This document shows positions 1 through 64,000 of a stretch of DNA of 64,000 nt, in pieces. The first letter of the stretch is position 1; the number at the start of each line of letters is the position of its first letter. Below the pieces are notes generated by a model. It was not told the origin of the DNA. It searched no databases and was given only the letters and a program-made list of their open reading frames with translations. The position numbers and the translations under genes were made by a program. Source of the DNA: Bolinopsis microptera (lineage: Eukaryota > Ctenophora > Tentaculata > Lobata > Bolinopsidae); contig NC_087075.1 in assembly GCF_026151205.1 (NCBI RefSeq), positions 4,500,359-4,564,358 on the forward strand, given 5' to 3'.

Positions 1-26
1 GGGGCTATCGGATGCAAAGGGCTGAT

Positions 27-287
27 TCAATTACATTCAGACATAATTTCTTCTTCAGTAATGTTTCCACCCGGGCACCTCAATCCACGGTTATTGAGCT
101 GCCCCTCACCCACACAAGCAACAATATTTTCATTATTAAATAAACTGTTAAAACATACGGAAAAGGGAGGGGGTCTAAAATGCTCAAATTTGTGACCAAT
201 TATCCGTGATAAGGGAAACTGAACACAGCTTAAAGTTATGATCATCATCCACAGCAAGATAAAAACAAGAAAACATATATTAAACAA
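27..287 (-). CDS. possible small secreted protein or exon, unrecognised
   Basis: An 86-residue open frame begins with a Met and a strongly hydrophobic first 20 residues (rich in F, L, I, V, M), which looks like a signal peptide. A short tail with four further cysteines and a potential N-glycosylation site (NIT) follows, then a stop. I recognise no family. No splice sites, TATA box or neighbouring exons were tied to it, and it sits beside minisatellite DNA near the window edge. It could be a chance frame. The call rests only on the hydrophobic start and the cysteines. Confidence 0.25.
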   Translation of the reverse strand: MFNICFLVFILLWMMIITLSCVQFPLSRIIGHKFEHFRPPPFSVCFNSLFNNENIVACVGEGQLNNRGLRCPGGNITEEEIMSECN

Positions 288-319
288 TCCTGCAAATTTC
301 CAATCGGGTTTCTCCTTCT

Positions 320-500
320 CCTCCTTTTCGGTTTAACTCACTAAATTAAAATATTTTTCCTTTTCCTCCTCTTCAGTTTAACTCACTAAATATTTGTCCT
401 TTTCCTCCTCTTCAGTTTAACTCACTAAATATTTCTCCTCCTCCTCCTCTTCAGTTTAACTCACTAAATATTTCTCCTCCTCCTTTCCTCCTTTCCTCCT
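320..500. repeat. pyrimidine-rich minisatellite (GTTTAACTCACTAAATATTT units)
   Basis: Imperfect units of about 40 bp alternate a constant block reading GTTTAACTCACTAAATATTT with a CTCC/TTCC-rich block. The same unit reappears around 1,070-1,190, 2,128-2,320 and 59,930-59,970, so it is a dispersed local minisatellite family. No coding signal was seen. Confidence 0.8.
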
Positions 501-518
501 AATTTGCTCAGCAAAATT

Positions 519-2124
519 CAGAATTTGGCCGCCAATTTTTTTTGGAAGCCTAAATCAAAAATTTTGAAAACTGATTGCGAGTTGTTACAATTTTAATGAG
601 ATCAATTCCGCGAACTAAGATACAGGCAATTCAGTTCATTTTTTGGGGTCTTTTCACCTTAGTATCCACATTTAAACAGATATAAAGCTATAATACAGAG
701 AATATGTAGTTTAGGCTGACCTTTTATATAAAGTAAGTTTCATTCAAAAATATTGATATTTGACCATTTTATGGGACGAAATCTACCAAATTTGGTGCGT
801 ATATGCCCAAACATGGGCATATGGTTTTTGGCTCATAACTCAGTCATTCAGAAGACCACTATAACTAGCTAAAAGTAGACCACTATACACCTGGGTTTTG
901 GGCATGTAACGGGTATTTGGCTGAATTGGGCCTAATTTGGACTAAATATGGGCGGGACTGCCCAGCGGGCACCGTTTGGCGGTTGGGGTCCGAGACCCCC
1001 TCAAAAGTTCGGTCACTGGTCCTATCTCGAAATCAAGTTTCACAAGAAAAATACCCATTGGACCCCGGCCCCTTAACTCACTAAATATTTCTCCTCCTCC
1101 TTTCCTCTTATTCGGTTTAACTCACTAGATATTTCTCCTCCTCTTTCCTCCTATTCGGTTTAACTCACTAAATATTTGTCCTTCTCCGCATTCCACCTGC
1201 GGAGCTACAGAAACACACAAACAGCACAATGATCTCAATCCAAACAATTAGACATTCATAACTCGATAATGATCAGCTGAGCTCAGTTGTAGCTCATAAT
1301 GTAGAGTTTCACTTTCTTTTTCTCTTGGCAAAGCTCACAATGAGGAGGTTATCTTTCTCTTTCTCTTGGCAAAGCTCACAATGAGGAGGTTATCTTTCTC
1401 TTTCTCTTGGCAAAGCTCACAATGAGGAGGTTCTCTTTCTCTTTCTCTTGGCAAAGCAATGGGTATTTTTTTGTGAAACTTGATTTCAAGATAGCAGTTA
1501 ACCAACAAACTAGGACCAGTAACCGAACTTTTGAGGGGGTCCCGGATCCCAACCGCCAAACGGTGCGCGCAGGGCAGCCACACCCACATTTGGTCCAAAT
1601 TAGGCCCAATTTAGCCAAATACCCTGAACATGCCCAAAACCCAGGTTTATGGTGCTTTACTTGTAGCTAGTGGTCTCCTGAACTTGTATATAAACTTTCG
1701 TCAAGATTGGACAAATAATGACTGAGTTATGAGCCAAAAACAATATGCCCATATTTGGGCATACGCACCAAATTTGGTAGATTTCGTCCCATAAATTGGT
1801 CAAATATCAATATTTTTGAATGAGACTTACTTTTAATGAAAGGAAAGCTTAAACTTCATATTCTCTGTAAGTTGTAGCTTTATATTTGTTTAAATGTGGA
1901 TACTAAGGCGAAAAAACCACAAACAATGAACTAAATTGCCCATATCTTGGTTCGCGATATTTGCGGAATTGATCTCATTAAAATTGTAACAACTCAATCA
2001 GTTTTAAAAAGTTTTGCGTGAAATTTTCGGAATCGACTTGAAATTGCATTTCAACCTTATTTTGAGAACAAATTTTTGATTTAGGCCTCCACAAAAATTT
2101 GGCGGCCAAATTCTGAATTTTGGT
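519..2124. repeat. long imperfect inverted repeat (fold-back)
   Basis: The left arm (about 519-1,065) and right arm (about 1,460-2,124) are reverse complements with scattered substitutions. For example, GAATTTGGCCGCCAA near 522 faces TTGGCGGCCAAATTC near 2,099. The text about a purine-rich 'ATGGGCATATG' block near 815 also recurs inverted near 1,745. The spacer (about 1,066-1,459) holds minisatellite units, a short segment shared with 2,300-2,380, and a 41-bp tandem repeat. This is most likely a fold-back or MITE-like mobile element. No open frame of note lies inside. Confidence 0.8.
1327..1455. repeat. 41-bp tandem repeat (GGCAAAGCTCACAATGAGGA)
   Basis: Three complete units start at 1,327, 1,368 and 1,409 with a partial one at 1,450. 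Each has GGCAAAGCTCACAATGAGGA followed by a TTCTCT-rich tail. Inverted units occur at 2,550-2,635 and 60,217-60,330, where copy number differs between the two segmental duplicates. Confidence 0.85.
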
Positions 2125-2875
2125 CCCCCTTAGCTCACTAAATATTTCTCCTCCTTTTCGGTTTAACTCACTAAATGTTTCTCCTCCTCCTTTCCTCTTA
2201 TTCGGTTTAACTCACTAAATATTTCTCCTCCCTTTTCCTCCTATTTGGTTTAACTCGCTAAATGTTTATCTTCCTTTCCTCCTATTCGGTTTAACTCACT
2301 AAATATTTGTCCTTCTCCGCATTCCACCTGCGGAGCTACAGAAACACACAAACAGCACAATGATCTCAATCCAAACAATTAGACTTATCATCGGAATGCA
2401 CCGCAGACTAATTCGAATGTAGTGGAATTGTTGAAATATGAAAATATCATAGCCCCACTCACCCAGTCAGCAAGGACTCACGTGTGGGCCTCCTGCTACA
2501 TCAGGATGGATTATCGCATACTGTTCATTACTCATACAGAGATGAGTAGTTCGCTTTGCCAAGAGAAAAAGAAAGAGAACCTCCTCATTGTGAGCTTTGC
2601 CAAGAGAAAGAGAAAGAGAACCTCCTCATTGTGAGCTACAACTGAGCTCAGCTGATCATTATCGAGTTATGAATGTTCAAACAATTAGCGCTGAGAGGAC
2701 AGGATGATAAATTTGTACGTGTATAATGATCTTAAAGCTCTTGTCTGCTATGCCGAGCTAGTAGACAACCCAGAGATATACAAATGCACAGAGCTTCGTG
2801 ACCCGGACAATGCAGTATTAGGAGGCGTTTCTTTTTTGCCTGAAAACATTTCTTCTATATCACTCGACTCGATTG

Positions 2876-3813
2876 TTGGTGTTGGTGTTGGTGTTGGTGT
2901 TGGTGTTGGTGTTGACTGTTGGTGTTGACTGTTGGTGTTGGTGTTGGTGTTGGTGTTGGTGTTGGTGTTGGTGTTGGTGTTGGTGTTGGTGTTGGTGTTG
3001 GTGTTGGTGTTGGTGTTGGTGTTGGTGTTGGTGTTGGTGTTGGTGTTGGTGTTGGTGTTGGTGTTGGTGTTGGTGTTGGTGTTGGTGTTGGTGTTGGTGT
3101 TGGTGTTGGTGTTGGTGTTGGTGTTGGTGTTGGTGTTGGTGTTGGTGTTGGTGTTGGTGTTGGTGTTGGTGTTGGTGTTGGTGTTGGTGTTGGTGTTGGT
3201 GTTGGTGTTGGTGTTGGTGTTGGTGTTGGTGTTGGTGTTGGTGTTGGTGTTGGTGTTGGTGTTGGTGTTGGTGTTGGTGTTGGTGTTGGTGTTGGTGTTG
3301 GTGTTGGTGTTGGTGTTGGTGTTGGTGTTGGTGTTGGTGTTGGTGTTGGTGTTGGTGTTGGTGTTGGTGTTGGTGTTGGTGTTGGTGTTGGTGTTGGTGT
3401 TGGTGTTGGTGTTGGTGTTGGTGTTGGTGTTGGTGTTGGTGTTGGTGTTGGTGTTGGTGTTGGTGTTGGTGTTGGTGTTGGTGTTGGTGTTGGTGTTGGT
3501 GTTGGTGTTGGTGTTGGTGTTGGTGTTGGTGTTGGTGTTGGTGTTGGTGTTGGTGTTGGTGTTGGTGTTGGTGTTGGTGTTGGTGTTGGTGTTGGTGTTG
3601 GTGTTGGTGTTGACTGTTGGTGTTGGTGTTGGTGTTGGTGTTGGTGTTGGTGTTGGTGTTGGTGTTGGTGTTGGTGTTGGTGTTGGTGTTGGTGTTGGTG
3701 TTGGTGTTGGTGTTGGTGTTGGTGTTGGTGTTGGTGTTGGTGTTGGTGTTGGTGTTGGTGTTGGTGTTGGTGTTGGTGTTGGTGTTGGTGTTGGTGTTGG
3801 TGTTGGTGTTGAC
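2876..3813. repeat. (GTGTTG)n microsatellite, about 936 bp
   Basis: About 155 near-perfect GGTGTT hexamers, interrupted only by GACTG-containing variants near 2,914, 2,926 and 3,612. It reads open in all plus frames (GV, VL, CW dipeptides) purely because of the repeat. A second array of about 609 bp is at 59,316-59,924, at the edge of the partner duplicate. Confidence 0.98.
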
Positions 3814-5070
3814 GTGGTATGGTTAAGCCTTAAGGTCGAAGTTTGGGTTACGGATAAAGTTGTGGCTATAACCCTAACTTAACCATAGATTTAATACTAA
3901 CAAAAAAATGTTGCTTAATATGCTATGGGCGAAATACCAAAAGGTGGAATATTTGATCTTCGATCTTGGCCGTAATTTAATGACTAGTGACTAGTTACCC
4001 TATTAGATCAGATCACAATTATATATCCTTGAAAACTAACTTTGTTAACCTTCTCAGCCATAAAAATAACGCATTTCTCTTACGATTGACTATTGAGATG
4101 GGCAGTTGCAGTATTGCAGCTAGCTAAAGATATCAGTTTCTCTTTCACTTTGCGTACATGCCTGTTTATTTAGTCACGTTATGCCAGACCCATATTTTAC
4201 AGGGTATTAGGCGTCTGCACGTGAGTTAATCCGGTCTGACAAATGAGCTATAGCATTCCAATAATTCTACTGCAAATATTAACATTTACATTCTGGGAAT
4301 GAGGAATGTATTGAGATCATTATAGTCCTACATCCTTTTTATTTTAAATACAGAAACAATGACCAAGAGTTTTAGGAGAAATATTTAGTGATGAGTTAAT
4401 CCTTCAAATAATTTGAAGTATTACTACGCGGGCCACGGGGGTTTGAATTAAGGGAACAGCATTTGAATAATTGGCCTGGATAGTAAAATGGAAATTCGAT
4501 TGTTTGGGGTTTATATGGTTAAGATATGGGTTGTGGTTAGGGTTTTGGTTAATTGTGCGGTAGTGATATGGTAATGGTTAGGGTTAAAGTTAGTTGTGCG
4601 GAAATATCATTGATAGTAAGTGGACAAATGGTACACTTCATTTTCTCTTTGGAATAGTTAAGATATCAGTTACTCTGTAAGCCAGATTTCGGCCATGTTA
4701 GAACACCACTTTTTAGACCCAATTTGCACATAGCTACTGTATAAGTGTATAGAAATAACAGCTCATACAATACACCCCGGCCCCTCCCCCACCCCCAAGG
4801 CTGGCTGACGTAATGTAAGAACAATCTCTGACTAAAGTTTGTCTTTCTCTATCCCTTGAATAACGTACTAAGAACCCTCACTATTAACTAGAGTTTCTCT
4901 TTCTGTTTCTCTTAAATAACGAGGCATTATTATATGTTGTACTTGTAGAGAAAGAACCTGCACTATTCCATGATGCTTCGTGTAATAGAGCGACTATAAC
5001 CGCTAAACACCTATACTTTCTTAACTCAGAGGCTAATAGCTTTATAAACGTTAGTTTACACCGACCGGAA
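3814..5070. other. non-coding block of the segmental duplicate
   Basis: No gene is visible. The block holds degenerate TTAGGG-like stretches (GGTTAGGG near 4,535-4,590) and ends in the promoter of the next gene. It is conserved in the right-hand copy at 60,438-61,690. Confidence 0.7.
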
Positions 5071-5077
5071 CTATAAC

Positions 5078-5084
5078 TATATAA
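5078..5084 (+). promoter_or_regulatory. TATA box of the secreted-protein gene
   Basis: TATATAA lies 44 bp upstream of the ATG at 5,128, leaving room for a short leader starting near 5,108. The surrounding bases (ACTATAACTATATAACTC) are also the apparent ancestor of the 38-bp minisatellite at 61,687-62,486. Confidence 0.6.
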
Positions 5085-5127
5085 CTCTTCCTCGACTCAG
5101 CACTCTACACTTCTCTACAACTTGGCG

Positions 5128-5478
5128 ATGAAGCGCACTCTGATACTAATCCTCCTTGTCTCCTCTCTCGTCTTCCTGGTGCAGTCTGAATTCGAAGAAG
5201 ACGACGATACTGGTTGGGGTACTTTAGATGAGGATTTAATCGATGATGAAAAATTGATTCAAACTTTGAATGTCGCAGCAACAAAATGCGAGAAACAGAA
5301 GTGCAAGGATAATTTCAGAAAATGCAAGAGAAAAGGTTGGTGCGGGGACTTGAAATGGTGCCTCAAAGCGATATATGAGGGTCAATGCAAGAAAAGAAAT
5401 AGAGCGAACGCAGTTTCTAAGATGGCTTGTATAATTAGTTTGATAAAGGCGGCTGACTTTTGTATTAATATGCCCTAA
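5128..5478 (+). CDS. small secreted cysteine-rich protein, unrecognised family
   Basis: The product has 116 residues. The start is the ATG at 5,128; the frame is open 6 bp further upstream but without another ATG. Residues 1-20 form a clear signal peptide (MKRT, then a leucine/isoleucine/valine core ending VQSEF). An acidic propeptide-like stretch (EEDDD...DEDLIDDEK) precedes a basic C-terminal domain with eight cysteines, including CEKQKC, KCKRKGWC and WCLKAIYEGQC spacings. Such a layout (signal, acidic pro-region, basic Cys-rich domain) is common in antimicrobial, venom-like and other secreted peptides, but I recognise no family and assign no activity. A TATA box and an AATAAA at 5,769-5,774 frame it. 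The gene appears intronless. Its promoter region, not its coding part, is duplicated near 61.7 kb. Confidence 0.75.
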   Translation: MKRTLILILLVSSLVFLVQSEFEEDDDTGWGTLDEDLIDDEKLIQTLNVAATKCEKQKCKDNFRKCKRKGWCGDLKWCLKAIYEGQCKKRNRANAVSKMACIISLIKAADFCINMP

Positions 5479-5768
5479 TCACATCAGTTACTGCATCATA
5501 GTGACTCCTATAGCTTCTCACCGTCACCTGCGGAGAGAAAAGCTTCCTGATTGCGGGAATTTAAATTTTTTCAAAATATTTAGATTATTATTCAATTCGC
5601 CTCGTTTTTCTGTTTCTCTTTCAATCAGATGTAACTAAACGTACAACATAATTCGAAATTATTGATTCATCATCAAATATGATATCAACTCTGAACTCTG
5701 GCAAGTAAAAACTGTGGATCGTTTAAATTCAAGTTACACATCCCATTCTAGGTACGATGGAGATCACC

Positions 5769-5774
5769 AATAAA
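5769..5774 (+). terminator. AATAAA polyadenylation signal
   Basis: A canonical AATAAA hexamer lies 291 bp after the stop of the secreted-protein gene. It is the first canonical one noticed; the assignment is inferred from position only. Confidence 0.4.
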
Positions 5775-5779
5775 TTTAA

Positions 5780-6300
5780 ACTGTGTACTGCTGCTTTACC
5801 GGAACCTTGTTTCGGTGTGGGGTTCGATTATGGATTGATTTTGTGACGTTTTCTAAAAGAGGAGAGCAAGATCTACCAGATGTTCTTTACTTCTATAAAA
5901 TACTGACAATTGTAACTTTCTGTCACAGTTAAATCACATCAAAATTATCTCGAAATCGATTTTATAGTTATTTCTGATCTCAACATGTGTAAAATTGGGC
6001 AAATATTGATATACCACTACCAGCTTAAGCACTATGGATCAAACAACACTATTTCAACCACGCACCGCTCACCGGTCACATTAATTATTATGTGGCAGTA
6101 ATTTGTTAACATTGGCACAATTATATGTACCATCTCAACATGGTAAAAATATGTCAATTTTGTCACAAAACAAATTATAACTCTATTAATTGCTCCTTGT
6201 CGGCAAAATAACTAATTTATCGACATAGGTATGATGGTGAGGTAACATTATATTTTAATCTGATTCTTCAAAATAGGGGGCAGGGGCAAGAAATGTAAAT
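5780..6300. other. AT-rich intergenic stretch, no feature seen
   Basis: No open frame, tandem repeat or strong hairpin was noticed between the secreted-protein gene and repeat B copy 1. Confidence 0.5.
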
Positions 6301-6307
6301 TTCGTCA

Positions 6308-6734
6308 CATCACAATGCTGGCAAGCATAACCGTCGCCCTTATATTCACAACACTATTTACCCCCTTTACTATTATATCCCCTTTATTGTTTTCCAGGCA
6401 TTAAGACTCATCGAAAGTAGTTCAGCAGGTATATTTAAGTTCAAAACATTCTAATTCAATGTTAAAGATGACAGGAATAAGAAATAGTTATGTGGAGGTT
6501 TTTAAGAAATTTGCGCAAAATACGCGCCAGCATGTTATACGAAATTAGGTAAAAAACCCAAAATCGCCATATTCAGGTGCCTTAAAAACCATGTTAAAAT
6601 TGAGTTAGAGATCTGAAACTTTGCAGGGCGTGTAGACCTTGTCCAAATCGACTGTTAAAAAATTTTCATGTTTCAGGAGTATTGGGAAGTGGGTTTTCTG
6701 GAACCAGGAACCCCTGTTTTACAACAGATTGTCG
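6308..6734 (-). mobile_element. repeat B, copy 1 (inverted)
   Basis: This is the reverse complement of the unit that runs from CGACAATCTGTCG through AAACCCATTTCCCGATGCTC to CTTGCCAGCACTGTGATG in copies 2 and 3. It is non-coding and about 430 bp. An internal part matches the GTATAATAGTAAAG minisatellite region of the other copies only vestigially. It behaves as a short dispersed non-autonomous element of unknown class. Confidence 0.75.
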
Positions 6735-6739
6735 TGAAG

Positions 6740-7125
6740 TATATATAATAAAAATAAAACAAATATTTAATAAAACAAATATTTATTTTTACGGCACAAT
6801 CAAACAATATCAATAATAAATAAATCAGTGGAGGTTTGAAGAGGTTTCAAGTGCCGAAGGCCACTGCTTATCTTTAGGATTTGAGAGTGACCTGTGCTTG
6901 AAACCCCCTCAACCATCCACTACGTCAATATAATACTTATTATACAAATATAGAAAAATATAATTATCTAAGCTAAAATTGCTTATTGGTCTAGTTTGGT
7001 GACATAGGAAAGCCCAGTTGAGTTTTAGTTTAGGTTTATGTTTTAAATCATAGTTTGAAAGGTTAGCCATGTTTCATGGCAGAGAGTGATATCATGTGTG
7101 CAGAGCCGTACCAGATGTAGAATTT
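6740..7125. other. AT-rich spacer, no feature seen
   Basis: Nothing beyond AT-rich sequence was recognised between repeat B copy 1 and repeat A copy 1. Confidence 0.5.
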
Positions 7126-7129
7126 GAGA

Positions 7130-8705
7130 TATAATATTTGACCAAAACCCATAATCATGGGTAGAGTGGACCGCTGCCAGTGTCTCTCTTTCCCAAACAA
7201 AAGGAAATGATATTAATTTGATTGACCGTTTTCAAATGCAAAATGATACCGAGAATGAAATCGGTCGCTCGCTTTTCCCATTCATTCACGGCTTATAGTT
7301 ATACGAATTGTACCGTAATAGGTTTCGATAAATTACATCGATCACTGTATGCTGTAATAATCTCTTTGGGTTGCGTTCGGGTCGATACCTAGTATTTCGG
7401 GATAAGGGTGGTAGTTAGTGAATTAGCTGAAGTTTATTGAATCTTTATTGCCGAGTACAGCTGTCTTCGGGTATGGTAGTTCTTCTTAATCTATTACATT
7501 TGTAATTGTAAATGAATGGGAAAAGCGAGCGACCGATTTCATTCTCGGTATCATTTTGCATTTGAAAACGGTCAATCAAATTAATATCATTTCCTTTTGT
7601 TTGGGAAAGAGAGACACTGGCAGCGGTCCACTCTACCCATGATTATGGGTTTTGGTCAAATATCATCTCTTTTTGATTAATGTCAGGGTACTTTATAAAG
7701 TCGAAATATAAACTGATATCTTCATTAATAAGGAGGAAGTTTCAACGATTTCGAAATTTTTCCTTTGAAAACATTTCCTTGTGTTTGGGTAAGCATATCG
7801 GTCGATCATTGACTGAATTTGCCACTTTATACTCATTCAAGTTGGCATTCAATTTATATATAATGACATTGAACTGTCGTGGTAAAGCAGAATTTGTTCG
7901 AAATCACGAATGAGCAAAATTATCATCTTTCGCACGTGCAAACTATGAGCGAACGTTGCGTGCGCATCCAATGTTGAATCGCCGTAAATTTTTGCGTGTT
8001 GGTGTTTTATATATAGTTTGATAAGCATGCAAAGTTTCAAAGTATTTCAAGAAGAACTGTAATCACCACGGCACACCAAAGTTTACAGAAAATGGTAAAA
8101 CAGCAATTTTCAGTGATTTTAGCAATTTTTAATCAATTTGGGCGTGTCCCCACGTGTGCATCTTTTCGATTTTTAACTTCAAAACTAGCCTAATGCACAA
8201 TTTATACCTATAAGAAGCAGAACTGAGCTCCACAACCTAAGGGATAGCCCAACACCAGCGAATACTAAATCGCAAAATTGAAGTTTTTATAAAATAATTC
8301 TTCAAAAAAGCACTAACTTCAATGGCAAATATCTTTATGAAGGAGCAAGGTAGGGAAACTTTCCGGTAGATTTTCAGAATGCTTAAACAATTATCTAACT
8401 TCAATATGCCCTCAAATTTTGAATAAAATCACTCTTTAATGGCGTAAAATCGATTTTAAAAGTGATTACTTTGTCAAAAAACAGGTTTTTTAAATGGTTA
8501 ACTTGATGACGTCATCAAGTGGTAATGATGACGTTAAATTACTTTTTAATGTAATGTAAACTAAAGTCTAAACAATTATCTTCAAGACCTGTGGTCCGAG
8601 ATGGCTGTATCTTTAAAGCTTCTGAATCTACGGACACCTGAATATAGCCTATAATTTACTGGCAAAGCGTCTATCCCTGAATATATATGTATATCTGTAT
8701 ATCTG
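7130..8705 (+). mobile_element. repeat A, copy 1 (hairpin head plus about 1-kb tail)
   Basis: The head is an inverted repeat with arms 7,130-7,286 and 7,511-7,667 around a 224-bp loop. The arms end in AAACCCATAATCATGGGT. The tail (7,668-8,705) is shared with copies 2 and 3 and contains a perfect 18-bp palindrome CTTGATGACGTCATCAAG at 8,502-8,519. There is no long coding frame. It is probably a non-autonomous DNA transposon or fold-back element. Confidence 0.8.
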
Positions 8706-8708
8706 TAT

Positions 8709-10262
8709 TTTACCAAAACCCATAATAATGGGTAGAGTGGACCGCTGCCAGTGTCTCTCTTTCCCAAACAAAAGGAAATGATATTAATTTGATTGACCGT
8801 TCTCAAATGCAAAAGATACCGAGAATGAAATCGGTCGCTCGCTTTTCCCATTCATTCACGGCTTACGAATTGTATAAATAAGTTTCGATTGATTACATCA
8901 ATCAGATGCTGTAAAAATCTCTTTGGGTTGCGTTCGGGTCGCGGATACCTAGTATTTCGGGGTAAGGGACAAGGGTGGTAGTTATTACTTATTGAACAAG
9001 CTGGAGTTTATTGAATCTTCATTGCCGAGTACAGCTGCCTTTGGGTAGTTCTTCTTAATCTATTACAATTGTAAATGAATGGGAAAAGCGCGAGCGACCG
9101 ATTTCATTCTCGGTATCTTTTGCATTTGAGAACGGTCAATCAAATTAATATCATTTCCTTTTGTTTGGGAAAGAGAGACACTGGCAGCGGTCCACTCTAC
9201 CCATGATTATGGGTTTTGGTAAAATATCATCTCTTTTTGATTATAATGTCAGGGTACTTTATAAAGTCGAAATATAAACTGATATCTTCATTAATAAGGA
9301 GGAAGTTTCAACGATTTCGAAATTTTTCCTTTAAAACATATCCTTGTGTTTAGGGAAGCATATCGGTCGATCACTGACTGAATATGCCACTTAATACTTA
9401 TTCAAGTTGGCATTAAATTCATATATAATGACATTAAACTGTCCTGGCAAAGCAGAATTTGTTGGAAATCACGAATGATCAAAATTCTCACCTTTCGCAC
9501 GTGCAAACTTTGAGTGGACGTTGCGTGCGCATCCAATATTGAATCACCGTAAACTTTTGCATGTAATTGTTTTATATATAGCTTGATAAGCATGCAAAGT
9601 TTCAAAGTATTTCAAGAAGAACTGTAATCACAACGGCACTCTAAAGTTGACAGAAAATGACGAAAACAGCAATTTTCAGTGATTTTAGCAATTTTCTTTC
9701 AATTTGGGCGTGACCCACGTGTGCAACTTTTCGATTTTCAACTTTAAAACTAGCCTAATGCACAATTTATACCTATAGGAAGCCGAACTGAGCTCCACAA
9801 CCCAAGGCATGGCCCAACACCAGAGAATACTAAATCGCAAAATTGACGTTTTTATAAAATAATTCTTCAAAAAAGCACAAACTTCAATAACGAATATCTT
9901 TATGAAGGAGCAAGCTAGAAAAACTTTCCGGTAGATTTTCAGAATGCTTGAACAATTATCTAAGATGAAAATTTCCTCAGATTTTGAATACAATTACATC
10001 TTAATGGTTTAAAATTAATTTTAAAAGTTATTACTTTGTCAAAAATCAAGTTTTAAAAACGGTTAACTTGATGACGTCATCAAGGGGTGTTTATGACGTC
10101 AAATAATTTTTTTATACAATGTAAACTAAATTGTAAACAATTATTTGCAAGACCTGTGGTCGGAAATGGCTGTATCTTTTATAGGTACAAATCTACAGAC
10201 ACCTGAATGTAGCCTATAATTGACTGGCAAAGCGTCTTTCCCTGGATATATGTATATGTATA
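8709..10262 (+). mobile_element. repeat A, copy 2 (tandem to copy 1)
   Basis: The same organisation as copy 1: hairpin arms 8,709-8,856 and 9,074-9,222, then a tail 9,223-10,262 with the CTTGATGACGTCATCAAG palindrome at 10,068-10,085. Head-to-tail placement with copy 1 suggests a tandem duplication of about 1.57 kb. Substitutions in one arm are mirrored in the other arm. Confidence 0.8.
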
Positions 10263-10328
10263 TGTATGTATGTATCACGACAATCTGTCGTAAAACAGGG
10301 GTTCTAGAAAACCCATTTCCCGATGCTC

Positions 10329-13300
10329 TTTGTTCAATTGCTTGAATTATCTAACTTCATTAGGCCCTCACATGTTGAATAAAATAACTCCTTGATGGTG
10401 TAAAATCGATTTTAAAAGTTTGCTTGGTGGTCGTTTAAGTTGAGTTGCTTTTTTTTTCATTCATTGGACAGTACTCTCCTTTGGATGAAATGCTGGAATC
10501 GTGCCAGGTTTCAGACACAGCGATTCGAATACATCAACGGACTCCGTATTTACCATCACCAATAAACAGTGAGCATGATGACTTACCAGCAGAATGCACG
10601 GAGTTTAAAGAACAAATTGACAGTTGTTATGAGGAAATTGTACATTGGAAAAAGAATATTTTTGAGCCCCCGACATGTAAGATAGGGAGGGAATTTGTAA
10701 AGGAATTATCTACTTGGCTTGAACATTTTAATACGGGATCAGTTTTTCAGGGTTCATCAATCAAAACATTTATTGTTCTTCCTGCTTTGCTTCTGCAAAA
10801 GCCATCTGCAAAAAGTAAAACAGCTGAACATAAAGTCCTGTTGAAAAAAAGGATAGAATTATGGAGGCAGGGGAATATTTCTGCACTTATGAGGGAAGCA
10901 AGAACTATACAACGACAGCTAGCGAGGAGCTCTCGGAAGCAAGAAAAGGATTGTGCGAGAACATTTGCCAACCTCATGTTTGAAGGGAAAGTCAGCTCTG
11001 CAGTGCGCATGTTGTGCGATAATGATAATAAAGGAATACTAGAAATGTCTACAGAGACTATGGATCAGCTATTGAAGAAACATCCAAAACCAATGCCTAT
11101 AATGGATAATAGTTTACTTTTTGGACCAATCGAAGAAATAGAAGAATCGTTGTTTTATAATATAGATGAGACAATGGTATTGAGGGCGGCAAAATTTACC
11201 AACGGGTCTGCTGGACCATCACAAACTGATGCGGAATTTTTTAGATTCATTTTGACGCATAAGAATTTTAAAGAAGAAGGAAAGAAATTGAGAGAGGAGA
11301 TAGCTAAGTTTGCAAGGTTGATAGCATCAAAACCCTTTAACCCTGATCTGTTGGACTCTTACGTTAACAGTAGACTCATCCCGCTAAACAAGTGCCCAGG
11401 GGTGAGGCCAATAGGAATAGGGGAGACTTTTAGACGAATAGTCGGCAAATGCTTGAGTTGGGAATTGAAAACAGCCATCCAAGTTGCGGCTGGACCACTG
11501 CAGGTTTGTACAGGACTAAAAAGTGGATCGGAAGCTGCAGTGCATTACATGCGGGAACAATTCGAAACAGAATCTGCGGAGGCGGTGATTTTAGTTGACG
11601 CCAGTAACGCTTTTAATTCCGTTAACAGACAAGCTCTCTTACACAACGTGAGAGTACTATGCCCGGAGTTGAGCATTATTGCAATCAACATGTACCGCAA
11701 ACCTTGTCGGCTATTTGTTGGGGGAACAGAAATCCCCAGTCGGGAGGGTACAACCCAAGGCGATAACCTGGCAATGTCGCTCTTTGCCATTGCAACTTTA
11801 CCAGTACTACGGAAATTAGAAGATCACGAAAAAGTGGCACAAGTGTGGTTAGCAGATGACGCCACAGGGGTGGGTACTCTTCACGCACTTTTAGGCTGGT
11901 GGAAAGATATCATTGTAGAAGGACTTAAGTATGGCTACTTCGTGAACCAGGAGAAATCTTGCTTAATCCTGAAAAATCCTGAACATTTACATTCTGCTCA
12001 GGAAATATTTTCAGATTGCAATAAAGATATCAGGGTAGATGGTCAAAGGCATTTAGGAGCTGTGCTGGGGACGCCTGAATTCAAGGATACCTACATTAAC
12101 AACCTGGTAGTTGAGTGGAGTGATATGCTAAAAAAGTTAGTACATTTTGCCAAATCACAACCTCAGGCAGCCTACGCTTGTTTCACACACGGTGTCCGCC
12201 ACAAATTTACATATTTTATGAGGACACTAGATATCAGCTCTTATATGGGCCCTCTTGACAAAATTATCACCCACGAGCTCATTCCGACTATATTTGGTTG
12301 TCCAATATCTCCTATACACCGAGAGCTTATGTCATTACCATTAAAGAACGGAGGTATGGGAATGCCACAGTTGGAGTATTTGGCAAAAAGAGAGCATGCT
12401 GCATCGCTTTTGGTAACTCGGGGACTGGTAAATTCCATGAAAGGCAAATCGCTTGCTACAACCTTCTCGGAATCGACAGATGAGCTTCAAGATATATTAA
12501 AACAACGTGTTTCTGAATATAAAGAACAACAAGAGAACATACTTAAAAAGGTTGATAAGAAGACTGCAAGGGTTTTGGATCAGATTAGCGAACCAGGGAG
12601 CTCAAATTGGCTCTCATGTCTACCACTAAGAAAACATGGATTCGTTCTAAATAAATCTGAATTTAGGGATTCTATCAGATTGCGGTACAACTTAGATCTG
12701 GATCGTTTACCATCACAATGTCCATGCGGAAAAACTTTTGATGTGAACCATTCTCTGAATTGCCACCTTGGTGGCTACATCATTATCAGACACAACGAAA
12801 TTAGGGATTTTTTAGCAGGCTTGTTGAAGACGGTTTGCTCGGACGTGGAAGTTGAACCTCAGCTTCAAGAACTAGAAGGAGAGCAGTTCACGAGGTCTTC
12901 GACACTTACGGGTGACCAGGCGAGACCGGATATAAAAGCTCGTGGTTTCTATAGGGCAGGCCAAGTGGCTTTTTTCGATGTTAAGGTAATTAATCCTAAT
13001 TCTAATTCCTACCTTCAACATTCGACAAAGAAAGTCATGGAGAATGCCGAGAAACAGAAATCCAGATGTTACAACGAAAGGATTTTAAATGTAGAGCACG
13101 GATCATTTGCTCCATTAATCTACTCAGTGACGGGTGGCATGGGACCGCAGGCTAAGACGTTCGAGAAACTACTATGTAATAAACTTGCATATAAACAAAA
13201 ACAGAATTACAACGATATTATTAATTATTATCGGTGTAAGTTATCTTTTTTAATTAGAAAAATGATTTTATTATGTATAAGAGGATCTAGAAAAACCTCA

Positions 13301-13542
13301 AATAGAACTGTAGAATTATCTAACATGGATGATTTAGAATTTAACTCTTTCGAATCGAAAGTTAATTAAATTTTTCAGTCCCATGGACTGGTTTTTATTT
13401 TTGACAATGATGATATTCATTATATATAACCTGTAATACTATTCTGTATATATCTAATTTCGTTTTCCAAAAAAAAATCTAATCTAAGTTCCTGACGATT
13501 GCTGTAGTTTAATTGCTATATAGTCTGCAACTTGCCAAAAAA
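10329..13542 (+). mobile_element. apparently full-length RT/RLE non-LTR retroelement with 14-bp target-site duplication
   Basis: The sequence ATTTCCCGATGCTC is present at both ends (10,315-10,328 and 13,543-13,556) and is a continuous part of repeat B in the uninterrupted copy 3. This marks a target-site duplication. The 3' end is a short A run. The 5' region (10,335-10,424) resembles part of the repeat A tail, so either the 5' leader is chimeric or it contains a captured fragment. The element carries one long intact frame and is likely a recent insertion. Confidence 0.8.
10490..13369 (+). CDS. reverse transcriptase with C-terminal zinc knuckle and restriction-like endonuclease
   Basis: The product is about 959 residues from the first in-frame ATG (the frame is open 45 bp further upstream). 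The RT core is clear: VDASNAFNS carries the first catalytic Asp (about residue 370), EGTTQGD lies about residues 419-425, and the catalytic box is WLADDATG (Ala-Asp-Asp, about 455-457). A CPCG...H...NCHLGG zinc knuckle (about 744-759) is followed by RPDI and FFDVKV (about 813-832), the pattern of a PD-(D/E)XK endonuclease. This order of RT, zinc knuckle and RLE is that of R2/R4/NeSL-type non-LTR elements. The closest matches I recall are multi-copy proteins of corals and other invertebrates whose exact clade I cannot name. No stops or frameshifts are present, so it could be active. An N-terminal DNA-binding domain was not recognised; an upstream part may be missing. Confidence 0.8.
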   Translation: MLESCQVSDTAIRIHQRTPYLPSPINSEHDDLPAECTEFKEQIDSCYEEIVHWKKNIFEPPTCKIGREFVKELSTWLEHFNTGSVFQGSSIKTFIVLPALLLQKPSAKSKTAEHKVLLKKRIELWRQGNISALMREARTIQRQLARSSRKQEKDCARTFANLMFEGKVSSAVRMLCDNDNKGILEMSTETMDQLLKKHPKPMPIMDNSLLFGPIEEIEESLFYNIDETMVLRAAKFTNGSAGPSQTDAEFFRFILTHKNFKEEGKKLREEIAKFARLIASKPFNPDLLDSYVNSRLIPLNKCPGVRPIGIGETFRRIVGKCLSWELKTAIQVAAGPLQVCTGLKSGSEAAVHYMREQFETESAEAVILVDASNAFNSVNRQALLHNVRVLCPELSIIAINMYRKPCRLFVGGTEIPSREGTTQGDNLAMSLFAIATLPVLRKLEDHEKVAQVWLADDATGVGTLHALLGWWKDIIVEGLKYGYFVNQEKSCLILKNPEHLHSAQEIFSDCNKDIRVDGQRHLGAVLGTPEFKDTYINNLVVEWSDMLKKLVHFAKSQPQAAYACFTHGVRHKFTYFMRTLDISSYMGPLDKIITHELIPTIFGCPISPIHRELMSLPLKNGGMGMPQLEYLAKREHAASLLVTRGLVNSMKGKSLATTFSESTDELQDILKQRVSEYKEQQENILKKVDKKTARVLDQISEPGSSNWLSCLPLRKHGFVLNKSEFRDSIRLRYNLDLDRLPSQCPCGKTFDVNHSLNCHLGGYIIIRHNEIRDFLAGLLKTVCSDVEVEPQLQELEGEQFTRSSTLTGDQARPDIKARGFYRAGQVAFFDVKVINPNSNSYLQHSTKKVMENAEKQKSRCYNERILNVEHGSFAPLIYSVTGGMGPQAKTFEKLLCNKLAYKQKQNYNDIINYYRCKLSFLIRKMILLCIRGSRKTSNRTVELSNMDDLEFNSFESKVN

Positions 13543-13861
13543 ATTTCCCGATGCTCCTGAAACTTGAAACTTTTTTTGCAATCGATTTGGTCAACGTCTA
13601 GACGTCCTAAAAAATTTCAGATCTCTAACTCAATTTTAACATGGTTTTTAAATTTAAGGCACCTGAATATGGCGATTTTGGGTTTTTTACCGAATTTCGT
13701 ATAACTAAACAGTGCTGGCGAGTATTTTATGCAAATTTCTTAAAAATCTCAACATAACTATTTTTTATTCCTGTCATCTTTGACATCAAATTAGAATGTT
13801 TTGAACTAAAAATAAATCTGTCGAACGACTTCCGATGAGTCTTAATGCCTGAAAAACTCCT

Positions 13862-13919
13862 GCCGGAGGCGGCGGCCTTCGGCCGCCGCCTCCGGCCGGA
13901 GTGCACGCTTCGCGTGCAC
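13862..13919. repeat. two adjacent GC-rich perfect hairpins with TTC loops
   Basis: 13,862-13,877 pairs perfectly with 13,881-13,896 (16 bp, loop TTC). 13,901-13,908 pairs with 13,912-13,919 (8 bp, GTGCACGC/GCGTGCAC, loop TTC). They lie inside repeat B copy 2 and are absent from copies 1 and 3, so they look like an insertion. Confidence 0.85.
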
Positions 13920-13934
13920 GAAAGAGGCTTGTAA

Positions 13935-14020
13935 CGTGTACCAAAGGGGGTATAATAGTAACGGGGGTATAATAGTAAAGGGGGTATAATAGTAAAGGGG
14001 GTATAATAGTAAATGGGGAA
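13935..14020 (+). repeat. minisatellite in repeat B copy 2 (GGGGGTATAATAGTAAA)
   Basis: About five 17-19 bp units of GGGGGTATAATAGTAAA. Related units are in copy 3 at 14,425-14,585. Confidence 0.85.
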
Positions 14021-14080
14021 CATAGTATACCTACAATAAATGCAACGGTCGTGCTTGCCAGCACTGTGATGTATATGTCC

Positions 14081-14630
14081 CGACAATCTGTCGTAAAACA
14101 GGGGTTCTAGAAAACCCATTTCCCGATGCTCCGGAAACTTGAAACTTTTTTTGCAGTCGATTTGGTCAACGTCTAGACGCCCTGCAAATTTTCAGATCTC
14201 TAACACAATTTTAACATGGTTTTTAAGGCACCTGAATATGGCGATTTTGGGTTTTTTACCGAATTTCGTATAACATGCTGGCGCGTATTTTGCGCAAATT
14301 TCATAAAACCTTCACATAACTATTTCTTATTCCTGTCATATTTAACATTAAATTAGACTGTTTTGAACATAAATATACCTGCTGAACTACTTTCGATGAG
14401 TCTTAATGCCTGAAAAACAATAAAGGGGTATAATAGTAAAGGGGGTATAAAAGTCAAGGGGGTAAATAGTAAAGGGGGTAAATAGTAAAGGGGTTAAATA
14501 GTAAAAGGGGTAAATAGTAAAGGGGGTAAATAGTAAAGGGGGTAAATAGTAAAGGGGGTAAATAGTAAAGGGGGTAAATAGTATTGTGAATATAAGAGGC
14601 ACGGTCATGCTTGCCAGCATTGTGATAGAT
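14081..14630 (+). mobile_element. repeat B, copy 3, with internal minisatellite
   Basis: Runs from CGACAATCTGTCG to CTTGCCAGCATTGTGAT. The interior 14,425-14,585 is a 17-bp tandem repeat (GGGGGTAAATAGTAAA and GGGTATAATAGTAAA variants). It directly abuts the 3' end of the LINE that follows. Confidence 0.8.
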
Positions 14631-14633
14631 TAG

Positions 14634-16295
14634 TTACCATATATTAGGGTCACCTCGATTTTGGAGGGATAGCAAGTGCTTTTTAAGGTTAGATTTAATA
14701 ATACCTGACGAGGCTGATAAGTCTGAATTTTTGGAAGAACCCGGGATTATTATCCCATCTATATTAGCATCACATATTTCGAATACATAGGGGATGAGAT
14801 CATTCCATATTTTCGTAGAGGTGTACAAAAAGTTCTGTTGGGAGATATCTAACCTCAGTAATGGGACAATCAGACGAAGTTTTTCATTTCTAGGACAGAA
14901 CTTGAAAAGATCTTTAATCGACTGGGGGACATCAAATTTAAGAATTTTGAATAGCTCCATAAATGTATGGTACATGTGCAGATTCTCCAGGTTCATAATT
15001 TTCTGCTCAGTGAATAGCGGTTTAGTGTGTTTAAGACAGTAGTTCTTTTTAGCCATATGTTCGTTATAAGTTCTTGAACGTGCACAGGTTAAGTAGTATT
15101 CTTTATGATCGAAATTGGGAATGTTACCAAATAGCAGTCGTATACATCGTTTTTGAATAGCAAAGATTTTATTCAGCTTATGTTTAGGGATCCCACCCCA
15201 GCAACTTATACAATAGCTAAGATGTGACATACAAAGAGCATTGTATAGTTTCAAATATTCAGATTTGGGAATGAATTTGCAAATTCTCTTAATCGATACA
15301 ATACTGGAGTTCAGCTTTAAAGATAAATGATTAAGATGTGGTTCCCAACATAGCTGTTCGTCTATTGTCACCCCAAGAAATTTTGTACATTGAACTTTTT
15401 CTAGCTTTTTGCCATCTATTGAAATCGTTAGATTCCTGTTAAAGGGCCGTGTTCTAGCACAGGTCTGTATTGCTCTTGACAAACCTGGCTGAAAATGCAT
15501 AAAACAACTTTTCCCTGCATTTATATGTAACTTGTTAGACTCCATATAGTTACTGACTTGTTTCATTACATGATTAGCTTTTTCAAAAGCTTCCTGTGCT
15601 GAACGACCTATCACAAAAATATTTGTATCATCAGCAAACAGGACGAATTCAGCCAAACATGAGGAGCTCACAATATCATTTATATAAATCAGAAATAGTA
15701 GAGGTCCTAACACTGACCCCTGGGGTACACCATACTCAACTGAACACTTGTCCGATTTTTCAGTTTGAAAAGAAGTTACTTGGCTACGGTTTGTTAGATA
15801 GCTAGCAAGAGTTTTTAGTGCAATACCTCTTACTCCATAGTGTTCAAGTTTATGCAGGAGTTTATCGTGCTCAATTGTGTCAAATGCTTTACTTAGATCA
15901 ATAAATATTCCAATTACATGATTTTTCTGTTCAATCTCATTAAGTATTTTATTGACAGAATAGTTTACGGCATGAGATGTTGAGTGTTGTTTTCTAAAAC
16001 CAAATTGTCGATCATAAATCACGTTCATAGCACTGAGGTAATTATATAACCTATTATAAATTATTTTTTCAAGTATTTTGCCAAATATCGGTAATGTAGA
16101 AACAGGTCGATAGTTATCAAGGCATCGTGAGTCTCCTTTTTTATAAATTGGTGTAATAGAGCCCGTTTTAAGCTTGTTTGGAAAGACCCCATTGTCCAAG
16201 AACCAATTAAAGAATCTAGAGATATGACCAGACAGATAATTTACACTCTTTTTCAAGACTTTAACAGAGATATCACTTGCCTTTATCATTATCAT
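14634..16295 (-). CDS. LINE reverse transcriptase (CR1/L2/Jockey-like), 5'-truncated
   Basis: An uninterrupted 553-residue frame starts within the thumb-proximal part of a LINE ORF2: the endonuclease is absent. RT motifs are intact: LDNYRPVSTLPIFGKILEKI, FIDLSKAFDTIEHD, GVPQGSVLGPLLFLIYINDI (split by me for length), and FADDTNIF. The C-terminal part (LSYCISCWGG and following) is typical of CR1/L2-group elements. The stop lies only a few bases from the element's 3' border with repeat B, so the 3' UTR is minimal. The 5' border is near 16,305, as expected for incomplete reverse transcription. It may be the same family as the ORF1/ORF2 fragment at 53.9-57.7 kb, which lacks exactly this part; that is inference. 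Confidence 0.85.
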   Translation of the reverse strand: MIMIKASDISVKVLKKSVNYLSGHISRFFNWFLDNGVFPNKLKTGSITPIYKKGDSRCLDNYRPVSTLPIFGKILEKIIYNRLYNYLSAMNVIYDRQFGFRKQHSTSHAVNYSVNKILNEIEQKNHVIGIFIDLSKAFDTIEHDKLLHKLEHYGVRGIALKTLASYLTNRSQVTSFQTEKSDKCSVEYGVPQGSVLGPLLFLIYINDIVSSSCLAEFVLFADDTNIFVIGRSAQEAFEKANHVMKQVSNYMESNKLHINAGKSCFMHFQPGLSRAIQTCARTRPFNRNLTISIDGKKLEKVQCTKFLGVTIDEQLCWEPHLNHLSLKLNSSIVSIKRICKFIPKSEYLKLYNALCMSHLSYCISCWGGIPKHKLNKIFAIQKRCIRLLFGNIPNFDHKEYYLTCARSRTYNEHMAKKNYCLKHTKPLFTEQKIMNLENLHMYHTFMELFKILKFDVPQSIKDLFKFCPRNEKLRLIVPLLRLDISQQNFLYTSTKIWNDLIPYVFEICDANIDGIIIPGSSKNSDLSASSGIIKSNLKKHLLSLQNRGDPNIW

Positions 16296-16309
16296 ATTTG
16301 TCTTTTACA

Positions 16310-16820
16310 TTACGCATGAAATTCGTTTGCTGATAAGAAAATTTACCATGGTCGACGCCGCGCTCAACTTATTGGATCAGCCAACCACCCACCCATCTCA
16401 CGAGACGAATCCTTCATCAGATGACAAGGGGCTACCAGGTAGTGACTAGTGACCCACTCACTACCTCCTCAAAGACCTGCCTGGGGTCGCCCATCGATTT
16501 TAAATGCCTAAATCAATATGCCAACTGTCAGATCTTGTAGCCAACAATTTTCCCTATACGGGGATACCAAACTTTTCAAGATTGGCCAATGTTTAGGCAT
16601 GTTGAAGTTCTGATAACTAAGCTCACTTTATCGCATTATAATTGCGTAATTTGAGACGATCGCGCGGAGCCAAACATATAAGCTGGGTCAAGCAGCAGTA
16701 TTGAAATTATTACAGATTCTATGCATTATCCAAATTAGACCTCAAATAATGATAAATTAGATTTAACAGCAAAGTTTTTTGAGAAAATATCGGTCATCTC
16801 ATTAATTTACCAAAATTAAG
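16310..16820. other. no recognised feature
   Basis: Mixed-composition sequence between the LINE and the possible exon. It contains a short degenerate block (CTCACGAGACGAATCCTTCATCAGATGA near 16,396) often seen near retroelements, but nothing I can assign. Confidence 0.4.
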
Positions 16821-16825
16821 TTTAC

Positions 16826-17059
16826 CAGCTCGCCTAGCGCCAAAATATGTATTTCGCGTTGGATAAAGTTTTCACTACAGGGAACACGTGGGCGCTTTAG
16901 CTTGTTGCTTTCAACGAACACTGCAAATCTCAGTTCCATGCATTGATGTTCTGAAACGTGGAGTTTGCCGCCCATTTCAAAACTAGTCCAAACATTTGGA
17001 TCAGCACTAAGTTGGTAATTTAATCTTGTTATATCGAAACTTGACCAACTGCTGGTTTT
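16826..17059 (-). CDS. possible internal exon of an unknown gene
   Basis: A 78-codon open stretch is bounded by a good acceptor (TTTACATCAG before 17,059) and a donor (GTAAAC after 16,826). It would encode 78 residues including LNYQLSADPNVWTSFE and CMELRFAVFVESNKL. The length is a multiple of three. No partner exons were found and no family is recognised, so this is tentative. Confidence 0.3.
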
Positions 17060-17194
17060 CTGATGTAAATAAGAAAGGTACATAAAGTAGATTGGATTGA
17101 AAGTTATCGTTGTGGGTGAAGTGACATTTAAGTCCTGATAATGATCTCGTGCAACAAGATGTTTAATGAGATCACGTGACTAACCCGTGCCAAA

Positions 17195-17365
17195 TGATTG
17201 GGTGACGTTCAACAAGAAAGCAAGGAGAACCAGAACAGTGATCGGCACTCGTTAGGTGACGACGACTTGTAGAAAGGTTTTTGCTGATTGGGTCACGTTC
17301 AACAAGGAAGCAAGGAGAAACCGAACGGTGATCAGCACTGATTGGGTCACGTTCTGGACTATCAG
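17195..17365. repeat. short tandem repeat upstream of the transposase-like gene
   Basis: Three imperfect units carry TGATTGGGTCACGTTC followed by AACAAGRAAGCAAGGAGAA (starts near 17,195, 17,286, 17,340). The GTCACGT-containing cores sit just upstream of the TATA box and might be promoter elements; that is inference. Confidence 0.6.
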
Positions 17366-17385
17366 CCCTGATAGGGCCGTGGTGG

Positions 17386-17392
17386 TATAAAA
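17386..17392 (+). promoter_or_regulatory. TATA box of the transposase-like gene
   Basis: TATAAAA lies 88 bp upstream of the ATG at 17,474, consistent with transcription starting near 17,417. Confidence 0.6.
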
Positions 17393-17473
17393 GAGAAGAC
17401 CATTCCATTACAATTTATTAAGTATTTATCACTTCTCTCAACTACAACCTATTCTAAACTTACTCCTGATCGT

Positions 17474-20400
17474 ATGCCTCTCGGACATTACCTGACCTTC
17501 ATCGGAGGGAAGGCTCCTTTACCTGATCCTGCTGCACTTCCGACTTCCGGGGATGTCTTGAGATACCTGTCCTTCTGTGCCACTTCTCTTCTAACTGGAA
17601 CTCCTCTACTTCACCAGGTGGCTCAGACTCTCTTGGACACCTACTGCTGCTCCGACTCCCACAAATCCCTTGTCGGGTTAGTTTTTTGTTAGTTTTACGC
17701 ATATTGTACTGTATTTTAGAAATTCGCTGAAATTTGCGGTAACCTGTCCTTTCTGAGAACTCCTGTATTTCAATCTGTCACTTAAGTTTGGCTCCGTTAA
17801 TCTGTCACTTAAGTTTGGCTAATTCTCTGTCAGAGATCCGTTACAGATATTGTACTTTTTCAACTCTGATATTTCCGCAATGCTGCCTGCCTAAAATCAT
17901 GTTCACTCTGCCTGAAATTTGTGCTATTTGGCCTGAACCTGACCTAGAACACGAAAATCTATACTTTGTGACATTTCTTTGAACAATTGTATTACCTGAC
18001 CTGTACTTTTGTACTTGATTTCGTCGCTGAAATTTGGGGTAACCTGTCCTTTCTGAGAACTCCTGTATTTCAATCTGTCACTTAAGTTTGGCTAATTCTC
18101 TGTCAGAGATCCGTTACAGATATTGTACTTTTTCAACTCTGATATTTCCGCAATGCTGCCTGCCTGAAATCATGTTCACTCTGCCTGAAATTTATGCTAT
18201 TTGACCTGAACCTGACCTAGAACACGAAAATCTATACTTTGTGACATTTCTTTGAACAATTGTATTACCTGACCTGTACTTTTGTACTTGATTTCGTCGC
18301 TGAAATTTGCGGTAACCTGTCCTTTCTGAGAACTCCTGTATTGCAATCTGTCACTTAAGTTTGGCTCCGTTAATCTGTCACTTAAGTTTGGCTCCACTTA
18401 AGATCCGTTACAGATATTGTACTTTTCGACTCTGATATTTCCGCAATGCTGCCTGCCTGAAATCATGTTCACTCTGCCTGAAATTTGTGCTATTTGGCCT
18501 GAACCTGACCTAGAACACGAAAATCTATACTTTGTGACATTTCTTTGAACAATTGTATTACCTGACCTGTACTTTTGTACTTGATTTCGTCGCTGAAATT
18601 TGGGGTAACCTGTCCTTTCTGAGAACTCCTGTATTTCAATCTGTCACTTAAGTTTGGCTAATTCTCTGTCAGAGATCCGTTACAGATATTGTACTTTTTC
18701 AACTCTGATATTTCCGCAATGCTGCCTGCCTGAAATCATGTTCACTCTGCCTGAAATTTGTGCTATTTGGCCTGAACCTGACCTAGAACACGAAAATCTA
18801 TACTTTGTGACATTTCTTTGAACAATTGTATTACCTGACCTGTACTTTTGTACTTGATTTCGTCGCTGAAATTTGGGGTAACCTGTCCTTTCTGAGAACT
18901 CCTGTATTTCAATCTGTCACTTAAGTTTGGCTCCGTAAATCTGTCACTTAAGTTTGGCTACACTTAAGATCCGTTACAGATATTGTACTTTTCGACTCTG
19001 ATATTTCCGCAATGCTGCCTGCCTGAAATCATGTTCACTCTGCCTGAAATTTGTGCTATTTGGCCTAAACCTGACCTAGAACACGAAAATCTATACTTTG
19101 TGACATTTCTTTGAACAATTGTATTACCTGACCTGTACTTTTGTACTTGATTTCGTCGCTGAAATTTGGGGTAACCTGTCCTTTCTGAGAACTCCTGTAT
19201 TTCAATCTGTCACTTAAGTTTGGCTAATTCTCTGTCAGAGATCCGTTACAGATATTGTACTTTTCGACTCTGATATTTCCGCAATGCTGCCTGCCTGAAA
19301 TCATGTTCACTCTGCCTGAAATTTATGCTATTTGACCTGAACCTGACCTAGAACACGGAAATCTATACTTTGTGACATTTCTTTGAACAATTGTATTACC
19401 TGTACTTTAGTACTTCATTCTGCCTCTACTTTAAACCTCATAATTTCTGATTGAACGTTAATAGAGGAGGTAATAAATGTTAAAATTTCAGGAGACTGAA
19501 GAAAACTCGAGAACAAGCTCGTAAACATTCTACTTTAAGCGTTCAAACTGTCAGAAAGCGGAAGGAAGAGCTCGAGAAGAAGATTTTCATTACCTATTCT
19601 TCCTCTCCTGAAGCTCAGTCCCAGCCATCTACACCAGTAACTACTGAAGTCGAATCCGCTCTAGAGATCAACGTTGACAGTTCTGCGAGCCCTGAACCTG
19701 TTGCTGACCAGAATCTCTCTCCCGTAACTGCTGTTTCCCCTGTCCTTGAAGTCCTTGCTGGACCTTCTGCCCAGACTCAGGTAATAACACATACATTTCA
19801 GTCACGCAATTTACGAGAGAGAAAAAGACGACGGAGTCTACAACTGGACTCTGACACTGAGGGATCAGACAGTGATACCAACAGCGATAGCGACTTTGAG
19901 CCTGACCCGAGGTAAGAATTTCCTTCTTTATCCGTATCGATGGAAAGTTTCCGGTTTTAAGTTTGCACAGTGACTTTTGGCCGACCCTGTATTACTAATA
20001 ATTTTACGTAATGGCATCATAATATAATGATTAGATAAAAAGAGGATTCAAATTTCGTCAAAAATTTGCTAAATTCGACGAACAAACTTGTATTCTACAG
20101 ATTTTTGGATTTTTTAACGGATTCGAATCGAGGCGACACATTCAACAGGAAAATCTCACCGGTTCGAACGCTCAAATGTAAGTTTCAACCTTGACTATTA
20201 GCAAACAAGTAATTTGAATATTGATAAGAAACCTCCTTCATCAGTGCTATTTCTGCGATGTTGGTAAAGTCGTCCTTTTTTGAAAAAGTTCTTGGTTTTG
20301 GAAAATTCCGGATGTGGTTTAAATTTTAGCTTTTTAGGTACGTTCTACTGATGGATGAAATTGGAAATTTGAAGTTCCAGTTTCAATAAAATATTCCATC

Positions 20401-22189
20401 CCCGTGACATCTCGTCAACCGTGTCTAAAATTGTATCAATTTTGCATCAAATGTTTCCAAAGAGAAAAACGTAAATTTCAAAATTTAATGTTGAACTAAT
20501 CCTTCAGGACACCACCAGCTAAGAAAGGGAGATACAACTTAATGAAACTTGAAAATCTCGCTCCTCGATTAGCCGCAGAACAGTTATCAAACGGGACTGC
20601 AGCCCGTTTTCTCAGCAAATACAACGAGGTAGTCGGGATACAGGAGCAGGTGACAGAAAAGAAGATCCGGAACATACGGGCTAAGTCCAGGGGAGCTTTA
20701 CTGGATAACCTAAAGGGTACAGCAGTCGAAGCCCTGTATTTCGACGGAAGAAAAGATAGAGGAACCCTCCTCAAAGACTCAGACGAAGTTCTCCGGCGCC
20801 AAGAAGAAGAACACATTACTTTGGTGGAACAGCCGTCCGGTCGATATCTTGGTTTCGCCACTCCTGACAGCGGAAGCGGTTAGTTAGCTAATTCCATTAT
20901 TTTCATGCTCGCGAGGATTATATTTTGTGACACCAATATTGATTGGTAGTATCTAACGTCTCATTGGTCAAACGCACTAACACGGGAAGACATTCGGGAG
21001 TTGTCGTCCTCTTGGAAAAGAAGCTGGGGAGGGAACTGCAGAGAAGTGTTTGCTCATTACACAGGATAGAACTACCCTTCCGGCATTTCTTCACCTCGCT
21101 CGATGGAGTCACGACCGGACCTAATTCTTTCTCCGGCCCCACCGGGAAGCTTGCTGCTGGACCGGTTCACCAGATGGCGTCGAGGAAGTTTGTCCCACTC
21201 AGAGCCCACACCTTCTCCCCTCTTCCTGATGGTGTTGTCAAGAAACTGAGTTGGGACCAGAAGGTTCTCTACCGCCACGTTTTAGCTGTTCAAACCGGTA
21301 AGTGTTTCTAAATTAATTCATTGATACGCTGCTTGTTCAAGCTCTTCCGAAAACTCTCTCTTGCTAAGCCTGCTCTGGTTCCATTGCTGTTAAATACTGA
21401 CTCATAGGATTGAAATTTCTAAATTCTTGTTTCCGCAGGGGCACTACCACCTAAGCTTGCAGGAACAGAAATTGGCCCCCTCTGCCACGCCAGGTGGATA
21501 ACATTCCAAAGCAGAATCTTAAGATTATTCATGTCTGGCGGAGTCCCGGGTAATGTAATGGGTAAATTAAGAAAATTAGCAGAATATGTTGTAAATATAT
21601 ACTTTCCGATGCATATGTTTATTAAATACTATGATTCTATTGTGTATGGTTCCGTAAATTTATTTCAGGAGATTAGTTTTATTAAGAAGGTTATTAAGAG
21701 TAAGTCTGAAAGAGATTTTATTTTAAATGGTGTTCAAGTCAACAGTTATTTTGCGCATCCACATAATATTTTGATAGCAATGTTAGGGGATAAGAATTAC
21801 GTATTAAGGAAAAAGGCCGTAGATTTGATTTTAGACTTAAGGGGTGTTGATGAAGTGTGTACGGAGTTAAATTATTACTTACCTAGACTTAATTTTGATG
21901 CTGAAGTGTATTCTGATTTATGTAAGATGAGTAAAGTTAATGATCGTTGGGTTTATTTGTCATTTAAGGAGATTTTGTGTATGTTACCGAACCGCCCCTT
22001 ACTAAGGGTTTAGATGTACTCTCTTTTCTGAGCAGTCCGTTTAAGTCTGATTTACCTTGCCACACGCAATCTGTGGAGCGGCTGGTCAAAGTGACGACCG
22101 ACGCTTCTAAGAGAGTGTGTGGTAGGGTAAATCAGAGCGCCGAGGGTATGTTAGTTATTGCAGGACGAGGAGAGAAAATTGTAAAGTAG
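17474..22189 (+). CDS. five-exon transposase-like multi-copy family protein, with a late frameshift
   Basis: Exons that keep phase: 17,474-17,676; 19,492-19,911; 20,508-20,878; 20,950-21,297; 21,439-22,189. All introns are GT-AG (donors GTTAGT, GTAAGA, GTTAGT, GTAAGT). The protein starts MPLGHYLTFIGG, has a basic Ser/Asp-rich middle (LRERKRRRS, then DSDTEGSDSD), then LQRSVCSLHRIELPFRHFF and TGPNSFSGPTGK, WDQKVLYRHV, CHARWITFQSRIL, and ends VTEPPLTKG...LPCHTQSVERLVKVTTDAS. I recall this PCHTQSVER-ended family as numerous, near-identical uncharacterised proteins in cnidarian and arthropod genomes, which suggests a transposon-encoded protein, but I cannot name its superfamily. A single-base frameshift near 21,977 separates KEILC from VTEPPLTKG, so this copy is either broken or miscalled there. 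Confidence 0.6.
17725..19430 (+). repeat. tandem array of six ~273-300 bp units in intron 1
   Basis: Units begin at CGCTGAAATTTGSGGTAACC: 17,725, 18,025, 18,298, 18,591, 18,864 and 19,157. Unit lengths run 300, 273, 293, 273, 293 bp. Copies differ by a duplicated TCTGTCACTTAAGTTTGGCT block, so long and short forms alternate, a small higher-order repeat. Units contain many TGCCTGAAA/CCTGACC motifs and no long open frame. Confidence 0.9.
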
Positions 22190-22389
22190 TTTTGTAAAAT
22201 ACCATATTTAAGTTAAAATGTTTTTTTTTTCGTTTTAACAGTCTTATTGTATTTCTAGGTTAACCTGAGTGTTTATTCCTACCGTATTGATGAGATTAGC
22301 TACCTTATTAGTAGTAAATAGTTGGAATGATTAACAACACTCGCCGTGGTGTAATACTAATCAAGATTTTCTTTAGAACATGGTTATTT

Positions 22390-24006
22390 TCAACTTGGTG
22401 ATGACAATGATTTTGGGCAGCTTCGGTACCAGTTTTTGAAAGCTAAGGATACAAGGGAGTTATCTTTGAGATTTTTCAAGCGTTGGCTATATTTGAGAGT
22501 GAGGTTAATACATTCATAGATTAATGGGTAGCGGCCTGACTCACCCCAGACGCCTGCGTTGCTGGTTTTACGATTTACACCCAGTGACCATTTAAGAAAG
22601 TGAAGGTGAACTTTTTCGCTGTTCAGAAGACTAATTTTCTTGAGGATACTAGTTTGAAATTTTGTTTTTGTGTCGGGATCCATATTGAGATCGACTTGTT
22701 TTGTTATGTGTTTTATGATAGCCATATTAGGTGTGTAAATAGGCGCTCCGTAAAGAACGATAGGTTTAATAAGAGCATCAAAGAGTGTTGTTAGAGAACG
22801 GAATGATAATTTGGATTTGTTTACTGAGCTTTTCATGCCATAAAGTGCACGCATGGCTTTCTTTTTGAGCTCAGTTCGGGCATTTGTGAATGTGCCGGAT
22901 TTGTGTATTTCGATTCCTAGATAACAGTATGACTCGACTTCTTCTAACAAGTGATTACCAATTTTGAGGGGAACCGGCTGATAATTATCGAAGCGGGAAT
23001 TAAATTTCATGAGTTTAGTTTTGTCTGCATTAATTTCGACGCCCCATTCCAAGCAGAAATTGTTCAAAGCATCGAGTTGCTTTTGGAGGGTTTTGGGGTC
23101 CAGTGCCAAGAGTATCAGATCATCTGCCCATAGTAAGTGACTGATAAGTTGGTTCATTAGTTTCGGACAGTTATCATATTCTAGTCGAGGGGAAAGATCT
23201 CTGATGTATATTTTAAAAAGATCAGGGGAAAGTGGATGACCCTGTTCAGTTCCTTTATTGATGTCAAATTTTTCGCTGACAAATCCAGATAGTTTTATCT
23301 GGCCAGTGGAATTTTTATACATATGTTTAAGAACATTAAATGTTTTGCCAGTGATACCTAGTTTAGCTAACTTTAAGAAAAGAGCTTCACGGCAAACAGA
23401 GTCGAAAGCTTTCCGGAAGTCCACAAAAACAGCATAGACGGGAACCTTGAGCTTTTTGTATTTAGACGTAATGGTGTTGAGTGTGAGTATGTGGTCATAT
23501 GTTTGAGCTCCTTTAGCGAAGCCAAGTTGATTTATGGGGTCCGGGTTGTATTCATTTTTGAACTTGATTATCCTGTTTAGCATAATGGTCGAGAATAGTT
23601 TCCCGATTGTACTACTCTCAGCAATTGCTCTGTAATTGTCGGGATTATCTTTGTCGCCTTTTTTGTGTAGGGGTGTTATAATGCTGTTGTTCCACGGGTA
23701 AGTTCCAGTGTCCAAACAGCGGTTAAATACTTTGCAAAGGAGTTGTGTATTTGTTGTGGACAAGGTCTTCAGTATTTCATTGCATATCATATCCTCCGAG
23801 GAACTTTTGCCGTTTTTGAGCGAAGAGAGCGCAGTAGATATTTCGTCCACAGAGATCTGGCCATTGAGTATTGATTGTGCAGGGGATGGTTGGCACTTAT
23901 TGTTAATAGCCTCTGCATTTTGAAGCATTTCTTCCTTATTCTCTACAGTTATGGTGCTATGTGCATTGGCATAAAGTTTACCAAAGAATTTTTGAAAGTT
24001 GTCCAT
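22390..24006 (-). CDS. LINE reverse transcriptase part
   Basis: About 538 residues. RT motifs: LHKKGDKDNPDNYRAIAE, FVDFRKAFDSVCRE, GTEQGHPLSPDLFK and LLWADDLILLALD with the catalytic Ala-Asp-Asp. The WADDL box and QGHPLSP variant place it outside CR1/L2; I do not assign the clade. It joins the endonuclease frame upstream through a one-base slip. The C-terminal end has a cysteine-poor tail ending NWYRSCPKSLSSPS. Confidence 0.85.
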   Translation of the reverse strand: MDNFQKFFGKLYANAHSTITVENKEEMLQNAEAINNKCQPSPAQSILNGQISVDEISTALSSLKNGKSSSEDMICNEILKTLSTTNTQLLCKVFNRCLDTGTYPWNNSIITPLHKKGDKDNPDNYRAIAESSTIGKLFSTIMLNRIIKFKNEYNPDPINQLGFAKGAQTYDHILTLNTITSKYKKLKVPVYAVFVDFRKAFDSVCREALFLKLAKLGITGKTFNVLKHMYKNSTGQIKLSGFVSEKFDINKGTEQGHPLSPDLFKIYIRDLSPRLEYDNCPKLMNQLISHLLWADDLILLALDPKTLQKQLDALNNFCLEWGVEINADKTKLMKFNSRFDNYQPVPLKIGNHLLEEVESYCYLGIEIHKSGTFTNARTELKKKAMRALYGMKSSVNKSKLSFRSLTTLFDALIKPIVLYGAPIYTPNMAIIKHITKQVDLNMDPDTKTKFQTSILKKISLLNSEKVHLHFLKWSLGVNRKTSNAGVWGESGRYPLIYECINLTLKYSQRLKNLKDNSLVSLAFKNWYRSCPKSLSSPS

Positions 24007-24037
24007 GTCATGGCAATAAAATTTGTCAACTCTTCCT

Positions 24038-25174
24038 TTAAATTTTTTCAGTTTTTTTGAATTGTTTCCAGTTTAGAATTTTACCAGATTCGATATCTGT
24101 ATTCAGTTTGTCAAGATATTTGTTTTTGGTACGGTCAATTAAACTTTTGTACGTATTTTTTACTTGGTAAAAATTTTTTCGAAGATAATCGCTATTGGGG
24201 AAATCAGAAACAATTTGAGCTGCTCGAGTACAGGATATTTTAGCTTCTCTAGTGGCTTGTGTGAACCAGGGTTGTTTATTTATGGATCCCTTTTTGGTTA
24301 TTTTGGGATGTTTGGTCTTTTGGAGACATTTGTCTGCTATTTTGTTCAAGTGAACTGTGATATCTTCGTTCAATTTGTATGTACCTAGGAGATCTTCGGG
24401 ATAATCTGTTTCTAAGAGGGTTTTGGAACATTCTTCCACAAGTGGGTCCATCATTGTATCCCGTAAGCTTGAAAGGCTATCAGGAGTTATTTTGTAACGA
24501 AGTGGGGCTCGAGCGTAAGTTTCATGGAGAGCCTTTGTGTTTACAAGAATGTTGGAAGGAGAGAAGTTGAGTGCCAGGAGTAGTGGTTTATGATCAGAAA
24601 AGCAAGTGAACGGCTGGATTGTCATATGACATACATACTTACTGCAGTTTGGTGATATAATAAAGTAGTCAACAACGCTGGCACCGCTAGTCTGAATACA
24701 AGTGAAGTCACCATATGAGTCTCCTAAAGTTCTCCCATTGAGAATATGGAGTTCATTATTGACAAGCATTTCTAGAAAGGGTCTTTTGTAATTGTTCGAC
24801 TTTTTGTCCTTTGAGTTCCTGGTTGGGAGTTCTTGGGGGGTGTAGTCTTCTGGCAGGGGAATGAAGCTCTCGTAGCCACATTTTTCTCCTTTGATGAAGT
24901 CAATGTCATGGCCGATACGCGAGTTGAAGTCACCACAGGTAATTACATCGCCTTTACTTAGAAGAACATTAAGAAATTGGTCCAGTTCACGGATGGTGTC
25001 AAAGCCCGAAATATCTGAGTTTTTAGAGGAAGTGTTAGCTGGCTTAATGTATGAGTTAACAATGAATATATCATTATCTACGCCAAAGTAATTTTTTTCA
25101 AGTTTACAGGCAACAACATCTTCAATTGTGGATTTTTCAAGTTTTACGCCTTTGGCTATTTCGTTTTGGACCAT
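24038..25174 (-). CDS. LINE apurinic-type endonuclease part (EEP fold)
   Basis: About 378 residues. The endonuclease motifs are CGDFNSRIG, the SVVDYFIISP block and SDHKPLLLALNF, which are the Asp/Asn and SDH catalytic signatures of the exonuclease-endonuclease-phosphatase family. The first strands of the fold are missing (5' truncation). A linker (RAAQIVSDFPNSDYLRKNF, then NKYLDKLNTDIESGKILNWK) leads to the frame end at the A7 run. The rest continues in the next frame. Confidence 0.8.
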   Translation of the reverse strand: MVQNEIAKGVKLEKSTIEDVVACKLEKNYFGVDNDIFIVNSYIKPANTSSKNSDISGFDTIRELDQFLNVLLSKGDVITCGDFNSRIGHDIDFIKGEKCGYESFIPLPEDYTPQELPTRNSKDKKSNNYKRPFLEMLVNNELHILNGRTLGDSYGDFTCIQTSGASVVDYFIISPNCSKYVCHMTIQPFTCFSDHKPLLLALNFSPSNILVNTKALHETYARAPLRYKITPDSLSSLRDTMMDPLVEECSKTLLETDYPEDLLGTYKLNEDITVHLNKIADKCLQKTKHPKITKKGSINKQPWFTQATREAKISCTRAAQIVSDFPNSDYLRKNFYQVKNTYKSLIDRTKNKYLDKLNTDIESGKILNWKQFKKTEKI

Positions 25175-25223
25175 GATACTGTTTATGATATCACGTGTTT
25201 ATGTTATCACGTGACATTACCAG

Positions 25224-28200
25224 GTGGATACGTGAACGCTCCACCTCGCATCCAGGAACCTAGTATAAAGTATCTGAGAACGACCCGTAACTTGGAGGAG
25301 GGCATGGTCATTACTGTTGAGCCAGGGGTTTACTTCGGTGATGCTGTAAGTCGCGATGCTTGAACTGCTTTTTCTTCTAGTTCTACCTTATTTATCAATC
25401 AAATCAAATTAAATTCATTTTGTAAATAATGTGTCATATCTTCAGTTAATCGAAGCAGCTTACGCTAATCCTGACCAAGCGAAATATATGAACAAGGAAA
25501 AGATTGAGCCGTATAGGGGCACTGGAGGGGTAAGTAATCACTTTTATAGGGGCACTGGAGGGGCAAGTAATCACTTTTATAGGGGCACTGGAGGGGTAAG
25601 TAATCACTTTTATAGGGGCACTGGAGGGTAAGTAATCACTTTTGTAGGGGCACTGGAGGGGTAAGTAATCACTATTATCTTCTGACCCCTCTGACCTATT
25701 CAAAAAAAGTACCTTCAAGTATCTCAAACGTACAATAGAATACTGATATCTGGATATTATCCGGTTGGAAGAGACAAGGACAAGTGAAACAAGGAAGTTA
25801 GGAGTAAGGGCAAATTTTCGGCGTCAACGCCATCTTCAGGCTAAAATTGTTATAAATGTTAGTATATAATAAATGCTTCTATACTAGTTAAAATGCTAAA
25901 TTAAAATTACACACACTGAATACAGGTTACATCAAATGGTATTGTACATTACATTGAAAATAGTGATGTACACACGTTTTACACTCTGTCCAAGTACATA
26001 ATATCTACTGAACAGCAGGGTCGTGTGCTATTTGTTTAAATTTGTCTTTGAATATGTTGTAAAAGAAATCCCTTAAGCTTCTCGCACTCTTCTTTGTTAT
26101 TGATACTAGGTTTAAATAAATTAATGTAGTAAGCTTCTGTCACTTTACGTTTAATGGTGCTATATAAGTTAATTTCTAAAATATCGAAGGAAATATCTGG
26201 TTCTATGTTATCGTGAAACTCTGAATAATGAGCAGCCAACGCATTATCAGGATAGGTTAAAGGCCTGTTGACTGCTCTTCGATGCTCTGAAAATCTATCG
26301 TGTGCTGTTCTACTCGTTTCCCCTATATATAGCTCTTGACATAATTTACACGTAACTTTGTATATGACACATTTTGGTTTGCAGTCGTGATTTGTTGTGA
26401 TGAGTGGACATATGATACAGTTTGGTATGGTGCAGTGTGGTTTGTCGTGTGGTCGTGATGAACATAAGATCTCTGAGAGTTTCTTACCTGGTGTGAATAT
26501 GAATTTGACCGGTAAGTTGTGTGAGAGGGCAAATTGAGTGACTTCTTTGGAAAATGGCTCGTTGATGAATGGTAGAGTGCATGTTACGTGGTCGGTATCT
26601 TGTATGTTTGATGATGAAGGGTTATGACGTGTTGTAGGTGAGAGAGGGTGAAGTCGTCCTGTTTTGTTTATACGTCGTGGGTCTTGGTAACCGTTGTTGA
26701 CCAACAAGTTGTCTACTATCTTCATGGACTCTTCTTTATACTCTGGTGTTGATGAGCAAAAAGCAGCCGTTTTGTAGAAGTTCTTGATGGTTGCTACTTT
26801 AGTTCCCTCATTGTGGTGGCTGTTGGCGTGCAGTGTGATATTCTTTTTCTGCTTCTTTCTGTAGAATTTGTGGTGTAGTGTTCCCTGTTCGTCGATCTTT
26901 ATCTGGGTGTCGAGGAATGGGGTGAAATCCTGACGGCTTTCCGGATAGTCAATTTCCCATTTGAGCAACTGGTCTGGGTCCTCGTTTGAGATGGACTCCA
27001 CTATCCTCAGAGCTTCTTCTTTGGAGCTGGCTAGACTCCCGGCATCATCCACGTATCTCCGGTAGAATGAGACGTGTAAATCAGTGTAAATCGATCTTCT
27101 CTCGAACATATATACTCGTACTATCGCTCCTATTGGTGATGGTTGGCACCCCATGAAGAGACCAATTTTCTGGAGGTAGAGTCTTGAGTGATATGTAAAG
27201 TATGAGTTGGTGAAGACGAATTCAAGGATCTTGTGGATGTGCGTGAGTGTTAGACCCCAGGTGTCGAGGTCTTCCCAATGTTCTTCGGTGAGTGTAATGA
27301 GGTCTTGAATGCAGCCACTGATGTTGATGTTTGTGTACAGTGCTGTGACGTCAGCTGTGAAGAATGAGAGACCTGAGAGTTGGTTTTTAATTTTGGGAAA
27401 TTAGTAATGGAATTAAAGCGGAATTTAAACGCAAGCTTTTCGGGATGAACAAACACAATCGTTTCCTAGACTATATACATGAACGAATAACATTATTCTA
27501 AGTAAAGTAAAATTGTCGTAGATTTCTGAGAATCATGGGGAAAATTTAAAACAATACTCTCTTAATCATTTACTCACTGACAAAACAACCGAATAGAAAA
27601 AATGTCCATCAAAATACTCAGTTTAACATAAGTGACGCAAGTGTAAAAAGTCAACTCAATGGTCCCGCATCAGCATATTAGATCACCACAAAGAACATTG
27701 GAAGACCCCAAACTGGGTCACTCCCACGCACATCACAAGTACTTGGAACGTCAACTCTACTTTACATTCCCCGTTTCCCCAAAAGGGTTCGGTGCAATCC
27801 ATAAAAAGGGCGTGGTACGAGTATTATGTCGGGAGTTGTTACCTGATTTACACGCCATTTGGAGTCGTATGTGTCGGGTTACCATCCAAGAGAAGTCTGA
27901 AAGGAGTATTGCCCAGATCTTGTCATGGGCGAATTACATAAAGCCTCCGTATTTCCCCTTTGACACTAAAGATCGCTTAAGGTTGAACACTAGACCACTT
28001 CTAGGAAGGTTAAAATTGGACATTCCAGTGAGGCACTGTTCTTCAAAATTTCAAATGTTTTTGCCTCAAAAAGAGTATTAAAGCCTTGAACGATCACTTG
28101 TTGGCACAACACGGTTCCGCCAACGTTCCAGATTCTTTCTGCCTACTCCTCCCTTCATCTCAAAATAAGAGTCCAGCCACGTAAACATCATCTCTAGCAT

Positions 28201-31200
28201 TGCACATCGACTTTTTCGTAGTCTCAGATTGCCCTCTCACGAATTACCGTTTTATTAACCAGTAAAAACTTGCATTTATGTTTGGGACAAAACTGCACCA
28301 TACCAAAACTTTTACAACTCATCACAACCAACTGAATCCAATTTTCCAAAATTACGTCGTATTTTCGGCTTTATAGGGGGAAACGGGAAAAACAGGCCCT
28401 GTGGATTCAGAGCATGAAAAGCGATCAACCAGGTCTTATACCATGAGTGTTTAGTTCTTCTGCTCATTAATGTTTCACGATAACATAGAAAAATTTCCAT
28501 CGGATGATTCTGAGAAATTGCGTAGTATCTGCACCATTAAACGTAAAGGGCAGAGCTACCATTATATTATTAACCTAGTATCTCCGAAAAGAAGTGCGTG
28601 TTAAGATTTCTTTTAATAACCGAAGACACCATTTACAAAGCAACACCTGCTGTCAGTAGTTTTGTCTGACAAGTGCGGGGTTCATTTTTTCATGCTCATA
28701 CCCAATTGATGTAACCTGATACCATAGCGCAAAATTCTTTGCATTTTAACGTAGTATCTGAAGCATATATACTACTGGTTTAAACAGCTTTTAAACCTTT
28801 AAGCATGCGTTGCGGTTGCCTTAATGCCTCGACTTGTTCGACCATTTTCTCTTCCAACCGGAAAAATCCTTCAGTATTTTTTCATCAGGTTCCGTTCATT
28901 GGCAATTTAATGAAAAACGTTAAACTGAATTAAAATCCTAAGATGCAAGTAAGATTTGGACGATGAGAGACAGGTCAGTTTGAACCGAGGAACACTTCTC
29001 AAACAGACCCGAAATTGAAAAACCAGGATTTGGGTAATTGTCGGGGGTGTTAATTGATCAGGTCCCATTTAACCTTGCTAAATTCGGTGAAGGCAAAATA
29101 AGTTGTTTGCTGAAGGCTTGTTATGCGTTGAGTTACACCAAAGTTTTTCAGTCAATGCCACATAAAGATTTGGCACCTTGAAGACCGTTCTTCGGAATTT
29201 ACAAGCCTTAGACTTTAGGCCTTTGGAGGTCATAAATATGCTTGAAGAGCTCCGGCGACATTGATGCCTGTTGGTACCAATGGGAATCGTGGTTAGACAG
29301 CTTCTTGTAAGTTAACGGGTAACTAGTTCTGTACATGTTTGGAGGCAAGAGAAACCTTAGATCAAATCTACTTGAGATTATGAGCCTCCCTGCAGACGTG
29401 TAACGCTTACGATATCCACGAAGCAAGCGAATATTTTCTTCTTTACTTTTTGTAATTCCGAGACGTTTAAGGGTCGGATATGGCAGAGCACTGGGGACCC
29501 TCGAAACCCAGTTGGGGGGGGAATGGGACAGACGACTTTTCGGAATTTCGATCACCATCAAGGAGGGGGATCAAAGAGTTTTCCAAGGGAAATTCCGACT
29601 GTGATTGCCTATATTTTCGGGGGGTTTGTTGCCCCCCTTTTTTTTTAGGGGGGTATTATTGGCGTTTCCAGGGGGAGATTCCTTTTCGTTAGAAAATTTT
29701 AATGTTTTTGAAGGACTTTTTGGAGACCGAGTTTGGAGCTCTTGAGCATCTCGTTGGAGATAAGATCACATGAAACGCTTTTGTTATTCTGGAGCTTATT
29801 GGTGGACTTTCTCCAGTTCTTGGATAGTAAAATCTGTGTTGAGTTTTTCAAGTTCGACTGATGGCTCGAGGTGGTACTCGGTCCCTGTTCACCAGCTTCG
29901 TTGGTCGAAGTGTTCGTTTGTAGTCCACCGTGCGAGGGGGTCCTTGCACTTCTGATTGTATAGGTCGTTGAAGAACTTGGTGTGAAATGCGATCAGGTCA
30001 TATATGTCGAATGTATCGGGGTCCTTGCAAGCGGACGAGAGGTCGTTTAAAGGCAGCCCAGTTGATGTTGTTGCTGAGGTTGATTTTCTCGTTAAGTTTG
30101 TATAGGTAAGCTCCCTTTCTAGCTCGTGTTTGTGCCCTGTATTCTTTCTTACGGAGGTAAAATCTTGCTCGGTTGGATTCCACGAGCATAGGATCGATGT
30201 GGGTGTTATCTTGGCTCTTTCGTCTCTACAGACTAATCGTTTAGCATGCCTACACTCCAATCAAACCATTTGTTTTTTGTTAGTACTTGGCTTTCCCCCT
30301 TTTCTGGGTGGTAACTTGACTTGCCAGGTTAGTAAGGTGGCAATCACAATTCATGAAACTGCGAATGTCGTCAGGGGAGGAAATATCAGTTTGAAGAAGA
30401 GAAATCAAACTTTCTCTTTGAATTGAGCGGTGTTCTGGGCTGACTTGAATTTTTCTGTGGTACCATTACCAAGTCCAGAGCAGGCATCTTTGGTCCACTT
30501 GAATGGGGTTTCGGGATCGATGCGAATTTGAGCTCCATTTTCGTTCGAGATGTCGCCAGCCATCACAATTTCCTTATGTTAGTGGTTAAAGTGTTGGATA
30601 TTGGTCTGTGGTCAGAATTAGGGGTGAGGTCACCAACTTTGAAGAACCTTGGGCCCGATGAAGGAGGCTGTGGGACACGCAAATGTAGTCGACCGTACTT
30701 ACTCCATTTCTTTGAATGCAAGTTGGACTGCCAAAATATGCCCCAATTGTCCTTCCGTTTAGATTATCATTCCAGTTGTCTGGAGTTGCTCATGAAGGGT
30801 TTGCCGTTGGAGTTGAGAATCCGATCTTGTTGTTTCTAGAGGGCTACCTCAGTAGGAGATAGAATGCTGGGGAGGATCGAGTTCAACTTGAAGGGTCCCT
30901 CGACTCGCATGGTATAAGAAGTCGTTTAATGTGCCGGTCCGCGCGTTCATGTCACCAAGTATGGCAGCATCTTCGGAGTCGGGGATATTTGATAGACACT
31001 CTTCTAAGTGCTCGCAAGTGGTTGTATATTGTTCCCATTTGGAACGCATTCGTTTCTTGTATGAGCCATGAGCTGGCGAGTCGTACTCATTGATAAGATT
31101 CAGATCTTTGTCAAGGTTGAAGTATTTGGCTTTAAGCTTTACGATGAGTATGTCGTCGCATTTTGGAAAAATGAACTCTGACATCCCGCAGCCAATGCTT

Positions 31201-34200
31201 CCGACCTGTGCACAGCCCCTGGTTTGGGTACCATTTGTTTGGGGTTAAATTTGAATTCCCGATAAAAACTGTCCTTTTTTTCTTTTAGGAGCGAAACGGG
31301 CCAGCATACTTCGGACCTCGCTTTCGAATTTGACACCCCAAATTTGTCCCGCGGTGGGTTATGTTTCCCGCCTGATTTTGATGAGTTCCACTTTGGGGGG
31401 CTTTCATCTCTAAACCCGTTTGTGGGCCCCGGATTTTCCTTGGTTGGTGCTTACCGAGGTAAGCGCATTTTTTTCCTCATTCCTTCACGGGGGCGCACCC
31501 ACAGCATTTTTTGACCTCGTTCTCTCAGCTTGAAACCCTCGTATTTGTAAAAATTTTGGCACCGAGCGTCTTTTGGAAGGGAAAGTCCTCTTTTCAAACC
31601 CCTTGGTTTTGGGGCCGCTACTAGCTTCAAAATTTGTTGAGAGCTGATTTTCTCATTTAGGGTTTATCGTTCTCGATGGAACAGTCCCGAGAAAACTTTT
31701 GGGGTTTGGTTGTGTTCCGGGGCTCGGGGGGAAAATCCCCAAAATACTACGAGGCCCCGATTTCTTTTTGGGAAGGGGATTTATCCCCGTGTGAAAAGCA
31801 TTTGGGGTTGATCTTTGATGGTGTGGGTTAATAATTTTTTTTTTTTGTCGTACCCCATAGCGCAAACTTAGGCAGTTACTTTAATTGACTATTTAACAGT
31901 TTAGGTTGAATGATCAAAATTATATCGGGACAGAAAACAGTGTGCTGTCTGTACTTTCCCCCTTTTCCCTGGAAAATTTTTTTCTCTCTCCCTTTTTTTC
32001 AACCGTTGATTGGTTTCCCGATGGGGGGGTTCCCGAAGTTTTGACTCACTGCGGTTGTCCTGTTGGTTGCTGGTAAGGGACATTCCTTTGTGGTTTTTCT
32101 GTTCTTCTTTTTCGTTATGAACTTTCCCCGGGCCTCCATTCTCAACGATCTTGGCCCAGGGTACCCTGTTTTGCTTTCCCGTTCCCATCTCGACAGAGGC
32201 CGGTGTGTCACGCCGGGGGGCGTGGGTTCGCCGGAGGCTTTTGGTGAACTGGGAGGGCCTGCGTCGGGCCTCTGGTTTACTTCAAGTGCCTCGATTCGGG
32301 GCCTATTTGAGGAAAATTTCGTTTTTAAATGACTGAAAGGGAATTGACCACCCTTTAGCTCTTCAGCTGTGGTGTGACGGTTTTTTTAGCTTTTTGCCAC
32401 ACTCTTGATGCTTTCTTCGATTTCTTTGGGCCCATCAATTTTCAACTGCCTTCTATTAGCGTATTTGTTGCTCCAACTTTTTTGAAAGCAGTTAGCAAGT
32501 TCACTCTTAATCTGGAGGGCTGAGTCCCGTGTTTGGGCCATAGGTTAGAGTATTGTTTTGTTCATTACGCCTCTCTAATAGGTTTAGGTCGCCTTGTTTT
32601 CACTTTGCTTAAACGGGCTGAGCTTTTTTCGCACTAAAACTCCACTTTTTTTCTGACAGAGGTGACGAATATCAGGGCAGAGATTGCTTTTTGTTTCAGT
32701 ATCCTTTTTTTAAACGAAAAAAACTGTCTTGTAGCACTGCACCCCGCCTTTAAACCCGGCATTGACTGCATTTGTACCCTTTTAGGGGACCCTTGAGGGC
32801 ATACGCCCGCAGGTTTTTCCCTTTCGTTTAAATTTTATGGTTGGCCCGTTAGCGGGTAAAAGGGTCCCGGTATCAGGTGCGCTAAAGAATTCGTGAGGGC
32901 CAAGGGGACCGGGGGGGGTTTTGTTTCCCCTTTTTTTCCTTTTTCTTTTTGTCGACTTTCCCTTTTTTTTCTTTTCGCACTTCTAGTAAGATTTACCTTG
33001 GGGGGGCCAAATGAAAAATTTGGGATCAGTTTACCAACGAGGCCTTCAGGGGTTACGTAGTCGCCCGAAAGTTGGGCTCGGTTGGTAGGGGAAAACGGTG
33101 TGTTTCAAGTAAATTTGCGGGTTAAATTTCTCTGAATCTCACCGGATTTTTGAAAACTATCTAATCGGTTTGTTTCCATACACTGATTACTAAAAACAGA
33201 TCAACCTTTTTTTTCTTTGGGTAAAGGGTCAAGGGGAAATAATTGGAAGGAGTTCCATTTGATCACGTTTTTTGAGTTTTTGATGAGAGATGATAATTTT
33301 ACCGGTCTTGCTTCCTGTACTCACAAATTTTTGAGAGGGCACAAGTTTCTTTTTGTTGAGGAAAACATTGTTTTAAACCCCGAGCCGAGGATGCATCAAA
33401 GTGACAGGGGAAAACTTTTGTTAAATTGGGTGTCTCTTCCCCGGGATCAAGGGGGGTTATTTTTAGAGTGATTGGGAGCCCCTTTTCGGACTGGGATCAG
33501 TGTGGCCCCTTCTTTATCGGCAAAGGGCCATTGGGGTGGTTCGCAGGGGTTTTCTTTGTTGTCGTTTCTGCGTATCTTCGCTTTTTGACTGCGTATATTT
33601 TTTAGGGGGAGTGATTTGGGAGCGTATTTTCTTCTCGTTAGGGAATCCCGGTTTTCGAGTTGCAATCAACGGGTTCATTTGGGGTTCAATAGGGTGACTG
33701 GCTTGGGGGGGAGGCTCGGGAGTGGTGACTTCCTTCGTCAAGGTAGTCCTCCCCTTTTCCCCAGGGGGTTCAACCTTTGCTATGGATTTCTATTTCGTTG
33801 TGAATATCCGTTGAGCTGGTGGCTGGGTTTGCTGGCGCATGATCTGAATCGGTAAATTCGGCGGGGTCGCATTCGCATTTTTTCAATAGGGCCAAAGGGG
33901 GCTCGTCTTGAACTAGGGGGTTCATTCGGGAAAAAACAAGTTAGATTTTGACTCGCCTCGGGAAAACAGTGATTTAAAATGTGTTTCCCAGGCTGACATC
34001 ACTACTTTGTGAATCGACGCTGGGGTTTAACCTCAGGGGGGGATTGAGGTTCTTGGTTCCGATGTGTAGGAACGAAGGAAGGTTACTTTTTTTTTTCTTT
34101 TTAAAATGTATTCTAAGGTTCTTTCGAATGAGTAGATTAGTTGAAGGCCTTGACTTTTTCCCTTGCTTTGTATGGCCCCGACAAGATGGTTGACTTTTCC

Positions 34201-37200
34201 ACAAGTTTTCCATAGACCACCGTTTTCGGGTTCCCTGAGAGGGGAACGGGTTTTTGGGACGGGGAAATTTTTATTTCTGGTAACTTTTGAACATCGGGGC
34301 CCAAAAAGTTCAGGGCACTTTTGGCAGACCGGTGAACATATGGGGATGTTTTCGGGGGGCTTTTTTTTCGGGTTGCAAGATTCCCGAGAGATTTCAGTCC
34401 CCGCCCAGAAAAGAACTTACTTATTCAAAGAGATTTAACACATTCGTGAGGGGCCAAATCCCTGATCAGAACCCTTGTACTGAAGCACCCACTTTGGGGT
34501 GTTTTGTGAAATAACGGACACCCCCTTTTTTTGACACGTATTCTATGAAGGAAAAAACGTCCACCTTTTGGTTCATTTTGTGATCCTTTTGTGGGAATGC
34601 CGCCCGGGCCCCCTGGTAATTGGGGTGGGGAAGGGGACGGCGGGGGTAGAAAATTTTTCAGTGTTTTGCTTCACGTTTCCCCGATCTGAGCGTGGGGACG
34701 GGGGATTTTGGGTCACCATGGTCCAGATAGAAAAAAACCTTTATAAGGTTTCAGGGACCATTGGGGTCAGGGATAACCCCTCTTTTTTCGTGGGTATGTT
34801 TGTCCCCCCTCCGGGGGAATTAGTATAACGGGTAACAGGGGTAGGAGAAAAGCTTCAGGGGCGTAATCGGGAAATTTGGCGAAGGAAAAAATTTAAATTT
34901 GGGCTCTTGATAGGCAGTGAAAAGGTTTTTTATCTTTCGCAATGTGTCTTTTGGTTCCAGCAACCAAATTTTAGCAATCCCAAATTTTGAAGAATGATGT
35001 TTTTAGACATCATGCTTGTTCGGCTTGCTGTTGTACTTCCCAGCGCAAAGTCATCATTCAAAGTTACCGGGGGGGTTGCTTTTTTTTTACCTTCTCCCCC
35101 CAACCAGTGTCATCCGCTCCGAGGTTGGTATTTGACTAACCCCTTTCCCATCCCTCTTTGTCGCGTCATCGTCATCGCAACCGTTTTTTTGATAACCGGG
35201 AGGGGTGTGGCGGGGAGCAAGGTGGGTTTTTTCCATTATTTTTGATCTCTGCGAGCCAGAAACTGTTTGAGTCCGGGATCGCTGTCTGCTTTGTGTTTTT
35301 AACCCCTCCCCCGGCGGGGGGGGAGGTGGAGCCCCGGGGGTATTGATCGCGTGACGTGCGGATGGGTTTTTTTGCATGTCACGACATACGGTTTATCGCC
35401 TAAAAAAGTTGGGTTTTAAGTTTTGAGAGGGGAATGGTGCCGCTTGAAAGGGAGCACACTTCTCACATAGCATGTTTTCCAAATTAACAAGTGTAATGTA
35501 AAGGGCCGGTGCTGACAGCTCTGCTCTCCCGGGAAAAAGGGTTAATTTTGCAGGGGAAGTATTTGCAAATTCCCCCCATTGGGGGGTTAGCACAGGGACC
35601 CCGGGCCCCGGGGGCAGAGGAGCTGTTTGGTCTGCGTGGAAATTTTTTACCTTGTCAGAGCTTATTTTTAATTGCTTTTTCAAGCATTAAGCTAGACACG
35701 TCTGATGTTGGGTAATTTTGTTAGCAGCACATATTATTAAATAGCAAAATAGAACGTGTACACACAGGTGGATAACTCAGTGTACAATATTACACAGAAA
35801 GCACTGCACACATGTGTATGGAAAATGCGGAGTGTAACAAGAGCATAAAATGATCTCGAAACTTCCGCCTTACTCATGGTTATTTTGCAAGGACTCAGCT
35901 GCTCATTATCTTGTGTCCCCTTTCTCATTGCTGTAGTCTCCTTGCTGCTGTTGCTGTAGATTAGCTTTTCACATGTTGTTGTGTTTCCAGCTTCACTTGT
36001 CCTCGGGGAGTTGGAAAGTGAGGTTAGTTTGAGAAACAAAGAACAAGGAATTTTACTGGCACTGGGATCACAGGTTTGTAGTAGTGATAGTGGTTCAGCA
36101 GCAGGGGGGTTAAATGATGGGGGAAGCTTACACTGGTGAGCCAGACTCGGGTGGCTTTTAGGAGAGGAGAGTAGGACCGCCCTTACGGGCGGTACCACCG
36201 AGCCTGGGTAAGGATACGTAGAGAAGGAGGAATAAAGGAGTTGGGGAAAGTAAGAAAGAGGGACTTACTCTCTGATAGGAGGCCCAGGTGGTTTTCAGGA
36301 AGGATTGGGACCTGGGGGCAAGCCCCAGGTACCACCGGGCCCGGGTCTTGCACGTTGTGTTGGAAGGTGATCTTTGTTCTGGAACTTTCTGCACTTTTTG
36401 AAGAGCGGTGAAATTGTAACAAAAGAAACGTGCGCGTGTATATATATTGATGTGACATGTTTTGAAGCTCTTCTAGGTGAGTGTGTATATTGCTCAGGTG
36501 AGATGGAACATGATTAAGCAGAGGAGATAGAATAGATTTAACAATCCAAGCAAGCTTCTCAGAAGGGGAATTTATACAAGACACAATTGGACGTATTTTA
36601 CAATTAGAAATAATATCTACATCTGAAACTAAGACATTATATTATTTCTAATTGTAAAATACGTCCAATTGTGTCTTGTATAAATTCCCCTTCTGAGAAG
36701 CTTGCTTGGATTGTTAAATCTATTCTATCTCCTCTGCTTAATCATGTTCCATCTCACCTGAGCAATATACACACTCACCTAGAAGAGCTTCAAAACATGT
36801 CACATCAACAACTCTCAGGTCTCTCATTCTTCACAGCTGACGTCACAGCACTGTACACAAACATCAACATCAGTGGCTGCATTCAAGACCTCATTACACT
36901 CACCGAAGAACATTGGGAAGACCTCGACACCTGGGGTCTAACACTCACGCACATCCACAAGATCCTTGAATTCGTCTTCACCAACTCATACTTTACATAT
37001 CACTCAAGACTCTACCTCCAGAAAATTGGTCTCTTCATGGGGTGCCAACCATCACCAATAGGAGCGATAGTACGAGTATATATGTTCGAGAGAAGATCGA
37101 TTTACACTGATTTACACGTCTCATTCTACCGGAGATACGTGGATGATGCCGGGAGTCTAGCCAGCTCCAAAGAAGAAGCTCTGAGGATAGTGGAGTCCAT

Positions 37201-38678
37201 CTCAAACGAGGACCCAGACCAGTTGCTCAAATGGGAAATTGACTATCCGGAAAGCCGTCAGGATTTCACCCCATTCCTCGACACCCAGATAAAGATCGAC
37301 GAACAGGGAACACTACACCACAAATTCTACAGAAAGAAGCAGAAAAAGAATATCACACTGCACGCCAACAGCCACCACAATGAGGGAACTAAAGTAGCAA
37401 CCATCAAGAACTTCTACAAAACGGCTGCTTTTTGCTCATCAACACCAGAGTATAAAGAAGAGTCCATGAAGATAGTAGACAACTTGTTGGTCAACAACGG
37501 TTACCAAGACCCACGACGTATAAACAAAACAGGACGACTTCACCCTCTCTCACCTACAACACGTCATAACCCTTCATCATCAAACATACAAGATACCGAC
37601 CACGTAACATGCACTCTACCATTCATCAACGAGCCATTTTCCAAAGAAGTCACTCAATTTGCCCTCTCACACAACTTACCGGTCAAATTCATATTCACAC
37701 CAGGTAAGAAACTCTCAGAGATCTTATGTTCATCACGACCACACGACAAACCACACTGCACCATACCAAACTGTATCATATGTCCACTCATCACAACAAA
37801 TCACGACTGCAAACCAAAATGTGTCATATACAAAGTTACGTGTAAATTATGTCAAGAGCTATATATAGGGGAAACGAGTAGAACAGCACACGATAGATTT
37901 TCAGAGCATCGAAGAGCAGTCAACAGGCCTTTAACCTATCCTGATAATGCGTTGGCTGCTCATTATTCAGAGTTTCACGATAACATAGAACCAGATATTT
38001 CCTTCGATATTTTAGAAATTAACTTATATAGCACCATTAAACGTAAAGTGACAGAAGCTTACTACATTAATTTATTTAAACCTAGTATCAATAACAAAGA
38101 AGAGTGCGAGAAGCTTAAGGGATTTCTTTTACAACATATTCAAAGACAAATTTAAACAAATAGCACACGACCCTGCTGTTCAGTAGATATTATGTACTTG
38201 GACAGAGTGTAAAACGTGTGTACATCACTATTTTCAATGTAATGTACAATACCATTTGATGTAACCTGTATTCAGTGTGTGTAATTTTAATTTAGCATTT
38301 TAACTAGTATAGAAGCATTTATTATATACTAACATTTATAACAATTTTAGCCTGAAGATGGCGTTGACGCCGAAAATTTGCCCTTACTCCTAACTTCCTT
38401 GTTTCACTTGTCCTTGTCTCTTCCAACCGGATAATATCCAGATATCAGTATTTCAATCATGAGACTAATAAACAGCGAACTACTCCGTTATTTGGTACAA
38501 TAGAATATAAAATGATAAAACGATAATATAAAATGATAATAACAATTTAACGTGTTCAACGTTTAAGGTACGAATAGAAGACGGAGTAGCAGTAACGGCT
38601 GACGGAACTGAACTGCTCTCCCACAACATACCCCGGACAGTAGAGGAAATAGAGGAGTTCATGAACAGGTCAAATTAG
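25224..38678 (+). CDS. PEPD: Xaa-Pro dipeptidase (prolidase), last three exons
   Basis: Exons 25,224-25,345, 25,446-25,529 and 38,568-38,678 join in phase with GT-AG introns. They encode the C-terminal part of the M24B metallopeptidase that cleaves X-Pro and X-Hyp dipeptides in the cytosol. Diagnostic blocks are LEEGMVITVEPGVYFGD, whose Glu is a metal ligand, RGTGGVRIEDGVAVT, whose Glu is the second late metal ligand, and the C-terminal PRTVEEIEEFM, all in the order of animal prolidases. The product ends after NRSN, slightly shorter than mammalian PEPD. Upstream exons (roughly the first three quarters of the protein) were not found; a LINE lies immediately 5' of 25,224. The last intron is 13,038 bp and full of Penelope-like elements. 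The donor of the middle exon lies in a 33-bp tandem repeat. Confidence 0.85.
25512..25672 (+). repeat. 33-bp tandem repeat spanning a PEPD 5' splice site, five units
   Basis: Units of TATAGGGGCACTGGAGGGG plus TAAGTAATCACTTT start at about 25,512, 25,545, 25,578, 25,611 and 25,643. Each contains the end of the exon and its donor. Units 1, 3 and 5 have GGGGTAAGT, unit 2 has GGGGCAAGT (GC donor), unit 4 lacks one G. The period is 11 codons, so units 1-4 remain an open frame (repeating VSNHFYRGTGG). Confidence 0.95.
25741..27381 (-). mobile_element. Penelope-like element, minus-strand copy
   Basis: The 1.64 kb is the near-perfect reverse complement of 36,809-38,451. It starts abruptly at 27,381, where similarity to the plus copy stops within CTCTCAGGTCTCTCATTC. 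It ends with a shared 3' trailer containing a GGCG/CGCC hairpin near 25,826. It lies inside the last PEPD intron. Confidence 0.9.
26036..27154 (-). CDS. Penelope-like RT (C-terminal part) plus GIY-YIG endonuclease
   Basis: The frame is open for 372 residues and is identical to the corresponding part of the plus-strand copy. RT: MGCQPSPIGAIV and FYRRYVDDAG with catalytic Asp-Asp. Endonuclease: a CIICPL/CKPKCVIYKVTCKLC cysteine pair, then LYIGETSRTAHDRFSEHRRA, the GIY-YIG core with its conserved Arg and His. The N-terminal RT motifs are present upstream to about 27,380 but in another frame. Confidence 0.85.
   Translation of the reverse strand: MGCQPSPIGAIVRVYMFERRSIYTDLHVSFYRRYVDDAGSLASSKEEALRIVESISNEDPDQLLKWEIDYPESRQDFTPFLDTQIKIDEQGTLHHKFYRKKQKKNITLHANSHHNEGTKVATIKNFYKTAAFCSSTPEYKEESMKIVDNLLVNNGYQDPRRINKTGRLHPLSPTTRHNPSSSNIQDTDHVTCTLPFINEPFSKEVTQFALSHNLPVKFIFTPGKKLSEILCSSRPHDKPHCTIPNCIICPLITTNHDCKPKCVIYKVTCKLCQELYIGETSRTAHDRFSEHRRAVNRPLTYPDNALAAHYSEFHDNIEPDISFDILEINLYSTIKRKVTEAYYINLFKPSINNKEECEKLKGFLLQHIQRQI
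27382..35700. other. degraded or low-accuracy sequence derived from retroelements
   Basis: 27,660-28,900 follows the plus-strand Penelope-like copy (36,880-38,450) block by block but with dense substitutions and indels. Examples are AAGAACATTGGAAGACC near 27,690, TTTCACGATAACATAGAA near 28,470 and TCTCTTCCAACCGG near 28,845. 28,900-31,300 holds a minus-strand LINE endonuclease and linker broken the same way. 31,300-35,700 is unusually rich in G4-G7, C and T homopolymers and has no coherent frames. The pattern is that of uncorrected long-read consensus rather than natural decay; natural decay cannot be excluded. Confidence 0.7.
29889..31300 (-). pseudogene. broken LINE endonuclease fragment inside the low-accuracy block
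   Basis: Frames at 30,849-31,184 and 29,889-30,260 (both minus strand) read like a LINE endonuclease and its linker: AAILGDMNARTG (catalytic Asp/Asn), KYFNLDKDLNLINEYDSPAHG, and a KKEYRAQTRARKGAY linker in another frame. Several frame changes occur between them, including the SVDY/SDHKP region near 30,530-30,720. It is a different family from the LINE at 22.4-25.2 kb. Confidence 0.55.
36143..36346. ncRNA. two tandem copies of a possible structured RNA motif
   Basis: Unit 1 (36,143-36,208) and unit 2 (36,281-36,346) share GGTGG...ACCACC arms, an unpaired purine bulge next to them, a variable outer stem (CTC/GAG in unit 1, GGCCC/GGGCC in unit 2) and a variable inner hairpin (ACCGCCC/GGGCGGT with TTAC loop; ACCTGGGG/CCCCAGGT with GCAAG loop). 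Stem bases change in pairs while the junction text is kept. No known family was recognised and the transcribed strand is unknown. Confidence 0.35.
36448..36807. repeat. 169-bp near-perfect palindrome at the Penelope-like element head
   Basis: 36,448-36,616 is the reverse complement of 36,639-36,807, with a 22-bp spacer. Each arm encodes the same RT segment (IRPIVSCINSPSEKLAW and onward) pointing outward. This is a head-to-head junction of two Penelope-like copies, the left one being cut to this fragment. Confidence 0.95.
36639..38451 (+). mobile_element. Penelope-like element, plus-strand copy, 5'-truncated at the palindrome
   Basis: It carries an intact RT to GIY-YIG frame and the same trailer as the minus copy. 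It starts at the palindrome centre and ends at 38,451 next to the final PEPD exon. Together with the minus copy it forms a 1.64-kb inverted pair about 9.4 kb apart. Confidence 0.9.
36671..38155 (+). CDS. Penelope-like reverse transcriptase plus GIY-YIG endonuclease
   Basis: The frame gives 494 residues from the GTG at 36,671; it is open a little further 5' (NCKIRPIV) until a stop at the palindrome spacer. RT motifs: IRPIVSCINSPSEKLAW, FFTADVTALYTNI (motif A), GCQPSPIGAIV, RRYVDDAGSL (motif C). A linker leads to the cysteine pairs and LYIGETSRTAHDRFSEHRR of the GIY-YIG nuclease. A full Penelope RT needs about 200 more N-terminal residues, which are missing. The order RT then GIY-YIG is that of Penelope/Neptune-type elements. 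Confidence 0.88.
   Translation: MSCINSPSEKLAWIVKSILSPLLNHVPSHLSNIHTHLEELQNMSHQQLSGLSFFTADVTALYTNINISGCIQDLITLTEEHWEDLDTWGLTLTHIHKILEFVFTNSYFTYHSRLYLQKIGLFMGCQPSPIGAIVRVYMFERRSIYTDLHVSFYRRYVDDAGSLASSKEEALRIVESISNEDPDQLLKWEIDYPESRQDFTPFLDTQIKIDEQGTLHHKFYRKKQKKNITLHANSHHNEGTKVATIKNFYKTAAFCSSTPEYKEESMKIVDNLLVNNGYQDPRRINKTGRLHPLSPTTRHNPSSSNIQDTDHVTCTLPFINEPFSKEVTQFALSHNLPVKFIFTPGKKLSEILCSSRPHDKPHCTIPNCIICPLITTNHDCKPKCVIYKVTCKLCQELYIGETSRTAHDRFSEHRRAVNRPLTYPDNALAAHYSEFHDNIEPDISFDILEINLYSTIKRKVTEAYYINLFKPSINNKEECEKLKGFLLQHIQRQI
38460..38567 (+). other. end of the last PEPD intron
   Basis: AT-rich sequence ending in an acceptor (TTCAACGTTTAAG) before GTACGAATAGAAGACG. The pyrimidine tract is weak. 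Confidence 0.5.
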
Positions 38679-38679
38679 A

Positions 38680-39350
38680 AGGGAGTGCTGTGACGTCATT
38701 ATCAGGGGTGCTGTGACGTCATTATCAGACCATTTGACATTGTAGATTTCGGGATTATATGAAGACCGCAATATTAATTGTTTGCTGAATATTTAGTTCT
38801 CTGATTAATATCGCTTGAATTTTTTGCTTACACGCTAATTAAGTTTTTATATGATCAAATGATTCATAGTTATGGCATTGGAACCTTTGAATGAAACCTT
38901 TCTTTGGTCTTATCAAGCTTTGACTTTTAGGCCTTTTCTTGTTAAAAATATTCGCTGTTCATTTCTTCTATTGAACTTTTGTGTTCTGGGGGATAGAGAG
39001 AGAAGCGGGCCATAGATCAGCCAACTGGGTAAAGTTTTGACTAGAAGCTTCAATAATTATTATCCTGATCTATACCCAATTTTAAATATTCAAAATACAA
39101 TAATTGTGGATTATTGCTTTATTGTATACGGTCATTACGGTGCGGCGGTGCTGCTACTACTTTTATTTACTTTTACTTTTAGTTTGAGGTTGTTCAGTTC
39201 AACATTTTTAACCGGACATTAACCTGATATGATATATCAGGTTCTAATGTACCGTCACAATAGTGACTTTAATATATGTAATGATCATTTACAATTTATT
39301 CATACTATTTTTACCAAAACACAGCTACAAACCGCGTTTTACTGATATGT
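38680..39350. other. PEPD downstream region, no gene seen
   Basis: AT-rich 3' flank with a 22-bp tandem duplication (GTGCTGTGACGTCATTATCA at about 38,687 and 38,708). It probably includes the PEPD 3' UTR. No canonical AATAAA was noticed close to the stop. Confidence 0.5.
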
Positions 39351-39364
39351 AAGTTCAAAACGGT

Positions 39365-39470
39365 TTTACATAAACCCTAATCCCAACCCTAACCCTAATC
39401 TAACCATAACCCCGAAGCTATCCATAACCCTTACCACAACCCTAACTCTAACCCGAGCCCTAAACAATCG
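39365..39470. repeat. degenerate telomere-like CCCTAA tract
   Basis: Repeated variants of AACCCTAA, AACCCTAAC and TAACCATAACC over about 100 bp. Similar degenerate tracts in the opposite sense occur at 4,500-4,600 and 61,140-61,220; both contain ATTCGATTGTTTGGGG or its complement, suggesting a dispersed element rather than an old telomere. Confidence 0.6.
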
Positions 39471-39795
39471 AATTCTTGTTTTACTAGCCTGTCACGTGAC
39501 CAAAACGGTTTTTTGCCCCGGCCATATATGATATTACTCTCCAGGGAAGCATTTTTACCCTACGTCATTCGGGGGTGATTCGGAATCAGCGTCCAAAAAT
39601 ACACCGCGACCGATTCAGATCAATTTCATATCCAAAAGGCCTTTTTACAAGAATTTTCTTAAAATTTGGGCGAGCGATTTATTATAGTAGGAGTGGTAAC
39701 ATAATCAATGTCTGATAATTGGATATGCCTAAATTTTTAGGACAGCTTCCTGGTAGTGGTAAGTCTATCATTGATTGACGATGTCAACCCATCGA

Positions 39796-39826
39796 GATCG
39801 TTGCTCTGCGAAGCAGAGCAACGATC
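39796..39826. repeat. 14-bp perfect hairpin with GAA loop
   Basis: GATCGTTGCTCTGC (39,796-39,809) pairs with GCAGAGCAACGATC (39,813-39,826) around GAA, which is TTC on the other strand, as in the hairpins at 13,862-13,919. Confidence 0.85.
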
Positions 39827-39829
39827 GAC

Positions 39830-40520
39830 GAACAAGCATGAAGCAAGAATGAAGAATGCTAGTTCGCGTCGAAGCGGCGAAGTCCTCCAAGTCTATCAGT
39901 GAGCTTACCAATTTTCACAGCTTGCTGAATTAACTCCGCGCGCGCTCGTTAGTTCATTGCATTTGCAATTTTGCACGCTTCAATTATTCCAAGGATGCAA
40001 TTGCACCACGTACCACGTGATACGATTTAGCCAATCAGAGAACAAGAATCCGCAAACTGCAAAGTTATAAAGCTGCACACCTTTATAAATATAAGGCCCA
40101 AAATAAGACTTTTCGCGATAGTTCAAAATCTACGTTGTTTTAAAATTTCCTCCTGGGGAGGAAACGTTATTTTTACAAGGAGAATATTTTGTTGAAAACC
40201 AGACGTTTCTATCTCTTTTATTTTCAAAGCTAAGTTAGGCCCCTACCAGTAAGGTTTCCTGGGCCATAAAACCAACGCACAGTTTAAAGACTTTCGCTTT
40301 CATTTTTAAAAGCTTCCACTTCGACAAAGCATAAATCACCACTATGACCAAATAAGTCAAATTTCAATTTTAAAATACCAAAAGAAACTAGAGAATTTTG
40401 TCAACACAAAAGGGATCTCTGGATAGGGTAGTAAAAACGCAATCTTTGATCTTCACCCTCAAAATCGACTTTTAAAATTTCATACTTTTCCCCATCAAAA
40501 TAAGCTTTATATCAAAAATT
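39830..40520. other. non-coding stretch, no feature seen
   Basis: Mixed-composition DNA without open frames or clear repeats; it leads into the poly-C tracts. Confidence 0.5.
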
Positions 40521-40530
40521 TGACAATATC

Positions 40531-40586
40531 CCCCCCCCCCCCCCCCCCTTTCTGAACTTCCTACACCCCCCCCCCCCCCCCCCCCC
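40531..40586 (+). repeat. two poly-C tracts of about 19 bases
   Basis: C runs near 40,531-40,549 and 40,566-40,586, separated by a TTTCTGAACTTCCTACA spacer. Each is long enough that its length in the assembly is uncertain. Confidence 0.95.
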
Positions 40587-40599
40587 TTTCGTGTGCTCT

Positions 40600-41270
40600 C
40601 TTCTTCTGCAGCATTCCTGAACTCTCAGCCTCTCATTAGATGTTCATAAACATAGAGATTAGGCGGAATGACACTATGACAGGCTGAGCGCGGCTCAGTA
40701 AATTGCTGCCAACTGTTACTTTTTGTTTGTTTGTTGGGGCCGGGGACTGGCCCGTGGTACCAGCCAATGTTTACTCAAAAATATATATAATATCAATGGT
40801 AATAAGAAACTCATCCCCGTGGGGCACATGCATAAATATAAATGTAAAGGAAATCTCAAACTATTCAATTTAGACTCTAACGGTAAAGTATGCAATGTCC
40901 AACGAAGGTTTATAACTTAAAGTTTTATTTTCCAATGGTTAATATGTAAAAATAAAAAGTAAAACAAGACTGAGCACTTCAAAATTAGAATTTGTAGAAT
41001 TTGTAACTTGATTTGATGTTTGAAATACGCTGCGATAATAAAGAATGTCCAATTTTGGCAGTGTAATTGATGAGATATGCGACGTTTATTGAGTGATGCA
41101 TAAGTGTGTGCATATAATCTAAAATGTAGAGACAAGGTTATTATCGGCATTTTGGTTTATGTTACGCTTTGATTTTCTTAGTCCTGTTATACAAAATAAC
41201 ATGAAATTAGGCCATTCGTCTTCGATGTTTTCATTTTGCTGATCGATGAGCATAGTTTTTATACAAGTTT
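40600..41270. other. non-coding stretch, no feature seen
   Basis: Only short, unremarkable frames. Nothing recognised between the poly-C tracts and the LINE fragment. Confidence 0.45.
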
Positions 41271-41279
41271 TGTAAATGT

Positions 41280-41984
41280 TCAGGTTAAATAGACTATAGG
41301 CGGGGAAGTTGCTGCATTAACATTATATCGGTTTATTGCTAATAATGGACCTTTAAAAAATACTGAGTTGTTGTAAGGGTATTGACCATACTTTTCTGAC
41401 CGTTGTGTAGTGAGAATAGAATCCGGGTTAGTATTAAATAATGGTGCGCTTTGGGGAATTGTTTTCTTGAGAGACAATGGTACTAGTTTAGGAAAGTTTT
41501 TCAATTTATGGATTAAAATGAGTGCGTTCTTTACAATGATACTGTGTACTGTCAATATTTTATGTGAATAAAAGCCAGACTTGGTACTTGCTGGGGGGAT
41601 ACCGTCCTTGTACCAGTAATTGACGAAACCAGGTAATACTGCTCGAAGGCCCATTTTCTGTTTTACAAAAAGTGATTCAATATGAGACTTGGCAGCAAAA
41701 CCCCATACAAGGCTGCAATAATTAAGGTGTGACTGCACAAAACTTTGATAAATTTGAAGACGTGCTTCGTCCTTCGAGAGGCAGATATTTTTTAAGTTTG
41801 TACATGACTCCGCTATGTATCTGAACATTTTCATTTTCATGGCAGAGATATGAATATGATAGGACCAGTTTAGTTTATCATCTATTATAACTCCTAAAAA
41901 ACGGGCTTCTGTTTTTCTCTCAATTGTGACACCAGAAATTGCCACATCACGATAATTAAGATTTCTTTGTCGAGAGAAGATCAT
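41280..41984 (-). pseudogene. LINE reverse-transcriptase C-terminal fragment
   Basis: A 234-residue open stretch contains TEARFLGVIIDDKLNWSYHI and SHLNYCSLVWG, the post-catalytic thumb-region blocks of CR1/L2/Jockey-type RTs. Motifs A-C are missing, so it is a 5'-truncated remnant. The 3' end is near 41,250. It abuts a short repeat (41,996-42,110) that recurs at 51,124-51,225. Confidence 0.75.
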
Positions 41985-41995
41985 ATAATTTGTTT

Positions 41996-42110
41996 TCTTA
42001 AGGTTGACAAAACTCTGACGAAGCCAATGAGCAAATTTTAAAAAAATCAGCCGGTGGTAATTGGTTTAATTGATGGTTTTTTACCATAAATGTTAGTGTT
42101 ACATAAAATT
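41996..42110. repeat. dispersed short repeat C, copy 1
   Basis: GACAAAACTCTGACGAAGCC through GCCGGTGGTAATTGG to TTAATTGATGGTTTT matches 51,124-51,225 with several substitutions. Non-coding. Confidence 0.7.
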
Positions 42111-42140
42111 GCTTGAGCAGATTAATTAGGTAAGAGTTAC

Positions 42141-42672
<532 letters not shown>

Positions 42673-42695
42673 GGTCCGATCCGCAGGGACAGTGT

Positions 42696-44206
42696 GAGTT
42701 ATTCAATAAATATTTTAACGAACAGTTTATAGAGGGTAGTGATTATGATATAAATATCGACTTTTCCAGTGACCGTGATTTTCAGGTCAATTTCGACACT
42801 TGTAAAATCAAAGGTTTACTCGAAAATATTGATCCAAGTAAAGCGCAAGAGGCCGACAATATCCATGGAAGAATTTTAAAGTACAGTTCAGTGAGCCTGT
42901 CTAAGCCTCTTGCCATCCTTTTTGAAGCCTCTTATAAAACTGAATGTATTCCAGCAGATTAACAACTATAGGCCAATTTCTCTGACAAGCATTATTATGA
43001 AAATTTACGAAAAAGTAATCCGGGATGAATTGCTCAATCGATGTGAACATCTTATCGATCAACGTCAACATGGTTTTATGAGTAGAAATCCTGTACAACT
43101 ACAACTCAGCTAGTTAATTTCTGTGACAGCTTAGCCCTATCAGTATCTCTCAATGACAATGTTCGCACTGACATAATATACTTTGATTTCCAAAAAGCTT
43201 TTGATTCTGTCAACCACGACATAATTCTGTTGAAGCTCAAAGAACAATATAACATTGATGCATCTCTACTGAGATTCTTCAAGTGCTACCTTGAAAACAG
43301 AAACCAAAGGGTTGTCATGCTCCCTGTCAGGTTAGATCAGGTGTCCCCCAGGGCTCAATTTTAGGGCCTACTTTATTTATATTTTTTCTTAATGACATTA
43401 CAGAGGATTTGTCACCGGAAACAAATATAACCATGTATGCTGATGATACAAAAATATGGCGTATATAGAATCACGTCTCAGGATGACCATTGGCTGCTCC
43501 AGCAGAATATTAACAGTCTTCAAAATTGGGCTCATCATAATAAGATGGTGTTTCACCCCTCAAAAAGTCACGTTCTTTCTATTACCCGAGCATATTCTAT
43601 GAATCGTAGTGTTACTGTTAATTTTGTGTACTCTATGAATGAAACGGCTATCGAATACACAGACATTGAAAAAGATTTTGGAGTACATATCAATAGTAAG
43701 TTAGATTGGTCACATCACTGTGATATGATATACTCTAAGGCTAGTCAGAGGTTAGGCCTTCTAAAAAGAACATGTTACTTCACCAAGAACACTAAAAAAC
43801 GTCGGGCCTTCTATCTATCTCAGGTTAGAAGTCATTTCGAACATTGTACAATTGTCTGGCGGCCTCATTCAGAAACCTCGGTGGAAAAACTTGAATCGAT
43901 ACAAAAAAAGAGGTCTCAAGTGGATCCTTAATGATATTTACTTGAGCCTTAGGGACAAAAAAAGGTATTTCATAGCGTGTAAGGAACTTACGACGTTTCA
44001 TGGGAAGTAGGTTAATGCGATCACATCTAGACGATCCTAGTATGATTAATGACATTTCTCCTCAAGTTCCACAAAACCTTACGTCAAGCCAGACCAGATG
44101 TTCAGGCATATCTAAGTCTTATTTTTACAGAGCACACATTCTTTGGAATAAACTCCCTTATGAATTCACCTTGGACAGTTCTAAACGACCATATAACATC
44201 TTCTGA
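42696..44206 (+). pseudogene. decayed LINE ORF2 (reverse transcriptase)
   Basis: Split over several frames with stops: PSKAQEADNIHGRILKYSS, IIYFDFQKAFDSVNHD (motif A, near 43,170), SGVPQGSILGP (near 43,340), MYADDTKIW (near 43,435) and FGVHINSKLDWSHHC (near 43,680). At least five frameshifts or stops break it. It begins immediately after the CT array, whose position suggests the array grew at the element edge. Confidence 0.8.
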
Positions 44207-44215
44207 CAGTTAAAC

Positions 44216-44640
44216 AATTTACCTAAACTTTCACGATGATCAGACACACAAACTTTGATAACAATAACGAAACAATACTTTACTATCAAGACGAATTATG
44301 AATAACCTCGAGCAGTTTTACAATACTAAACACCTCAGTACAATTTCACTGTCATTTTACTGATTAAAGATCTGTGCGCATTCCTGGCATTAATCTCACG
44401 AATTATATCTTTTGTACTTTACAACCCCGTACAAATGCTGCAAATCCTTAATCAGTAATTATAATCTCTTGTTATAGATCACGATATTATATATTTTGAT
44501 AATTGAAAGTTTTCGTTATCTTTCATGTAACTATATTATCTAAATATAAATTAATAAAAAGTATGATTTAAAAAATATGTTCAATAAAGTGTGTTTATAA
44601 TTATGATTTATGGTACATTGTTATTTATCATATCTATATT
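44216..44640. other. AT-rich stretch, no feature seen
   Basis: Between the decayed LINE and the Penelope-like RT; no frames or repeats recognised. Confidence 0.5.
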
Positions 44641-44707
44641 TTAGGCTGTAACCTTATTATCTGAGAGTCTAAAGGAGAGATTTAATGTACAAGTTGAAGA
44701 TAAAAAC

Positions 44708-45826
44708 TTGCGACTAGCACGCATCTTCTGGAACCCTAAGCTTCATAAGAACCCTTACAAGGCGAGGTTCATTGCAGGTGCCCGTTTTTGCGTTACGAAA
44801 CAACTTAACGTCCAAGTTAACTGTTGTCTGAAACTTTTGAGGAAATACTTCAAGAAATACTGCGAGGCAATCTACAACAACAGCGGTATAAACATGTTTT
44901 GGAGCATAGATTCCTCAAGTGAATTCCTTGAAGCTATCAAAAATAGCGATGTTTATAATATACAAGTATATGATTTTACTACTCTTTATACCAGATTAGA
45001 CTTGATTGAAGTAGAGAATATGATTAATGAAGTTGTTGATTTAATATTTTCAGACCGTAATAGATATATTTGTATTTCTAAAAGAGACAGTAATACATGT
45101 TTCTTTTCCAATAAAACCTATGATTGTCATGCCTGCTTTAGTCAAGATGACCTAAAAGAGGCTGTTAAATTTATTATTTATAACACTTATGTCGTCTTCG
45201 GTGGGATTGTATTCATACAAACCAAGGGTATTCCTATGGGTGGAAATTCAAGTTCCCCTATAGCTGATCTCACTGTTGGCAAAAAGGAATTTAATTATAT
45301 GAAACGTTTACTTCAGGAAAAGAAAATGGGATTAGCAAAGATATTATCCAATAATAAACGATATGTTGACGATTTATCTATTATTAACTACCTTTACTTT
45401 CATAAATTGATTAAAGATATTTATCCTAATTCATTGGAGATGGAGCGAGCTGGTTCCAATAATAAAATCATTAACTACCTTGATTTAAATATTAATATTT
45501 CCACAGAAGGACTAGAAATATCAGTGTATAACAAAACTGATGATTTTAATTTTCATGTTGTATCCCTTACATTTCCTCACAGTAACATCCCAACCGAGGT
45601 TGGCTACAACGTTTTTTCAAGTCAAGTTCTTAGATATGGTAATGTTTGCACTAGATTGGATATCTTTACCTCCCATCTTCACAAAATATTCAAAATTCTA
45701 ATTGATAGAGGATATAGCCGTGATAGACTGATTAAAGGCATTAAACGTTGTCTGAGGAAATATGATAACGTTTTCAGGAAGTTCGGTATTCTAGATGACC
45801 ATAACATTATTAAAGAACTCCCCTGA
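44708..45826 (+). CDS. Penelope-like reverse transcriptase without endonuclease, 5'-truncated
   Basis: An intact 372-residue frame, open 5' to about 44,650, carries RT motifs: NPKLHKNPYKARFIAGARFC, QVYDFTTLYTRLD (motif A), QTKGIPMGGNSSSPIADL (motif B), KRYVDDLSIINYL (motif C) and INYLDLNINISTEGLEISVY. The last is typical of a widespread Penelope-related RT group in fish, corals and other animals. No GIY-YIG domain follows the stop. The N-terminal quarter is missing. The unbroken frame suggests fairly recent insertion. Confidence 0.75.
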   Translation: MRLARIFWNPKLHKNPYKARFIAGARFCVTKQLNVQVNCCLKLLRKYFKKYCEAIYNNSGINMFWSIDSSSEFLEAIKNSDVYNIQVYDFTTLYTRLDLIEVENMINEVVDLIFSDRNRYICISKRDSNTCFFSNKTYDCHACFSQDDLKEAVKFIIYNTYVVFGGIVFIQTKGIPMGGNSSSPIADLTVGKKEFNYMKRLLQEKKMGLAKILSNNKRYVDDLSIINYLYFHKLIKDIYPNSLEMERAGSNNKIINYLDLNINISTEGLEISVYNKTDDFNFHVVSLTFPHSNIPTEVGYNVFSSQVLRYGNVCTRLDIFTSHLHKIFKILIDRGYSRDRLIKGIKRCLRKYDNVFRKFGILDDHNIIKELP

Positions 45827-45829
45827 TAT

Positions 45830-46750
45830 CTTTTGATTTATTGAAACACGGGTACTAACTCTGCTAAACTGAACAAATTCTGAAACTTAGGTGAATAAGT
45901 GTACAACGTGCTAAACCGAAGTTCAGACTGACCAGTGAAAATGGGCGAGCGTACCAAGTGTCATTTTAATTAGAAGTTTTAGTCAGTGATTTATTATTGA
46001 AGCTTGTAATTACAATATCTAATGCTCCTATAAATACTTTAATTAATTGTTTGTCCCGTTATTCTTTTTCCTTCCTCTTTTCCTTGTCATCCCCTTTAGT
46101 TTTAAGATTCTTGCTATAAATGGCTACAGCTAACACTATTAATGCTAAGTACCAAACAACAAGTGGGAGGTGGATCGTTGGTACCATTAAATCGATTTAA
46201 CACCGCAATTCCAGTCGCAAGCCTGGGACCACTACTAGCATAGTCACAACATCTACAAAGCTGCCATATAGCCTGACTGACAATTTTCTCGACTGACTGA
46301 CAATGTTTCTTCTTTTTCCCCATTTAGAATACAAAGAATAGTACATTTTAGCTTATGATTAATATTATATTTTTACCTATAGTTTACTTAGATTCAATGG
46401 AATAAACCTAGCATGCCTTGGTTGCAGCATCGCTTCACTTATAGGTGCATATAAGGCCCGATGTAATTGCTATGACCAGTTTACTGGTCAACTGGTGTTT
46501 CGGTGTCCCTAATTTTGTTTACACTCGGTCACTTGTCAAGGCATGTAAGGTCATTCGGTGATATTTTCTTTGAAATAAAATGATGTATTTGTGTAACAAT
46601 TTGAAATTTTATTGATAAAAAAAATACAAGAGCTCAAAAACAAAAACCCAAGTTTACTTTTAGCCATGTGGCCAAATATTTAAAATATTGCTCTAAACTA
46701 TACTAACTTACTAATATCATGCAAATTTATTAATGTCTGAATGCCGAAGC
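45830..46750. other. AT-rich intergenic region, no gene seen
   Basis: Lies between the Penelope-like RT and the 3' end of the GPI-protein gene. No recognised repeats or frames. Confidence 0.5.
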
Positions 46751-46756
46751 AATACA

Positions 46757-46762
46757 TTTATT
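46757..46762 (-). terminator. AATAAA polyadenylation signal of the GPI-protein gene
   Basis: AATAAA on the minus strand, about 130 bp after the stop codon at 46,891. Confidence 0.55.
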
Positions 46763-46890
46763 GTTCCCCTTTTTCTTTGAAAAGTGTATAATACAGTTTA
46801 TATGCTCAAAATCTAATTAAGTCAAGTTCGTGTCCTTTTGTAATATCTATTCAATCTGCGATCATCGAAAAGATCACTTGATAGAAAATT

Positions 46891-49800
46891 CTAAAAGAAT
46901 GCTACTACCAGGAGAACAATTGTGATGGCTGAGCTGCTAGTAAGGGTAGCAGCTTGCGAATATTCACAACTGAATGTTTTTGCACAGTCGTCATCGTGAC
47001 CATCATTACCATCGTCTTCTGGCTCATCTTCTGGCTTATCTTCTGGCTCATCTTCTGGCTCATCTTCTGGCTTATCTTCTGGCTTAGCTGTAATTTAAAA
47101 TATGTTCAATAATTGCGGAACTAACAATCATTTGTAATCGTTGGAAACACGTATTTATATTTTAAGAATCTTAGAGTCTAAGAGGACGGGGCAATTACAT
47201 TACTTCTCTCCCAGGCTAGAGACTAAAGAGCCGAGCAGTACTATCACTATCATATAATTAGCTTTAACAGTAACTTACGGACACATTTCAAGGCATCAAA
47301 GATAGCCTTGAAGTCGGTGTATAATTTAGCGTAATCGTTGACGCAGCTGAAACTGATGGTGTCGTATCCAAACTGAGATTCATCATTGAAGTTTTCCGGG
47401 TCGTACTCGAACACATACCTGGGATTCCAACTTTATCAATTGAATCATAATATAATCCTGAAACTTAATATAATCCTGAAACTTACAGACTTACTTTCTC
47501 GCTAACACACAATTTTCTGTAGTTTGAAGAGGACTCCACGATATTCAAAGGAAAAAAAATTACTGCCCCCAGCCCCCTACCCCTGCCCTCTCCCCCCAGC
47601 TCCCTCTTTACATATGACCATAGACATGATGTAGACCACTTACTCGGCTCCATCATTTTTGTCTTTACAGATAAAGTCAAGTCTTTCCCCCAAGAAGATA
47701 ACTTTGTCACGATCCCCCTCCGACAGTTCCATTCCGACAAACGGTCCAACGTTGTCCACGTGCACATCTATGTGCTCATTGGTAGTCATTACAGTCGCAT
47801 CAGCTTCCGACACACTACAAACTGAACGTCACAGTTAAAAGAGCTATCTAAATCTGAGTAGCAATTACGACTAACTCTGAACTTATCGTACCTTATTTGG
47901 ACAGACATAATTCTGGATGGATATATTTTTATTCTTGGCTTACAATTTGTTTATTTGGCAACTTTTTGCTTCAAGCTTTGTTAATGAACAGCCAACTGAT
48001 TCGAAGACAATATAAAAGCAGCCGTATAATACTCGTTTAAACATAAAAAAGTCCTTCACTAACTTTTAATGTCTGTCCAAATAAAGTCCCATAAGGTCCG
48101 TGCAATCACCCATATATTCCGCAACCATTGGTTAACAAATTTGACAATTAAGGGATAAATTTGCTAATCGCGATAATAGTCCCATAACACATATTTACCT
48201 TTGTATTAACAAGTTATATCGTTTCTTACCAAAATTTTGTTTTGCATTACAGGTATCATGAGTATCATCCCAACAGCTATATCCATCGCTTTGACACGTC
48301 TCTTTAATATGATATTTACCGTAAGGCATTTTACTTTTAACCTCTCTGACGGTGTTGGGTTGAGGACAGGAGGGATTTTCACTCTGCACGAGATCCGTAT
48401 ACTTGTCTGAAATGAAGGAGGTTATTTTATAAAAGCAACTAAATCACGAACAATATACATGTCTGAAATATAGGAGGTTATTTTATAAAAGCAACTAAAT
48501 CACGAACAATATACATGTCTGAAATGAAGGAGGTTATTTTATAAAAGCAACTAAATCACGAACAATATACATGTCTGAAATGAAGGAAGTTATTGTATAA
48601 AAGCAACTAAATAATAATCATAATATTATTTCGCTAGAGTCAGAATACCCCGACTTAGTATGTATAGCAACTGCTCGTAACTAAATTAATAATACTATGA
48701 ACGAGCGCATAGTCACCATGGAAACGCATAGTCACCATGGTAACGGTTTAAACTTTGGATTTACTCACAGTTGTCTGTGTTTACGCATTCCGGGAATGAA
48801 AACCCATTTATCAGCTCCGCAGAGCTACCGGGGTAGCTTGCCCGTTGCAGGATATAACCGAATCCAGCTGCTCCCATCGCGACAATTTCGATGTCACTGT
48901 CTGTAATAGAGTCTCCGGGGATGGCTGGGAAGTTGTTTTGCTATCAGTTTCAATACTTTCAACATTACTATATAACAAATAATTTGAGATCATGAATACG
49001 ATGTTGTTACATTGAAGCTTAGAACATTTCCTTATCCTGATGAGAGCCTTTTCTCTGTCGCAACAAACGGAAAAACTGCAAATTTTGCCCCAGAATCATA
49101 TATCAATATAATATTATAGGTGTGAACTGTGAAAACGTTTGGGCTTATTACTCAGTTACTGATACGACTAGCTATAATCATTCATTCGAGAAAAACATCA
49201 AATCAATCGATGAGGTTGTTCACTCAGGGGAAGTAAAGTGCTTGACAATTGTGCTTGACATCAGGGTCCCATTGCATTGATAAAGCGGATTTGGAGGAAA
49301 GGGAAGAGGTACGGTTAATTGGGGTTTACTGTTTTATGATATGAAAATGTTTTGTTGGATGTACTTTGATCATTTTTCAGATTAACTTACGGTATTGAAA
49401 TGTGATTACACCATCTGGATGATCCGGGCCCATAGACAACTCCAGGAACAATCCATCAGCATATATATCCTCTGATTGCGTCTTCAAGAACGTCCATACG
49501 TGACTGGGAAATTTGTCAGTCGTCTTTAGTTTGCTATCTTCTGCCAGGAGACCATCTTTCCTGTCGCTCAGATAAACTTCCAACTGACCGTCCTCGTCGA
49601 AGGCATACGTCACGTACCAATCGTTCATCGTGCCCTTAGCGTTGTCTCCGTCTACTGGATACGTATAAGACATCGTGGTGGTGTCTTCCGCCAGGATTTC
49701 CGGATCAAAAAAGATTATGTTCATCTGATACTCATGCGAATCCGTGAACATAGCTACCATGCGTACAGTTTTAACATCATATCCATTATCAGTACTAAAA

Positions 49801-50537
49801 GTGGATACTTCGTGGCTAGTCTTGCCCGTCTTACGTCCTTCTCCAATCTTGAGTGTCAGCGCCGCAACAGACAAGTCATATGCGATTTGGAATTTGTTGC
49901 CGAAAGCTGCAGATGAGTCATCCGTCATAACTGAAACAAAAGCATAAATTGTATCTTCAAATGGAATATTCGGGGTATTAGACTGAACTGGAAACAAACA
50001 GATTTAAAATTGTGCGCCGTGTCATTGATTGACGATATCAACTCATCAATTGGAGTATAATATTATCCCCTGTTAACAAAAAGAAAGATTTGTGATCAAA
50101 TATACTTACCTGAGCTATCCGGAAGAGCAGCCACTTCCTTCATAATATCATACAAGCTGCTAGCATCCTTCGTAAAATGGTACTGAAATGATTCCTGTAA
50201 AAACGTAGTATCAGTTGCAGGAAAGCAATACCGTTCCGCTAGAGTACCACCGAACACGAACAGAACCAAGATCAAGATCTGAAAGAAAAACAAATTAAAA
50301 TATATTAACAAAGTGGTTTTACGAATGTCAATAATATAAGTTAAAATCTTAAACTTTGTTCAAATTAATAAGAAATGGCCATAATTGCGCCGAATAGTTT
50401 TAGTTGGTAGGAGGACGTAGCTTTTCTGATTTTATTGAGAAATTACTACAACTAATCACTGCACATGACGTGTTGACAACCCCTGCTAAATGAAAATGGT
50501 ACTTTATGGAGCACATCAGTCAATCACTCACCTTCAT
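46891..50537 (-). CDS. secreted, probably GPI-anchored surface protein, eight exons, unrecognised family
   Basis: Exons (5'->3'): 50,537-50,532; 50,278-50,110; 49,930-49,391; 48,924-48,769; 48,406-48,230; 47,821-47,644; 47,418-47,279; 47,087-46,891. All introns are GT-AG and phases match exactly, giving 520 residues plus stop. The signal peptide is MKILILVLFVFGGTLAE, split after codon 2. Residues 59-238 form a beta-rich unknown domain encoded by one exon (TDDSSAAFGNKFQIAYDL onward). Residues 239-455 carry scattered cysteines. Residues 456-481 are a KPED/EPED repeat, then an Asp-rich spacer, two cysteines, an SSS site (about 506-508) and a hydrophobic tail AITIVLLVVAFF at the very C-terminus, the classic GPI-attachment signal. 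I recognise no family. It would be an extracellular surface protein. Confidence 0.8.
48405..48612 (-). repeat. 56-bp tandem repeat carrying the acceptor of exon 5
   Basis: Units start at 48,405, 48,461, 48,517 and 48,573 and include GTCTGAAATGAAGGAGG, which on the minus strand is the CTTCATTTCAG acceptor of exon 5. The copy nearest the exon is the one that fits the reading frame. Confidence 0.9.
50110..50278 (-). other. exon 2 of the GPI-protein gene (signal peptide core)
   Basis: Supports the two-codon first exon. The acceptor TTTTTCTTTCAG gives ATCTTGATCTTGGTTCTG in frame with ATGAAG at 50,537-50,532, whose donor is GTGAGT. A downstream Met in the open frame would give a different, less signal-like start within intron sequence. 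Confidence 0.75.
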
Positions 50538-50539
50538 CT

Positions 50540-51035
50540 TTAATAGAAATAGATGTGCAGCACTGTCGATAGTCGTTACACTTACTGTTTAGATTATTCC
50601 TACATTGCATTGAAAAATATTTAGAAAATTTCTTTTAAAACACATTAATTAATTATTATTGATCATTCACGTAACGAGAACGGCAAAACGTGCCTCATGA
50701 TAATAATACAATGATTCACATGTATTATAAATCAAGAGGCTTGCATATAATGAACATATTGACACGGGTGCAGAGTTGAGTCTGTACGGAACCTAGTAGT
50801 TTCAGATCCTTGTTTAACTTGCCGTACAGCAAGGTCATCCACTACTTTAGCCCGGCGAGGCACATAACTCCCTCTACAACTCCATGACAAATGTTTCATA
50901 TATACTAGCCGAGTTCACAAGAATATATCCTTGTGTATTATAGCAGTATATACGATTATAGATGAGGGAGGAAAAAATTTTCCCTAAAAACCTTTAACTA
51001 CTGTAATAAAATAAAAATAGCATCAATACTAATAA
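50540..51035. other. upstream region of the GPI-protein gene
   Basis: Contains the likely 5' UTR and promoter; no clear TATA box was assigned. 50,960-51,020 (GAGGGAGGAAAAAATTTT and following) is repeated at 52,675-52,735. Confidence 0.45.
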
Positions 51036-51043
51036 AGCCAAGA

Positions 51044-51062
51044 TGTGTGTGTGTGTGTGTGT
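51044..51062 (+). repeat. short (GT)n
   Basis: About nine GT dinucleotides just before repeat C copy 2. Confidence 0.8.
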
Positions 51063-51123
51063 TTGTGTAATTTCCGGTCGGTTATATTGAAAAAACGGTA
51101 AGAGTTACAGGACAGGTTTTTTC

Positions 51124-51225
51124 GGTATAGTATCGACAAAACTCTGACAAAGCCCATATGCAAATTTTTTTAAATTCGGCCGGTGGTAAGTGGCTTAATT
51201 GATGGTTTTGTACTATTAATGCAAC
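51124..51225. repeat. dispersed short repeat C, copy 2
   Basis: Matches 41,996-42,110 (GACAAAACTCTGACAAAGCC ... GCCGGTGGTAAGTGG ... TTAATTGATGGTTTT). Non-coding. Confidence 0.7.
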
Positions 51226-51239
51226 ATTATGGAGTGAGC

Positions 51240-51960
51240 CACTAAAATGGCTCACTTTTTCTTCCTATTCGCTTTCTCTTCCATTACTGCATATTATGTA
51301 GATTGTAGCGTTGGTAATTAGGTTAGCTCCGCAAGTGATATTAGAAGTGTAGGGCACTGATTGCAGTCTGTTTAAACTGTAGAGAGAGTTCATACATTCA
51401 TACGACAATGTTTATGCGTGTAATACTAATACTATACGCTTATTAGGGGAGGGGGGAGCCACTCATTACGGTCTGTTTGTTTACTTTCATACGACAATGT
51501 AATGCATGTTTTCAAATATAAGGCGGGTGTGGTGCGGAGTTAATAAGGGTTAATTTCTAAAACGATTTAAAGCGGTTTAAGACGAGAGTGATCAGGTGTA
51601 AAAGTCGTGGTACAGAATACAGATACTATTACTATTGGATACGTGAGGGAACTCCGAATAGAATTGCTCACCTTATAATGCGGGTTTTGACTCAACGGGT
51701 AATTACTCCTACCTTTTTAACTGCGGCAGTGAAATCCCGGCCGGGTTACACTAGTTATAAAATATGATGAAGTAATTGAAGTCCATGCTTAAGACACAAG
51801 TCCGAAATGATTTTCAGGAATCGAGAGCTGGCATTGGGATCGAATGAGAAACTGGCTTAGCCGACTGTATGATTCATACAGTGAAACAAGAAATTTAAGA
51901 CTCATGTACAATTGGTGTGGGACAGCCCTTAAATAAACATTTTGCAATTTATGGAGGATT
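51240..51960. other. no recognised feature
   Basis: Mixed-composition sequence with a repeated CATACGACAATGT (51,398 and 51,489) but no gene. Confidence 0.45.
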
Positions 51961-51962
51961 TC

Positions 51963-52350
51963 TGGAATGAGCGTGATCTTAATCAGGTAACCGGAAGTTA
52001 ATTGTATCATGAAATTCAATTGTTCAGGAATTTGTTCACTGAGACTCACAAAGCTATACTCCAGTCAGAGTTTAGAATCCAAAGCTAAATTGTCAGGAAT
52101 TGTGATAATTTGCAAATCTGCAAGATAATTGTATTTGTGTGACTGGAATGAGCGTGACTGGAGTCTGGAATGAGCGTGATCTTAATCAGGTAACCGGAAG
52201 TTAATTGTATCATGAAATTCAATTGTTCAGGAATTTGTTCACTGCAGAGACTCACAAAGCTATACAGATACTCCAGTCAGAGTTTAGAATCCAAAGCTAA
52301 ATTGTCAGGAATTGTGATAATTTGCAAATCTGCAAGATAATTGTATTTGT
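51963..52350. repeat. tandem duplication of about 190 bp
   Basis: GGAATGAGCGTGATCTTAATC at 51,964 and again at 52,160; the two copies stay aligned through AATTGTATTTGT near 52,136 and 52,348, differing by small insertions (CAG, CAGATA). Confidence 0.9.
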
Positions 52351-52359
52351 AGTTGACAA

Positions 52360-53070
52360 ATCACAGACCCAAGACCTTGTGCGGAAACGCATACCACAAA
52401 TAAATCAATCGCCGATAAGAAGAATACGGTCGCACTCAATCACTCGCTAAAAATAATTATCAGGGTAGCAGGAAAAATAAAGATTTCCAGGATAACTTTG
52501 AAAATCTTTTGACTTAAACATTTTTCTGTTAGCGTCAAATGTCCGTCAATGTCCGCTGATGTCCCAAGAACACGTCCGTTATCTCATAGAGTTCAAAAAG
52601 GAAACGGACATTGGCGGACATAAACCCCCTCCCCCCTAAGGCTAAAATAACAAATAATTTCATATGCAAATTTTAATGAGGGAGGACAAAATTTGCCCTA
52701 AAAACCTTTCACTACTGTAATCAAATAAAAATAGTATTGCGAAGCTTTTAAATTAAGTTTCATTCTGAAAAATAGGATTCAAGCGATTAAACAATGTCAA
52801 TATAAAGAAAGTCATAATGTCAATGAGACGCAGACGATTGCGCTTTTAAAATTTTTTTCTTTCGACTTTGAGTTTGACTAGTGGCATTGCCATTGGCGGC
52901 GGCTGAAAGCACTAAATTTAGTATCGATAAAAAGGAGAGTAGAGCGTTTTTACTTGTTTCCTCGACATACAATTTGCATTTTACGTCGATGGTAACCTCC
53001 AGACCGACCTGTATGTAAAGGAAACTCATTCTAGGTCTTATCTTTACTTTGGATCCACCCACCCTAACCA
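52360..53070. other. no clear gene; possible retroelement debris
   Basis: Contains GTCCGTCAATGTCCGCTGATGT short direct repeats near 52,540 and an AATTTGCCCTAAAAACC block shared with 50,960-51,020. Confidence 0.4.
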
Positions 53071-53074
53071 TGTC

Positions 53075-53750
53075 TATAGCAGCATCATCTATTCCCAATG
53101 TCTCCGTCTCCGCCGTATCATCAATGACAATGATAGGTTAGCCCTAAGAATCGACGAGCTGAAAGAGTGTTTTTCGAACTCAAACTACCCGAAAAAGATG
53201 ATCAACAACATCTCTTCGAAGGTGAAAACATTCGAACGCAGGCTCCCCACCTGCAGGGACACCTCGAACAGTTCTATATTGCTCCCTGTGTCCCCTGAGA
53301 ACACAATACATGTAATCTCCACCTTCGGAAGTGACGCGGCACTGATAGACATAATTGAAAAGTTTGAGTCCACCATAGAGACCTCCCCGAGTTTGTCGTC
53401 TACCTCTAACACCGACACGACAAGTACAACGGAGACCTCCAACAACGAAAGAAACACCGGCAAAAGACTATTCAGTTATGTTAAACGATCATGCGCATCT
53501 TTGCGGAGAAGACTCCTCAACCCACAATTGCACGCAGAGAATAACACTTTAACAAAACAGAACCATGCCACCAGAGAAACTGTAAGTGTTGTTCCATGAT
53601 AGGAAGTGAGAAGTCTTATTGTATTAATGGAGTCAAGATAAGACAAGCTCCAGGGACAGCTGTTCTAGCCACAACATAGTCTATATATTCATTTGTAAAT
53701 TATGTCCATCTCCTTTCTGCTATGTTGGACGTACCATTAGGACTGTGATC
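53075..53750 (+). pseudogene. Penelope-like element relic (RT end to GIY-YIG start)
   Basis: Frames read RRIINDNDRLALRIDELKE, NYPKKMINNISSKVKTFERR, ENTIHVISTFGSDAALID, LFSYVKRSCASLRRRLLN and, after a gap near 53,600, CPSPFCYVGRTIRTV. These are the linker and the YVG-T-R start of a GIY-YIG domain in Penelope-like elements. Both ends are missing. The family differs from the copies at 25.7 and 36.6 kb. Confidence 0.6.
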
Positions 53751-53754
53751 CTTT

Positions 53755-53911
53755 TGGTATGCCACTTTTATTTGAAAAGAAAACTTTTGATAATGGTCCT
53801 TAAATTATTCCACCCTTGATGCAGGGACAAGTGTTTTTTTTACTAGTTGGGGCCTCACAACCCCCCATACCCGAGTGCTTCCCATTCCATTTTTGAGAGT
53901 TCGACTTCTTT
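53755..53911. other. short homopolymer-rich junction
   Basis: T8, C6 and similar runs between the Penelope relic and the LINE; possibly low accuracy. It marks where the LINE ORF2 stops abruptly. Confidence 0.4.
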
Positions 53912-53981
53912 TTACCTAACATCCTTTAATTATATCTTTTTTAGATTTACCCCTGAGTTCGTTGATCAATTCCCAGGTTTT

Positions 53982-54262
53982 TTAAATATTTCCTTTAGCA
54001 AGTTCAAATTTTTTCCCATAGTGGGCTTTTTTCGCAGATTTTATAGCTTTGTTTAAGATAGAACGATACTCCTTATACTTAAGATATAAAGTTTCCTCAC
54101 CTAATGGGTTGATTTTGGTACACGAAGCCTTCCATCGCTTGTAGTGAAAGCCTTTAGTAAACACAGATTTAATTAACGCAGAAGTGATCCATGGATTCAT
54201 CAATCTATTGCGTTTTGATTGAAAACCAGCAGTACAGTCCACTTTGAAATTCAGTTCGATTT
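53982..54262 (-). pseudogene. continuation of LINE ORF2 linker after the frameshift, truncated
   Basis: Reads KIELNFKVDCTAGFQSKRNR, MNPWITSALIKSV and KEYRSILNKAIKSAKKAHYG, a typical endonuclease-to-RT linker of CR1/L2-type LINEs. Another slip lies near 53,985 before KKTWELINELRG. The sequence stops near 53,912, before the RT. Confidence 0.75.
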
Positions 54263-55443
54263 TTTTCGACAGTTTCGACAAATTTTTCAAAACCTTCCTC
54301 ATCATACGAAAAGTTCGATTGGTAGATATCCTTTCCAATATTATTGAGGAAACTTTCTATATTAGACTCACAGTAATCATACTTAGGTTTAAGTTTGGCA
54401 GTATTTGAACTCTCTTTAATATTACACGATATGAAACAGAAGATTGGGTTATGATGGGAAATCTTGGATTCAAGAATTCCAGATCCTAAGACACGCTCAG
54501 TAGAGTTCACTAAAATATTATCAATTAAGCTTTCATTGCAACCCGGCTTGGCATGGGTGGCAATCGATATCAAAGGGATTAAATTGTTACTGTAGATAGT
54601 TTGTTCAAATTCAGCTATGTTTCGTCCCTGGGCCAAAAGATCAACATTGAAGTCACCTGTCAAGGCTACATTATTAGACGGTAGAAATTTCATCAACACA
54701 TCAAGCTCAGCAAGTGCATCTTGAATATCACCACTAGGGGGCCTGTAAACAACACCAGCAATCTGTGGAACCTCTGTGTTAGTGATCTCAACGAAAAGTG
54801 TTTCAAGATTGTCAGAGCATTTACATAACTTTTCGATTCGGCTGTATTGGTACTGATTGTCAATATATATACCAAGGCCACTACCTTTCTTTTTCCCATC
54901 AGTTTTGGAGTTGTACTCACTGCTGTAACCATCAATTTTGTATGGATCCTTATTTTCCTCATCAATGTTTGTTTCAACTAGCGCAATAACTGCAAATTTC
55001 TCATCATATTGACACATATCAGTAATAAAGCTGTCAAAGTTAGATGCGTTCCCATCAATGTTGTTAAACACAATAGATATAAACGGCTTGTTATGGTTAA
55101 GTATGTTTTTTGACAGCCGGTTGAAATTTGTCATGTTGTAATACCTACAGTCTTTTAGAATGTTTGAAATAGTCTCCATATCCTCGTCTCTTTCTACAGT
55201 GTTGGGATCATATTTGTCATAAATAATTGAGTTAAAAGGATTGTACCTTTGGGATTTGAAGGCGTAACACTGACTGCAGTGCCACATTTGTTTAACATGA
55301 TCAAATTTAAAACTCTGTTCAGAACATTTGGCATGATATATTGTATCGCAACTCTCACATATTATGATTTTATGATGGCTTAGTACATTGCTATCACAAC
55401 CTGGACATCTCTCTCTTGTAATATTGAAGTTTATTGAGGTCAT
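54205..55443 (-). CDS. LINE ORF2, PHD finger plus apurinic-type endonuclease
   Basis: Residues about 14-59 form a second PHD-like finger (CPGCDSN, ICESCDTIYHAKC, WHCSQC). The endonuclease follows: ISIVFNNIDGNASNFDSF (first strand, Asn), LVETNID (catalytic Glu), RPPSGDIQDAL, LTGDFNVDLL (Asp/Asn), ESLIDNILVN and SHHNPIFCF (terminal His). The frame runs into a stop after NRTEFQSG because of a one-base slip in a T7 run (A7 on the coding strand) near 54,262. The true continuation is the frame 54,338-53,982. Confidence 0.8.
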   Translation of the reverse strand: MTSINFNITRERCPGCDSNVLSHHKIIICESCDTIYHAKCSEQSFKFDHVKQMWHCSQCYAFKSQRYNPFNSIIYDKYDPNTVERDEDMETISNILKDCRYYNMTNFNRLSKNILNHNKPFISIVFNNIDGNASNFDSFITDMCQYDEKFAVIALVETNIDEENKDPYKIDGYSSEYNSKTDGKKKGSGLGIYIDNQYQYSRIEKLCKCSDNLETLFVEITNTEVPQIAGVVYRPPSGDIQDALAELDVLMKFLPSNNVALTGDFNVDLLAQGRNIAEFEQTIYSNNLIPLISIATHAKPGCNESLIDNILVNSTERVLGSGILESKISHHNPIFCFISCNIKESSNTAKLKPKYDYCESNIESFLNNIGKDIYQSNFSYDEEGFEKFVETVEKNRTEFQSGLYCWFSIKTQ

Positions 55444-55464
55444 ATCGGTAAGATATCACCCCTA

Positions 55465-57612
55465 CTACGGACTACCCCTACTTAGGGCACTACTATAGTC
55501 ACCATTTCCACCTTTAAATCTTTCCGTGGACTGACTTCCACCACGTTGTACAATACACCGTTTTATGTTCATACCATATATTTTCAGGCCTTCTCTCCCG
55601 AGATGAACAACATCATTGACCAATGGTGTGCCATCACGTGAGAATCTACCATACTTAGAGGGGATACATCCGTTAACAGAACCTAGTACAGAGTTATCTA
55701 TAATAAACATGTTTTTCCTATTATAAACCATGTCGACAATTAAACTGTTTAACTCCCCTATACGTGAGTTAACAAACTGTGATTTGGTGGGCAAGAGTAA
55801 ACTAATATGAACTTTACTATTAGGATAAAATTGCTGAATTTCACAACATTTCTTCTTAAGCTTAGCAATAAGTGTTCTAGTGGATGGTCTGTTGGAATCA
55901 TCTCGAATATCATTGATTCCCGTATGTATAACAATGTTCCGAAAAGGGTCTATGTCTTTGGGAGCAGGAATATCGTCGATTTTAGCAGCCCACTTTCGCT
56001 TACCGGGAACCCATTTTCCTAGAGTTCCAACATCTTTACCAAATTTAATGTACTTAGTGTTTGAGTCTCCAATTAACACTGTGCTATTTTTGTAGAAAGG
56101 CGCAATATGCCTAAAGGTAAAGCTGTACCTCACAGAAGTTTTCTCTTCAGATTCCTCGCCATCTTCTTCATTAGCGAGGGGTTCAATACCATGATTCCAG
56201 ATTTCCTGGGACATTCTGGACATCACGTATACACTTCCATCTTTGAGCTTTAAGGACTTTTCAGTCGACTTATGTGTGAACTTTATTGTGCGTTCTTCAC
56301 CAAGGGACACAGTGACTATTATCGATTCTGGGTCAATAAGAACCTCATTGTCGCAGTGTTGGGGGATATAGCTACTGTTGCCTGTATATCTTGTAACAAG
56401 GCAAGAGTTCAGCCAGCTCTTCCTATTGGGGAGAGAGGGACGCACACAGTCCAAAAGATCTTGTATCTCCGGTGGAGTTTCCTTTGCCTGATGATAGGCT
56501 CCTGTGTACCAGTATCCATGTTCACCAAAGTAGACAACATCCCTGCTGCCATCAACCGAAGAAAAATCCGCACTATTGTCCTCCAGCAGCTTTATAAGTT
56601 TGCTGTGAAGCTCAACAGGCACTATATCTTCCTGATAATTTAGATAAGGGTCACATGCAGGGCCTTCAGGAATTTGAGATGCAGCAAAGTGAGGAGAAGT
56701 AGTGTTGGGGGTCATAAGAATAGAGGCATTGTAAGGTAGTTCATCTTCATCAAAGTTCTGTGTGGACGTTGAGGGACATACATGATCATTGATCTTTTCC
56801 AATTGCACTTTGATCTGGGTCATCAGCTTGTCAACATGATCGAAAGTACTGCTGTTAGTCGGAGGTTGCTCTGTCATAGGTATATTTTTGAGAGAATCCT
56901 TCAGGCCATCAATCTCCTGTTTGAGAGAGTTGCTGGTTGTCTCAAGAGCTGAGCCACTCTCCTTTACTTTCGTAAGTACACCCTTGATAGAGGCTATGTC
57001 TTCAGTGATATCTTCAATTCCAGTTACTAATCTTTCTGTTCTTTTGGAGTGTTCTTTGAAACTGTCCTCCTTGAGTATGAGGTGTTTGATATGCTCGTTG
57101 AAGAACTCTATGGTTGTTGTACTTTCTTTGAGTTCCTCATTACACTTTGATATCTTAGAAATATTGCTAAAGTATTCTGTTAAGGCTTTGGATTTTTCCT
57201 CCTCCTTCAATCTTCTTGTGTAAGGAAAGATAAAGCAGTCCGGGCACTTCCAGGAAGTGCTGAGCTTCTTTAGAGAAGTTGCTGTGAGGCCAGCAAGGTT
57301 AACACAGTTAGAATGGAAGGTCTGCTTACAATTAACACATAAGATTGCAGGGTTCTTTGACTCTACAAAGCAGGGACACTTAGAGAGTAGCGTGCCTGGG
57401 ATCGATGCTGGTTCGTTGTTCTCTACATCTACAAAGTCTCCATCAGATGTTAGATCTGCATCTGGCTCTGTGTTCCTATTATGTATTCTGCTAGTGACTT
57501 TTCGGCTTAAAGCTGGGCTCGAAATAGGAGTGGATCCAGCTGACTTGCACCCTCGAGACGTGGAATTAAAGAGGTCCGATCTCCTGTCGAGTTTCTTGTC
57601 GGTCTTTTTCAT
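55465..57612 (-). CDS. LINE ORF1 protein: PHD finger, coiled coil, AlkB-like dioxygenase, SGNH esterase
   Basis: An intact 715-residue frame. Residues 79-126: PHD-type zinc finger (Cys79, 81, 92, 95, His100, Cys103, 123, 126). Residues about 135-280: charged, helical, coiled-coil-like. Residues about 330-503: 2-oxoglutarate/Fe(II) oxygenase of the AlkB type with all key residues: His419-x-Asp421 (IPQHCDNE), distal His474 (IWNHGIEP), Arg495 and Arg501 (RYSFTFR, the RxxxxxR signature). Residues about 510-685: SGNH/GDSL hydrolase with GDS (515-517), HTGIND (563-568) and Asp667/His670 (NDVVHLG). PHD and esterase in ORF1 are known for CR1/L2-group LINEs. The inserted AlkB domain, which in cells reverses alkyl lesions in DNA or RNA, is unusual. 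A role in protecting element RNA or cDNA is inference. Confidence 0.85.
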   Translation of the reverse strand: MKKTDKKLDRRSDLFNSTSRGCKSAGSTPISSPALSRKVTSRIHNRNTEPDADLTSDGDFVDVENNEPASIPGTLLSKCPCFVESKNPAILCVNCKQTFHSNCVNLAGLTATSLKKLSTSWKCPDCFIFPYTRRLKEEEKSKALTEYFSNISKISKCNEELKESTTTIEFFNEHIKHLILKEDSFKEHSKRTERLVTGIEDITEDIASIKGVLTKVKESGSALETTSNSLKQEIDGLKDSLKNIPMTEQPPTNSSTFDHVDKLMTQIKVQLEKINDHVCPSTSTQNFDEDELPYNASILMTPNTTSPHFAASQIPEGPACDPYLNYQEDIVPVELHSKLIKLLEDNSADFSSVDGSRDVVYFGEHGYWYTGAYHQAKETPPEIQDLLDCVRPSLPNRKSWLNSCLVTRYTGNSSYIPQHCDNEVLIDPESIIVTVSLGEERTIKFTHKSTEKSLKLKDGSVYVMSRMSQEIWNHGIEPLANEEDGEESEEKTSVRYSFTFRHIAPFYKNSTVLIGDSNTKYIKFGKDVGTLGKWVPGKRKWAAKIDDIPAPKDIDPFRNIVIHTGINDIRDDSNRPSTRTLIAKLKKKCCEIQQFYPNSKVHISLLLPTKSQFVNSRIGELNSLIVDMVYNRKNMFIIDNSVLGSVNGCIPSKYGRFSRDGTPLVNDVVHLGREGLKIYGMNIKRCIVQRGGSQSTERFKGGNGDYSSALSRGSP

Positions 57613-57712
57613 GATGATAATGGATGCGGAGTACAGGGGTGAGCGGAGGGGGCCAGGGTCAGACCCATCGAACCAGACCAGTAAACCTGAAACAAGCTAG
57701 GCGGCAGTGAGA

Positions 57713-59060
57713 TGATATGTATAGACGCTTTGGCAGTCAATTATAGCCTACATTTAAGTGTCCATAGATTCAAAAGTATAAAAGATACAGTCATTTCGAA
57801 GCACAGGTTTTAAAGATAATTGTTTATACTTTAGTTTACACTATATTGAAAAATAATTTATCGTCATAATCATCACTTGATGACGTCATCAATTTAAGTG
57901 TTTTAAAACTTGATTTTTGACAAAATAACAACTTTTCAAATCGATTTTACAACATTAAAAAGTAATTTTATTCAAAATCTGAGGACACTTTCACCTTAGA
58001 TAATTGTTCAAGCATTCTGAAAATCTACCGGAAAAGTTTCCTACCTTAATCCTTCATAAAGATACTCGCTATTGAAGTTAGTGCTTTTTTGAAGAATAAT
58101 TTTATAAAAACACAAAAGTTGTGAATTAGTATTCTCTGGTGTTGGGCCATCTGTTGGGTTGTGGAGCTCAATTTTGCTTCTGAAAGGTCTAAATTGTGTT
58201 ATAGGCCAGTTTTAAAGTTGAAAATCGAAAAGTTGCACACGTGGGGACACGCCCAAATTGATTTAAAATAGCTTATATCACTGAAAATTGTTATTTTCAC
58301 GATTTTTATCAACTTTGGAGTCCCGTTGTGATCCAAGTTCTTTTTGAAATCTTCTGAAACTTTGCATGCTTATCAAACTATATATTAAATACCACTATGC
58401 TAAATTTTACGGTGATTCAATATTGTATGCGCACGCAACGTCCGCTCAAAGTTTGCACGTGCGAAAGGTGAGAATTTTGATCATTCGTGATTTCGAATAT
58501 ATTCTGCTTTCCCACGATATTTAAATGCCATTATATATATGAATTAAATGCCAACTTGAATGAGTAAAAAGTGCCATATTCAGTCTGTTATCGACAGATA
58601 TACCTACCTAAACACAAGGAAATGTTTTCAAAGGTAAAATTTCGAAATCGTTGAAATTACCTCCTTATTAATGAAGTTTCGACTTTGTAAATTATCCTGA
58701 CATTATAATCAAAAAGAGATGATATTTGACCAAAACCCATAATCATGGGTAGAGTGAACCGCTGCCAGTGTCTCTGATCTTTTCCAAACAAAAGGAAATG
58801 ATATTAATTTGAGGAACCGTCCGCAAATGCAAATTGATACCGAGAATGAAATCGGTCGCTCGCTTTTCCCATTCATTCACGGCTCACGAATTGTAATAAA
58901 GCTTATTGAATGGGAAAAGCGAGCGACCGATTTCATTCTCGGTATCAATTTGCATTTGCGGACGGTTCTCTAAATTAATATCATTTCCTTTTGTTTGGAA
59001 AAGATCAGAGACACTGGCAGCGGTTCACTCTACCCATGATTATGGGTTTTGGTCAAATAA
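57713..59060 (-). mobile_element. repeat A, copy 3 (inverted)
   Basis: The tail (57,713-58,715) and hairpin head (arms 58,716-58,875 and 58,907-59,059) are in reverse orientation to copies 1 and 2. The loop is only about 31 bp. The CTTGATGACGTCATCAA palindrome is at 57,876-57,892. Arm sequence differs from copies 1 and 2 (for example GTCTCTGATCTTTTCC) but agrees between its own two arms. Confidence 0.8.
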
Positions 59061-59064
59061 GTTA

Positions 59065-59315
59065 TTGTAAAAGTTAGATACATTAATTTCTTTCACATCA
59101 AGAGCTGTTCTGATTATAGTTTGAATTGATTTATACAGGAAATATTTATATAGAAACTCATGCCAATTTTCGTCACATTCACCTCACAGTAAAAAAGAGG
59201 TACCATATTCTGAGTGTGACAAAATTGACGAAATACTGTCTTATAACCGCTTGATCCGTGCCATTTAACCAATGTTGTATCATAATTGTTAGATCGACCT
59301 ATAATAATCTACTAT
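59065..59315. other. AT-rich spacer, no feature seen
   Basis: Between repeat A copy 3 and the GTGTTG array. Confidence 0.5.
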
Positions 59316-59924
59316 AGTTGGTGTTGGTGTTGGTGTTGGTGTTGGTGTTGGTGTTGGTGTTGGTGTTGGTGTTGGTGTTGGTGTTGGTGTTGGTGTTGGT
59401 GTTGGTGTTGGTGTTGGTGTTGGTGTTGGTGTTGGTGTTGGTGTTGGTGTTGGTGTTGGTGTTGGTGTTGGTGTTGGTGTTGGTGTTGGTGTTGGTGTTG
59501 GTGTTGGTGTTGGTGTTGGTGTTGGTGTTGGTGTTGGTGTTGGTGTTGGTGTTGGTGTTGGTGTTGGTGTTGGTGTTGGTGTTGGTGTTGGTGTTGGTGT
59601 TGGTGTTGGTGTTGGTGTTGGTGTTGGTGTTGGTGTTGGTGTTGGTGTTGGTGTTGGTGTTGGTGTTGGTGTTGGTGTTGGTGTTGGTGTTGGTGTTGGT
59701 GTTGGTGTTGGTGTTGGTGTTGGTGTTGGTGTTGGTGTTGGTGTTGGTGTTGGTGTTGGTGTTGGTGTTGGTGTTGGTGTTGGTGTTGGTGTTGGTGTTG
59801 GTGTTGGTGTTGGTGTTGGTGTTGGTGTTGGTGTTGGTGTTGGTGTTGGTGTTGGTGTTGGTGTTGGTGTTGGTGTTGGTGTTGGTGTTGGTGTTGGTGT
59901 TGGTGTTGGTGTTGGTGTTGGTGT
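59316..59924. repeat. (GTGTTG)n microsatellite, about 609 bp
   Basis: About 101 perfect hexamers. It ends exactly where the right-hand segmental duplicate begins (ATTTATCTTCC at 59,925). Confidence 0.98.
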
Positions 59925-61700
59925 ATTTATCTTCCTTTCCTCCTATTCGGTTTAACTCACTAAATATTTGTCCTGCTCCGCATTCCACCTGCGGAGCTAC
60001 AGAAACACACAAACAGCACAATGATCGCAATCCAAACAATTAGACTTATCATCGGAATGCACCGCAGACTAATTCGAATGTAGTGGAATTGTTGAAATAT
60101 GAAAATATCATAGCCCCACTCACCCAGTCAGCAAGGACTCACGTGTGGGCCTCCTGCTACATCAGGATGGATTATCGCATACTGTTCATTACTCATACAG
60201 AGATGAGTAGTTCGCTTTGCCAAGAGGAAGAGAAAGAGAACCTCCTCATTGTGAGCTTTGCCAAGAGAAAGAGAAAGAGAACCTCCTCATTGTGAGCTTG
60301 CCAAGAGAAAAAGAAAGTGAAACTCTACATTATGAGCTACAACTGAGCTCAGCTGATCATTATCGAGTTATGAATGTTCAAACAATTAGCGCTGAGAGGA
60401 CAGGATGATAAATTTGTACGTGTATAATGATTTTAAAGCTTTGACGTGGTATGGTTAAGCCTTAAGGTCGAAGTTTGGGTTACGGATAAAGTTGTGGCTA
60501 TAACCCTAACTTAACAATAGATTTAATACTTACAAAAAATGTTGCTTAATATGCTATGGGCGAAATACCAAAAGGTGGAATATTTGATCTTCGATCTTGG
60601 CCGTAATTTAATGACTGCTTACCCTATTAGATCAGATCACAATTATATATCCTTGAAAACTAACTTTGTTAACCTTCTCAGCCATAAAAAAAACGCATTT
60701 CTCTTACAATTGACTATTGAGATGGGCAGTTGCAGTATTGCAGCTAGCTAAAGATATCAGTTTCTCTTTCACTTTGCGTACATGCCTGTTTATTTAATCA
60801 CGTTATGCCAGACCCATATTTTACAGGGTATTAGGCGTCTGCACGTGAGTTTATCCGGTCTGACAAATGAGCTATAGCATTCCAATAATTCTACTGCAAA
60901 TATTAAGATTTACATTCTGGGAATGAGAAATGTATTGAGATCATTATAGTCCTACATCCTTTTTATTTTAAATACAGAAACAATGACCAAGAGTTTTAGG
61001 AGAAATATTTAGTGATGAGTTAATCCTTCAAATAATTTGAAGTATTACTACGCGGGCCACGGGGGTTTGAATTAAGGGAACAACATTTGAATAATTGGCC
61101 TGGATAATAAAATGGAAATTCGATTGTTTGGGGTTTATATGGTTAAGATATGGGTTATGGTTAGGGTTTTGATTAATTGTGCGGTAGTGATATGGTAATG
61201 GTTAGGGTTAGAGTTAGTTGTGCGGAAATATCATTGATAGTAAGTGGACAAATGGTACACTTCATTTTCTCTTTGGAATAGTTAAGATATCAGTTACTCT
61301 GTAAGCCAGATTTCGGCCATGTTAGAACACCACTTTTTAGACCCAATTTGCACATAGCTACTGTATAAGTGTATAGAAATAACAGCTCATACAATACACC
61401 CCGGCCCCTCCCCCACCCCCAAGGCTGGCTGACGTAATGTAAGAACAATCTCTGACTAAAGTTTGTCTTTCTCTATCACTTGAATAACGTACTAAGAACC
61501 CTCACTATTAACTAGAGTTTCTCTTTCTGTTTCTCTTAAATAACGAGGCATTATTATATGTTGTACTTGTAGAGAAAGAACCTGCACTATTCCATGATGC
61601 TTCGTGTAATAGAGCGACTATAACCGCTGAACACCTATACTTTCTTAACTCAGAGGCTAATAGCTTTATAAACGTAAGTTTACACCGACCTGAACTATAA
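59925..61700. repeat. right copy of the segmental duplication
   Basis: Same orientation as 2,265-5,085, lacking the 1.07 kb at 2,742-3,810. After TTTACACCGACC (61,681-61,690) it does not continue into the secreted-protein gene but into the 38-bp minisatellite. Confidence 0.9.
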
Positions 61701-62486
61701 CTCTATAACTCCAACTCTAACCCTGACCTGAACTATAACTCTATAACTCCAACTCTAACCCTGACCTGAACTATAACTCTATAACTCCAACTCTAACCCT
61801 GACCTGAACTATAACTCTATAACTCCAACTCTAACCCTGACCTGAACTATAACTCTATAACTCCAACTCTAACCCTGACCTGAACTATAACTCTATAACT
61901 CCAACTCTAACCCTGACCTGAACTATAACTCTATAACTCCAACTCTAACCCTGACCTGAACTATAACTCTATAACTCCAACTCTAACCCTGACCTGAACT
62001 ATAACTCTATAACTCCAACTCTAACCCTGACCTGAACTATAACTCTATAACTCCAACTCTAACCCTGACCTGAACTATAACTCTATAACTCCAACTCTAA
62101 CCCTGACCCGAACTATAACTCTATAACTCCAACTCTAACCCTGACCTAAACTCTAACCCCAACTCTAACCCTGACCTGAACTATAACTCTATAACTCCAA
62201 CTCTAACCCTGACCTGAACTATAACTCTATAACTCCAACTCTAACCCTGACCTGAACTATAACTCTATAACTCCAACTCTAACCCTGACCTGAACTATAA
62301 CTATATAACTCCAACTCTAACCCTGACCTGAACTATAACTATATAACTCCAACTCTAACCCTGACCTGAACTATAACTCTATAACTCCAACTCTAACCCT
62401 GACCTAAACTCTAACTCTATAACTCCAACTCTAACCCTGACCTAAACTCTAACCCCAACTCTAACCCTGACCTGAACTATAACCCC
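61687..62486 (+). repeat. 38-bp minisatellite (TGAACTATAACTCTATAACT units), about 21 copies
   Basis: Unit: CTGAACTATAACTCTATAAC followed by TCCAACTCTAACCCTGAC. Some units have ACTATATAACTCC (near 62,300 and 62,340). Late units are shorter variants with CTAACCCC. It includes telomere-like TAACCCT. Two further 80-bp blocks of the same units sit between G-rich arrays (62,772-62,852 and 63,431-63,511). Confidence 0.95.
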
Positions 62487-62488
62487 AA

Positions 62489-62771
62489 GGCAGGGAGGCA
62501 GGGAGGCAGGGAGGCAGGGAGGTAGGGAGGCAGGGAGGCAGGGAGGCAGGGAGGCAGGGAGGCAGGGAGGCAGGGAGGCAGGGAGGCAGGGAGGCAGGGA
62601 GGCAGGGAGGCAGGGGGCAGGGAGGCAGGGAGGCAGGGAGGCAGGGAGGCAGGGAGGCAAGGAGGCAAGGAATCAGGGGCAGGGAGGCAGGGAGGCAGGG
62701 AAGCAGGGAGGCGGGGAGGCAGGGAAGCAGGGGGGCAGGGAGGCAGGGAGGCAGGGAGGCAGGGAGGCAGG
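62489..62771 (+). repeat. (GGCAGGGA)n array 1
   Basis: About 35 octamers with variants (GGTAGGGA, GGGGCAGGGA, AAGGAATCA). The G-runs every 3-5 bases give strong G-quadruplex potential on the plus strand. Confidence 0.95.
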
Positions 62772-62852
62772 ACTATAACTCTATAACTCCAACTCTAACC
62801 CTGACCTGAACTCTAACCCCAACTCTAACCCTGACCTGAACTATAACCCCAA

Positions 62853-63430
62853 GGCAGGGAGGCAGGGAGGCAGGGAGGCAGGGAGGCAGGGAGGCAGGGA
62901 GGCAGGGAGGCAGGGAGGCAGGGAGGCAGGGAGGCAGGGAGGCAGGGAAGCAGGGAGGCAGGGAGGCAGGGAGGCAGGGAGGCAGGGAAGCTGGGAGGCA
63001 GGAAGGCAGGGAGGCAGGGAGGCAGGGAGGCAGGGAGGCAGGGAGGCAGGGAGGCAGGGAAGCAGGGAGGCAGGGAGGCTGGGAGGCTGGGAGGCAGGGA
63101 GGCAGGGAAGCAGGGAGGCAGGGAGGCAGGGAGGCAGGGAGGCAGGGGGCAGGGAGGCAGAGAGGCAGGGAGGCAGGGATGCAGGGAAGCAGGGGGCAGG
63201 GAGGCAGGGAGGCAGGGAGGCAGGGAGGCAGGGAGGCAGGGAGGCAGGGAGGCAGGGAGGCAGGGAGGCAGGGAGGCAGGGAGGCAGGGAGGCAGGGAGG
63301 CAGGGAGGCAGAGAAGCAGGGGGCAGGGAGGCAGGGAGGCAGGGAGGCAGGGAGGCAGGGAGGCAGGGAAGCAGGGAGGCAGGGAGGCAGGGAAGCAGGG
63401 GGCAGGGAGGCAGGGAGGCAGGGAGGCAGG
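62853..63430 (+). repeat. (GGCAGGGA)n array 2
   Basis: About 72 octamers with GCAGGGAAGCAGGG and GGCTGGGA variants. Confidence 0.95.
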
Positions 63431-63511
63431 ACTATAACTCTATAACTCCAACTCTAACCCTGACCTGAACTCTAACCCCAACTCTAACCCTGACCTGAAC
63501 TATAACCCCAA

Positions 63512-63709
63512 GGCAGGGAGGCAGGGAGGCAGGGAGGCAGGGAGGCAGGGAGGTAGGGAGGCAGGGGGGCAGGGAGGCAGGGAAGCAGTGAGGCAGGGAG
63601 GCAGGGAGGCAGGGAGGCAGGGAGGCAGGGAGGCAGGGAGGCAGGGAGGCAGGGAGGCAGGGAGGCAGGGAGGCAGGGAGGCAGGGAGGCTGGGAGGCAG
63701 GGAGGCAGG
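63512..63709 (+). repeat. (GGCAGGGA)n array 3
   Basis: About 25 octamers, ending at GGCAGGTGTTATACACTCG. Preceded by the same 80-bp linker as array 2. Confidence 0.95.
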
Positions 63710-64000
63710 TGTTATACACTCGTTTTAGCAGTTTTAGTACTAGACATTAAACTGTATTTTACCGTAGTATTTTAGGGCATTTATTAGTGTACGACATTTA
63801 GTACAGCAGGGTAGTGCAGAGAGTTCAGTTTAACAACTCTGTTTTGGCTATAGGAGGATAGTTAAAGATATTGTTAAGAGCAGAGAGTTTTAGGGAAACA
63901 GAAAGTTTATTTTAACATCTCTGTTTTGATTATCAGAGGGTGCATTTTAACACCTCTGTTTTGGTTACAAGGAGGATAGTTTGGGATTTGTTTAGGAATT
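63710..64000. repeat. imperfect AACACCTCTGTTTTGG repeats at the window end
   Basis: TTTAACAACTCTGTTTTGGC (63,829), TTTAACATCTCTGTTTTGAT (63,911) and TTTTAACACCTCTGTTTTGG (63,944) form a loose series with GAGGATAGTT between. No gene. Confidence 0.6.

Follow-up and report, generated by a model that had tools for sequence, protein, structure and literature searches.

The ORF1 proteins of LINEs are poorly understood, and those that have been described bear RNA-binding, PHD or esterase modules. Metcalfe & Casane sorted 448 elements by their ORF1 into RRM, CCHC, PHD, transposase 22 and esterase groups and, in the accessible part of their paper, listed PHD fingers for many ORF1s of the CR1/L2 group and for some ORF2s, where they lie at the probable start (PMC4120745). 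Table 1 of that paper, which covers the 448 elements, has no AlkB among its ORF1 domains, no subgroup in it combines PHD and esterase, and the words 'AlkB' and 'oxygenase' do not occur in the accessible text. A survey of gastropod LINEs, in its accessible part, mentions no esterase, PHD or oxygenase (PMC11203168). Type IV (esterase) ORF1 proteins such as that of zebrafish ZfL2-1 have a coiled coil and an SGNH domain with the Ser of GDS, a Gly, an Asn and Asp..His (accessible parts of PMC3905857 and PMC4120745). The ZfL2-1 esterase was described by Schneider et al. as having a triad of D279, H282 and S143 and the oxyanion residues N195 and G165 (accessible part of PMC3905857). In LINEs of this type ORF1 is followed by an ORF2 with endonuclease and reverse transcriptase (RT).

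AlkB domains have been found in other RNA-replicating parasites. The orchid Phalaenopsis, from which the case was reported, has Ty3/Gypsy elements with a 2-ODD/AlkB ORF whose cofactor residues are conserved; the orchid element is of the LTR kind, the AlkB is a separate ORF of ALKBH5-type, and the protein demethylates m6A in vitro (accessible part of PMC9289625). In plant RNA viruses, mainly Flexiviridae, the AlkB domain lies in a polyprotein, is thought to repair viral RNA and is said to have been integrated relatively recently (accessible part of PMC544882).

The window, by which we mean the whole 64,000-nucleotide stretch of DNA analysed, contains a LINE ORF1 which resembles the type IV proteins but in which an AlkB domain precedes the esterase. 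Compared with the orchid Gypsy elements, this family is non-LTR, has its AlkB within ORF1, is ALKBH2/3-like by profile and is diverse (relatives share 29-85% identity with the window ORF1). In contrast to the viral domains, the LINE AlkB has been retained with ORF2 across this diversity. Human ALKBH2 and ALKBH3 are not part of a mobile element; aligned by structure, they showed 19-24% identity to the LINE domain, in which the Asn ahead of Arg-Tyr is mostly replaced by Thr. The initial annotation knew of no described LINE with AlkB in ORF1, and no earlier report of AlkB in a LINE was found by title or abstract start among the matches listed from the open-access literature, a scope that leaves out Repbase and most subscription literature. 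LINE ORF1s and retroelement-borne AlkB are both known; within the scope of that search their combination is new, and the AlkB subtype is probably a different one.

Organisation of ORF1 and of the element

The initial annotation had described an unbroken 715-aa frame at 55465..57612 without naming its strand. Both the coordinates and the frame were correct (Table 1): the frame is on the minus strand and has no internal stop; a plus-strand reading from the first base of the interval was riddled with stops. The description as a whole, of a LINE ORF1 in which an AlkB domain has PHD before it and SGNH after it, was confirmed, and many copies with conserved catalytic residues were found; the interpretation placed on it was partly supported.

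Pfam-A analysis of the window ORF1 revealed 2OG-FeII_Oxy_2 (PF13532) at residues 365-501 (69 bits, with the cut-off at 31.2; E 8.5e-19), so the AlkB profile match that had been predicted was found far over the cut-off. The catalytic residues His419-x-Asp421, His474, Arg495 and Arg501 were at the positions originally given, and both the AlphaFold2 model and the structure search recovered a double-stranded beta-helix fold. The facial triad, RxxxxxR, profile score and fold all placed the domain in the AlkB family.

The upstream PHD finger had the C4HC3 zinc-ligand pattern and a Pfam PHD match (residues 84-126) of 22.4 bits, slightly under the cut-off of 24. The long helices which follow it in the AlphaFold2 model presumably form a coiled coil. 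The downstream esterase had also been called intact, and the GDSN, GIN and D..H motifs were all in place; its Pfam match was weak (Lipase_GDSL_2, 12.7 bits against a cut-off of 32.9, E 0.18) and an SGNH fold of residues 506-690 was supported by the AlphaFold2 model and structure search. Residues of the ZfL2-1 kind were conserved in the same order in the SGNH domain of the window family. The ZfL2-1 esterase itself (4c1b) gave no phmmer match at E<=10 and was not among the best 50 rows of the structure search, an absence which excludes nothing.

Table 1. Features of the LINE family in the window.
Feature	Position	Strand	Basis
Intact ORF1 of 715 aa with PHD, coiled coil, AlkB and SGNH	55465..57612	-	frame list, Pfam, AlphaFold2 model
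PHD finger of ORF1, residues 79-127, CxC-Cx2C-Hx2C-Cx2C	57232..57378	-	pattern in sequence, Pfam
Coiled-coil region of ORF1 (predicted), residues 137-278	56779..57204	-	long helices in AlphaFold2 model
AlkB-type 2OG-Fe(II) dioxygenase domain, residues 319-505	56098..56658	-	Pfam, alignment, sequence profile, AlphaFold2 model, structure search
AlkB residues: Fe ligands H419, D421, H474; 2OG arginines R495, R501			
SGNH esterase domain, residues 506-690	55543..56097	-	motif alignment, AlphaFold2 model, structure search
SGNH motifs: GDSN 515-518, G537, GIN 565-567, D667..H670			
ORF2 start, 412-aa frame: PHD finger 55267-55407, apurinic-type endonuclease ~54469-55020	54205..55443	-	frames, Pfam, protein search
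ORF2 continuation in another frame, with in-frame stop; homology to compared relatives ends here	53880..54272	-	comparison with relatives
Presumed 5' UTR of the LINE	57613..57720	-	5' end inferred from bordering repeat
Second copy of this LINE family, truncated at the 5' end: ORF2 RT and C-terminus, 553-aa frame	14637..16283	-	93.6% identical to P0147

The gap between the ORF1 stop and the ORF2 start (55443) is 21 nucleotides. Two Pfam matches of the window ORF2 were below cut-off (PHD, 21.2 bits against 24; Exo_endo_phos, 23.4 bits against 24.5); the endonuclease match was above it in the ORF2 relatives P0078 and P0125. As a PHD-like finger opens ORF2 as well, the element has one in each of its two proteins, and a PHD at the probable ORF2 start is described for L2 subgroup 5 (accessible part of PMC4120745). 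No RT was found past ~53880, and the ORF1-bearing copy of the window is without one. Because its ORF2 carries a frameshift and has lost the RT, this copy is incapable of autonomous movement, though its ORF1 is open.

A protein search with the ORF2 start found 412 relatives (120 listed), most of which have no known ORF1 here. RT was present in all four that were scanned, three of them of ~1150 aa. The first 187 residues of P0147 showed 94.1% identity to the window ORF2, and the same protein was 93.6% identical to the RT frame at 16283-14637, in the truncated copy. An ORF1 followed by an ORF2 with apurinic-type endonuclease and RT, as in LINEs, was thus found, with the RT taken from relatives and lacking in the window copy. 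A CR1/L2-like affiliation (Jockey superfamily) is suggested, from architecture only.

At its presumed 5' end the LINE borders on one copy (57721-58877) of a 1.16-kb repeat, which is present in three copies that are 85% identical (the others at 7511-8674 and 9074-10237), and a palindrome is located beside this repeat at 58723-59059. The truncated copy is followed on its 3' side by a 16-bp tandem repeat (14421-14583) that may be the 3' tail repeat of the element.

Relatives, conservation and linkage to ORF2

A protein search with residues 300-520 of the window ORF1 revealed 77 proteins at E<=1e-3, with 38-86% identity, every one of which had PF13532. As the query was the AlkB region, these matches show many copies, not AlkB in every related LINE; any members of the group that lack the domain would have escaped it. 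At DNA level, searches of viral contigs and of genome contigs for related loci confirmed no relative. Multiple copies, some of them 5'-truncated, are found in LINEs, and here the P0001 and P0147 clusters contained 41 and 97 member sequences respectively and a truncated copy was found in the window. With its frameshifted ORF2 and missing RT, the window copy is broken, as a chance fusion or an assembly artefact in one copy might be. This explanation was ruled out by the 77 relatives that share the domain, among which were the P0001 cluster and two Mnemiopsis leidyi proteins (61% identical over the searched region), and it retains a negligible probability; the concern that the domain might be present in this copy only was not borne out. 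One further sequence, P0205, which comes from a MAG and bears the record name 'alpha-ketoglutarate-dependent dioxygenase AlkB, partial [Moritella sp.]', is a piece of LINE ORF1 with AlkB and SGNH, and is probably eukaryotic contamination of a bacterial bin.

A Pfam scan of the family (75 of the 78 proteins, three being omitted for size) found PF13532 at E<=0.01 in 75/75. Alignment of the window ORF1 with the 77 relatives showed that the facial triad (HxD...H: H419, D421 and H474), the Glu of HxDxE (E423) and the first 2OG arginine of RxxxxxR (R495) were invariant in 78/78 proteins. The second 2OG arginine, R501, was kept in 77/78, the exception being P0068, which has Gln. As the tree of the AlkB domain (78 rows) had a length of 32.9 substitutions per site over which the catalytic residues were unchanged, the comparison points to strong purifying selection on them, judged at protein level. 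At that level the relaxed selection that would have told against the initial annotation was not seen.

The auxiliary Asn-x-Tyr pair, which stabilises 2OG and does not define the AlkB family, was mostly incomplete. Tyr409 was kept in 78/78 proteins; position 407, two residues N-terminal of it, was Thr in 67/78, Ser in 6/78 and Asn in only 5/78. In ALKBH5 this position is occupied by the 2OG-stabilising Asn193 (accessible part of PMC9289625). Thr407 in place of Asn may alter 2OG affinity or change the reaction, and its presence in 67/78 members would also fit a domain that is no longer an enzyme and serves the RNP as a binder of nucleic acid or as a structural part. Esterase-containing ORF1s are said to be without structural RNA-binding domains (accessible part of PMC3905857), so a binder module would be useful to them. 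A pure binder, however, need not retain Fe ligands and 2OG arginines, and the residues concerned were kept in 78/78 proteins (77/78 for R501) over the whole length of the tree, which makes the loss of enzymatic function rather improbable.

The other parts of ORF1 were conserved to differing degrees. Mean pairwise identity was 49% for AlkB, 51% for SGNH, 47% for PHD and 26% for the coiled coil, the last two means being taken over the members that have those parts; for the domain trees, rows covering <60% of a domain were dropped, which kept 39 PHD, 48 coiled-coil, 78 AlkB and 78 SGNH sequences. D516, S517, G537 and N567 of the SGNH domain were present in 78/78 proteins, and D667 and H670 in 77/78 (a gap in P0025). 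The four PHD ligand columns C92, C95, H100 and C103 were all present in 39/78 proteins, and all 39 belonged to the 43 members of at least 650 aa. In the Pfam scan PF00628 was found in 22/75 members, PF16866 in 23/75 and Lipase_GDSL_2 (E<=0.01) in 15/75; one reason for these low counts for PHD and Lipase_GDSL_2 is that roughly half of the proteins are without the N-terminal part.

The AlkB-bearing ORF1 was associated with ORF2. Comparison of the 77 ORF1 matches with the 120 listed ORF2 matches revealed 10 pairs with a longest contig of equal size; in a control with the sizes shifted by 1-60 bases in either direction, the mean number of matches was 0.98 and the maximum 5. Judged by hand, 8/10 pairs were size-compatible; the other two (3969 and 2424) were too short for both ORFs and were dropped. 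ORF1 and ORF2 distances for the eight pairs and the window were correlated (Mantel r 0.885; 9/20000 permutations as high), a result which depends largely on four close relatives. Additionally, Mnemiopsis P0260 is one predicted protein that runs from ORF1 into ORF2 sequence (by eye, against P0080), as would a copy with an internal deletion.

Subtype and origin of the AlkB domain

A sequence profile built from 11 diverse LINE AlkB segments was searched against solved structure chains. The nearest were human ALKBH2 (9e-18) and ALKBH3 (2e-15), followed by ALKBH8 (4e-10), E. coli AlkB (4e-6) and 'Uncharacterized protein P8A3.02c' (3e-5); the 34 sequences at E<=1 included no ALKBH5 or FTO chain. The profile alignment showed HxDxE to be common to the LINE AlkB and ALKBH2, and we take the Glu after HxD to be a mark of ALKBH2/3. 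An ALKBH2/3-like placement is suggested by these scores, by the Z values of the structure search and by a small tree of hand-picked sequences that includes a single ALKBH2 fragment. The likeness to plant RNA-virus AlkB noted in the initial annotation did not prove specific, as the profile-nearest solved structures were these two human proteins.

This placement bears on whether the domain might be an m6A eraser, which would strip host-written m6A from the element RNA and so escape RNA surveillance. The same role has been proposed for the orchid Gypsy elements, but the orchid protein nests in ALKBH5 (accessible part of PMC9289625), unlike the profile of the LINE domain, which favours ALKBH2/3 and found neither ALKBH5 nor FTO. 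Nor need m6A erasure benefit a LINE, since human L1 retrotransposition is aided by METTL3 and suppressed by ALKBH5 (accessible part of PMC7873242). On both counts this explanation is the weaker, and we consider it unlikely.

Structure search with the model returned ALKBH2 bound to dsDNA among its top matches. This would suit an enzyme that acts on DNA and, guided by the PHD fingers, clears 6mA or alkyl lesions from the insertion site, from cDNA or from silenced copies. PHD fingers of other proteins read chromatin, and PHD-like fingers are present in both ORF1 and ORF2. ALKBH3, solved with ssDNA, scored equally, however, and action on DNA of this kind has a low probability. A match of the predicted fold says nothing on substrate, which counts against the role proposed below: ALKBH5 and FTO trailed the best structural matches by only ~4 Z units.

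In a tree with 13 other sequences, the LINE AlkB domains formed one clade (80/80, support 0.917). The 13 were hand-picked (12 from 63 matches and the ALKBH2 fragment), and P0201 and P0204, likewise from the 63, were entered as LINE since their sequence continues into the SGNH part. The AlkB was probably captured once and then descended with the element, on the evidence of this tree, which shows the LINE domains clustering and not where the domain came from.

Motif inspection of 21 of the 63 matches identified eight stand-alone AlkB proteins of ~200-235 aa (P0234, P0235, P0239, P0243, P0245, P0247, P0249 and P0250), which share NSCL-x-x-[KR]Y with the LINE domain (NSCLINKY in the former, NSCL..[RK]Y in the latter). 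These, the nearest stand-alone proteins among those inspected, were without the Glu after HxD and formed a separate clade (support 0.986), which tells against a giant-virus-like origin. A scan of viral contigs with the stand-alone proteins confirmed none. In the viral structure search, AlkB proteins of giant viruses and of plant viruses were both among the best 50 rows, at low identity, and a plant-virus origin of the LINE AlkB was not supported.

Proposed role, and other repeats of the window

On balance we lean towards the reading that a CR1/L2-like LINE ORF1 acquired an ALKBH2/3-like AlkB domain and kept its catalytic residues, with the predicted role of demethylating template RNA or cDNA. 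In the model we propose, in which RNA coating, activity, substrate, timing and benefit to the element are all inferred, ORF1p multimers held by the coiled coil would coat the RNA of the element. With Fe(II), O2 and 2-oxoglutarate, the AlkB domain would strip template RNA or newly made cDNA of Watson-Crick-face methyls (m1A, m3C). Attachment of the particle to chromatin may be the task of the PHD finger, and lipids may be the substrate of the esterase, a role that has been suggested for ZfL2-1.

Reverse transcription is described as stopping at m1A, and prior treatment with AlkB as acting on m1A, m3C, m1G and m2,2G (accessible part of PMC11417395). Since methyls of this kind block reverse transcriptases, the AlkB domain would give the element a means of cleaning its own template; in the laboratory, AlkB already serves against methyl barriers to reverse transcription. 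The fuller version of this proposal, of a diverse LINE family with a predicted ALKBH2/3-type demethylase in ORF1 which removes RT-blocking methyls so that full-length cDNA is made, is put forward more tentatively, as a possibility that falls somewhat short of probable. An AlkB in a LINE ORF1 suggests that methylation of the template RNA may hinder reverse transcription in cells, and an AlkB kept catalytically intact through deep divergence would tie nucleic-acid methylation, be it lesions or host marks, to LINE fitness.

Other elements and repeats were also present in the window. Two frames in opposite orientation, 26036-27154 (-) and 36671-38155 (+), have the same C-terminal protein sequence, ending GIY-YIG-like; we take them to be Penelope-like elements in an inverted arrangement. 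The frame at 36671-38155 (+) gave no Pfam match. A 974-aa RT frame at 10445-13369 (+), with Cys/His motifs after the RT, presumably belongs to an R2/CRE-type LINE. A 1.28-kb duplication (98% identical) was found at 3809-5087 and 60441-61711, and arrays of TTGGTG-type hexamers were located near both of its copies, at 2874-3811 and 59317-59924.
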